Assembly (NCBI RefSeq): GCF_000003815.2
Contig: NC_049991.1
Coordinates: forward strand, 13,468,762-13,532,761
Length of the DNA: 64,000 nucleotides
From: Branchiostoma floridae
Taxonomy: Eukaryota; Chordata; Leptocardii; Amphioxiformes; Branchiostomatidae
Direction: 5' to 3'
Shown: in pieces, positions 1 through 64,000 of the stretch
Numbering within the stretch: position 1 is the first letter of the stretch
Layout of the letters: every line of letters begins with the position of its first letter
Translations under genes and position numbers: made by a program
The notes under the pieces: generated by a model
Databases searched by the model: none
Seen by the model: only the letters and a program-made list of their open reading frames with translations
Told to the model about the DNA's origin: nothing

Positions 1-460
1 TGAGCCAGGTTTGAACTAAATTTATAATTCTATTTCTTAATCATCTCCTTGGTGCTGAATAACCTTCCATTAGCAATATCACCAACAGAATCCTATTTCA
101 ATTACTTTTCCATTCAAATTTATCAGCAGAGATCATTAATTAGCTGTAACACAATACTGTTAATGACCTTAAGTGCTTAATAAAGGATTTTTTGTACATC
201 AAACTGCAAATAGGATGTTACTACACATCAATTGTAGGTAAGCCTACTATTCATTCGACTTGGTGAAGTAAAAAAATGCAGTGATTGCTTGATTTTTTTT
301 AGCCTGCCTCTTGCAACAGGCTCACCCATACACTCACATTTGAACAGGTAATGCACCAAAAAGTGCAGTACAATTTTTGCAATTGTTGTACACTTTTTCT
401 TTTCTTCAAGATCAAATAAATAAATGTAGTGCTAAGTTCTGAATCCTGAGACACAGTACA

Positions 461-493
461 AAGCAATGCAAAGCAATGCAAAGCAGTGCAAAG
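461..493 (+). repeat. 10-base microsatellite (AAGCAATGCA)
   Basis: Three full units, the third with one change, plus a partial unit. Confidence 0.85.
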
Positions 494-599
494 ACGTCTT
501 CACCATGACAAGATGCCCACATGTTTGACTACACTCATCCCTAAGTTTGCCCCCAAGAACTTGACTCCAACCATTTAAGTCTCAGTTGCCGCCACCTGT

Positions 600-960
600 C
601 TGTCATGTTATCTGCCTCTAACATAGCTAGACCTGTCCCACCCTTATCCCGGATCAACCCTGGCGGTACATCCAGCCCAAAGTTCCTGCCCTGCTTTCAC
701 AAGCGGTAAGCCTCTGTATACATCACAACAACTCAAGATGTCGGCATGCCAGGCATTGGGGATCTTCCCACAACCGGCATGTTTGGTCACCCCAGTTGCC
801 GGCGGGATAAACCCCCGGCTTCCGCGGCTATGCCATGGCACGAAGTGAGCAGTCGCAGGCGCGAAGCCCGCTCCGATGGCAGGCGAGGAACGTGGACATT
901 GAGATAAGGCTGTCGTGTGTTTGGCCTGGGGGATAAGTCTTGGACTTACGAGCTGCCGCT
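600..960. other. GC-rich patch of unknown nature
   Basis: Locally GC- and CpG-rich compared with flanks, with GGCGGGATAAACCCCCGGC and GAAGCCCGCTCCGATGGCAG. A minus-strand frame of 65 codons is open but unrecognised. It could be a dispersed repeat. Confidence 0.3.
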
Positions 961-2460
961 GACGTTAACTATGAACAGGTGCATATTTCCTACATGTAGA
1001 TGTAAGGGCAGTCCGGTATCTCTGCTGCTGGCAGATTTATTGATCTACTGCAGCAAATAACAGCATAGAATTACAAACATTCAACATTAGGCATATGGTA
1101 CTAATTGCTAACATTAGTGTTGTGAGGCATTTCTGCACTTGTAAAGGTACATGCATACATGCATGACAGAAAAATATACATCTTGTTAACTTGCTTATTT
1201 ATATCAACTTGCACTGCCACACAAACACAAACACATATATACCTTTGACGATGGTTAATTAAGTTTTTCATACCTGGTCCAACATTCCATAATATTTCTG
1301 GAAGCACGCAAATACATAAATTGTAAGGAAACAATTCTATACTCTAGCTACTCTGGGGTAGGATTTATTACACAATTCACAAATAGAGGGAGGGACACAT
1401 TCAAGAATATTTGTGGATCTATTCCTCAAAATGATAACCCCAGATGGTGCTTTACCCATACACATCTGAGCTTTATCTCCCCCTGGTGGTTTAGGAGAAG
1501 TATGTCAATCTTTGAGTAATGCAAATGCTGGACTTGTGCCAAAAAGCCTTTTCCGGCTTCAAAGATCTTACAGAGCTAAATCACTGCTAAATGTATATCT
1601 CACATCGCATTCTTGTGACACCAAGATGCATGTCCACATGGAGAGGGTCAAGAACGAGCCATAAGTTTTCGACCTTTCCTGGAGAATGTCAAGATACCCC
1701 ACCGAAACATCCGACATCATTGCACATTTGTCACACAGAAGATAAGTCTTGTATGTCCGAACATCAAAGCTTAGTGTTTCCGGTGACAAAAGTCACTGCA
1801 GAGATTTTTCCCAAGAACAACTCATCATCGATTGTGTTTACCTTATCTTTGGCCTGAGGTTCCACTGTGCCTACAGGAACATTGGGCAGCAAGCTTCTAT
1901 CAGATTATACCAGGTTGGTAACACTGACAGCTGATTTGAACCAAAGCTGCTTCCAAAGGCATTTTGGCTGTTTGTGTTAGCCTGGCCTTGTGTCTCTAAA
2001 TGCCTACCCTAACCTAAACCTCCTCCAGTATACTATTGGAATCTTTTATTAGCATTTCTCCAGGAATTTGTGATGTAAAAAAAGACATTCTGATTGCTCT
2101 TGAGTTTTCAGATTAAAAAACAATTTATACAACCAGCAAAGCTAATATTCAAACATATCACCCTTTAACATTTTTTTAGTTCAGAAGGCTAGCTCATGTA
2201 CATGCAGGCCTCTAGGACTTCTGTAACAGGCAATTTTTCTCACTACTGGGAGTGATTTCAACATTGTAACATCTGGTATGGCCACACAGAAAGACTCATG
2301 GCTGAATTCCAAATTGGTAGTTAGATTCCTTCACTAGTTACTAGTCAATGACATCACCTCTAACATGTTGCCATCTACTCTGACCACTGATAAAAGTATG
2401 CTAACTTCATTTTAATTCAGCAACAGCACTTTCTCTATTTTTTCAAAAGTGCGAATAGAC

Positions 2461-2512
2461 ATTTTGCAAGATTGCATTTCTGCAAGATTGAATTTTCGCA
2501 AGATTGACTTTT
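2461..2512 (+). repeat. Short tandem repeat, 16-18-base unit
   Basis: TTTTGCAAGATTG, TTTCTGCAAGATTG and TTTTCGCAAGATTG follow each other. Confidence 0.75.
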
Positions 2513-5379
2513 GACTGAAAGCATTCATGGTATTGAAGGTTCAAAGAAGTCATTTGTTTGAACCTCGCAGCCTTTATCTGGGAAAATTGCAATGTTCAAA
2601 GGAGGAATGTTTGCGGAGACTGCTGACTTGCACGACACATGGCAGATCTGAACATTCTGACTGGTGAGAAAGAATCAACATTATTTTTTATTTAACATCC
2701 ATTACCATCAAGAATCAGTGTCATTTCTAATTTGCTGACAATCAGTCCTAGTTTGTTCACCCTGCAACTGTCGGTTTCCGAAGGTAGCTGAACATGTCTA
2801 GCTGTCAAATCAGTGAGTGACAGTTAAAGTTCTACATGTCGTTCGTGCAGACTGGCCTTGTAACAAAAAATTTAGGCCTAAAGCCAACTTTCCAATGTCT
2901 CCAGTCATCACAAAGTTTGGTAGTCAAACCTAAGGCATGTTTTTGAAGGGCCAAATAGAAGAAATACCACAGAACTGGCACTGACACAATTTCTAAATGC
3001 CTCTGTCCATTTTAGACTTGACATTGCCGAACGCTGAGGGGTGCAGTTGCAATTCCAGCATAAGCCATGACTATATGAATCAAAAGAATATATATCGTTT
3101 CCGCTTTAGTAATTTGTAATATAACTAATCTGCTAAAATGCATACAAAACTTGTAATGCATTTGCCTGTGCTGTATCTTTTCTCTCTAGATGCATCTCCA
3201 TGAGAATGCACCAAGCGACATATGGATCCATCTTAATCTCAAAAGAAGACATTTTATCTTTGATCACTTGTTAGAAGCAATTAGGCTTAAGCTTTCCAAT
3301 ATAAAAGAGAGGCAACAGGTGGCAAAGAGCCCAAACTGAATCTGACAAGCAAATTCTCCTCCATTGTATGGAGTTCATACTAGGCAAGCCATTTGGGGGG
3401 AAAGGCTTGTCTGCTTTCACTCACAGCTCAATCCACAAACAAGCCGGCCCTTTCAGTTTATCAGGTGACGAATGACACAGCGCTGACAGACCAGGAAACC
3501 CAAAACAAAACGTCCTTCCCAAATGTGCCTCAGAAATGTGCTGCATCAGAAACTTTCCCCCAACAAACAGACTGGCTCCCATCTACGGTCTGTGACAGAA
3601 TTGGGCTAACTCATCATCCTACTGAATGTCAAGGGTACACTTCGTGTGACCTTTAAAAGTGTTACACAACATGCAGGCTTCAATAACTCCATTCCACCCT
3701 TATAGGTTACAGTATTGATCAGTTATGTAAGATATCATATACCTGAGTGTGCAGTGACTTGGAATTAACTCAGTCTACATTTTGTTTTTTTCTGTGAGAA
3801 TCAAAGCAATAACCACAGATTAAAACTTACAATAGGTTCAGATCCCACCACAACCCATAGTAGCTGTCACTAATAGTTCTAACAATGTGAGCACACACAT
3901 CAATTTGTCTGTCTGCCAATCAATGTCACCCACACAGTGCCTAGCCTATAGCTGGTACAGTTTTCTTCAGGAAAGAAAAGATTCTTTTCTTATTGAATGC
4001 AAAATTGTTAATAATTTCAAAAATTATGAGTGCATTCTTTAAGTTTTGCCCATCATCTCCTGATGATGTTTCTAACATAAATCAAAGTGAAGATTTCTTC
4101 CAGCTCCAAGACTCCAGAGCCACATCCTTGGTTGGCATGTAAGGCCCATGCACCAGTCCCTCTTAGCTCTTAAACAAATAGAGACTGATCCCAGGGGACA
4201 GCTCCTCACTTCCTTTCCTGCCTTTCTTGGTGAGAGCAACAAGGAGGTTGAAAGGTGCATAGCCTGCACTCCTGTAGATGTCTTCTCCACATTATGTACA
4301 AATGCACATAGTGACATCCAAGGATTAGTAGCAAAGCCACATCTTAATGTGAAAGAGGTACCCAAAAAGCATGATCAATACATTTTCTGTTAATAACGCT
4401 GTTATTGACAGTCTCAGTTTCTAAAATACTTTAAAATCCTGTCAAAAATGCAGAAATACAGTCACATAATGTTACCAGTTCAGAAGGTGTAATTTCCAAA
4501 TTTTCCGTGTACATGTAGGTGTGGGGGGGCAATAGGTGGAGGGGATACCCCAGACACACTAGAAAATTCGCCATTGGCACTCACTTGTCCACAAAATGTA
4601 CAAAAGGACACGTGCACACACCCAAAAAATAATCCTGGCTATGGCAATGACCATTTGCAGTCAATTTTACATATAACCTGGTATATGTCAAAACACTACA
4701 GGTAGAACACTTCATACAACAAACACAAAAAGTAATTATTTATTTTGTCTGAATGATCTATGTCTTTTAGCCAAAGCAAGCTAGCTAATTTATTGACACG
4801 GCTGTCCAATTCTGCAGGAATGTTAAACAAGCAGCCATATTTCTGCCATCCGGGTTTCTTCAGGCTGACAAGTCCAACCCAAGATTGATGATCTCGACAA
4901 GTGAGAGGTATTTTCCCACATCAGTAAGCTTGTCTGCTGAGGTGATGTGACCGTAAAAATCAATTCTGCATCCGTCTGTTCCACCTTTATTCCATAAACA
5001 TTCCTTTCAAAATATTTACACAAGAATTTGCCACTTGCAAAGCACTGTCAGTGGAAGCCTGGTGGAAGCCTAAGTTAAATCTAGAGCTTCCCATATCCCA
5101 GATTGGGCTGTGTCTAAACAAATCATTCCTTGGGATATCATGAATATGTAATGCTGAATCTCAAGCGTAGCGCACCATATGGATATAAGCACCTTATCTG
5201 TAGGAATGATAAATAGTTAAGTGGCGGAGCCCAAATATCTACTTTATGAGCTTTGTCAATCTATATTATTATATCTTAGCACAATCTATATTACACCTGT
5301 CTGCAACTGTCTGCTCTTGCTCAAATCTCTTTAATGTGGTCTAACTCATATCAGCATGCTTCAAAGAGCAAGAGTTCAC

Positions 5380-5566
5380 CTGCTTGAATTGTCCGATAAA
5401 TCCGGTGGCTTTTCACCAGACATTCATGTTCAGGTTCCCGACAAATATCGTTTTCACCACTCGCCAAGAAATGTGAAAGCCCTTTCAAGTGAAATGGCCT
5501 CTCGGTGCCGTTAGCACTCCATACATCTTCATTTGTGCCTGGCATTTTCCCAACTGACTCCTTCAA
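5380..5566 (-). other. Possible exon bounded by good splice signals, no family recognised
   Basis: 187 open bases lie between ACCTTTAG|TTGAAGG and CAAGCAG|GTGAAC. The frame reads ESVGKMPGTNEDVW and later ENDICREPEHECLVK, hydrophilic with two or three cysteines. It lies on the channel strand but I cannot match it to a Cav3 segment. Chance is quite possible in 41 kb. Confidence 0.2.
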
Positions 5567-8500
5567 CTAAAGGTTTCACTCTGTTAGTGAGCACTGCAGA
5601 GTGTCAAGAGACATTCCAACCATTACAATAGGGTGTCCATCGGGCATCCATCCTACAGAGGAAAGCTAGGGGCTGTAACTCACTTCTACAGAAAAAAGTA
5701 ACTAGTGCAGTGGCTGTAGACCACCAGATGATATCTAACAGCTTAAATGTCATCTATAACTGTGGTTGATACAAGGCTGCTCAGAGCGATTTTCTTGTGA
5801 TATATACAATACTCTGACTCTCAATTTCTCTCCATTCTAAAAGCCCTATAAGAAACGAAACTGTAAGACAGTTCTCACAAGGCATAACACATTTACGACC
5901 ACCATATCTCACAGCTCATGCATACATGTACATCCAGCACATCAACTCCAGGCCAGTGCCGGTGGCTCCATGTGTTGAAGGAATGTTGGTAGGAGTTTAC
6001 GATGTCAATGCATAATTCCTTGAGATCAGTAAGGATAATTTCAAGTGTCTAATCATGCACTCAGGGGATACCCAGCCCTTCTCCTTGATACAGCCAGTCT
6101 TGATATAAGAAGCTAAAGATTAGCATGTGCAGACTGTATGTAGAAATGTCCAAAAGTGGCCTGTCTCAATCGTAGGTAAGCCTGTTCAAAATATCATGAA
6201 CATTATTATGATATAAACACAACCATGTACTTTTAGTCAGTCAGCCCCATCGGAAGTTTTAACTTTTAAGTCAAGTTAAAAGTTCAAGGACTAGCTCAAA
6301 AAATCCTTGAATCTGGCATACCTTCTTATAGCAATTTGATTCATCATGTTCATTATATCTAAATGATGATCTACTCTTGGTACAATCACAGGTGCCTATA
6401 AAAATCTTTCACTAATTATAGAAAGAAACTTGTGTTGTTGATACACATAAAACATGTAGGTTACATGTAGGTTGCATGCAGTAATGATTGATGTACATGT
6501 ATTAGATCCCATAGGCATATGACAATATGGCTTCCCTGCTTGCTATCAGTGGGAATTGGTGGAATAATCTACAGTAAATCACAGGGGTTTACCATCAGAC
6601 AGTATTAAACCTGTTTCAGCTGGCTGTTCACAGACATTTAGATTGTCATTAGTTTGATGTAACTGCCCAATGTACCGTAATTTGCGACCTCTTGTCTGTT
6701 TGAAAATGACACACCTGATTGGAGATCAATGATTTGAATCATTCTACTGGACAAGTCTTAATACCCAAGCCCAAGCTCAGCTCATAAATCTTTTAAGAAA
6801 TATTGTGATAAGACTAAGACATTTTGATAATTCGGTTTCAGATTAGGATTATAAGGCATTAACCCGGATTTAGGGGTGACTCATCAGATTATTTTATCGA
6901 CTATAATCTAGGATAAGAACCTGGACAATACATTGTATATGCTGTAGTCAGTAGTCTATTTGAGTAGAAGACTTATTTTGAATAGAAGAAAATATTCTTT
7001 CTCAAGTTTGGCTTAATGAAAAGAAGACTGCATTAAAACAGCCTACCCTGAAAGGTTTCTTCATTTTCCAACTCACTGACTTGACTGATAAAGAAAAATA
7101 AATTCGTACATTAAAACTTACGGCAATGTTTCACAAGATGGGACCTGTCATGCCCCATTTTATTCATCGTTCTCATGTTCACACCATAACATTCGGATAT
7201 ATTCTGTTGACAAAGTTTTGATTCCTCCATAGGACATCACATGAAAATGACTTGGAATGTAAGAGTTCAAAATCTATTTACTGGTTAATAATAATGGTCG
7301 CTACATATTGTAACCGTATTGTGTAAGTCACTTGATTAAATAGTTTTGAGCATGTTTTGAACGATTGCTGGCCAAGTGCGTGTAAAGGTAGCTCTTAGCC
7401 TACTGCCACCCCATATAAGGTATACTAACATCCACAACAATTTCTATGTTGGTCCTCAGTCCTGTCGAGCCAATCTTGTCACATATAAGGAACTGTTTAT
7501 CTGCAGTGATTGTTAGCGTTTTGTTTTTTGTCTCATTGATACCTAATTCTTAATTCTGTGCAACCTTCATTTGCTCTTCTTATCAGCATAATAGATATAA
7601 CGGGGGCCGCCCTAAGACGGTCCCCGTCGTAAGACGGAACGGATTTTTTGCTGATCTTATTATCCATAAGTACACCGTGTTTGTTGCCACTGGCTATGCT
7701 GATTACAAAGGTAAATAAACCAAGTCCATGCACACAGCTTTAATTTGCAGTCCAAATATACTTTAACATATTTACTTCATGTTTAAAAAAAAAGCAGAAT
7801 TCTAACAGTAATGTTGACAGTGCTGAATCACTGCGGTCACCTGCCTCTGCGTATTGGCGGCTCGTGTCGCTAACTATACGAACTCTTTCAAGCAGTCACA
7901 CAACTGCCATGATACACATAAATAAAGCTCCATAAAACACTATGAATATGGGTCTTCAAATGTCTGTTGAGTAGAAAAGCAACCAAAAGGAAGCGACATA
8001 AACATTGCCACCATTGTACTCCCAAGGGAGTGTGGCCGTGAAGGTGGCAGACTAGAGAACGCTCCAAAGATTTATTTGACTGTAACAAATGATTCGTGCT
8101 GTCTATGAAAATAAGACTTGATAGAGAGATGTAGATGATATTTTCATATAATCAGACCGAGTTTTGTTGATGTTAGCGGTGTCTTTTTTTCGTAATGGTT
8201 TTTTAGTCGGGCATTCACAATCAGTGCATTCAGCCCATTGCCCGTAAAAACATGAGCTGGATTGTTTTAGGTACAGCCTTCCTCATGTGAGACAAGAAGT
8301 ACATACAGTCACAATTTTACTGTCAAAAGAAAGCTAAAATATCATATTATTAATTTTTTTCTGTGTACTTAAATTTACCACTTACTTCTGAAGAGAGCAA
8401 AATGTAAAAAAAAAGCGTACCGAGTTAGGCACACTGTCCAGCGTAGAACAAAATTGGAAGGTTACATACACGAAATTGTCTCACAGTGTTTGCCGCTTGT

Positions 8501-11410
8501 AACATGCAGCGCGAAAGGTTCATGAACCACATGAATGCATTTCTTATTCAAGTATGTTGTTCAAATCTATGTGTAAAAAATTCAGTCATCAAAATTTGAC
8601 CACTCTCAGGCAACTAGCGATGGAGCGCCATGAGTTTGAGCGCAAGAAAAAGCGTACCGTGTTGGGGCACCTCCCGTTATGTGCAATATATCAATATCAT
8701 AATTCTAAGATCCTATTATACTTAGAGGTCATCACTGCTGTCAAGGGACTAACATCTTTCCCAACATTGGCTTAATTGGTGTCAAACTGTATTGCAAGAA
8801 TTCACAGGTAGATTGTCATGATTTTTGCCTAGGAGGATAGTGGTGAATTTTATTGAATCATATGATGTAGAAGTTGCTTCTCTAGTGAGATGACATTGGA
8901 GGTTGTGAACTGTGTCCAATTAGTTGGGTGTCACTTCAGTCCAAGAAGGGATGGTGTTTGGTGTTGCAGAAACAGGGATAAGTTTCAGATTCAATTTACT
9001 CATCAGTGCCTATTGGTCATTTCAAGTATTTCAAGCCTGCAAATCCGATATGTTTTGACTAAAATTATCTTCAAGTTTGGAAATATGTTGAATTTCTTCT
9101 TGCTCGCCTTCGCATCATCTTTCACTTTTTCTGTGGGAACATACATGTACTTCTATGCACTGCAACATGCTGATAGCAGTTTTTGTCATGTTGGGCGTTT
9201 ACATTTTCTTGTCTCAGGAAAGACACGTGTATCATGAACTGAAAATTGATTGTGTCAAAAAATCCATTGAACAAGAAGTACTGCAAAGCGTACATGGGCT
9301 GTAGAAAAAGGACAGCTGTTTCTTCAGTGATGGACAGAAGTGTGATGCCTCTTAATACCCACAAGCCTGGGATGCAGTGAACCTCAAGGCCTATAAGTTA
9401 TCATGTTGACAGAATGTATGTAGAAATAGCCATAACTCGACACCTTCTTCTCATTAGTATGCACTTCTCATAGTGAGGAATGACAATGGCATAATCCTTC
9501 TATTTTTGATGGGTAAGACCTATTTTTTTAATGTCATGGTAAAGTCTTTCTTTGAATGCCAAGGTCTAACAATATAATGTGAATGGCAACACTTTTGAGA
9601 AGTTCACATCTTTACAGGGGTCTTTAAGGGAAAGTTTGGAGGTACCAGATGAAGACATTACATGCTAACGTGCATCAGGTTCTACTCCAACATAGCCTCA
9701 GGGTAGGAAACAAGAAGAAATGCCTTTCACATTCGCAGCCAACACCAATTAGTCTTAGGGCACATCCGGATCACGGAATTTGCCAGATGTGGTATCGCCA
9801 GTGATATTACAGAGAATAATGAGGTTGGTTATCTAGTCTGCATTTCGACTTACATTCTTTTGGATTAAATGCACATGCAGATAAAACGCTGCTCAGTGGA
9901 TAACATAAATCCCACGGATACTGATAAAGCTTCTTTAATGTCAATTCTAAGAATGACCTTGTAAGCTGGGACTGACTGACGGAAGCAAATTGAATGTATG
10001 CCTGTAAAACATTGCACCAGCACCTAATGAGTGATTTTGCTTTCTGGTCCACAAAATGAGCCTTCCTAAAATAGTACATGGAAACGTATAAGATAAACTG
10101 TACCCTGCACTGCAGCCTAGTATTAGTAAAGAGATAAGAAGCAACATGTACACTGAGAATAGATGTTCATAAGCACTACAGCAAAGTAACACATGACTGG
10201 ACATCTATCTTTAACAAGCTGCTAAATATAACTCAGTCTATCTTCTCATGGCTTGCCAAAACAGACTCATGCTCTTCTCACATGACTACACTGTATCTAG
10301 TCCCGTCTTAAAATTGACGCTGCTGGCACTAAATATAAATATATATGATGGAAAGGTTGAAGATACTTAGAAATGCAAATGACTTCAACACTTCACACAT
10401 GTAGAGACTAAAACATTTTGAGCAGACAGGAAAAAACTTCAAGACAACTTGAAAAGAAAAAAAAGATCTACTTTAATTTGTAACTTTTAGGTTTAGCTAA
10501 TAATATTATAGATTTGGGACAAGCATATTTTGTACATTTTAAGGAAATCCACCATTCCATTCAAAGGCTGCATCCCTGTCCAACACTTTGTAAACTTTGC
10601 ACTGCCGACAAGTTTTACAGTCAAATAAAACTAAATGCCCATTTTATGAGCTGATATCCCATTCTACTGCTGTTTAAGTTACAGCTCATCACCATTCATA
10701 TTCTCAGGTGTAACATTTCGGAGAACTCCAAACAATACCCCAATCAGGAGAAGTGAACGGAAAGTTGACACCTGGGGGATACACAAAGTGGGCGCTATTC
10801 AGAAATGGCAGTAATCTAGATAGGAGCAGCTCCCTACAGATTACTGGGGGATCAACACTTGCAAATCATTCCACAGTACCATTGCTACGGGGCGCTGCCC
10901 TAGGGCCATAAGCAATCAATGGTCCATTAACTCTTGACCTTGATTGATGAGAAAGAAGTATCCTCAGGCCATCTGGACATGCATGCAGGTGCCTGAGATA
11001 CATTTTGCGATCGGCAAGTAAGCAAGAAGGTAAGAAATCAGCTAATGTAAAATACCACATCTTGCTAGCAAGAAGTATGCAGTATGATTCTTTTGCATAG
11101 ATGCGTGGAATTTTTTTAGATGCGACAACACAATTCATTCCTCGAACAATACCAGGAAAAAGTCAGATGTTGAAAAAAATTCTGATGATTGATGGTCTTG
11201 TACAATGTTAGTACCAAACAAGTGGGAATCTGCAGGTGGCATTTTCCACAGTTTGAATAAGCCATGGAAAATCACCACCATTGTGATTTTCTAATAAGGC
11301 ATATCCATAAGGCCACAAAATGACAAGGAAATGAGCTGACACTGTAGGGTCTCCCCTGGCAACCCGCTGTTCCAGCAATCACTGTCAGACTAATCACCAC
11401 TCTGTTCTAC

Positions 11411-11611
11411 CTCATCAGACTTTATTTCAAGTTTCCCAGGCAACTTTCTCCTGGAGGACACCGCACAAAAGTCTCCAAGTCTGCCTGGTAACGCATCAAA
11501 GGATATGTCATTCCTCCTCTGGGAACGTGGAGCATTACACAAATTAGCCCTCCTGTAATCAATAGCCTGTTCTTCGGCAGTCAGAGCCAGTAAGCTTCTG
11601 GGCCTTGCCTT
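11411..11611 (-). other. Possible exon with charged, compositionally coding-like frame
   Basis: The frame reads ARPRSLLALTAEEQAIDYRR, then NDISFDALPGRLGDF, and ends at a GATGAG|GTAGAA donor-like site; without splicing it stops at 11,390. It is more GC-rich and more charged than its surroundings. The acceptor side is weak (GGTAAAG|AAGG). No family recognised. Confidence 0.22.
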
Positions 11612-12279
11612 CTTTACCGTCCAATATTGAAGTAGACAAGCGTGGGCAAAGAAATCAGATTTAAAAGAAAAATCAATGTACAAAAATAGTACATGATAAT
11701 ATATCATATACAGCATATATGTTTTATAACCCTTTTCTACAGCATATGGTTAACAAATTATGTATTCAGGGCAAAATTAAGGTGTAGGAATCCTCCAACT
11801 TGATAGATACGCAGGATGAAAGACACAATAAAGATGTGTATTCATTGTTAATGTAAAATAATAGCTCCATATTTGATTGATATATACGTCAAAGCAGACA
11901 GAAGTTCCCACACAGACTTGTTATCCAGCCATCACACGTACACATAATTCCGCACCACGGAAGTTTGTTGCTAATGGGAATAGCGTAGGGAGAAAATAAC
12001 AGGATCATGCTTCCAACAGGAAGTAGGTCTCTACATTCAGATCACACTGCATCCCTTGAGGTTGCAGTAGTTGGAACTGGGACTTGGTAGAACAAAAAGC
12101 CAGACTTCCTTTTTACCAAGGGGAGAACATGAATAGTTTAGAAGACTTTTGAAGCCATGAACAAGTCTTGAAATTGGAACACACAACTGAATGAGATAAA
12201 GGATAGACATGCTAAGCAATACATTCTGCTACCAACAAAACAATGAAAATTTGCTTATCATGATCAGCAATGACATTAT

Positions 12280-13170
12280 GATCTGGAGCTGTCCTTGGTG
12301 CTGAATATTTTCTGCTAATGACAAAAAGAAGAAACGTTTGACCCTTACCATTCTTAACAATGCCTGGTTGCTAAGTGGAGAATTTGCCCTTCAATGAGGT
12401 AAGCAATGCAGTTGTAAGCTGGTACTGGCCTTGGTGCTGAATGCTTTCTGCCATCAACAAAAATGGGATAATTTGCCTCTAAACATATTGAGCAATTCAT
12501 TACTTTGCTAGCACTAGCCTTGGTGCTGAATGCTTTCTGCTACCAAAAAAGGGACTATTGTTCCTCAACATGTTCAGTAATGCAGTACTTAGCTGGTACT
12601 AGCCTTGGTGCTGAATGATTTCTGCTAACAACATATAATGGAAAATATGTCCCTTAGCATACTGAACAAATCATTACTTAGTCGGCACTTGCCTTGGTGC
12701 TGAATGCTTTCTATTAAGAACAAAAAGGGGCCTCAACATGCTAAGGTATGACGTCATGAGGTGGTGCTAGCCTTGGTGCTGAAGACTTTCCACTACAGAG
12801 AAACCAGTCAGTGAGAACATTTGCCCCTCAGAATGCTAAGCAATGTATTACTGCAAATGCATTTAAGTTCTAGGGGATAAACTTTCGCGGTAGCAGGAAA
12901 ATGGAGTGTTTGCGGTGGTTTTAAGTCCGTGTTAGCACCATAGACTGTAGTCACATACTGTAATGAAAAAAAATGTCCATGGTGGTTTTAAGTTTGGGTG
13001 AAGTGGCAAAAACCGCGAACATAAAACTACTGCAAGCATTTCTGCATTTACAGTACTAGCTGGTACTTGCCTTGGTGCTGAATACTTTCCGCTACCAACA
13101 AAACATACTCAATGTATTAATAAGATGGTACTAGCCTTGGAACTGACGCTTTCCAGCTACTAACAAATGG
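12280..13170 (+). repeat. Diverged tandem array with CCTTGGTGCTGAATGCTTTC core
   Basis: About eight units of roughly 90-120 bases, each carrying GGTACTAGCCTTGGTGCTGA, a CTTTCTGCTACCAACAAAAA-like stretch and a CAACATGCTAAGCAATG-like stretch. A lone unit sits at positions 47-100 of the window. The array is interrupted by a MITE at 12,849-13,055. Confidence 0.9.
12849..13055. mobile_element. MITE (TTCGCGGT family) inserted in the tandem array
   Basis: The ends TACTGCAAATGCA and, inverted, TACTGTAAATGCAG are followed by inner inverted motifs TTTCGCGGTAG / GTTCGCGGTTTT. It splits an array unit at the position where other units read AATGCAGTACTTAGC, so its insertion is younger than the array. Confidence 0.85.
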
Positions 13171-15197
13171 ACTTTGAGTTAGTTATCAGCCCTATATGTG
13201 GTGTTCAGAAACTGAAGGAATTATTACGTCTGCTACAAAACAATGGACTATTTCATAAATGGCACATTAGATGTGGTTATAAACAAACCTGTAAATTCTA
13301 CATCATACAACTTCAAAGAACTCACAAAGACCTGAGAGACTTGAATACAACAGAAAAATTAGCATTTCCAAATATTTCTTACCTTAGCTAAAGATAGAGC
13401 CTTTGCAAATATATCCATGAATAAGCTATAACCTGAAGAAACAGCTCAAAAAGATGGTTCCCTTTCATTTGGACCATTTTGTCATTGGTGTTTCCAAGAA
13501 GGCGGTGAATATCCTACGGGAGTACCTCAGCCCTGGAGACAAAATGGTGACATAAAAGCGAGCGCAGTAATAGGCTGTATTTGAAAGGCATCCATGTGGA
13601 ACAGATGGAATCTCGGCTTGAGGGAACAGGGGGACAGGACATCTTATTACTTTCCCAGGAGCTTGGAGAATACAGGCACATGTACACAAGGTGACTTTGT
13701 CAGCAGTCAACCTATTACTAACATTTTCTGCAGAAACAAAGCAACGTGCAAGTTAATTATCTTTTATTTGCAACTTGTCATACATGTAAACTTTGCAGAC
13801 AGATCATGATTTTTGAAAAGAGTAATTTTAAATTGCAATTCACTTAGCATTTGTGAGGAAATATAAGCAAATAGTATACATGTACACTCCCGGAGCAAAA
13901 TATACATTATTGAACTGCCATTTCTCAACAAGAATAGGGGGTGTAAGCTGGTATTAGCAATGGGGATAATTTCATTTTCTAATTTGTAACCATCAGAAGA
14001 GTTCCACAAGATTTTCTGGAGGCATCATTGGCTAGCGATAAAAAACTGGCAAATTTGGCCTGATTCTGATGCTCCAAAGCTTTAAAAGTCATACCTGATA
14101 TAGTTACCACCAGAGCTTCTTGGTACATATGCTGCATAAAGCTCAGTGCTGTTCTCCCAGTTCTCCAGAGAGCTAAACTTCCCTGAACATATTTTACAGC
14201 CAATAGGGAGATCTCATAAATGTATTATGAACATTGCTAATGAATGCAGCAATTACACCAAAATAGTAGCCAAGGTAAGAAGTATTTGCAAAGGATTTTG
14301 AGGGAATTACTACAAGGATGTCTTTTCTAATGCAGTACTTAAATCTGATTACCTCCCTTTTTCCATCCCACAAGACTGTTGCATTCATAATTTCACTTCT
14401 TTATTCAATCTGGGGTTTTCATTTCTCTTGACGAGGATCCATTTCTTGTTCTTGTTCTTTCCTTTTCTGTTTTCTGATTATTTTGCAGTCTGAGGCAATC
14501 ATAGCTTAATGCCCTTGGGAGTGTCTTTGTCTTGAAGGACAAAAAAATGGCTGCTGATTAATGTAATGCACCTATATGATGTACAGGGAATATTAACTAA
14601 AGCTTGAAGGTCATACCCAACAGCACGTGACTTTGTGTTCCTAAGGTCTGCATGCAAAGGATGATTCTGGCAATTTGTCAATGTCTGTAGGAATGGCAAT
14701 AAAAGTGTGTATCCCTCCAGTATCTGATCTGGGTGCCAGAAAACGTGTGGCTTATTCATTTGGCACATTTTTTTTCAGTATATCACCACACATTTAATGC
14801 CACTGATGTAATACGTAATCTCTCTGTTGCATAATATGGCTGATAGGATATACATCATGCTTTTCTTGAACGGCAATGGTAGATATAGAGAGTAGTATTC
14901 TGAGGAACTCCCTGTTAGTGTTGCACATATAACTAATGATTGCATATTGAGCATGACTGGATCTGTGATGGAAATATGGAGATGTCCTTCCTTCTCAAGG
15001 ACAGGTCTGTCCCTGATATAGATTTCCCCATCCCAATGTAGCAGTTAATCCACTAAGTCTTCTGAGGACAGTCATCTGGACATTGTAATTATGTAATGGC
15101 ACACAAAAATGGAATCTTTCTGTGAATGTTTGAAAATACTCATTCTACTAGACATATATCAACTGATACAATTTACTACAGAAACAATGTCAACAAG

Positions 15198-15258
15198 GTT
15201 CATTGACTTTTAATAGCAATGTAAAGAGCATTTACATTGTCATTAAAAGTTAATGAAC
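15198..15258. repeat. Short hairpin palindrome
   Basis: A 28-base arm starting GTTCATTGACTTTTAATAGC pairs with an arm ending AAAAGTTAATGAAC, with about three mismatches and a 5-base loop. The tiny loop fits a miniature palindrome better than a microRNA precursor. Confidence 0.75.
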
Positions 15259-18179
15259 ATTAGAATTTACACTCCAGGGTTGAATCAGGATTGCAAGGAT
15301 GAAAATGTTGTGTAAGATAATTTTTTCTTCATATCAATTATTTGAATGACTATTTTTTTTCCCGTTGCTATACTGTTGCAAATTCATGTTTTCGTCATCA
15401 ACAACAACAAATTTGTCATTTTCATTTCAGCCTCCCTCCACCCACTCATCTCTGGTCTGACAAAACCCAGCCTCGTTTCTCCTCAGAGGGAGATATCGAT
15501 CTGCCTAACCCTTCTCCACACAGCTTTGCTTCAACCATCAGGTATTCATTGCTTCCGCATGATCTCAACGACATACATGATTGCGTCTGACATCCCTGTG
15601 GTCTGTCCTATTGATGTCACACCTCACCTCATTAAATATTGACATCACCATATTATTAGCAAACCCCAGTTAAGTGCGTCACAGCAGAGTGAATTTATAA
15701 CACCATCAATTTGCCCAGCAAGCAAGTTCATTTTTGATGAGCGTACATGTGTAATTAGGTCTTTAAGTGTGTTCACACAGACTCGTGAATAGAACGGATT
15801 GACTTTCTTTTCAACTGTCAACTCAATGCCAATATCTTCTTTCTTTGTTAAACCATTTAGTACACAGTACATTTTGCATTATCCTTTGTTGAGTCTGCCT
15901 CATATAATTTCCATTTCATAAGCACACAATAACTCGTACATATGGTAAGATTCTCCACGTCAGTCTGCAAGCTCCTTCTATGAGACATTAATGCACCAGT
16001 AAGTATTGTGCATGCAGAATCATGCAAGACTTTGATTGCAAATGGGCTGCAAGGATTCAGAAAATACCAGTGGGATTCTCACATTAAAATGGGGTGCCTG
16101 ATTTCTAAATCAATACCTAACAGTTAAATTCTCATTACACCAGCATCCAGTGTTATTAGACAAAAAATATATCACCTCGAACCTTTCACATTCAGCAACC
16201 CGGCTCTTGACTAACAAAGAGGGAAGTCAATATTCAGTCCCACAGGAGGTGCTCAAAGCCATGTGCAAAGTGCCATAATCAACACGAGACAATTGCTAAT
16301 CCTATCACTGAACTGTGAACAGATTTGTCTCCGTGTGTCTTCAAATATTAACCACACTCTTTGACAGGCAATTAGAAAGAAAATCAATTCTGTTATGAGA
16401 TCCCGCGGGAGGGAAGTTTGTTAGCAGCGTGTGGGATCCCTACGGACGTATCTCTATATGCAATCAACTGACAGCCACGGACGTCATGGCTATTAAAAAT
16501 GCACACAACTGTTACTCCTCATCATCTGATGCATAATCCCCTCACTCTTCAACAGTTAGCTCTGAGGTTCACAAATCTATAATAACCAATCCGGTAAAAT
16601 AAGCAGATCTCTAAATTGTATTAATTTACAGGACGTTATATATAAACAATGAATCAAAATTCAACAACTGGAGCACAAAGAATATCTTTAGCTGACAAGA
16701 GTGATATGGTTCATAATATTCATGATAAGAGATGATGTGTGTTTAAGACACAAGTTAAAAGTTGACAATTGGTCCATAATTCTCTTGCAGCCATAACTGA
16801 CTGGTTTTCTACTTTTAAAAAATGTTTCCTTTTTGTTAGTTGGTCTATTTGCCAAGTCACATTAATGATGTTTGTAGCCAAGTGATATACATGTATGACA
16901 TATGATTTCCAATAACATTAAGGGCCTATGAAACAACATACAATAGAACAGTACATAGATGTAGACAGCAGTTACTTATTATGTTGAAAGGTCACCTCAG
17001 ACATATTGGATGTATGCATCCAGCCATTATAACTCAAATACCATAACCATAAAGCATGTGTGCCTCCAATGATTGCTCCTTTCTGGAAGGTGACAGTAAC
17101 CTTGACTGAGATAGACTGAGGAATCGTTACCTCCACTTGATGTGATTTTCTGCATGAAAACACAAGTAAATAGCTCTTCTGCAAGGATCTGAAATGGTTC
17201 TGAACAATTGTTGCCCAGACAACGAAAAAATGAATTGCAAATTCTTCACCAGTATGTACAGTAGGAGAGGGAGAAAATTATGCTTCACATCTCACAAAAT
17301 AGCTGCAATTGCCATGCACTTAAAAGGGTTTGCTTGGCTGCATTTTGAAGCTGTTATCAGTTTCAAACAATTCTTCTTCAGGCTGCTAAGGTGTTCTAAG
17401 TCACCTTGCAAGCCAGTGTCATCACAATCACTGACATTACCTTCTATAAGTCATGCCCAACAGCTTTCATGGAATCAGTGAATCAATGACCACGACTTTG
17501 GGGAGTCTAAAGGCGTGAGCCCAGTCTTTATCTTCCAAAACAAGGTCCTGATGAAACAGCATGATTTATTTTCAAAGATTCTTTTTCAATTTCAGTAGCT
17601 TTTACACATCGTGATTGTATACAATAAAGTTACATTGCATCTGGACTAGAATACAAATAAGAACTGGGGCAGCAGTGGGTAAAGAACAGAACTCAGAGGT
17701 GAAACTGCTGTGATTACAAGATAAGAAAAGAAAAGAAATAGAATAAAGATAGATTATGTGATCAGTATGGGGTGAAAGTAGAAATAGCTGAACACAACTG
17801 CTGAGCTAATTTCTTATCTACAAACCTGTGTGAACCAGCATGAGATAATACAAGACGGCACGTTCTGCATTTCAACTCTTCTATCAAAACCCCAGGATTC
17901 CAAATTGATTAAAAACTAGAGTCAACGAACCCATCTCTTCGCCAAATAATCATGCCTTTATTAAGACTTTAAGGTCTTATTGTTCCTCACAAACATTACC
18001 AAAACCAGACTGTGACCTGACAGATGACCTGGTAGCATCCCTGGTCAATCAGAATTTCATGCTTGTCAATTTAGACTTTGTCCCCAGTGTAAGGGCGTCC
18101 TCCAGCAAACCATCTGTATAACAGCTGTGTCCATAGATATAGGTCAAAATGAGATATATAGAGCACAGTTTATTTCTGT

Positions 18180-19260
18180 TAATAAGTTTTGCTGCAGTAC
18201 CTTAGGAAGCCGCTAGGGGGCCCACTATCATAATTCATCTTCGTTTTCCTGACCCCTACCCACCTACCAAATATCATCAGGATTTTTTCAAGGCTTCTCG
18301 AGTTATGCATTCCACAAACAAAAGGACGCACACACTCGGCCCGCTACCGTCCTAACGGAAAATGCTACGTCAACTATTTTCGAACACAACCTTCCTTTCC
18401 GCAGCCGCTACTTAAATACTAAATATCATGAAAATTCATACACAGCTTCTTGAGTTATATGCTGTTGGCATGGATTTATGAACTTTCCTCATTAATTATG
18501 CAAATAAGCTACTGATTTGCATAATTAGTATTACATTGTATAAGTCATCACTCATTCTATCTACATACCGAAAATCCTGATGATCTGTTTATACGTTCTC
18601 AAGTTATCCTCGTCCAAAGTTTGAACGGAAATCGGTGCCTGCAGGTCCCAAAAAGCCGCTAGGGGGTCCAAACTCACAGCACTTACTCTCTGTTTCAAGG
18701 GCTATCTACCACTCAAAAATCATGACCACAGCATGTCCAGAACACGAAGTGCCAAAATTAAAAGTTTTGCTGCAGTACCTTAGGCAGCCACTAGGGTGCC
18801 CATTATCAAACTTGACCTTCGTTTTCCTAACCCCAATCCACCTAACAAATATAATCAGGATCCATTCAAGGGTTCTCGAGTTATCTTGCTTACAGACAAA
18901 CGCACTTACATACAAATCCCGCTACAGCACCATAGGTAAGAGCCAGGTAAACCATTTTCGCACTTGACCTTCCTCTCCAAAACCGCTACACACCTACCAA
19001 GTTTCGTGAAAATCGCCCAGCTAGATTTTGACTTATGCTGCCAAAAACAAACCGCAAAAAACATACCAAGCTCGCTGCAGTACCGTAGGAAAACGCCAGG
19101 TAAACCGTTTTCACACTTGGCATTCCTTTCGACAACTGCTACACACCTACCAAAAATCACAAAGTTCCATCCACAATTTCTCGAGTTATATGCTGTTGAC
19201 CTACATACAGACCCAAGTCAAGCAATCTCATACTCTTCTTGGCGAAGAGAACAACTGGAG
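18180..19260 (+). repeat. Diverged tandem/dispersed repeat cluster
   Basis: TTCTCGAGTTAT recurs near 18,293, 18,871 and 19,178, with TTCTTGAGTTAT at 18,445 and TTCTCAAGTTAT at 18,595. GCTGCAGTACCTTAGG followed by CCGCTAGGGGG-like sequence recurs near 18,190, 18,645, 18,770 and 19,070. Units average about 150 bases with strong divergence. Open frames across it are repeat products. Confidence 0.8.
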
Positions 19261-20461
19261 GTGAAAAAACAATTTGAGTAATGACAGGCAATAACAAAAG
19301 GGACAATATTTTACCATTATTTTCACATAACCAATCAAATCTCCCATCAAGTTGCAATATGGGACCAATTGTTGACTCGGAATCTGTGTCACCACATCTG
19401 GTGAAGGGATGAAAGATCAATTCTTTTGACTATTTTTCGATACAATGCCATACACAAAACATTTCTTAAAAACTGCTGTTTTCTCTTTTTGCCTTTACAA
19501 TTGTTTTAGTATGTCTACTTTTTATTGTTAAGCCAAATAACACTTTATATACTAAACCTTGAAGGTAGTTTGTGTTTTCTTCCAACAGTATAGGCTTTGC
19601 AAAATCTGAAATAGGAAATATAGGCCAAAGTTTAGTCAATTAGTCACTGATCATCTCAATGTGGTAATGATTATCTCTCACAAACTTTTACTACTCAGCT
19701 GTACTTAAGCTCCCTTCAAGAAATATTTTAAGATGTTAAAGATCCACAGACGTTTCTGTTTATCTGCACCTTAACAGGATTTCTGGACTAAAAAACAAAC
19801 TCATTTATTGTCGAACTGCAGATAAAAACACCCTTAGATAGGAAAATCTGTCTAAAGCCAGCTCCTTCCACCATGCCAAAAGCAGTAACTCTTGAGCTTA
19901 CTACATGACATGATGGAAGATGCACCATAACCTCAGATGACACCATGAATCCTCCTGACAGGGACCCTCTGGGAGATTTTCTTGGTCACAAATCATCCAC
20001 ACGTTGTGAGGGACCTGCCGGCAGACAGGCTGTCATTACCAGGTTTATGATGTATGGACTGTAATAATCTTGCCATGGCAGCAGCAGCAACTGGGTTGGC
20101 TGCCTGCGACGTTATAAATAATTCACCGCAGCCTTTGAGAAGCAGAAAATACACATATTTCATGGTATTTTTGATCACACATTAGACCTTTTCTTTCAGA
20201 TGCCATTTTGCTGCTGCATATAATGCTCTGAAGCTCAATCCTGTTACATTATAGACAGACCCCAGCAGGGATGGTGCTTAAATGTACGCAGCAAACACAG
20301 GCAGACATTTATTGTGTATTGTGCAGGTACTTGAGGATTTTACTTCATAAGCTCACAATACTGGTGTTATAGTGTGGATGGAGTCAGAATTTCTCACAAA
20401 ATTGTGACGGATGGACTAAAAAGTCCTCACAAAAAGGTGACGGTTGTCCTTTTTGTAAATA

Positions 20462-21395
20462 CGAGGGCGGTTCAAAAAGTAATGCCAGTGGTTTTATAAC
20501 AAACTCATGTTTTCATCGAATGAGTTGAAATTTGGCACAAATGTACAAGGCTATATCCTCTTGAGATTGACATATCTCAATTTGTGGTTCAGATTTTCAT
20601 GAGCAACAGAGATGATTTTAAGATGACCAAACCCTTAAATGCTTGTCAGGAGATCAGTTCCTCTAGTTCTTACCATTTGAAGACTATGGTAGGAAACTGA
20701 AATTTCACCTGTATTATAACAAATGTCTCTATAGATTACATGTCAAATTTCATGTTTGAACTCTCAATGGTTCATCTTTTACAGCCACCAGAATGGATCG
20801 AGTTGCTATATTACAGACAGTTTGATTAATTGCCAAATACGTGATTTGTTGAATAAAGGTTTTTGTAGACGGCTTTTCCATTAGCCAAAAGATGCGAAAC
20901 TTTGCACAATTATTAACTGTTTCAAGATCAAGAAGTGTCTTAAGTTTGATTTTTCTCAGTTAATAAAAAAAGTCGGTTATGGACAGTTTAAGCAGCTCAC
21001 CCCTAATCCACCGCTAATTACGACCCTGACGACCTCACTTCACACCAGGAACGAAAAAATAATAAATGATTGTATTTACAAAATTAAAATAGGCACGTGG
21101 CTTACAGAGAAGTGCAACTTGATACATGTGCAATTTCAGTTTCTTACAATAGCTACAAGTGATTTAGAAACATTATCAACTGTACGTTAATTAACCCTCT
21201 AATTTCTTCCGACGGGATACAGGGGTGTGGTCAACTTGAAGTCAACTCAGTCACTCATGAAAATTTCAACAACAAATTGAAATATGTCAATCTCAAGAGG
21301 ATATATTCTTGTACCTTTGTGCCAAATTTCAGCTCATTCGATGAAAACATGAGCCTGTTATAAAACCAGTGGCATTACTTTTTGAACCGCCCTCG
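20462..21395. mobile_element. Non-autonomous mariner-type element with about 160-base inverted ends
   Basis: Both ends begin CGAGGGCGGTTCAAAAAGTA and match in inverted orientation for about 160 bases. The element (934 bases) is flanked by TA on each side (20,460-20,461 and 21,396-21,397), the target duplication of Tc1/mariner elements. No transposase frame remains inside. Confidence 0.9.
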
Positions 21396-21624
21396 TATCT
21401 CGCTGCTAGACATAAAGAAAACGGTATAAAATAAAAAGTCCAACAAAAACTCCTAAACACACGTCAAAAAACAGCGGGGGCCAAACTTCTGCTTGGAGAG
21501 TATTGCAGCTGTTCTACTCCTTGATGCTATTGAACATATCTATGTGACCAGGTGTTGCCCTCTTTTAGAAATGGGTTGTCTATTGGAAACAGACAATAAT
21601 TACCTCCATGCCACACTAATGAAA

Positions 21625-21853
21625 GTAACATACATTCTCATAATTCCACCAGGTGTCATTATACCGCCACCTCAAAAAACGTTAGTATAGAGGTCTTCTC
21701 AAGATTCTCTTGAACATTGAATGCTAGATATCTTAAATGTAATACAATTCAGATATTAAGGTGTTGAAGACAATCTTGAGAAGGCCTCTATAACAACGGT
21801 TTTTGAGGTGGCAATATAATAACATCTGGTGGAATTATTAGAATGTATGTTAC
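21625..21853. mobile_element. Palindromic MITE, about 115-base arms
   Basis: GTAACATACATTCT at the left pairs with AGAATGTATGTTAC at the right. Inner arms contain GCCACCTCAAAAA / TTTTTGAGGTGGC and AGAGGTCTTCTCAAGAT / ATCTTGAGAAGGCCTCT. Confidence 0.88.
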
Positions 21854-22175
21854 ATGTGCCTGAGGAACCCTGTCATTACAACATTTTTGACATTCTCCCT
21901 ACGGCCTAACCATGAATAGAATTCATATAGGACCGCCCCACACTGCACAAAATCCAACCTTAACATACACCTTAAAGCAACCGTAAAAGTAGCGTGTTTT
22001 TTTTTCATGAAAGCATGCTTTACACATGCTTTAAGTGTGCTTGAATATAAGATTTCATGTGGTGCCGGCAGGTAGTGGCATGCATTTTCATAATGATTTT
22101 TGAAAGTTACCCTGGACACATACATGTAGGCTGGAGGTGATTTTCAGAGGACATAAAGCATACAGCCACACATGT

Positions 22176-22320
22176 ACATACATGTGACACTGGTTCACCT
22201 TTATCCGCAGGCTACGTCTGTTGTTTATGTTTTGAAAAACATTATTCATGGACATCAAGTTGGCGGACGGTGGTTTCAAACTATAATATTTCTAAAATAT
22301 TGACATTTGAAACCACTTTT
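22176..22320. mobile_element. MITE copy (GGTTCACCTTTATCCG family), partial
   Basis: Carries ACACTGGTTCACCTTTATCC and GGCGGACGGTGGTTTCAAA, with an inner inverted TTTGAAACCAC. It lacks the far terminus seen in the copy at 25,249-25,479. Confidence 0.75.
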
Positions 22321-24096
22321 CGTTGACTTGATATTGCTGATTACCCTATTGTTATCAAGCGTTAACTGTTAGTATATTTCACGTAATATGGAAATGTCTT
22401 TTCCTGTCAATGTCTCCGTAACTGGGGTTTTCTCTATTTTCAGCAATAAGATAAGTCAAAATCTCTGTATAAAATAAAAACAAACTGATCACACTTTGTA
22501 TTCCTGAGCCGTCCTCTCACAAAATTACAGTTACACGTCATAAGCCATTAAATGGAGGTGTGACACCATCTGGAAAGGTGCACATCTTCCGAGAAGAAAA
22601 CAGAAAGTGCCAGGAAGCATACGCATAGTAAAAGCGGCGTATTCTCCTTTCCCCCATAGAGTACAAAATATGAAGATGGATCCATCACCGGTCAGGTGGG
22701 CTTCACACCAGTCTGGCTTTGCTACAAATTAATGAAGTACGATCACACTTCTGTATTCACTCCTTGTCCTTGCTCGGCACTGCCTACAGTGACATGATCG
22801 GTGCCGTGATTCACCAGAGACCAACATCCAATAAACATGCTTCCACAAGAGTAATGAACTGCTGATGGCACAATACAGGCAATATCATCCAGCACACTGT
22901 CTCCTCCCTTGGGTCGGGTTAAGGGTCATATAGATGTCACAAATCACAATGTGTTACCTGTCCTCTGGATGCAAGAGCTAATAGGGCCTGCAAATACACA
23001 CCTGAATTGTACCTTTTAATCATTTTATGACCCATCCATTGTTTGCGTGTCCATGTTGTTAATTTTGTTATTGATCTGTCAAGTTAAGGTTCCAAAAATA
23101 CATTTTCATCAATTTCGTATTATGAAGTTAATTTTTTCTGGACAGACAGGGTGAAATTTTGTCCATCGCGGCAGGCAAATTTCTGACTCAGACAGATCAG
23201 CGGGTCCTGGAGACAGTCCTGCCAAAAAGAACTATTTTCAAAGATTATCTTTCTGTCGTTTTGATGGACAAATTTTAATGCTCTGCATGATACATTTTAC
23301 AGAAACATCATGCCAGGACGGATAAGAGCTTTATTACAGGGATACACGCAACAAAGTACAATTTTCAAGAGTGATGTTATCAGCCATGTTTTATTCATAA
23401 AGCACAACACAAGTGTTTTTACTGAGCAGGAGAGACACAAAAGTCTAAGTAATGACTATATTTCAAGTGTCTTCTCAGTAAAAATCAATGTTCAAATTGT
23501 TTTTGAGAACAAAGGAAACACAGGAAGGAAAGATTACTGACACTACTTCGATAAAATACAGACTTCCATCTATGTAATCATTTCTATAGCCGTTGGTCAA
23601 CATTTCCCAATGGAATAAAAAAGAGTCATGCAAATATATTGTAACTTGAAATTTGGGCGGCCTATATGTATATTTGCAGGTCAAGAAAAGTTCAAACTGG
23701 ACAATGTCAGAAACCACCCTATCAATGGAAGCAGGCCACCAGGCCAGATATACAAAGGGCTTGCAGTAGTGCCTTTCTGTACATCAGCATGAATGAGTGT
23801 CCTGGTTTCTTTTAGCTAGCAACCAGGTCAATGCACCTAACAGTGGCTACACAGAATCCAAGGGAGAGTGGCCTGAATACAAGGTTCGGCATTATCCATG
23901 GGACGCTAATCTCTTCTGACTCAGACATGTTTACTAACCACAAAAAGTGCTGGCTGTCTTTGGACAGTTCTATAAGGGTACATTGATCTGTGATTAGATG
24001 TTTCCTAAAAAGTTAGTCAGGACTTGTCAAGTAGTTTTAAAATATTAGAAGGTACAGAACAGTTATGACAGTTCTGTACATTGTTACATTTACCGA

Positions 24097-24250
24097 TACA
24101 TGTACATGTAATGCTAGCTCACCTTTATTTGCGGAGTAACCTATATCCGTCGTTTTTAAAAACGGTATTTAACGATGGCTTCAAATGGCATCATTTGCAA
24201 TTAAAGATATTGTAATTTGAAGCTAGTAACGTTAGATGTCTCTCCGTTAA
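24097..24250. mobile_element. MITE copy (GGTTCACCTTTATCCG family), diverged
   Basis: ACATGTAATGCTAGCTCACC starts the copy, followed by TATATCCGTCG and a diverged inner palindrome (ATGGCTTCAAATG / TTTGAAGC). Confidence 0.6.
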
Positions 24251-24979
24251 TTTCTGCAATAATTCAAGAACCAAGATATTTAATTGGCTTGGCCCAATCA
24301 AGTTTTAAAACATTACCATTACCTTTGGACACTTCTGTGAGGAGGTGACCTTTATCTGTCCCATAGAGACTCATTATAGTTTCTGTCTGTTGACATTTAT
24401 ACGCAGACTGTTCTTTCTGCAAGAAATGCCAATACACATCCAGATAAGTGTAAATCATGGAAAAGTTTGGTTACATGCAGTATTTGTAGGGTTTTGCACC
24501 TTTTTTGGTACATCTGAGCTCATTCAAGCTGCTACTAGCAAAAGGCAATTGTCATCGTACAAGAATTTTTCCTCACCATTACTCAAGTGTAGCCTGAAAA
24601 GAACTGGACATTTTGGCCAATCGTTACCAGGGAGGCTTAGAAAAGGATTGTTAAAAAAAGTGCTCCAAAGAGACTTTCAGCCACTGGCAGCAACAAAAGC
24701 AGTTGTTTCAAATCACATTTACATGGAAATGAGTTACGTAGGCTCTGACGTGAATAAGTGCGCTGCTTTTTTCTAAGACTAATAAAGGAGCTCCATTTTT
24801 CTTTGAAAGAACCAAGGAGGTTGAAAGAACGGACCCTAACATTTCCCTACTGCCAGAAAGACAGCTGGAAACCTATCGTACAGTAGCAGTTTCTCCTGCT
24901 TCCTAAATAAACACTTTTAAGGCTTTCCCTGCTGTGGGATCAACCACCCATCAAATTTGTTTTGATAAGCAGAGAGAGT

Positions 24980-25030
24980 AGGCAGGGGGAGGGTTAACAT
25001 GTGTCAGCAGGGGGAGGGTTAACATGTGTG
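24980..25030 (+). repeat. Tandem duplication of a GCAGGGGGAGGGTTAACATG unit
   Basis: Two adjacent copies differ by a few bases. Confidence 0.85.
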
Positions 25031-25248
25031 TAAAGTCCCATTAACCCTCTGGTGACACAGGTTGTCTGTAACAGCCTGGCTCTAATTAGCCCACCTGCCA
25101 GGAGGGTTCAGTTGTTAGTGTTTCTTCCTTGATAGATGCCCACAGTCTGTTTCTCATGCCCCAAGTCTGATGTATATCAAAATCTCAATATTGTGGGGTT
25201 AAGAGTAGAAAGAACAAAACTATTGAGTGGGTATGTACATGTATGATA

Positions 25249-25479
25249 TACATGTAACGCTGGTTCACTTTTATCCGAGGGTAACCTTTATTCGTTGTTC
25301 GTACAAAAAACGTATTTAGGGATATAAAGTCGACGGACGGTGGTTTAAGATCGGAACATTTTGAAAATATTGCAAATTTGAAACCACTGTCAGCAGACTT
25401 AATACTTCTAAATGTGCTGTTTTTAAAGACAACGGATAAAGGTCACCACATGGATAAAGGTGAACTAGCATTACATGTA
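25249..25479. mobile_element. Full-length MITE (GGTTCACCTTTATCCG family)
   Basis: The left end TACATGTAACGCTGGTTCAC and the right end GTGAACTAGCATTACATGTA are inverted copies. Further inner pairs are TTTATCCGAGGGT / ACGGATAAAGGT and GGTGGTTT / TGAAACCACTG. 231 bases, no coding capacity. Confidence 0.88.
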
Positions 25480-25480
25480 A

Positions 25481-25640
25481 TCTCCAAGCAGATCCACTGG
25501 TGGCTAGACCGTACCTATCGGCCCAAACAGTACCCATTGTCCTCCAGTGGAGTATGTCCAGAGACAAGTACAAGGACAATGTAATCTCCAAGCAGATCTA
25601 CTGGTAGGAAAACAGTACCCATTGGCCACCAGTGGAGTAT
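25481..25640 (+). repeat. Two tandem copies of a TCTCCAAGCAGATC-containing unit
   Basis: ATCTCCAAGCAGATC, ACAGTACCCATTG and CCAGTGGAGTAT recur in order. The same TCTCCAAGCAGAT end occurs near 36,747 and 40,110, with inverted forms near 60,885 and 62,484, so it is a dispersed family. Confidence 0.8.
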
Positions 25641-26752
25641 CTACAGAGGCATGCATGACAAAAAAAATTGAAAAAGAGACCTCCCTAGTATTAGTATTAT
25701 TCATATAAATTCTCGTATCAATTCTAGAGTTAATTCTGTCTTCTTTTTTTTTCAAGTGTTGCATCTAGATATTTCAATGCATGCAATATTTCCTGTAACG
25801 CTTGCCTCAAAAAAGCAAACGTTAGGATTCCAGAGAGGCCATGGGTCATGGTAAAACAATGACTCAGAGGCATTCCAGAAAAGCTTGGAAAAAGCACAAT
25901 CTTTTGCAGGTTTTCTGGTAACACCTAAGCTTATAATCTTGGTCATCAACCACCTGTATATACAGGAAGCCAAAGCCCAGGCTTTCTGTGTTTCTTGAAT
26001 TAAACCGAGTCTCCTTAGGCAGACTGGAAAGCAATATTCTCTGGCAGACAAAAGACTGGCCTTCATACTGATCAGTGAATACACAAAATACCTGTGCTGC
26101 CATGCCTTAAGGTCCATTATACATGTATGTCATGTGCTACTTTAACAACTGGTTAACCGGCATCTAACATACCAACAATCTTAAAAATCCCAATGAGTTT
26201 GCACACTAATGCTAAGTGCGCTTGCTCTCAAAATATAACTTGTCTTGAATACGACATGCTGGGTCCGTTTGCTCTTGCGAGGAGAAGAAGTGACAAGGAT
26301 TGACCTGCGTAACCCCTGACATCATTTGGTGTAAACAATCCATTCAGTAACACTCCCTTTGTGCCATTTATATAGAGAAACTTGCAACTGTTTATACATG
26401 GGTGTCCAACTACTGTGGTTAAGTGTCTGTAAGGGTCAAGCAAAAGTACACCATGACAGGTGAAGGCTGAGGCATAGGTCCTTGGAGGGAGGTCAAACTA
26501 GATAATGTCAAGAAGAGGTTCCTTCAAGAAGTTACATGTATTTGAACCATGGCTGTCTCCAGCTTTGAATTTCGTTCCATCCCACTCATTGTTTGGGAGC
26601 TCATGTTGTTGATATTCCTTTTTAAACATGTCATTTTAAACCTGTGAACAGTTTCATGTCATGAAGGCTAAGGTAAAAAAACAATTCCGTCCCAACAAGC
26701 AAATTTCCATCCTGGAGCAGAGGGATGGGTCTTGGAGACAGCTCTTATTTGA

Positions 26753-26776
26753 GCACTATCACTATCACTATCACTT
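26753..26776 (+). repeat. CACTAT microsatellite
   Basis: Four short tandem copies of CACTAT. Confidence 0.85.
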
Positions 26777-29700
26777 CTCAGTCTAGATAGTTTTGAGACT
26801 GTTGCACCTGATTACAAAGTGGGTGGATGACATGAGGGCAAAGCCATGCATGATGGAAAAATACAGCTACAATGTACAGTGGTAACAGAGAGGAAAACAG
26901 GTGAATATAGGGAAAGGTAGCCTTTTTCAGCAAAATTGCAGAGGGCCAGCCAGCTGGAAAAAGGTCCATCAGGCATATAATATAGTGTACAGAAAATGCC
27001 ATGACTTCATTAGTATGCCTAGAATTCGGGCCACACCTATAGAATTTCTGTGGTCATTAGAAACATAACGATTGGGAAAAAAGAATATTCATTATGAAAT
27101 CATCAATAGAAATGTATATAGCAAACTATCAAGCAATTGCTTACCACCCAATACTGTTACCATTTTATTTGAAAAACTAAATGTCAAATGACATCATTAA
27201 GATACATGTATGGTTATCAAATTGATAAACTAAGTCTGTTACTAGGCGTTTCCCCATTTCATCAGTACATGTATATGCCTTATCTACGTTTTACCTTTAA
27301 TTCAATTTGCACTGTGTTAGTATCACATTACAGTATACATTACGTTTTCTATCCACATTATACATTATACCACAACCTTCACCTACAATATGACTGTATA
27401 CACACCATGCAAACTTCAAGCACGACACAAACTGAATACACACAATATGAATACAAATCATCATTCCAATGATTGAACACGTCACCAAGTAGATTTATGG
27501 CTCCATCAAAAACATTTTACCTGCCATTTATCAAACATTTTACCTGCCTTTTATTGTCCCTTTCAAACCCTTTGATGCAAAGCTTCATGCAGATGATCTC
27601 AATTTGCCAAAATACCAATCATGAAATACAAAATGTCAGAAAAGAATGTGAGAAACATCCAATTTTCTACCAACTAAAAAATATCTAACTGTAGTATGGC
27701 ATGTGGCAGCAACATAAAATCCAAAGCAAATAAAGGTCTGTTTCCAATATGGTTGCCATATTTTTTGCTGTAAATTCATGTTTATCATATTCTTTAAAAA
27801 TTTTCTTTATTTATCAATTAGCTTGATATATGAGACTGTTAATAAATTGGGAACATATTGCACATGACTTCAGGTTACCCATAAGTATTATAGCCTGTTA
27901 CTTAAGGCATCCATTAAGAAACCTGACATGGTTGACAATATTTCTCACGTTTCTACAAATACATTTTGTGCAATATCGTGGTGCTATACTGCTGCACGAC
28001 CAAACCTTAGGGCAATGACGACATGGTTACATATGTATGCGTAATCCTGTCTGTTTAACCAAGCTTTGTTGACTTTCATAAATAAATCATTCTTCCAGCA
28101 CACACCGCCATTGTACCCTTCCAATGCAATTATTCCCCATTGTGGTTTTGCCAGTCTGGGATAAGGGGCCTAACCAGTAACAGTCATGTTGGAGCTAAAT
28201 CAATAGGGAAAGAATGTTCCAATGCATCACAAGTAGGCTGGAAAGGACATTTTAAACTGCTCTTGTTTTGCGTACTAATTGTCTCATTTGTGTATATGAA
28301 TGCTACATGCTTCATTTGCAGTCATCATTGTTAAGGGCAATTCTGGTTATTCTGAAGCCTCTTACATCTAATGATATAACTGTCACATGTGATTTTCAAC
28401 TATGTTCTGTCTGTATTTTCCCTACTTAGGTACCTGTGCAATTAACCTGTAGAACAACCTGTATATACAAATTCCACTTTCTCCATCTTGGCTGTGAGGC
28501 CACCTGACAGGTGACACACCCAACCAACCTGCACCTTGGCAACAGACAAAATATTTATCTCAGTCAAAAAAAATACAGGCTTCAGGCATGTTTTTATCAT
28601 GTTGTAGTAATAACAGTTTTCCTCTTCATTTGCTCACAAAGAGGTGAAATTTATAATTGCTCTATTCTTCATGATATCTGAGGAAACTGCCTTTTCATGT
28701 TAGAAAAAGCAAGAACATCATAATTCCTTATGACGTTTTGGGGGCTTTCTGCAGGCTTGTTCTATATACTTTCAGAGGTACAAGCCTTAATTTTAAAGAA
28801 AGAAGGCAAGTATAGAGGCCCGTACAGCATTTGTGACACTCAGTGTGTCCATTGTACTTTCTCTTGTATCCCAGTAGTAATTACATTGCAGCTAAGGGTG
28901 CTAGTGCAGATGGGTGAACAATAATTAACAGTCCTTTGTGAAAACCTGGGCCAGTTGATAACCAACACACGAAGCCTGTGGGCAGCTTTTCTTGAGGATT
29001 TTTTACAAAATGTGATAATCCTAACATCAAGCCATCTCTGGTAGAACAAACAAAAGTCAAACATTGAAAAAACATTTTATGCCAGTGTAACCTTAGAACT
29101 GAATAATTTACATTTTGTCCTATCTTAAAATGACCAAATCCATCAAAGATCTCTACATCTGTGATAGATAGCTAACATGCCATTATGTAAGTAGAGCTGG
29201 CCTACTTTCTTGTAGTCTGACCCTTTTTCCTTATCCCTGCTTAGCAGCTGTCAGGGTTGCAGGGAATGCATCATCACTAAGACACCAGCAGATTTTCTGG
29301 GCAAACATATAGTCCCTTGTCTTAATCATAATGAAACAGGACGTCTTAAAACATTTTAAGTGTGGAGTCCAAGTTATGTTAAAATCTCTATCACTATAGT
29401 TCAGTTCTTCCATTTCCAGTTGATCCTGTTACTAACATTTAGGGTTTGGGCCAATGTACTTGCTGGAGGCATGACACCACCACCAGAAAGGTCAGGAAGG
29501 ACTTGTCATGTTTGTGTAAAGAAGAACAACTGAACAATGAAGCACAAATGTTCTGGTTGATCGAGCAGGACAGAACATAAGCATGGCAGTGCCCTTGAAT
29601 GTGTACTTTCCTAACACCGGGTTTGGCACAACCTCAGAAAAAAACTTGGCTCACACCCCAAAAACCAGCTGTCACTCTAAACCATATTTGTTCCTTAACA

Positions 29701-30962
29701 AAAGGACTGTTTTCTTTAAATCATTTCAATAACACCACCCTTAACCTGCCATGCAAATATCCTGGAATATTCTTTGATCCAAGATGTATGACACGGGGTT
29801 GCTTCAAGGGCCTATCAACAACATAGAGCGGAACTTATGCCACCAATCCAGCGTAAGTTGTCTGATGTCATAGTTGGGGCTGGGTTGGCACAGCCGCGGC
29901 TCCACCGAGACTGGCTGACACAAAAGGGGGTTTACCTATAGGTGATGGGGAAAGCTTAGCTTATCTGGTTGGTATGTTCTGATGATAGCTTTTCCAATCA
30001 TTCTATCACCAGAGAGGTTATCCAGACCTATACATGCTGCTGCAGTCTGTATTGTTGACAGTCATTTGATAAAGCTTAAGATTTCATCTTATTATGAGGA
30101 TATTATGACTCATATGACATAAAACAGGTAGGCAATAAAAATTACAGGCTAATTAAGTAATAGTCATCTAGTAAACTAATGGCAAAAGCATAGTGTTGAC
30201 AATTTCATATTCTTGTTGATTTCTTAACAAACTCTATATATGTATAAGTCATAATTTCTTTTGTATTTTACCAAGTATTTTACCAAGTTTTTTTGTTGTA
30301 TCGTTCTTGGCTAGCAATTTACACCAGACAAATTTTATGTCACTGGTATGTCCGATTCCTGATGACAAAAAGATTATGTCATGGAGACATGTAGCAATAA
30401 ATTATTAATGAGCACACAGCAAAAAAGCACCTAATGATGTCATAAAATGGGATCATCATCCAAATGAAACACTCGCATGCCACTATCAATTACAAAGATT
30501 GCCATGCAAGATATTGCAGAAACTCAGCAGTCGCATTTACTTTGATTATTTTCATAATAAGTGATTAGCAACCTGGCACCAGGCCATTAGGCACCAAAAA
30601 CACATTACTTTCCCATATCATCAACCTGTTATTCTGGAACATTCTTAATTTTCCACTCACAGACTTCATCTTTGAGCTGATTATGTTACTGAACTAATTA
30701 CTGATTATGATGATTTGTAATTTGTTATGATAAGAAATCATCTGGCTCCTCCAGCTTTTACTGAAACAATTGTAGTTCATTTGATAGTTTCCCAATTCAA
30801 CAGTTGTATAATTCCAACAAGTGTACAAAAAGGTCATGACATCAATGTTTGGTGTCAATCACACTCTTAGAGAAGATGAAAAGCTAAAGAGTTATTAATA
30901 ATTCATAGTCTACGATGAGAGACTACATCAGGAAGAAAAAATGTTGACTGGCAATCATCAAT

Positions 30963-31047
30963 CGGTAATAAAAAAGAAGAGAATCAGAAAATGCTCCCCA
31001 CATCAACAAGGAGGAGCATTTCTTTATTCTCTTCTTTTTTATTACCG
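30963..31047. repeat. Near-perfect hairpin, about 35-base stem
   Basis: CGGTAATAAAAAAGAAGAGA at the left pairs with TCTCTTCTTTTTTATTACCG at the right, then AGAAAATGCTCC with GGAGCATTTCT, leaving a loop of about 13 bases. It may be a miniature palindromic element or a hairpin RNA source. Confidence 0.88.
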
Positions 31048-33694
31048 TTTATGCAGGCCTGGCAGCCCAATATTTTCCAGACCAACGAAGCCTATTGCTG
31101 AGCCTTTTCCTTTCTGAAGATCCACTAGGGATGAATAAGGAATCTATTTTACATCGGATGATTTCAAGAAAATGGATGGAAACGAGAGTGAACAGGCAGC
31201 AAAATGTCATGATCATGCCTTGACCTTTCGTAATGGAATATGCTTTTCGGGAAAGTCACTCAAATGGAAGGAAGAAAACCAGTGTCCAGCCATTGCTTTT
31301 GGATATAGCTTCAACTCTAATTGGATTTAGCAAGGCTCTACTGTGCGCAAATTGTAGAAGTCTCTGTGAAGGATAATGGGCGCTTTGAAAGAAGATTGTT
31401 TTACGACACAGCCTGAGGAAGAAAGCTTTTACCTGTAATAGCCCTGTTTCATACGTACAAAATGTCATAGATTGATAACCTTTCAAACCATGAAAAAGAA
31501 TTCTTATCTTAAGTGCACAGTGATGAGAAATGGATCCTGAAGTCTAAGCCTTGGGCCATCCTTTTAAATAAGTAATACTGACTAACCAGACCTAGGCAGC
31601 CTTCAATATTTTTTGCAGAAAAAACAGTCATATGAATGAAATGGTATTCATGCCCGAAGTGATTGCAAGATATGATCGATTCATTTCAGCCCCTTTAAAG
31701 CTTGCCCTCAAGAAGTTTTCATCCCAGGTAGTTGCTGATGAGAGGACATCATATATTGACAAGTAGATATATGACACAGTTGGGAACATCCAGTCACTGC
31801 ATGATTTTTATTTTCTTTCATACCTGAATGACCTTAATGCTGAATGCCTTACCCTCGAACTGACTCCTGTTGTTACAGTAATCGAAAGGTGTGTCAAGAG
31901 ACAGACTTATCTGTCTGCAAACAGTTACTAAGCAGAGCTTAAACAACAAAGAATACCTCTGCATCCCTCCTAATGCCGGTTTCACAGATAAACAATGTGT
32001 ACAACAATGGCAAACATCCCCCCTTTATTAGTATGGCCCACAGGTTACCTAGCAACATGTATATCTATGTATGGAAGGTCTTTCAAAATGATTGGTCATT
32101 GATACATGTAGCTAGAACATTCAACAGTAAATGCAAAGTTCTATGTTGTACAATGTACATGTGGGCAATGCACATAATTCATAGAACAAAACACAGATAA
32201 CGTTATTCTCCATCATAGCACATAATATTACAGGCTCTGTGAGCACCTGCTGTGGGAATATATATCGGACAAAGTTGCTGAATCATTCCCAGGAAACGAG
32301 CCTGCCAAAGTCTACAGATATGATGTAATTAGTCATGTTCAATCCTTATAAATGCTGTACATGCCTCGTAATCTCAGCCCCCAGGCATCAGGCGGTGGCC
32401 TTGAAATGTGCTCCAATTTGGTCTTTCATCTTTCTCTACACTAATGTTTGACAAATCACTGTTTAATACAGATATTATTTAGAACATGCCCCTAATCTAG
32501 CCACCCTGTCTGGGAGTCAGATTAAAGGGCAATGGTGGCGGATTCTCATTTTTAAAATCCTGGTGAATTTTTTCGTAGGTATAATGAACCTTGCCTTCCT
32601 CCGACCTCTGAACAATTCCACACACAAGGGGTTACTGTAACATCCATCATACATGGCAATTAGGTTAAGTTGTTTTCAGACTTTTGATAGGGCGTGGCTA
32701 ATAGCATGCCTGTTCCATTTCTTCCACATTTTTGCTGAATAGACAGTAGTTTTTCTTTATTGTGTGTCAGAAATGCAAACTTCAGTTGAGCATGAATGCC
32801 CATCTATTGCTGAATCTTTAGAAGAAATGCCATATTGCAAAACAAACAAATTGAATGCAAATGATGCATTTAACTGTATTTTTCCTTCTTTCAATTTTGA
32901 GGGGCAATCAAATGATTTAATCTATGGGGAACATTCTTGGTTGGTTTAAAACATATGCCCTTCATCAGCCCTCTTTCATTGGAAACAGTAGGCTGTTGTG
33001 CAGCACACAAATGAGCTAGGCCATTAATTACAAGCTTTGTCCTGCCAGTTTCCTGCTCCTAGCAGATGGGGGAAGTCCATATCTATACCAAAAGCCAGAA
33101 AATATGTCTGCTGAACAATACAGCTTTCAGTTATTGCTCACTTAGTGTGTATGCCGGCCAGTATATAAAACCCCCTTGCCCTAAGCGGCCTTGACAATTT
33201 CAGGTATTCTGGTCTTCCTGGACAAATTGAATTTTGGTCCAATCAAACTATAGGACTGGTACACCAAAGGATGTTAACCTCCTGTGTAGAACCCAATTTT
33301 AAAGCCATCTCTGGAGTCAGGCAAGGAATATTTTTTGCGGTAGGGCCTTGATCCGATAAGCTTAAGTCTAAACGAATGCCTAATGTTAATTCAAAACCTC
33401 CTACAGAGAACATAGATCAAACAAATCTGTTTAGTCCCAGAGACATTGCGAAGACTGTAAACAGAATACATCATGGAAAAAAATGTCTTGTCTGAAAAAA
33501 AAAAAATCTCCGAAGTCGAATGCCCTCCCCTGAAGCCTCCAAGTTAGGTTAGGTGAGGTAATCATGAGGAATATTTGATAAGGACATAGTTCTCAGGCTA
33601 CTTATAGCTAAGGAAACTGCAAAACAGAATCCAACTAAATCTAGTCAGATTCAACTTTCATCCTATATGAATAAGAGGATGTGCATGGGGGTCC

Positions 33695-33856
33695 CGACAA
33701 TGATTTACGCTGAATTCAGAAGAGCCCCCTACGTATTACGCTAAACCAAGGAAGGCAATACGCTAAATGTGGTCGCCTTGCTACGAATTACGTAGATAAG
33801 ATGGTTTTCCCTACGAGTTAGGGGAAATAAAATAGGCTACCTACGCCTTAAGTAAA
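33695..33856 (+). repeat. Degenerate short repeat cluster (CTACGAATTACG core)
   Basis: CCCTACGTATTACGCTAAA, GCTACGAATTACGTAGAT, CCCTACGAGTTAGGGGAAAT and CCTACGCCTTAAGTAAA follow at about 40-55-base steps. Confidence 0.7.
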
Positions 33857-34043
33857 AGAGCATGCAGACTCTCAAATAACTTTTTTGTTTTCTTCCTGCC
33901 TTAGCCTAAACTCTAAGCCTCATGCAAATGTATCTCCTAAAATCAATATTCCCACACTGATCCATCCATCCATCCATTTCCTGGGTTGCTTACAGCCACC
34001 ACCAAATACAATCCAGCAGTGTTCTACCAGTGGATTTCAATTA

Positions 34044-35147
34044 CAGTAGAAGTCGCTTATTAGGGAAGGCCATTTGCCAGCTAAATTTTCCCGACTAACC
34101 GGCGTTCCCGATTAAAAGATGTTGCTCGAAATGACCCGAGTGGGGATGGGGGAGGGGGGCATCGGTGAACGCATCGCACGCATTGACACAAAGAATACAA
34201 CACAATCATTTCTACCACAAATAATCAAGTCCATAATTTCATTTAACTCCACAAATATACTTATTAGCCACTTTCAGCTTCAAATTTATCTTTTATCGGT
34301 AATTGTGATCACATTTTAGTGTCGAAGAACGAATCGCGATGCATCAAAAGATCTGTTACGTTTCGTCTATAGTATCGGCTTGAAGAAAACAAAGAAATTA
34401 ACACTGCTAAAACACGTTGAGCTACCGAAAAAAAACGAGGTACATATGCAAACGTATTCTAAATTTGCCAAATGAACAATTGTTTTGATTAATAGAGGAC
34501 TGATCAAGGGTACAGTGCACGCGCTTACTACGTAAGATGTGGCGACATGTGATACACAGACGAAAACCATCGCTACGTTGTAGGACGAAAACGCTCTTGG
34601 TTTTCAGACAAACTTTATGTACTAGGCGAAAATACTCATGACTAACGCATAAATAAACTGTTAATCTTCATATCTACAAATTTTCCAGTTACGATGTCCA
34701 CAGATTACACTGAAATTTTGCCACAGTCGACAGTGTCATTTTGAAAACATTTCCATCACGAAAACAAAGATGGCGGACGCGGCGTCATGTGTAGTATCCC
34801 ATGATTCCCTGCGGCAACCGCCGGGCCGCGCGCTAGCGACGTAAATTGAATAGAAATCGCGGCCTTTTCGGACTCAAAACAGGCAGTTTTGATACTTTTG
34901 GCGATCTGATATCTTTATACGGGAAAATTTTGGTTCATTCCTGCTGATTCTGGTGATTTGTTTGGCATATTTCGGGGTTAACATGCGTTGTAACTTGAAT
35001 TTTTTTTCCCGATTAGCCGATTTGGGCTTTGCAAATATGGGGTGCTGTAAACAATAGCGCCAATGGGAAATGGTTTTGGATTTCAAAATTCTTTGCAACT
35101 AACCGATTTTTGCGACTAAGCGTATTGCAAATAGCTGGCTTCCACTG
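34044..35147. mobile_element. pogo/Tigger-like DNA transposon, non-autonomous
   Basis: The left end CAGTAGAAGTCGCTTATT and the right end (inverted) CAGTGGAAGCCAGCTATT are flanked by TA on both sides. Subterminal motifs CCCGACTAACCGG and CCGATTAGCCGAT are typical of this family in animals. 1,104 bases, no transposase seen. A GC-rich internal patch (34,768-34,865) carries AAGATGGCGG (YY1-like) and TATCCCATGATTCCCTGCGG (ZNF143-like). Confidence 0.8.
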
Positions 35148-36744
35148 TAGAATGGAAATGGAGCCACATTATTGTGCTCTCCTATCATCCCCTGTCCCTA
35201 CCCATAACCCTGGCAGGTCCCTAACCTGCTTATCTAACCCTGGGGAGCTGGCCACACAAGCCCATCAGCCTCCTAATTTTCCCTGAAACAAGATCAATAC
35301 ACCTGCTACTGAAATGAAATACAAGCCCTCTAATAGGGAGTCTGCAGGAGCCATTCTCACAGACTTGTCAGACATTGACAGATCACCCAGCCTTTAGACC
35401 TAAGCCTCCTTGCCAAGCCCAGATGGGATCCCTGGGGGAAAGGGATGTCTTGAGAGAAGCAGGACCTGTGTGTAGGTGTATCCTGTACTCCCACGGGCTT
35501 TTTGATACAGAAGGGATTTGAGCTGTTCCCATACATAACCACCTGTGATCTCTAATGCCAAATCAATATACAAAAAACATTAATAAAGATCAGCTGATCT
35601 ACGGGAGACCTTTGGTGCTTTCCTGAAAATGACCCTTTGCTGCAACCATATATCACTCGAGAGGCACACCTTCATGTTACTCAAATATACACAGGCCCTA
35701 CTAAGTACTATCCTTTTAGTCATGCAGACATTACCGGAAGAAGAAGAAGAAACAGAATAAGACAAAAAATTTGCATGCAAACAAAAAAAAAGTAAACTTT
35801 TTGTCTCCGCACCTCAAGAAACTTTCCCAAGTATCATCATCATCACGTATGGTAATGCTGTTTTTGGTACAATACCTCATCCTCATCCATTCTGCTGGAA
35901 TGACTCATCCACTTTTCACAAGTGGGTTCTGGAAGCACTGCCTCCAACTCTCTCATCATCCTTGTGCATCCTTCAGAAAAACTGCTTGAAAACATCGCTA
36001 AAGGCTGCTTAAAATATCAAGGAGAGGGACCAATATCTGAGTTGTACCATCGTGCTCACCATGCATATAAATTATAATCAATTGAATTTTTTACTTACTT
36101 TTTGAAGAGTTTTTTTCCTTGAAGTCTTTTTTGCAGAAGAATCAATTGTGGGTTTGGGGAAACAAAATTTGGTTTGTAACTTTCTCCATATTTTGACCTG
36201 TAATTGACCCCTAAATGAGATAGTCCTGCATTCTCATTGGCTGGATTGACCCATTGGGACAAGGGGTGGATCCTGGTGTCATTTCAATATTTTGGCTGTT
36301 TGGCTCTTTAAAATCCCAGAGCTGAACTCCCATGTTTTGTACCTGAGCAAACTTGACAAACAACCTGTGTTGTGGGTATAAAAACTTTGGTTTGAAAAAA
36401 TATTAATAATGTTTTTAATTTGATTGTTTTCCATTCCTTCATCATGTACTGTTCCAATAGACCTGACCACAAGCTGTAATTTCTTGGAGAAACAGAGAAA
36501 GTTAAAAAAAAATTCATTACTAGTCCGAGTCCCTGCAAAGATTCTTTATATTCCCTCCTAGTCTGGACCTCCTAATGGCTCTGGACAATAGACCATTCAC
36601 CACAGGAGAGATAATGTTACTTGATGGATAATGTTTATTAGAACTGCATCAGTTGGATAGGAGAAAACGAATTCTGACATATATTTTCTAATACAAACAT
36701 GTATGTCGTGCTGTACCCAATACTGATATAGCCAAATTGCTTAA

Positions 36745-36840
36745 CCTCCAAGCAGATCCTACGGTGCCATAAGATAGTATCAAAGCTGGCCAAAGAGTAT
36801 AGCCGGCTAAGGGAGTCAAACAGGCATGTAGCTACGGGAA
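36745..36840. mobile_element. Dispersed element fragment, inverted copy at 60.8 kb
   Basis: CCTCCAAGCAGATCC, AAGATAGTATCAAAGCTGGC and ATAGCCGGCTAA occur here and, reverse-complemented and in order, at about 60,820-60,895. Confidence 0.7.
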
Positions 36841-36897
36841 GTTTGTGGCTTTTGTGGCTTTTAACCCATTGACAAGTGATTACCTGCCTACACTTAA

Positions 36898-37133
36898 GGT
36901 GGTATCTCACTGCACTTGGGGCACCAGTGTGGCACTGCAGGGTTCGTTCATTGTGGCACTGTAAGTTGTGTTATTTTCGCAGATTTTCTTATAATTGAGA
37001 TATAGTGTAATACGTAAAAGTATGACCTAAAAGACAATAAAATACACAAAACGTAAGAAAATGTGTTTTTTATCTCTGAAATTCGTCGAGTAATTTTTCG
37101 CATCACCGGTGCCCCAAGTGCAGTGAGATGCCA
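36898..37133. mobile_element. MITE with CTCACTGCACTTGGGGCACC ends
   Basis: The left GTGGTATCTCACTGCACTTG and right CAAGTGCAGTGAGATGCCAC ends are inverted over about 28 bases, with an AT-rich interior of about 180 bases. No coding capacity. Confidence 0.85.
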
Positions 37134-40100
37134 CGGCTTCAGGTATCTACATAATACAACTCTTCCACTTGACCAGGAGACCTGTAAGTTCCCATGTGCT
37201 TACACCTGTACTGCACAAACGTGCCCGTGCATTCAGGAGCATGTAGCCTTATTGGAAACACTGACGTTCCGTAGTACAGTACACTGTACAGCATGCACAG
37301 AAGTGCCAATTGATATGCCCACGCAATAAACCGTTTCTGAAAACCACTGTGGTCTGTATAGACTGTATAGCTCGAGACCGGATGGACTCGACTTAAGCAA
37401 GTAAGCAAGCATCATTAAGAAGCTTCAACACCATCTTGTTCTGTACATACAATATACATCTACCAGTGAGTTTCCACCCACTCAACCCATCACGCTAATG
37501 TATTACACAAGTCATACAATATCTCTTATATTCAGATCTCTACAGCAAATCTATGCAGCTCTTTTTCTATGAGAATCTTATTTTTTACGTCTATTTTTCA
37601 ATATTAAAAAAAAAAAGAATAGACTGAATTAGCATATGGCCTCGACATTAAGTGGTTTCTTTCCGCACCATCAGCTTTATCTATATATGATTTCTACTCA
37701 AAACTCATTTCCTCGAAGTACATTACGGCAAGGCTGTTTTGCGAAGAATGCGCAGCTCGATGGAATGATTTGAGAACGATAAAGGCGAACGGCATGACGA
37801 CGAGAATGCTAATAGCCAGCTACACAAGTGGTGAGATGTACCAAGGAGAATGCAGGCAGCACTTTGGTGTGCTCCCGAATTCCCCTATTGGAATGTGTGC
37901 ACCCAAGCGTGCAGGCATGAATTGCAAATTTATAGGCGCAGGCTGGAATCTACACCGCAGTTGAATTGGCCGTCACATTTCAAATTAGACAAAATTAGAC
38001 GTGTTTAAGTCGCGGCATCTCTTTTAGGCATAGGCAGCTCACTTTAATTTTTGCCAAGACCTCAATTCACACTGTACCAGCAGATATTGCCTTTAGATAG
38101 TATATGCATAACATCATTCACTTTCCAGAAAAGAGGCAGATGTCAGAGGGAAGATTGTGATGTTTTCTAACTGATCTGTTATTGCTATAGTCCTACCTTT
38201 GGGAGGAGTATCTTGGCAAAATCAAATGAGTAATACTATCATATCTCATAATCAAAATTATCTGACACTTTGTCCTAACGAAATTGATTTCAAATGTTAT
38301 TGGCTACTCTCTCATGACAAGATCAAGTATTAAGCTTTTTTATTCCATTTTTTTTTCTAATTTCTTACCAAGTGATTAAAAAATACATTCATATTTCCAC
38401 CCATGATATGCTTTGAAATCATCTTTCATCTTTAATGATTTGAAGTTTAGACCACCTGAAACAATTTTTTTTCCAAAGAAGGCTCACAAAAAGGAAATGA
38501 AAAAATCATGACAGCTGAGTGGAATACAATCAGATGAGCTTTTTTGTTTAATTGAGGGTGAAAGGGATTTGCCAGCATTAACTGTCTATTCAGAATATAA
38601 AGGAATCAATTGTAAACTCATTAGTTGAAATGAAAAATGCATCAATGGCCATATGCATCATAATGTAGGAATAAAACTACATTTGTCATTTACACAAACA
38701 AGCTGCTTTTGAATCAGCATGCAACATAAGCCCGCCTTTAATTCCAATGTGCCCCCGAAAATATCATAGAAATATTCAATATTTGTACCAGATTTTGCCT
38801 TCTCCAAGCTTTGATGCCACAGCATCCATTTCCATTAATATCCATGCAAATGCAAAGACCTGGCTCAGTCGCAGCATTTTGAGTAATGCGCCTTTGATTA
38901 TTCATACCACTCACCTTCTTCTACATGGAGAAAAATACAGACCACCAGAAAATCAAACCCTACATCTGCTTGGAGATAACTTTCATTATAATATTCAAGG
39001 CCACACCAATTTATTGCCTTGTTTCTTCTAGGACATTGAATTGTGAAAACATAGCAATTAGCAGGCAACTTAAAATCATAGGGAAGGGAGGAAAATTTGA
39101 ATATGACTCTTACAGACTCTATTAAACTGTGTATAACCATTCTTTAACCTCCTTGGTATAACAAATAAACCTAGTCCTCAAGCTTTGTTTTCCCTTATGT
39201 TTTTCCACTAAAAGCATATTTGTAAAAAAAATCCTAAAAGCAACATATTTGTGTGGCTCAAGGCCATGAGTTGAATTTCTAATGAGGGTGATTGAAGAAC
39301 ACCAGTAGGCAAAACAAAGCATTCTCCGCCTCCTCAGCACTATATACCTGTACCTTCAGACCTTACACACAAAAGCACATGCAATATACTAGATTTCTTC
39401 TCGGCTGCATGTGGAACATGTCAATATTAGCAAGGCAAACCCAGACACAAGCACCCGCACGCCATGTGGCATAGAAAGCTACTCAGCTTGACTGTAAATC
39501 ACAGGTGGCCCCACACACTTACCAATCAGGTGTGAGAAACCCAATATGTGGTATCCCCCTGTTAAACCCCTAACTTCAGTGGGAGGTACTTAGCGTTGCC
39601 TGGCAACAAGAACAGAAAGCAGAGCAAATGTTATCATTGAGATTACAGCGCACAACTCGGGCAGTGTGCGTGCTAGTGGCCTAGCTAACACATTTTCCAT
39701 TCTAAGAGGTGGCAGTAAAAATCTACAATCCTCCATTAGCACGTCAAGAAAACAACAGAAGTATAGTCACTTTTAGTAACACAACATGCTAAATGAGTTT
39801 TGCCAGTCTGAGCTAATTCATGATTTCACAGATGCCTCATTATACAGGAGTCTCACATACATGTATATGGCATTGATAATAAAAAGCAAATGCTGGCGTT
39901 AATTAATGAGCAATGAGAAATGACATTCCAGCTACAAGTTCCTCCTAAAACAAGATCAAGTCTTTTTATCATTTGCCTAATTGCATCACTCTGTTCATCA
40001 TTGCCACATTGTAAGTCAGTCCACCCCCCACCCCCATCCCCCAGCACTCACATGGCAGAAACATGTGATTGCGAACTGATGCAGCCCCAAGTGCATATGT

Positions 40101-41180
40101 TCATGACTAATCTCCAAGCAGATGTGAGGAGAAACAACCATCACATTTCTCTGCATGAAAATATTTATATTATAATAGCAAGTGCTTCTCTGATTCACTT
40201 AGTGCAGGTTCCAAGAGCTTTTAGAGTATGTAATGATCATAACCTAATAACCCAATGCTGAAAGAAGGGCACTTGAGCAAGGCTGAAGTTGTGCACAGGG
40301 AAAAGTTCAGATACTGAAAGCTAGTACATATGACTTTAAGTAAGCCAAGACAATGACAACTCATAACAATTAACAGCATGTTGCTTATTTCACCACAATT
40401 CTATCCTATTGACATGTTGATGATTTGGATAAGTTGCAGACCTGAACTTCCAACCTTTAATCAAGGGTCCCCAAGACGAAGATCAGAACCACAATTTGCC
40501 AGCTGACTGAGCTGACGTTTTCTCAGTTATAACCTCCTTGTTCTCTCCAAAGTCAGACTCTGACCATTTCTGTAGACTATACCAGGCGTGATATTATGTA
40601 ATTTTCAGGAGATATGATTTACAATGTATTTACAGCCCCACGTTAATCCCGTATCGATTCATCTTTCTATACATATTACACATGTATATCAAAGATGAAA
40701 TCTGTGATTTTCTGTTACTTTCATTTTCTTTTAATAAAAGATCTTTCAAAGTGTTTTCATTCTCTCAATTCATCACTTCTTCTCATGTAATAACTACTGC
40801 TGCCATCTGCATTGGTAATAACATGAATAATATGAATGTTCCTTTGATTACTGCAAAGTGAAAAATAATTCAGACTATTCAGCATCTATGAACTCATCAA
40901 ATTAACATTCATCCATCTCTTCATTCACATAGCTTATCAATCCCCTGTAATGACAAATCATCAGTGTTGCCATGGCAATTGGGGATTACCCTAATCAGCA
41001 CTCCTGTCACTTTCAAAATCTGATTTTTTATGGGGGGAGGGAACAGGAGATAGTATCATCTGATATCTATCTATTCCACTTACCTCTTATCTTGGTTTCT
41101 CACCTGTCCGGAGAAGCACCTGTTACAATGGAGAAAGGGCGTGTGTTATGTGTCTTTGTAAGTGTGTGTTTTTGTAAGTG
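37134..41180. other. Intron-like sequence next to the channel first exon
   Basis: AT-rich, with no gene or strong repeat recognised apart from one TCTCCAAGCAGAT end near 40,110. First-intron regulatory elements could lie here but cannot be called from sequence alone. Confidence 0.4.
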
Positions 41181-41189
41181 AAAGGATAT
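41181..41189 (-). other. U12-type (AT-AC) 5' splice site of channel intron 1
   Basis: Reading the minus strand, the exon ends ...TCCTGGCC and is followed by ATATCCTTT, a full match to the 5' splice-site consensus of minor-spliceosome AT-AC introns. No usable GT donor lies at the point where similarity to Cav3 proteins stops. The split codon CC+N gives the proline that family members have at this place (N-P-W-F). Voltage-gated sodium and calcium channel genes are classic carriers of U12 introns. The matching acceptor was not found. Confidence 0.8.
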
Positions 41190-41620
41190 GGCCAGGAGAT
41201 GAGCTTAATGCACCACAGTCGGGGCTTGTGTGTCTGTTTGAGGAAGCAGAAGGCGGTCGGTGCCAGTTCGGGGTACGGCTGGACATCCTGAGCTTCGGAC
41301 CGTTCCTCCGACTCATCTCCGCTGGTGGGCGGATCGGGTACGATCTCGTCGTTACATGGCCTAGGCGATCTGGGTGGAGGGCTAGCTTCGGGCTTGCCTT
41401 CTTCGCTCATCGCCGCCGAGATCTCTTCCGAGCTTTCCCGCTCCGGTTCGCAGCTACTCGTGCTCTTGTTATCATCACTTTCGCTCGAGGAGTCGGCTTG
41501 TCCATCTGTGGGCTGAGGCGCGGGAGCCGGGCTCTTGAGGGGATCGTCGGTGGAGGACTCGGGGGACCCGGTGTCATCACACCCGCCAGGCGCGGGCGTG
41601 GGCTCGGCCGGCTCCGACAT
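41190..41620 (-). CDS. First coding exon of a T-type (Cav3) voltage-gated calcium channel alpha-1 subunit
   Basis: This exon encodes the cytoplasmic N-terminus of a low-voltage-activated calcium channel, a plasma-membrane pore-forming subunit. The ATG at 41,620 is preceded in frame by a TGA five codons upstream, so the start is firm. The exon holds 143 codons plus two bases (phase 2). Residues 1-112 are a low-complexity Ser/Glu/Pro/Asp-rich tail. Residues 115-143 carry the diagnostic block PYPELAPTAFCFLKQ...KPRLWC. It matches the vertebrate Cav3 N-terminus (PYPALAP...FxL, RPRxWCL, NP) that sits just before the first membrane helix IS1. The open frame ends at the AT-AC-type donor at 41,189. 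The rest of the channel must lie to the left and I did not find it in the window. An HVA channel or NALCN is less likely because the block is Cav3-specific. Family assignment is strong; the CACNA1G, H or I symbol cannot be given because invertebrates usually have one Cav3 gene. Confidence 0.85.
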
Positions 41621-42480
41621 GCCCTTGTTTCTCGGTCAGCAGCGAATTTTCTCAGAACATCAAGGTACAAGAAGAATCCACGGTCCTGACACATCCCAGA
41701 AGTCTGGGCCAACTCTCCAGCCCAGCCATAAATGGAGGAGTAAATCTGGGCGGGCACCAGGCGCAGCTGGACGGGCTGTCAGCGGCACACGTCAGGACAT
41801 GTTGAGGTGCGTACGGGATGGGCGAAAACCTGACGATCTGCAGCGCTTTTCTCCAAAATGGCGTACCGGCAGTCGTAATCCGGCTCCTCCGGCGTTGTCT
41901 TCACGAGAACTACAGACAACGCGAAACACCGTTCCCACACGGAGTACCGCTTTGGTCAGAACCGGTCAACGTTAGTCCGGAGCCAAGGGTACACCGAGAC
42001 AGTCCTGTCCGGGAACACCTGATGCTTCTCTCCTGAAATCCCAATCAAATGACCAAATAACCCAAACGTTTCTCCATAAAAACTGCCCAGAAATTCCGAC
42101 TTTCCCCGATAAATCCCATTCCTTCGGTCGGGATATGTAGTCTGGGAGTCCGAGTGTCCTTTGTGATGATCCTTTTGGCTAGAATCGGTAAAAATCCTCG
42201 ATTTTCCCCGGAGCGCAAGTCGGACAGGTTCCCTCGCTCGCGTGCCCGTTTCCCAAACAACATCGAAAGGCGGCGAGCTGAGCCTAATTATTCACCACGT
42301 CACGTGACACAGAACAGGGAAAGTTTGCGGGCACGGGCCGCTGCGCGTGGGAGAAGTCTTTCACGGTTTTATTGTGCCGTAAAAATAGTCGCAACAACAT
42401 TAATATTTTACGTGGTAAATGCCACGACAAATATTGTCTCGTACGTTGCGTATTTGGTACAAATATGAGTTTGCCGTGAC
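41250..42480 (-). promoter_or_regulatory. CpG-rich 5' region and probable promoter of the channel gene
   Basis: CpG density and GC content rise sharply across the first exon and about 850 bases upstream of its ATG, then fall back to the AT-rich background near 42.5 kb. The stretch near 42,295 contains overlapping CACGTCACGTGAC (E-box/CRE-like). No TATA box is obvious. A CpG-island-type promoter with the 5' UTR between 41,621 and roughly 42,300 is inferred; the start site cannot be placed from sequence alone. Confidence 0.5.
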
Positions 42481-45399
42481 GAGAACGGAACAGTCTCTAT
42501 GGAACACAAGGAGGTTTCAAAGTCAAACGACTACATGTAACGTTATATGTAACGTTATACGTAGTAGTCACACAGAATAAAAGTATTACAACACATCGAT
42601 CCTTACGTGCACTTCTCCCAGGGAAGGTCTTTCGCACAAGAAAACTATTGCGCGTTTTCCGCTTTTTTGGAAATCTTTCGTGACTAACAGGCAGACGAGC
42701 AAAAATTCAGCGAACATCTATTCCAACATTTAAGTAGTAAAAAGAAGAAAAGCGTCTCCATGTCGCCAGTGACGTTAGACCATGCTCAAAAGGCATGGTA
42801 TTCAAGTCAAGAATCGGCAGCAACCCATTGAATGCCTCCTGCAATTAGATAGTCAAATGAATTAACTTTGTTGTACGCAGAGGCTCCGGAAAAGGAATGC
42901 AAGCTATTTTACTTCACGTCAAATTGGTTGGGTGCAGGCTCTGACTAACTCAGACTCGCTTGATGTTATAAACATTTCATTGAATACCAGAAATGTTTTC
43001 TTAGTCGTAACTGGAACGCAGTAATTATATGGGAATTAAGTTGTTTGTCCTCGGGCATGGAAGTGTCTTACGTTGAAAATCCCCTGTCGTCCGGAAAGTG
43101 TCACGAATTTTCAAGGCGTGCAATAAATATAAGGGACTAACCAGTAATGCTCACATGGCTCATAACGTGTACATTGGGGATTTTATATGTACGAAATCCA
43201 CCGGGAGCTTAAGTACTCACGATAAAGCTGTAGCGAAAGGCATAATGGAAATGGGCAAACGCCGAAAAAATAAACAAAACATGAATTTCAACGCTCCACC
43301 AAAGCCTTTTCCAGCAAGCTGACGTCAAGAAACAAATCTGCATGGTATAATGAATCTCTATCATACATTTTCCGTGGTTGTTACAGAGATATGTGTCTAT
43401 GTGCACCCACTCTGCCTTAGATATAACTTTGACGTAATTTTGGTTATGGAAAGAAAATATACTCTGAGATCTTAACACAAGTCGAGAGCGTATTTCATTC
43501 GAGAGACTAGTCCTGGGTTTCAGTGGTCAGTGACTCTGTGACAAAAGCGTCCTTATGCGTTCCTGAAAGAAACAGCAGCCTCAAAGTGCTCGCCAAGGCG
43601 CCAAAGACTAAAAAAGCGACATGGAATCATCTTAGATGTTTTATATGTTGATACATTGGAAGGGAGGCGCGGGATTTATTTTGTCTTAAATTCATGAGAT
43701 CAAAACCTGGGAGAATTGTACAATCATTTATTCTTTAATAAACTCCCTGCTACGTAATGAACATCATCATCATACCAACCTAATCACGAATTGTGAGTCA
43801 CAGAGCGCTCTCCTGATTCTCGTTTCCAATCTCACATCCACGAGCCGATCGAATTAACGGAAGACACTTTGATGGCTTTCATATCGTAGCAATTTATTAC
43901 TGATGATACAATTCATCAAAGATAGTCGTTATCTTTCAAATCGACATCTCGGTGATGGCTGGTGCTCCTTTGCTTTGCTCTATGTGTGTAAGTGGGACGA
44001 TCACGGTACAGATCAGGTCGACTTCGTGACGCAAAGTGAACTCATGTGTGTTGACTGGCACAACTGACAATCTAATCTTCCTGTCTGTAATCGTGAGTCG
44101 TGACGCATACATCATGTTTCAGTTCACACTTCACTCAAGCCTTCCTAGGTTTAATCACGGGTTGCTTTTATTCAGTCCCCAGAGGTATACAGACTTTCAT
44201 GGTTCTCTATCTATCTTATTCATTCATTGTATCAGGCCTAGGCTTCTTAACATCATGGACAGTATACGGACATTTACAAATTACATCTCATTTAATTAGG
44301 TGGTGTAAAACTGAGTGGGCGCAAGCTATACTGTAGCTATTCTTTTGGATGTGATCCATTAACATACACTTCATAAACAACATGGCACAGGAAAATAACA
44401 TAAACTATACTCGGACAGACATTCACAATGAGTGATAAAAAGTCTACATGATGTCCCTACACCATGGTAAGTTCCTACACTTTGGTATCGGTTGAAAATC
44501 CCCAGACAACCATCAACCTTTCAACAGGACCTTCCTTCTCTCTTTTGTAGCGTGAAAGACTATATGATTAATGAATGTGATGTATGTTACACATCAATGA
44601 TGGGCGGGAAATGATCACTCAACATGGGAGAGGAAAAAAACGAAAGCTGTCCATTCTTGACGGGAATAAACTTCATAATACGTCTCCACTCCCACCACTT
44701 CCATCAAGGAACGGTTTTGCAAAACAATAAAATGTCCTTGATACGTAAATGAAGGTTAGACATATCTAGGTAATAAGATACGCCAAACAGCAGTTACTCA
44801 AATAACTGCATATGATTTTGGAAACGGTCAGACGTTTCTTATAGCTTACTCTCAGGTAGCACCCACTGTCACGCGTCCTGGATCCCACTTCTGACACCAT
44901 ATCACGCGTCCTGTCTTGTCTTGGACTGTGGAGAGTTCCAATTACTGACACCACTCCAGACTGCACTTTTTACAGTTTGTTATCGGAGTCTCTCATAAGT
45001 TACATGCCACATGTTACATCCACTACCTTCCATCACTGACACTGCTTTCTGTTGAAAATCAGTTTTTATACCCTATGAATTGATCTGTGAAGGAGGTAAA
45101 GACAAAATTTAGATAGTCCAATGGGAAATAAGTGTAAGACGAAGTCAACTCAAGGTTGATGCAAATGACTAAATTATCTCCTGTTGGTTGAGTACCGTGA
45201 GGAGCTAATGCTAGTTCCTGTACTCAAACAACAGTCGCTAATTATCCTTGCTTCCTTGTTATGTCTCGATGATTTATGCTTATTCCGTACACATTCCTTA
45301 CAATGTACTTTTCATATCAAGTCGTATGACACGTATGGCACGTTTTGGGTGGCGGTCGGATCATCAATCACGCTGGCTTGCTGGAACACAGACACGCGG
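42481..45399. other. Intergenic sequence upstream of the channel gene
   Basis: No gene recognised. Open frames are short and lack domains. A stretch at 44,840-44,960 carries a primer-binding-site-like motif on the minus strand, described separately. Confidence 0.5.
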
Positions 45400-45735
45400 G
45401 TTACTAGAATTCATCTTCCTGATTAATACATGCCTCTGAGATTGTTAAAGGTCATGAAAATGTGTGCACGTGGTAAAAAGGCACACGGGTTACTAGAGGT
45501 CATCCCACTGATGCCTGAGACATTGTTAAATGTCATGAACATGTGCGCACGTGGTAAAAAGACACAGGGGTTACTAGAGGTCATCCCACTGATGCCTGAG
45601 ACATTGTTAAAGGTCATGAACATGTGTGCACGTGGTAAAAAGGCATACGGGTTACTAGAGTTCATTCCACTGATTAATAATGCCTTATAGATTGATAAAG
45701 GTCATGAAAATGTGCGCGCGTGGTAAAACTAAAGT
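45400..45735 (+). repeat. Tandem array, 81-88-base units, four copies
   Basis: GGTCATGAACATGTGTGCAC type anchors occur at 45,451, 45,532, 45,613 and 45,701. Between them lie GTGGTAAAAAGGCA and GGGTTACTAGAGGTCAT. Because 81 is divisible by 3, both strands stay open across the array, which explains repetitive short frames that are not genes. Confidence 0.93.
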
Positions 45736-45799
45736 TTATCCTAACAAGAGACCCAAGTCTACAAAAACACTCCGCCCAAATATAACATACATACCCCTA

Positions 45800-46170
45800 A
45801 AATGTTTGTATCACTTCCTGTCCAGAAATAAGTAAATGCGAGCTCTAATGTTAGACTCATTTATTAACTATACTTTATACTCACTATACTACATGTACTT
45901 CGTAAACGTTGACTAAACAATAGTAAGTAAATCTATCACAATTAGTATGCACTACGTCCTAAAAACTTACCAAAATAAGTAAATGTGAGCACTAATGGAA
46001 CGCTCATTTATAATCCATGATTGATATTCACTACGATCCTAAAACATCCTAAATGTTATGTACTACGTCCTAAAACTTCGCCCAAAGAGAATGAGCGCAC
46101 TAATGTTACAATAATTGATTAAACATATTTGACATCCGTCCTAAAAACTATCCAAGAATCTAAAATCAGT
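45800..46170 (+). repeat. Diverged tandem repeat, about 110-130-base spacing
   Basis: CACTACGTCCTAAAAACTT and AAATAAGTAAATGTGAGCAC with CTAATG..ACGCTCATTTA recur three to four times with substantial divergence. Confidence 0.65.
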
Positions 46171-46409
46171 ACATGCCGCTGTAAGGCCACACACATTCAT
46201 GAAGCGTTATGGATATGCACTGCGATGACGCTCTAAAAGTTAAACTTATGATTCTAGCAAAGCTGTTACCAGCGATTTAATCAGAAATGATTTGCCTGTA
46301 TAGTTATCAAGCTCATCTTTTGTACGAAGTTATATTATAAAAAAAACATTCAATGAAAGGAATGTTTCTGGGTTCACTACGCCCGGACAAACCCGTAGAC
46401 TATAAAACA

Positions 46410-46591
46410 CTAAATAGCAAAGGCACTGGCTTTTTCGTCCATCCACTGTATGATCTTTTCAGCTCCCAGCTTCTTCACAATCTTGACCATGGTGATCACA
46501 TCGCCTTCTGCGGTATGAGCGACCTCTGGCGGAGGTGCAACGCTAAACAAGTTTTCGTGAAGTCTCGGGAGGCTGAAACTTCTGAACTGAC
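46410..46591 (-). CDS. TREX-A coding exon 3 and stop
   Basis: A 182-base terminal exon. The acceptor is TACACAG|GTCAG. It encodes QFRSFSLPRLHE, the proline-rich PPPEVAH stretch, ExoIII HTAEGD and a short helical tail ending FAI before TAG. It is nearly identical to the last exon of TREX-B. Confidence 0.92.
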
Positions 46592-49118
46592 CTGTGTACA
46601 GGATAGATAAAACATCAGTATACAGTAAAATATTATCTACGCTAATTGTAGTCTTGTATCAAAACGGCTGTTGCCATTCGAAACGGCCAATGACATATCG
46701 TTGAACGGTACAATACGCCAGCATCGACGTTTCATGGCTTATGAATTAGAGGAATTGGCATTTAGACGCTTAAAGCTTCAGGCTTTTGAAAATCTTTTGA
46801 CGGATTTGAACCCGAGTTGTTGCACTTTCTTTTGTCCTTAATAAGATTTTTTACAACACCGTCAATCAAGCCTTGAGAGGGAAGCGCGACTACTGCCTGT
46901 ATTCTTTTACTAATTCAATGTAATTCGGGGAGTCTTACCTGCATAGAGGTGCTTCATGGCCAGCATTGAGTCCACGCAGAGGACATCCTTCGGAAACAGA
47001 CCCGCGGTTTTGGATCTCCTCAGCTCCGACTTCAAAACCGGGAAGTCGAACCAATCGCCATTATGTGCTACCAGGCATACTGGTGGTTCCTGGCGGTTTA
47101 ACAGGTGCACCAGCGATTTCATCAGATCTTCGTCGAATACACGATGTTTTCCCAAGCTCTGGTTTGTCAGGTTGGTGATCTCGGCGGCTTTGGGGTGGAT
47201 GGCCTGGGTTGGTCGAACGCAGGCCGTGAACTTGTCCATGACTCGGGGTAGCGAGGCGCCCCCTGGCGGCACGGTGGTGCCACTCAGGAGCTGGTCACGG
47301 CGAACCGCCGCCAGACTGGAATTAAAAACGTGATATAAGAAAGTACCGCGAAGTGAAACTGATCTCGAAGTACCCAAAATCATTTCATCAGGTTGGTAGA
47401 ATATAGAATATTGGAGAAATCCTCTTCACAGCTAGAAGCTCTGAGGAAGATATCTGACATGCATCGAGACGTAAGAAGGTAAGAATCACTGGTTGTGAAG
47501 AAGAATTCTCCAATATCCTGATCTAGGGATAGTTCCACAAAATTCTTCAATTCATTTTGTCCCACTACAAAGCAAGAGATCACAGATGCTGAATTCTACA
47601 TAACTCGCAGATGTAACAAATGTAAATTCCGTATCCTATTCCAGTGTACCAGATTTGCTCACATTATCTGCAAAGAAGATTCTGGGCATAATTTGCCTGT
47701 ACTCATAATCACTTTCTTTGAAAGTACATATGCTGCGAATTATATCCCTCGTAGTTTATGGAACTACGACCTCACAGTGTTATAGTCCAGGCACATTGAA
47801 ATCAAACCAAAACCAAATATCCTTCGGCACAATGGTGTCCAAATTTCGTCAGGAGCTGTCAGAAGTCTAACGTGTCGCACCTGTATGTGTGCATGATGGG
47901 AAGAGTAACTGATATCTCTAGGTCATGTCTGTAGGTCATGGTTACATATATGCAGGTTACAGGTCACAGGGAGCTGACTTTATCCAAACACTTGGTAGCT
48001 GCGGTCAGTACACAAGACCTTTGTGTGTCCTTCACATTTGCTTCTGCAGACGTTCATAACATTTAGTGCGGCACAGGGTAACAGAGAAAGGGCCATATGG
48101 ACAAACTGTGTTCCAATTTTCATAATCTGTATGAAATTTGTTCATCCTTAACATTAAAGTCATCTTCACCTTATTTATACACGTTTCAATCTTCTAACTA
48201 ATGTTCCTCTCTATCTCATCTATATCCGCAACTTCTTGAAAAGACCTCATGATCATGTTCCTTACTAGTAATACTAGGCTCGATCCACATGTCTTTGAAA
48301 AATAGTACAAATTGGCCGTTTAGAGGAGTTGACCGCCAACTAACTCTTCTGGTGTGTTATCTGCAGTTAATTGCACGTCGGATAAACGCACACTTCGGTC
48401 AATTGCACGGAATCCCCAAATCCGGTGGTGGTGCGGCCCAACTGGGTAACTTCGCATTATCGCACACGCCGGATAATTGCACGGCATTCGCTGGCAAATT
48501 GGGTGTGCAATTAAGCGGCTTTCACTGTATTTGGTAAATGTCTACTATTTCCAGCAGCACGTGGAGCCTGGTAGAGGCTAATGTAGCCTGGATGCCAGAC
48601 TGTTTTCATGTAGCCTGGATGTCAGACTGTTTCCAGGCCCTACTCAGACCAGCTCCTCGGCTCAAGTCCAGGGCCAAAAGGTCCCCTGAGCATCAGCGTC
48701 GGCTCGTTTGGGACGACCTTTGATGCGTTTTTGTCGGGCTTTCTGTTTTGTCAGTTTTCCTGGTTTATTTGCTGTTGGTACTTTAATACCCGGCCTTACC
48801 CCAGTACGTGGTCATTCAAGAAAGGCGTCAGTGCTCCTCACAGGAACCATCAAACTATCATTAGGGGTCATCATTTTGTCGCGCCAGGATTAACACCCAT
48901 CCGGCAAGTGTAGCGTTGCATTCAAGCAAAAAAAAATTTCCACTCATACGGATTGACGAAATGCATGCATTGCAAAAATACCTGATCTCCGTGATCTGGG
49001 GTTCGTCTTCTTCCAGGCCAGTTCTGAGGTCAGTTGTTTCCAGATCCAAGAACACGAAGGTTTGGATCTGGACTGGTGCTGCTTTATTAGCTTCCTCTTT
49101 CGCGATTGATGTCGCCAT
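46410..49118 (-). CDS. TREX-A: TREX1/2-like 3'-to-5' DNA exonuclease, three coding exons, 231 aa
   Basis: A DnaQ/DEDDh exonuclease that removes nucleotides from DNA 3' ends. Exons are 49,118-48,982, 47,315-46,939 and 46,591-46,410 (stop TAG). All junctions are GT-AG with phases 2 and 1, and 137+377+182 bases give exactly 231 codons plus a stop. ExoI is DLETT (D25, E27). ExoII is AHNGDWFDF (catalytic D136). ExoIII is HTAEGD (H197, D202). The family block PRVMDKF...AEITNL and a proline run (APPPEVAH) are present. Length resembles TREX2, and there is no C-terminal membrane tail as in mammalian TREX1, so a soluble nuclear or cytosolic enzyme is expected. ExoI is followed by Asp where most members have Gly (DLETTD), but all five catalytic residues are intact. 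In both this gene and TREX-B a good acceptor (CAG|AGA) lies a few bases before the ATG, which suggests a 5' UTR intron. Confidence 0.92.
46592..46938 (-). other. TREX-A intron 2
   Basis: A 347-base GT-AG phase-1 intron. No gene or repeat was recognised inside it. Confidence 0.85.
46939..47315 (-). CDS. TREX-A coding exon 2
   Basis: A 377-base exon of exactly the same length as TREX-B exon 2. The acceptor is AATTCCAG|TCTGG and the donor GCAG|GTAAGA. It encodes LAAVRRDQ, the VMDKF block, AEITNL, and ExoII with H130, N131 and D136. Confidence 0.92.
47408..47516. repeat. Imperfect inverted repeat, dispersed-element fragment
   Basis: ATATTGGAGAAATCCTCTTC at the left end pairs with GAAGAATTCTCCAATAT at the right end. 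The interior includes CTGAGGAAGATATCTGACA. No coding capacity is supported. Confidence 0.45.
48325..48527. mobile_element. pogo/Tigger-like MITE remnant
   Basis: The right end CGGCTTTCACTG followed by TA matches the inverted ends seen at 34,044-35,147 (CAGTGGAAGCC). The interior repeats TTAATTGCAC, GGTCAATTGCAC and GGATAATTGCAC. A left end with the same terminus was not found, so the element looks truncated or diverged there. Confidence 0.5.
48581..48634 (+). repeat. 27-base tandem duplication
   Basis: The unit beginning ATGTAGCCTGGATG and continuing CAGACTGTTT occurs twice head to tail, with few differences. Confidence 0.8.
48982..49118 (-). CDS. TREX-A coding exon 1
   Basis: Holds 45 codons plus two bases and encodes ExoI (DLETT, residues 25-29). 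The ATG at 49,118 is chosen because TREX-B has an ATG at the equivalent place. An upstream in-frame alternative at 49,154 would read through a strong polypyrimidine tract ending in CAG|AGAAATG (exon edge 49,122). The donor is ATCAG|GTATTT at 48,981. Confidence 0.88.
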
Positions 49119-49122
49119 TTCT

Positions 49123-50385
49123 CTGTTCAACAGAAACAGAAAACGTTTAATCACTCAGTGCTCAGCGCTCACCGACGTACTCTCCAAGAGGAGCGCCGGT
49201 GTAATTTTTCCGACTACTACTATATCTCCGCGACTCAACCTCTGCTTGGAGTATCGACGACGGACATTGAAAGAGACGGCCAGATCACGTATAACTGCCC
49301 GACTTATCATTCCAACATATACAGAAATGCAATTTACGGAGTATGGCTCCACACGATCATTTAATGCAATTCATGCTCTTAACAGACAGAATTTGGATAG
49401 CAACTGTACAAATGTCGTTTTTCTATATAATTTTCAAGTGTTAGCTGTTAGACGTACCTGGGGTAATGACTTGAACGTGTATCTGTGGATCCTATGTGAA
49501 GCGTGAAAAGTCTGTCCACATCAATCTGCAGTTCTGCACCCCGTTCGAATTCACTCTACAATGGTATCTAGCTGGCCGTTGTGTTCTGATTCCACCACTG
49601 ATGTCACCAAGCGATGCAATATTTGCCCGATTTCAGCAATGGGTGCAATCTTGACTTCCCGTATTCCTTGGAAATCCCAAGGACTTGGAAATCCCCAGTT
49701 TCAGTTTTCTTCCTTTTCATTGGCCGGACTGACCCATTGCGACATGGGGTGATATTCTGGTGTCATCAATCAATTCAACACAGCTTTGCAAAAGGGGTGA
49801 AGACGTTAGGTAGAAATATAGGTAAATGTGTGTTAAAGTGATTGCTTTTAGAAATAGGAAGTTTTTTTTTACCTCCCCTACGCCAGCTGTCAGCCACATG
49901 CTGCAGCTGTGTCAGCTGTGCTGTGCGGCGCCAAATAATTATTGCCAGATGGGGTGCAGGGCTACCCAAATAGCGAGCGGTCATAAACCCCAGCCGCCGA
50001 GAGATTGTGTAAACAAACAAAGGAACAAACAAACATAAAATTGCCACATCATGATCTTTGGAATGGGGAAACAAGAATGGTTTGTGATAATATTATTACG
50101 ACTTTCGTCTTTTAAGAATGGTTTGTGAGAATATTATTAGGACTTTCGTCTTTGGGCCAAGTCAACGGGCTGTGCACGTCGTGTTGACGGTTTGACTTGC
50201 CGCGACTTCAGTGAACATATTGGGTGTCTCTGGGTACACCATCTGGTGACCGTGTTTTTGCAATGATAATCTGTAATTTTGTTTCCCGAAACCAAAGAGC
50301 TTTTATGATCTTTTCTCAAAGCTCATTGCCGAAACGGATGACAAATATCGTCAAAATCTATCCATCGCTTTTGAAGTCGTTTATT
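49123..50385. other. Upstream region of TREX-A
   Basis: Expected to hold the TREX-A promoter and a 5' UTR exon. A candidate UTR donor TCG|GTGAGC at 49,172 would make a 50-base intron ending at the CAG before the ATG. Clustered CAGCTG E-boxes occur near 49,885-49,920. The start site is not identifiable. Confidence 0.35.
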
Positions 50386-52203
<1,818 letters not shown>

Positions 52204-53083
52204 GTGCCGGAGTTCAACATGAGGCTGTGTGCAGTGGTCGGCTGCGGTAATGGAACATATCAACCAAGGCGGTTTCAACCTTCTTGTATCAACTTTAAAA
52301 AAAGGAAGTCAGGGACATGTCCAAATAAAAACATGGAACAAAAAAAGGATTTTGATGATGCAACTGTCCCCAACCTTTCCAGCTATGCATTTCCCACTGA
52401 CAAGAAAGACCCATGGTCGGACAAAACTGTTCTTGCTCACAGATTGCCAACACTTGGGTTCGCTTCCTGTCTGTTACACTACAACCACTGATAGCATGGC
52501 CAAGTAGAGCTGCAATTTCCAAGACCTTGTCACCACAGTTCAAGAAACAATGTAGTAGAATAAGATGCATAATTGATTGTACAGAAATATTTATTGAGAG
52601 ACCTAGATCTTTAGACTTACAAGCCTCCACATGGTTTGACTATAAAAACACAATACTTTAAAGCCGTTTGTAGGGATCACACCAAATGGACACATCTCCT
52701 TTCTTTCAAAGACCTATGGCGGAAGAGCCTCTGATGTGTTCATTACCTGGGACTGTGGCTTTTTAGATTTGGTTGATCCAAATGACGTTATAAAAATAAT
52801 GGCAGATAGGGGATTTCCAATCCAGGAGGACCTGATGCTGCTGAATGCAACACTATAAATACCACCAGCAGCATAGGGGAGGCGACACATGACAAGAGAC
52901 AAAGTAAAGAAAACAAAAACTGTTGCAAACTTGAGGATCCGCGTAGAGCGTGCTAACAATCGACTGAAGGACTTCAAAATCCTGGAGGGTACATTTCCCA
53001 TAACACTCATGTCAGCAGTAGATGACATTATCAACGTCTGTGCTGCATTGGTTCGGAACCTGCAGCTAGACTTGGTCAAATAA
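52204..53083 (+). pseudogene. Broken THAP/DDE transposase (IS5-like, Harbinger/ISL2EU type)
   Basis: A relic of a cut-and-paste DNA transposase, read in four blocks. 52,219 onward encodes RLCAVVGCGNGTYQ (C-x4-C start of a THAP-like zinc finger) and later FPTDKKDP. A second frame (52,413-52,661) encodes AWPSRA and then IIDCTEIFIERP, with the first catalytic Asp. A third frame from 52,673 encodes GITPNG, GGRASD and MADRGFPIQEDL, with the second Asp. The same frame continues after stops at 52,856 and 52,874 into RIRVERANNRLKDF, with the final Glu. The block order and spacing match DDE_Tnp_4 proteins. At least two frameshifts and two in-frame stops mean it is dead. Low similarity to any host gene and the surrounding transposon debris support a mobile origin. 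Confidence 0.85.
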
Positions 53084-54006
53084 ACAGTTGGCATACAAGC
53101 CATTCAAGTTGGCAGAGATAAACTGTATTGAATTGCTGGCAGCTGAGTGCCAGTGACTTTTTTAATGATCCTTTACTGATTATGTTGTGATAGCAGGAAA
53201 CTGTGACCGATGATAATAATGACAATGTAATGAAGATGTAATAGATAAAAGTGGATCCTTTCTGTAACATGTCCTCAAATGTATTCTCAAACATTTTTCA
53301 TACATTAAGTTGTGAGTTCTGTACATTTATGCTGCCATACTGGTGGTGATGTAGGAACATATTTTTTGGAATAAAATCAACGGGATCTTACTTTTGCCTT
53401 TGTTCATGAAGTGGCTTGTGTAATGGGAAATGATTTATCGAACAGACAAACTAACAAACTAGCAGTAGGAGCTCACAATAATTACGTTTTCCCGATATGG
53501 ATAAAATTGCTCTTGCTGGTGTCTTCTTTTCATTTCTTTTTCTACTGTCAGGAACCAATCAGAGCTTATAACTGCCATGAACCAATCAATTTTAGAACTG
53601 CATTAGCAAATTAGCAGTATAACTATGAAGAACCGTCCTGTGTCTTAGCTCTTCATGTGTATAAACTTCCGCCTCCTCATCCACTACGGCCGGAACGAAA
53701 ATGAAAAAAAACTCCACTTTTTACTTCATATACTGTCAGTAAAACACAAACACACGTCTTACACCAGACTTCAAAAACTTAAAATTATCTTTATTCTTAA
53801 CTGACAGTTCTAGAATCTTCTTTAGAACAGGTGTACGTTCGTACCTGTCAGGTGGGAACACCTGCGGCGCCGCACGGCGCGGCGCGGAGCGCCATCTCCT
53901 TAAACAAACGCTGACACTACACACGCGTGACGCAACACTGGGTTGGCAAGTTATCTCCCAAAATGGCGGATTTTACCCGTCATGCATTTCGCGCCGGTAA
54001 TTGCGA

Positions 54007-54165
54007 ATAGATCGTTTTCACAGAACGTTCGAAAACCGTTCGATCACGCGTGGGCGCCATGTTGGATGATAACCTGGATGACTTGAACACAGAACGGCAC
54101 CAGCTAGAGCACCAGCAAAGTTACTTGCGGGTTCAAGTGTGCTGTTTTGTCTCCATTCTGTGAAT
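54007..54165 (+). other. Promoter-like start region with a short MLDD reading frame, inverted partner at 60.29 kb
   Basis: GATCGTTTTCACA, GTTCGAA motifs and GCCATGTTGGATGAT occur here and again, inverted, at 60,231-60,294. From the ATG at 54,059 the frame reads MLDDNLDDLNTERHQLEHQQ and stops after 33 codons. The upstream AAAATGGCGG is YY1-like. The pair could be the 5' end of one transposon-borne gene in two copies. The protein family is not recognised. Confidence 0.35.
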
Positions 54166-54284
54166 CATTAAGTGATGAAGCCAAGGTTAGATATCAGGAC
54201 AAAGTTGCAATAATACGTCTTGATCTATATACTTTTAAAAATGGCACTTTTTTCAACGATCTAATGCTGGTGCCGATCGCGAGG

Positions 54285-54385
54285 ATTTACTTTTGCGGTA
54301 GCGGGAAATGGAGTGTTCGCGGTGGTTTAGAGTTCGCGGTGAAGCGACTTCGCAAAAACCGCGATCATTCACTGTACCTGGCACG
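54285..54385. mobile_element. Short MITE copy (TTCGCGGT family)
   Basis: Shares GCGGTAGCGGGAAATGGAGTG and AAAAACCGCGA with the element at 12,849-13,055, at shorter length. Confidence 0.65.
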
Positions 54386-54955
54386 CTACCCTTGGTGATG
54401 TCCTTTCACTGACAGGCGGCGTGCAGAGGACTAGCTACCAATCCCCACCGCACGCGCACGAGCTGGCCCTCACTGTCCACTTGCCTAACAAGGGGCAAAA
54501 TTTAGCACTTCCCCGACCCTAACTCCGTGAGGCAAGAGGATAGAGGGGGCCAGCGGGATAGTGGTATTAAAAAAGTTCGTGCGCGCGTCTTTTTTTCGTA
54601 TTTTGGCTTTGTTAACATGTGTATTAGAAAGGTCTGTTTACAAAATTACAATTCAGTTGATCAACTAACGTTAAACATACGAATCAGGGCTGCTAGCGCT
54701 GACGTTATTGCGACAGACTGTAACGTTGCACTTAATACTGAAAATTCAAACTCTGAGAATGCTTAGCACATGTTTAGTCAGATGCCAAATTGCGTTTAGT
54801 GCCCGTCGCGGCATGGAGGTGACAGAACTCGACCAGACGTCGACTTGTAGAAACTTCCCTCGTCACAAGCGCAAAGCTCGCTGGAAGACACGCCACACTT
54901 TGTCAGTACTAAAATCGTGCGAGATACGGAAGGGGCTGTCAAAGTTTTGTGAAAG

Positions 54956-55299
54956 GGTGCCGTCACACGTGCGTATATCTGTTATACATGTAGACCTTAC
55001 GAAAGTCTCTGTACTTTTGCCGTGTCTTTATAAAGAATCTTTATCAAAGTTCGTATGAGGTCCCTATATATCACTTGGAAAATGCAGAAATTAAACAAAT
55101 ATAGACACTCAGATAACATGCTAGAGAAGTCAGTTGGCCAAGGGAGTATGGCCTGCGACCTAGCTAACTCCTCTGGCATGTTATCTGTATATATTTGTCC
55201 AATTTTATTTTCCCAGCAACCTGTGGAGCATGGTGGGGGCTAAGAATTTCATACGAACCTCATACGGACTTGAATGTATACGCATGTGTGACCGCATCC
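54956..55299. mobile_element. MITE with GGTGCCGTCACAC-type ends and an internal hairpin
   Basis: The left end GGTGCCGTCACACGTGCGTAT pairs with the right end (reverse complement GGATGCGGTCACACATGCG). GTTCGTATGAGGT occurs near both ends. Inside, 55,095-55,198 forms a second inverted repeat (ACAAATATAGAC with GATAACATGC against GCATGTTATCTG). Confidence 0.7.
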
Positions 55300-55303
55300 T
55301 TCA

Positions 55304-55378
55304 GGTGCAGTCACACGAGCGTATATATCAAGTCCATATGAGGTTCGTATTGACATTTTTCTTCATATGATCATACCA
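55304..55378. mobile_element. Second terminus of the GGTGC(A/C)GTCACAC family, head to head with the preceding MITE
   Basis: GGTGCAGTCACACGAGCGTAT begins only five bases after the right end of the preceding element and points away from it. It also carries AAGTCCATATGAGGTTCGTA. No opposite end was identified, so it may be a truncated copy. Confidence 0.5.
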
Positions 55379-55924
55379 GCACAGCACGAAAACAACTATT
55401 TAAGCCAAGTTTCAGAGATACGTATAAAAACCTTAAAGGCGGAGAAATATTTCAGAAGATTTTAAGATCTATTAAAGGCATTGGAAACATACATCTGGCC
55501 TTTACGTAAGATTTCAGCGTTTGTAAATGTAACTTAATCTGTCGTGTTTCTTTACGTGAATTTTACATGTATTTTAGTATGCCGAAAAGACAACTTAAAT
55601 GTTTAAAAAATAATCCGTTTTACTGTTTTACCACTGTGGTATAAGTTTTTTAATATAAAACTGACAAATACCGTTTCTCTAGATCTGTTTACCAAACTTA
55701 CCTCGGCTATGTCAAATATAATAAGCCTTTGTCTGGCGTTTGATAAAGCATTGCGTCATCTAGATCTGCAGTTTTAAAACAGTGGCAAGATTTACTGTCA
55801 AAACTGACAATTGCGTTTTCCGGGACAAAATGTTATGTTAATACCTCAGAAAAGTCAAATACAATATTCTTCTATGTTGTTTGTTCCGAAAGCACATGAC
55901 GTATTCGATCTTTCTGTGCGCAAT

Positions 55925-57480
55925 TTTTGATTAGAACAGGGAAGACCTCTTACGTTTAGCTTATATGCGCTCCCTTACGTTACATTAAATACTGCGTTTT
56001 TCTGTTGAATATACGGCATCTGTAATCTATTTCGAACCGCCGTTTACGCAAAGAAGGGGGGGCTTCCCCCATTTAACTTATATGTTGCCAAGAGGTATAT
56101 GAAATGTTGCGTATTTCTGTTAAACATACGACATGTTTAATCTTTGAATCCGTGTAGTTTAAGTGAACATGGGGAGACTCCTCCGTTTAGCTTATGTTGC
56201 CAAAACGTATATGAAATGTTGCGTATTACTGTAAAACACACGACATGTTTAATCTTTGAATCCGCTCAGTTTAAGCAAACAAGGGGAGACCTCCCCCGTT
56301 TAGCTTATATGTTGCCAAAACGTATATAAAATTTTGCGTATTTCTGTTAAACATACGACATGTTTAATCTTTGAATCCGCGCAGTTTAAGCGAACACGGG
56401 GAGACCTCCCCCGTTTAGCTTATATGTTGTCAAAACGTATATGAAATGTTGCGTATTTCTGTTGAACATACGACATGTTTAATCTTTGAATCCGCGCAGT
56501 TTAAGCGAACTAGGGGAGACCTCCCCCGTTTAGCTTATATGTTGCCAAAACGTACATGAAATGTTGCGTATTTCTGTTGAACATACGACATGTTTAATCT
56601 TTGAATCCGCACAGTTTAAACGAACTAGGGGAGACCTCCCCCGTTTAACTTATATGTTGTCAAGACGTATATGAAATGTTGGGTATTTCTGTTGAACATA
56701 CGACATGTTTAATCTTTGAATCCGTGCACTTTTAAGCGAACACGGGGCGACCTCCCCCGTTTAGCTTATATGTTGCCAAAACGTATATAAAATTTTGCGT
56801 ATTTCTGTTGAACATCCGACGTGTTTAATCTTTGAATCCACGCAGTTTAAGCGAACTAGGGGAGACCTCCCCCGTTTAGCTTATATGTTGTCAAAACGTA
56901 TATGAAATGTTACGTATTTCTGTTGAACATACGACATGTTTAATCTTTGAATCCGCGTAGTTTAAGCGAACTAGGGGAGACCTAGCTCCCCCGTTTAGCT
57001 TATATGTTGCCAAAACGTATATGAAATGTTGCGTATTTCTGTTGAACATACGACATGTTTAATCTTTGAATCCGCGCAGTTTAAGCGAACTAGGGGAGAC
57101 CTCCCCTGTTTAGCTGATATGTTGCCAAAACGTATATGAAATGTTGCGTATTTCTGTTGAATACACGACATGTTTCATCTTTGAATCCGCGCAGTTTAAG
57201 CAAACTAGGGGAGACCTCTCCCGTTTAGCTGATATGTTACCAAAACGTACATGAAATGTTGCCTATTTCTGTTGAACATACGACAAGTTTAATCTTTGAA
57301 TCTGCGCAGTTTAAGCGAACACGGGGAGACCTCCCCCGTTTGATTATATGTTGCCAAAACGTATATGAAATGTTGCGTTTTTCTGTTGAACATACAACAT
57401 ATTTAATCTTTGAATCCGCGCACTTTTAAGCGAACACGGTGAGACCTCCCCCTTTAAAAGCTCCTTGGTTTAGCTTATAC
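55925..57480 (+). repeat. Tandem array of about 13 units, 115-base period
   Basis: The anchor GAATCCGCGCAGTTTAAGCG recurs at 56,373, 56,488, 56,603, 56,718, 56,834, 56,949, 57,068, 57,183, 57,298 and 57,412, with diverged units at 56,034, 56,146 and 56,258. Spacing is 115 with rare small indels. Each unit also contains ACGACATGTTTAATCTTT and GGGGAGACCTCCCCCGTT, a short palindrome. Confidence 0.95.
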
Positions 57481-58439
57481 TTTTGTGTAGTGAGTGGTGT
57501 TTTTAATAATCATGATATTTTTCTTACTATTAAACGGAGAGCATTTCTTACTACAAGTAAATGTACGAATGATTTCTTTATCTACAAGCAAGCGTCAAGA
57601 AAGAACAGTCTGGACACACAGGCAGTGTCTTCCCGTGTTGCTCGTGTTTGTTTTGTTTATTGTGATATGCGTGGGCAGGCTAGATGTAAATTTATTCAGC
57701 GTTAATTTGTACGCGCATTTCGCATGGGGCGCGCCTCCGTCTGTGGCCGGCATACTATACATACACAGCGGCTGTGTCATGTGATAGGATGTATCCAATG
57801 GCAGAAAAGAATGGGGGGTTCAAATTTACCATACCACAAGGAGCGGTTATTTTCCAGGCGCTCATTTGAAAAGAAGTATTGAAGAAAGTTTGGACCTGTT
57901 CTAACCCGCAAGTTGTGGCCGTGACACTGCTGTTACCGGCTAGGTGACGGAATTTGACGCAAAGATAGTAGGTGGCTATCATTCTGTACAAGTTGATGTT
58001 GTTGGAAATCGACACAGAATGGGAAATCACGACCTTTGTACCATCCGGATTAATAGAAGCCGAGACTGCAAGCTGAACATGTTTCGCGTCCAAATAATCC
58101 AAGAGTCCAAGACCATCCAACAACACGAGTCATATCGGCCACTACTCTAGATCTTACTGGATTCTTATTCCTGTGGTGGCCAGATGGAACTGTGTGCTCT
58201 TTTTAACTTACGCCGTGACGCTTCGCCCGACACTGGAAATGGGACTGTGGACTTAGATGCTGCACGGAATTGCACAGCCGTTGTGATTGCTTCAACTGCC
58301 GACTACATCAGAATGATAGGCCACAAATACCTAGTAGGCTGTAGGTTGTTTTTTTTACTTTTCCATGTAATGTTTTCTCGTAATTCAATAAAATTTCAAA
58401 GTTTCATCCATTGTATTTTCTTGCTTTAAAACGTGCTTA
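57481..58439. other. Unique spacer between the two arrays
   Basis: Contains a CCAAT-like and GC-rich patch near 57,720-57,800 (GGGGCGCGCCTCC, ATCCAATGG). A minus-strand open frame of 123 codons (57,755-58,126) and plus-strand frames have no recognisable domain. It may be a decayed internal gene of the element or a short noncoding exon. Confidence 0.4.
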
Positions 58440-59500
58440 TGATTAACTTTATCCCGCTAAAATGACACTTATCCACACCTTATAATCACCTTGATGCACA
58501 CGTATATGAGACGTAGAAAGAGAACTTTAAACATGTCTTAAGGGTGTTTTAGTACGTATTTATGACAACTTTTAGCTGCTAAAAGGACAAATATAGACAC
58601 ATTAAAATCCTCTTAATGCGCATGTATATGAGACGTAAAGAGGCTTCAGAGAAGATAAAAGGGAACTTTAAACATGTATTAAGGGTGTTTTTATAAGTGT
58701 TTATGACAACTTTAAGCTGCTAAAAGGGTAACAATACACATCTTATAAACATCTTAATGCACACGTATATGAGACGTAAAAAGTCTTAAGAGGAAATAAA
58801 CGTGAACTTTAAACATGTATTGAGGGTGTTTTAATAAGTGTTTATGACAACTTTAAGCTGCTAAAAGGGCACCAATACACAAAGTATAAACATCTTAATG
58901 CACACGTATATGACAAGTATAAAGGCTTCAGAGGAAATAAACGTGAACTTTAAACATGTATTAAGGGCGATTTGATAATCATTTACGAAATATTTAAGCT
59001 ACTGAAAGGCAACTTAAAAAACCGGAAAATACGGATCTATAAGCACCTAATGATCATCTTTACGCACACGTAAATGAGCCGTAACGATGTTTAAAGTTTT
59101 ATGAAACGTAATATTTAATTGCAATTTAAATGAGTTTTAATAAACATTTACAACATCTTTAAGCTACTGAAAGGCAACTTAAAAAAAACGGAAAATACGG
59201 ACCTATCCGCACCTATAAGCCACCTAATGATCATCTTTACGCACACGTAAATAAGCCGTAACAATGCTTAAAGTTTTATAAACGTAATATTTAAATGCAA
59301 TTTAAATGAGTTTTAGTAATTATTTACAACAACTTTAAGCTGTCGAAAGGCAACTTAAAAAAACGGAAAATACGGACCTATCAGCACCTACGTAAAGACT
59401 ACGTAACGACAATCTTTACGTACTCGTATAAGAGATGTATAGATCCGTAAAGAAGGAAAATACGTCAACGTTAAGCATCATTTAAGCATGCTTAAATTCC
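58440..59500 (+). repeat. Diverged tandem array, period about 141 then about 165-176 bases
   Basis: TATGACAACTTTAAGCTGCT recurs at 58,561, 58,702 and 58,843. Diverged forms (TTTACAAC..CTTTAAGCT) occur at about 58,982, 59,147 and 59,323. GCACACGTATATGAGACGTA and ACTTTAAACATGTATTAAGG mark each of the first units. Confidence 0.9.
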
Positions 59501-59840
59501 GTTTTTCGTGCCGTGCAGTCGTATGCACAATACACACCTCACCTCATACTTTTAGGTAAGCGTACTGGGCCAGCTGAGCGTAAAACTGACACAACGATTG
59601 AGATGCGCGTGAGGGGTGTATTGTGCCCGTTAACACGTGTAAGTTCCGCATTGATGTTTTGTCTTGCCTTAGGTAAAGTTTGCGGCTGAAGAAATTTTTG
59701 TTTTGTTCTACCAGCTACACAATCGTGGGTAAAAAGGTTCGAATTTCGTTCCTCGTGAACAAGCCTAACAATTTTTAATCCTCGCTTGATTATCGACAGA
59801 ACATCGGGGGCAGTACTGGTGAAAAAATTTAAAATATCAC

Positions 59841-60294
59841 TCACAGCTCAGGACGCGATGTGCCGTGTTTTATGAAGAAGAAATAGAACAAGCTTGCTGA
59901 CATTTTCGTGTAACATGGTATACATCCATGACATACCCTGTACCAGAAACCAACTTTCTCCCAAAAAATGTTTAAAAAAGCATGCATAAACTCCGCGGCA
60001 GGGCTACTGTTGGTGGGCTGGTAGGAGAGTGGTTTAATCAAGTTATTGAAAAGAGGACGGACTGTAGGTAATGTTGTTGAATAGAAACGGCGAGTAGGCC
60101 GTATCCTGTGTTTATGGAACTCGCAGTTAGCACGGCAAACATCCAGTCCGTTTATGAATAAAAAAGGCTTCTTCATCCACGAACGGGTCCACCACGTGCA
60201 ACACACTGCCGTGTGGAGATCGAGCCGCTTATCATCCAACATGGCCGTTCGAACGTTCGAACGCGACTGTGACGTCATTGTGAAAACGATCTAT
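59841..60294 (-). other. Inverted partner of the 54.0-kb start region, with a 146-codon frame of uncertain status
   Basis: The shared segment (60,231-60,294) contains TGACGTCA and a double TTCGAA palindrome, then the ATG at 60,242 opening with [13 protein letters not shown]. The frame runs on to 59,841 with no recognisable domain. After the first dozen codons there is no resemblance to the other copy. It may be chance or a decayed transposon gene. Confidence 0.25.
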
Positions 60295-60340
60295 AGGCTT
60301 ATACAGTGAGCCGTGGTCTCGGGAGCCCAAAGCCCAGTTC

Positions 60341-60668
<328 letters not shown>

Positions 60669-60819
60669 TTATTATCACAGTATGTGGATTGTGGAAGCAT
60701 TGACATACAGACAGACGCAACTGCCCCTTTCACGGAGGTAATTAAAGCTTAGCGTATATATAGACAATAAAATTCAACACCAACTTACTCGGTGGCTGAT
60801 GGATATCTATTTGACCGGA

Positions 60820-60895
60820 CACCGGCCGGCTAAACTCCATGGCCAGCTTTGATACTATCTTATATTATATGCCACCCAGTAAGTCTGCCTGGAGA
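60820..60895. mobile_element. Inverted copy of the 36.75-kb dispersed element
   Basis: GGCCGGCTAAACTCC, GCCAGCTTTGATACTATCTT and CTGCCTGGAGATTA match the 36.75-kb copy on the opposite strand. It lies just past the TREX-B stop. Confidence 0.7.
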
Positions 60896-60975
60896 TTAAA
60901 CTTCCCATAGTTTTGCTATTTCCTTCACGTGAGGCAGTCCTATTGGCAAGAAGGCTAGAGGCAGACTATCAAACA

Positions 60976-61157
60976 CTAGATGGCAAAGGAAACTGCATTG
61001 CTGTCCATCCACTGTAAGATCTCTTTGGCTCCCAGCTTCTTCACAATCTTGACCATGGTGATCACATCGCCCTCTGCGGTATGAGCGACCTCTGGCGGAG
61101 GTGCCTCGCCGAACAGGGTCTCGTGAATTTTCGGGAGGCTGAAACTTTTGAATTGAC
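60976..61157 (-). CDS. TREX-B coding exon 3 and stop
   Basis: A 182-base terminal exon after a T-run acceptor (TTTTTAAG|GTCAA). It encodes QFKSFSLPKIHE, PPPEVAH, ExoIII HTAEGD and a tail ending FAI before TAG. Confidence 0.92.
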
Positions 61158-62191
61158 CTTAAAAAAAAGAAACGTAAGTATATGAGCGCGTGAAAAACGA
61201 TAAAGTTCTCTTTACAGTACAATCATGCGTAAAATCATTCTTAAGTTATGATACAAAAGAGGAGGAATGGATCGTCATAAATTTGATATCTCTTACCTGC
61301 GTAAAGATCCTTAATGGCCACCATTGTGTCCACACAAAGGACATCTTGAGGAAACAAATCCACAGTTTCAGATTCCCCCAGCTCCGCTTTCAAAATCGGG
61401 AAATCGAACCTATTTCCATTATGTGCTACCAGACATACAGGTGGTTCCTGGCGGTTTAAGAGGTGAACCACCGATTTCACCAGATCCTCGTCGAATACAC
61501 GATGTTTCCCCAAGGTTTGGTTTGTCAGGTTGGTGATCTCGGCGGCTTTGGGGTGGATGTCTCGTCTGGGTCGAACGCATACCGTGAACTTGTCCATGAC
61601 TCGGGGGATTGTGGCGCCTCCTGGCGGGACGGTGGTGCCAGTCAGGAGCTGGTCACGGCGAACCGCCGCCAGGCTGGAATCAAATACATAATGCAAGGTA
61701 GTACCGTTGTGGGAACATGTAGTAACTAGTAGGCAAAGCGGAAGAAGAACGAAGATGTAGCTATATCACACAGATTGTCTCTGTCATGTCGATGAAGTTT
61801 TGCCATACTGGCCTGTACATTAATGACATCCATCCACCTGCAGCTGTATTCCCTTACAATATCTTGTATCAAATTTTATCTGAACATTCCTGAAGTACGG
61901 TATGTACATCAAACATAGCTGCAGTTTTTTTTACACTTTCCCAACAGAGAATACTTAGTAATGTTAACACGTCCAGGATATGAGAAATCCACCCCCATCC
62001 CCCAAAAATACACGCATCAAATACCTGATCTCGGTGATCTGGCGGGGTTGATCCAGACCAGTTGTTTCCAGATCAAAGAACACGAATGTTTGGATCGGGG
62101 CTGGCTCTGCCTTAGTAGACCCTTTTGTAGCTTCCTCTTTTTTACCATTAGTCGTTTTTCCCTTTTCCGCTTTCACCAATGATGCCGACAT
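60976..62191 (-). CDS. TREX-B: TREX1/2-like 3'-to-5' DNA exonuclease, three coding exons, 241 aa
   Basis: A paralogue of TREX-A with the same structure: exons 62,191-62,025, 61,673-61,297 and 61,157-60,976 (stop TAG), phases 2 and 1, 167+377+182 bases giving 241 codons plus a stop. Catalytic residues are D40 and E42 in canonical DLETTGL, D146 in AHNGNRFDF, and H207 and D212 in HTAEGD. The N-terminus (residues 5-30) is Lys/Glu-rich and longer than in TREX-A, and there is no C-terminal membrane segment. Introns 1 and 2 are short (about 0.35 and 0.14 kb), against 1.67 and 0.35 kb in TREX-A. The compact form and canonical ExoI make this the more conventional copy. The role inferred from the family is degradation of DNA 3' ends and protection against self-DNA sensing; whether that immune role holds in this animal is unknown. 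Confidence 0.93.
61297..61673 (-). CDS. TREX-B coding exon 2
   Basis: A 377-base exon with acceptor GATTCCAG|CCTGG and donor GCAG|GTAAGA. It encodes the central exonuclease fold with the PRVMDKF block and ExoII (N141 to D146). Confidence 0.93.
62025..62191 (-). CDS. TREX-B coding exon 1
   Basis: Holds 55 codons plus two bases: a basic/acidic leader, then PIQTFVFFDLETTGL. The donor is ATCAG|GTATTT at 62,024. TACAG|AGACATG just before the start resembles the acceptor found at the same place in TREX-A. Confidence 0.9.
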
Positions 62192-62864
62192 GTCTCTGTA
62201 CAATATCAACAGGATTCTCTCAGCAAAGATATCATACGCTATCATTGCAAGCCTTCTGACAACGTTCAATCAATCTCTATAACGTTATAATCTCCTTGGT
62301 TCAAGTGTTTAAACTTGATCACTCAAACATATAGACACGCAAACCCTAAACCCAAGGGCGTAGGCGTGCTTGAATGCTAGTTATGGAATGAAGTCATGAC
62401 ATCGTGGGAGAACAGATTTAGTTTTATATGTAATGCGATTCGTACACGTGGAGGGAAACGGGCCACTACTAACCCTCGGTCACATCTGCTTGGAGGATAA
62501 TGCGATTCATATTGGTAGCAGACAGATATTGATTGCTACGAATTTCAGTACATCAACGTATCTGTAATAATGACATAAAATGGGTACATATGAATCCTAT
62601 CATGAAAATCTGTCCACTTAATATAACTTGACCATATATTAAACGTCCTTGATTTGACCTTACTTTGCCAGGGTTCAGCTGTGTAACCGGCAGGTAGCGT
62701 TGTATCAGAGTCGGAGACGCAGCTGTGTCCTGATTTCACTAATCTCTTCTTTCTTGAAACTTCCCGATTCAAGGTACACGACTGTTGACATCCCAAATCT
62801 GCTGTCAGATGAAACGTATGAGCTCATGTATTTTGTACAGTTTCATAACATGTCTATGCGTGCC

Positions 62865-62985
62865 CTTGCCGGTTTCACTTCCGGGTATGACGTCAGCTGG
62901 ACGAGTTCACTTTGCATGACCTCCATTTATATGGGGGTGACCGAATTAAACGCAGAATCACGAAGTTTCCGCCCATTGGATCCAA
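62865..62985 (-). promoter_or_regulatory. Probable TREX-B promoter elements: CRE, ETS and ETS/IRF-like composite site, CCAAT box
   Basis: About 0.7 kb upstream of the TREX-B ATG, a palindromic CRE (TGACGTCA, 62,888-62,895) lies next to CCGGAAGT (ETS) at 62,877-62,884. On the minus strand this overlaps GGAAGTGAAA (62,873-62,882), which fits the ETS/IRF composite pattern GGAANNGAAA. CCATTGG, an inverted CCAAT box, lies near 62,975. The leaderward acceptor next to the ATG implies a 5' UTR exon nearby. Promoter function is inferred from motif clustering only. Confidence 0.4.
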
Positions 62986-63421
62986 ACCCCAACCTGGCAG
63001 TGATCATGACCAGGTCTAAAAAACTAACCATCAACTTGCCAAATAATGGTCTTTGCAACTGTGAAAGCTGATGATTTTTTCGCGAAATCTGCACTGATAT
63101 TCTCACATACTACCCCTACATCTATGGGTATAATGATGATGATTCTCACACAGATTAACTTCCTGTATATACATAACATGTCCGTATATCAATTTATATC
63201 TTACTTGTGATAATCATGATGGTCTCAACCAGGTCGGCTGATTCTTTAATTTCCTTGCTGCACATTCTGCAAACAGGCCGCAGCTTTTGTAATTGTACCC
63301 TGTTGGCTACTTTTTGTTGCATGATGTCTTTGGAAGTTAAAGAAACCACCATTGTCAACTACAGATGAAATAGGTTGAGAAAATATAAATCGCTTGTGAA
63401 TAGTTTAATGTTTTGACAATA

Positions 63422-63806
63422 CAGTAGACATTGCTTATTTTGGAAGCCCATTTTCCAGCATAATTTTCCCAATTATCCGGCTTTGTCGATTATCAGGTGT
63501 TAGCTCAAACTGACCTGAGTTAAACTAGGGGTAAGGGACATCACATGCATATGACACCAAGAACACAAACAGAATTCTATATATATAAATCACAGGCAAT
63601 TTTTGCCGGTTTTTGCTACAAAGTGTATTGCAATTAGTCTCTACTAGACTCCGGATTGCTGGAAAAATCGTAGAAATGGAACAAATAGAGGAGTAAGCCG
63701 GCTATATTCCTCTGGCCGACTTACTCCTCTATTTGTTCCATTTCTACGATTTTCCAGCGATCCGAAGTCTGGTAGAGATTATATTGCAATTGTCAGGTTT
63801 CTACTG
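63422..63806. mobile_element. pogo/Tigger-like MITE containing a long palindrome
   Basis: The ends CAGTAGACATTGCTTATT and, inverted, CAGTAGAAACC are flanked by TA (63,420-63,421 and 63,807-63,808). Within it, 63,626-63,790 folds back almost perfectly: AACAAATAGAGGAGTAAG against CTTACTCCTCTATTTGTT, and TATTGCAAT near both ends. Confidence 0.8.
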
Positions 63807-64000
63807 TACTTCATGTTTGGGACTGTAATGTTAGCAGAGACACCTAGCTGCAGTACAAAATAGAACCAACCAGTCAGTATTGCCCTGAGGAACGTGACAG
63901 ATGTCAGTAAAACATCAGCTGTGACTGTGTACTAGTAAATAACATGTATCTTGGCTGTACACAAAGAAACTTGTTATACTCAAAGAAAAACAGAAGATCT

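Follow-up and report, generated by a model that had tools for sequence, protein, structure and literature searches.

The window analysed here is a stretch of 64,000 nucleotides of the genome of the lancelet Branchiostoma floridae, C13:13468762-13532761 (C-numbered contigs are those of the lancelet genome). Its minus strand carries the first coding exon of a putative T-type calcium channel (Cav3) gene, followed by a large part of a long intron:

41618..41620, minus strand: start codon ATG, 15 nt past an in-frame TGA at 41636-41638
41190..41620, minus strand: coding part of Cav3 exon 1, 143 codons and 2 nt, ending ...PYPELAPTAFCFLKQTHKPRLWCIKLISW-CC
41181..41189, minus strand: U12-type 5' splice site ATATCCTTT, agreeing at 9 of 9 bases with the consensus published in PMC6259924
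41078..41103, minus strand: two GT sites that resemble U2 donors, one (GTGAGA) from 41103, the other (GTAAGT) from 41083
1..41189, minus strand: in-window part of intron 1, 41,189 of 69,252 nt

The coding part of exon 1 spans 431 nt and ends in phase 2; its ATG, read from 41620 to 41618, is the earliest one after the in-frame TGA at 41638-41636. The similarity that exon 1 shows on its own is short and modest (31-65 aa). When its protein was compared with PDB by phmmer, human Cav3.3 (7wli) matched residues 78-142 with E=9e-4 and was the sole match at E<=10. Conversely, exon 1 was the top match in the window for domain I of human Cav3.1 in a tblastn search (E=1.4e-6, 45% over 31 aa), the query being identical to 6kzo/6kzp across 192 residues. 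Exon 1 by itself belongs to no Pfam family, which is expected because its sequence precedes the first membrane helix.

No Pfam family was matched at E<=0.01 by any of ten long open frames taken from the window, exon 1 among them, and an Rfam search over the window gave no match at gathering score. Two of these frames (46913-47425 and 61244-61765, minus strand) are long and similar to each other. By eye we take them to resemble a TREX-type DEDD exonuclease; Pfam returned nothing for either at E<=0.01. The window also contains tandem arrays, among them one at 55993-57456 with a 115-bp unit, 12.7 copies and 89% matches, and others at 58517-59013, 59037-59390 and 60341-60643.

Next, we looked at what lies downstream of exon 1. 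A scan of the genome (513,431,437 bases in 431 contigs) with PF00520 revealed ion-channel exons on the minus strand of C13, outside the window on its left side, from 13413314 to 13440700. The region C13:13398762-13468761 was then examined as seven 10-kb slices. Pieces of human Cav3.1 from domain I to domain IV were aligned there by tblastn in the correct order on the minus strand, from C13:13440697 to 13405167, so that the four homologous domains of a Cav3 channel are found on one gene. The piece nearest to the window, Cav3.1 residues 32-113, matches C13:13440697-13440455 with 74% identity (E=1.7e-38).

The two tblastn pieces of Cav3.1 adjoin at the junction, query residues 2-32 falling in exon 1 and 32-113 in exon 2. 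In the exon 1 alignment, residue 32 faces a Tyr translated from intron sequence; the true match is taken up again in exon 2 with residue 32. The true end of the exon 1 alignment is therefore Pro31 of the query, in agreement with the claim of the first-pass annotation that the Cav3 match stops where ATATCCTTT begins. The protein joined from exons 1 and 2, ...CIKLISWPWFERLSMMVILLNC..., crosses the junction without a gap against human Cav3.1, Cav3.2 and Cav3.3 (E=2.4e-73, 1.1e-67 and 8.7e-72, respectively), its best match outside Cav3 being Cav1.1 with 2.9e-31. Judged by these comparisons, the gene is a predicted Cav3 (T-type) gene rather than a Cav1, Cav2 or Nav gene. That 41181-41620 holds the first coding exon of such a gene had been proposed from the window alone, and both the tblastn and phmmer matches and the downstream genome bear this out.

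Exon 2 (WFERLSMMVILLNC...) begins at C13:13440698, directly after TTCCTTGACTCCACTGTAC, which consists of a perfect U12 branch site and an AC end. The bases ahead of it read TTCTGCAAACATTCCTTGACTCCACTGTAC|A and are followed by TGG TTC GAG CGG. The branch site TTCCTTGAC fits TTCCTTRAY, its branch A is 11 nt upstream of the final base of the intron, and the 3' dinucleotide of the intron, at C13:13440699, is AC. Intron 1 thus combines the donor, the branch site and the 3' end of a U12-type AT-AC intron. It extends from C13:13509950 to 13440699, i.e. over 69,252 nt in phase 2, and the interval is free of any N; of this length, 28,063 nt, acceptor included, are found to the left of position 1 of the window. 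The codon split across it, CC|A, encodes Pro, and exon 2 continues with W-F-E.

Several predictions had been made from the window sequence, namely that the exon ends at a U12-type AT-AC donor, that the split codon restores a conserved proline, and that further to the left there should be an AC with a TTCCTTAAC-like branch site 10-15 bases ahead of it and W-F-E-R codons after it. The downstream acceptor, its branch site and the CC|A at the join of the two exons agree with all three. The branch site found, TTCCTTGAC, has G where the prediction had A.

How much weight the splice motifs deserve depends on their frequency. Within the 134 kb considered, counted along the gene strand, ATATCCTTT starts at 3 of 11,565 AT dinucleotides, the Cav3 donor counted, and an exact TTCCTTRAY stands 8-18 nt before the end of 3 of 7,308 ACs, the Cav3 acceptor counted. 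For the degenerate motif RTATCCTTT about 1.7 occurrences are expected on one strand of this length and five are seen. Exact donor and exact branch motif are each uncommon in the region, but the 9-mer taken alone is no rarity; the weight comes from position, donor and branch site both standing where the protein alignment and the reading frame require them. The other four exact RTATCCTTT on the gene strand (C13:13480267, 13427582, 13427403 and 13422222) end no Cav3 exon seen by tblastn.

A conventional reading would place the end of exon 1 at a U2-type GT donor and treat ATATCCTTT as coincidental, and the two GT look-alikes, 87 and 107 nt past the exon end, are good-looking sites. However, an in-frame TAA at 41123-41125 precedes both of them, so that use of either would end the protein early. 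Moreover, Cav3 homology ends at ATATCCTTT, and the upstream end of exon 2 is an exact U12 branch site with AC instead of AG. We consider this reading almost certainly wrong. Two further candidates were discarded. One is an AT-AC intron of very small size with its end near 41123; by eye, it has no U12 branch site, and its joined frame is not Cav3. The other is the set of WFE codons inside the window, a single exact TGGTTYGAR at 31490-31482 of the gene strand; the frame after it leaves the channel immediately (WFERLSIYDILYV*), and no U12 branch motif stands in the preceding 25 nt.

We therefore return to the AT-AC intron, for which the following can be read directly from the genome: two exons that share strand and contig, the donor, the branch site, the acceptor, the frame and, as described below, three snRNA genes. 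On this sequence evidence, exon 1 almost certainly connects with exon 2 over a U12-type AT-AC intron of 69,252 nt in phase 2. In the animal, the transcript would presumably be spliced in this way. Donor ATATCCTTT and branch site TTCCTTGAC would be recognised jointly by the U11/U12 snRNPs, after which activation of the site would fall to U6atac/U4atac; with the intron gone, CC|A would be united into a proline codon immediately ahead of domain I helix S1.

The length of the intron invites two other explanations. First, the 69 kb could be an artefact of assembly, misjoined or expanded repeats having inflated an intron that is truly short. The window does hold tandem arrays, one of which (12417-12712, 89-bp unit) lies inside the intron; the scan for arrays covered the window, with 41,189 nt of the intron. 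Against such an artefact, there is no N between the exons, both are part of one 22.4 Mb contig, where their order and strand agree with those of the other exons of the gene, and the largest arrays of the window (55993-59390) are upstream of exon 1. An artefact of this kind is very improbable. Second, a nearer alternative first exon within the 69 kb might serve most Cav3 transcripts, leaving the exon in the window as a minor one and the long intron rarely spliced. Another exact ATATCCTTT does occur inside the intron (window 11498-11506, C13:13480267), and alternative first exons are known in mammalian Cav1.2 (PMC3634016). A stray match of this kind means little given the motif counts above, and a tblastn search of the interval between exons 1 and 2 (E<=0.05) found no second Cav3-like N-terminal exon, although a divergent N-terminus would escape it. 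We regard this alternative as unlikely.

The lancelet genome carries three of the four snRNA genes that removal of such an intron would call for. Searches with U6atac, U12 and U4atac each gave one match above the Rfam gathering score, on C17 (133.6 bits), C6 (132.1 bits) and C2 (81.1 bits), respectively, all three being judged on score alone. None of the 14 control genomes matched in these searches. By its U12, U4atac and U6atac genes, the host possesses snRNAs of the minor spliceosome.

We then compared intron 1 of Cav3 with introns at the same place in other channel genes of the lancelet. Seven loci of 5-20 kb each, containing first-domain Nav/Cav exons, were chosen from the genome matches and do not amount to a census. 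A phase-2 U12-like intron was present at the same place in all seven:

Cav1, C5: GT-AG, 3,061 nt
Cav2, C8: AT-AC, 10,217 nt to the first S1 exon, 10,814 nt to the second
Nav-like, C19, plus strand: AT-AC, 949 nt, imperfect branch motif GGACTTGAC
Nav-like, C19, minus strand: AT-AC, 4,662 nt, imperfect branch TTCTTTAAC, donor ATATCCTTC
Nav-like, C19, minus strand (C19m_a): GT-AG, 5,761 nt, imperfect branch TTCTTTAAC
Nav-like, C2: AT-AC, 4,812 nt
Nav-like, C17: GT-AG, 6,590 nt

With Cav3 included, the intron is found in eight of eight genes (Cav3, Cav1, Cav2 and five Nav-like), as AT-AC in five and GT-AG in three, the branch motif being imperfect in three of the eight. The C17 and C19m_a loci each offered two candidate donors, and we kept the donor preceded by a frame that looks like the N-terminus of a channel; the donors giving 5,925 nt (C17) and 1,025 nt (C19m_a) were dropped in favour of those giving 6,590 and 5,761 nt. 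Joined junction peptides gave Cav2.2 as the top match for Cav2 (E=3e-40), Cav1.3 for Cav1 (E=5e-29) and the sodium channel PaFPC1 for the C17 locus (E=3e-12). The other four Nav labels come from tblastn with a Nav fragment. The shared position and phase suggest that the Cav3 intron descends from an intron common to Nav and Cav genes.

Against these seven homologous introns of the same genome, which range from 949 to 10,814 nt, the Cav3 intron with its 69,252 nt is 6.4 times as long as the next longest. The first-pass annotation had noted at least 41 kb of intron with no further exon, which is correct for the window, and had called the intron unusually long for its class; the comparison gives the same answer.

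For mammals, minor introns in the genes of voltage-gated channels are said to have been treated by Wu and Krainer in 1999. An intron of this kind is already published: PMC6259924 describes a U12-type intron at D1S1 of Nav1, Nav2, Cav1, Cav2 and Cav3 genes, which is absent from NALCN, and gives the same splice consensus in its Figure 6 legend. Our intron resembles it in place (domain I S1) and in its donor ATATCCTTT, and the Cav3 branch stretch TTCCTTGACTCC fits the TTCCTTRACYCY printed there at 12 of 12 positions. According to PMC2831892 (Table 2, section 8), intron 1 of Drosophila Ca-alpha1T is an AT-AC U12 intron and its human orthologue is U12 as well. The lancelet gene is alike in being a T-type gene with an AT-AC U12 intron 1, the likeness being one of intron number and class. 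A fly/human Cav1-type intron is given there as GT-AG U12, which the GT-AG intron of lancelet Cav1 fits. PMC3634016, PMC6865273 and PMC8767276 are in accord with this picture of minor introns in channel genes; the latter two concern mammalian voltage-gated channel genes, whereas the present gene is from a non-mammal. Branchiostoma and U12-type introns are both mentioned in PMC3033335, PMC10173493 and PMC3488318, and a list of lancelet U12 introns may already be in print. What is new is the lancelet Cav3 instance, its acceptor and its length, and the result is one of correct gene annotation and not a surprise. It adds to the picture of the Nav/Cav D1S1 intron as among the oldest known minor introns, kept in all eight lancelet genes examined.

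Our literature search found no printed length table or maximum for U12 introns, so that the word long rests on the same-genome comparison. In PMC7367187 and PMC10639083, U12 intron length is reported to track genome size and major-intron length, so that neither paper forbids long U12 introns; section 18 of PMC7367187 argues that intron definition sets no limit on their size. The Cav3 intron, at 69 kb, bears on the debate whether U12 introns must be short. It is conceivable, but doubtful, that the intron has been kept long for a function, the timing of Cav3 being controlled either by slow minor splicing together with the time taken to transcribe 69 kb, or by regulatory DNA or alternative first exons within it. 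If so, few functional U12 introns of invertebrates would be longer, and it would offer a natural test of an intron-length limit on U12 splicing.

Apart from the intron, several duplicated exons were observed in these genes. In Cav3, the exon for the S4-S5 linker of domain IV is present in two copies (C13:13407018-13406948 and 13406594-13406524) of 71 nt each, with AG/GT borders and 55 of 71 bases alike. Their peptides, LKLLKMAKGIR[S/F]LLETVMKALPQ, differ at one of 23 residues. The pair is probably mutually exclusive, with a Ser/Phe swap in the gating linker. Elsewhere in the same gene (C13:13427692-13427448), two truncated tandem copies stand just before the full S2 exon of domain II. They comprise the acceptor plus roughly 20 codons from the start of the exon, are spaced by 179 and 177 nt, and look like decayed exon duplicates. 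At the Cav1 locus, two domain I S2 matches (C5:223017-223151 and 222741-222869) cover query residues 55-99 and 58-100 with 56% identity each, which suggests a possible duplication of this exon.

The Cav2 gene has two tandem domain I S1 exons, C8:9306753-9306858 and 9307350-9307455, with the donor at C8:9296536. They are 106 nt each and share 72 of 106 bases. For each, a separate TTCCTTGAC branch site with an AC acceptor stands in front and a GT donor behind. Among the literature matches listed, nothing concerns tandem Cav2 S1 exons; the pair is more unusual than the Cav3 intron. The peptide matching Cav2.2 with E=3e-40 is that of the donor joined to the second exon, and inclusion of both exons together would shift the frame. 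As the acceptor of each exon is of U12 type and its donor of U2 type, U2/U12 incompatibility would make the two mutually exclusive, which, to judge from their sequences, they probably are.
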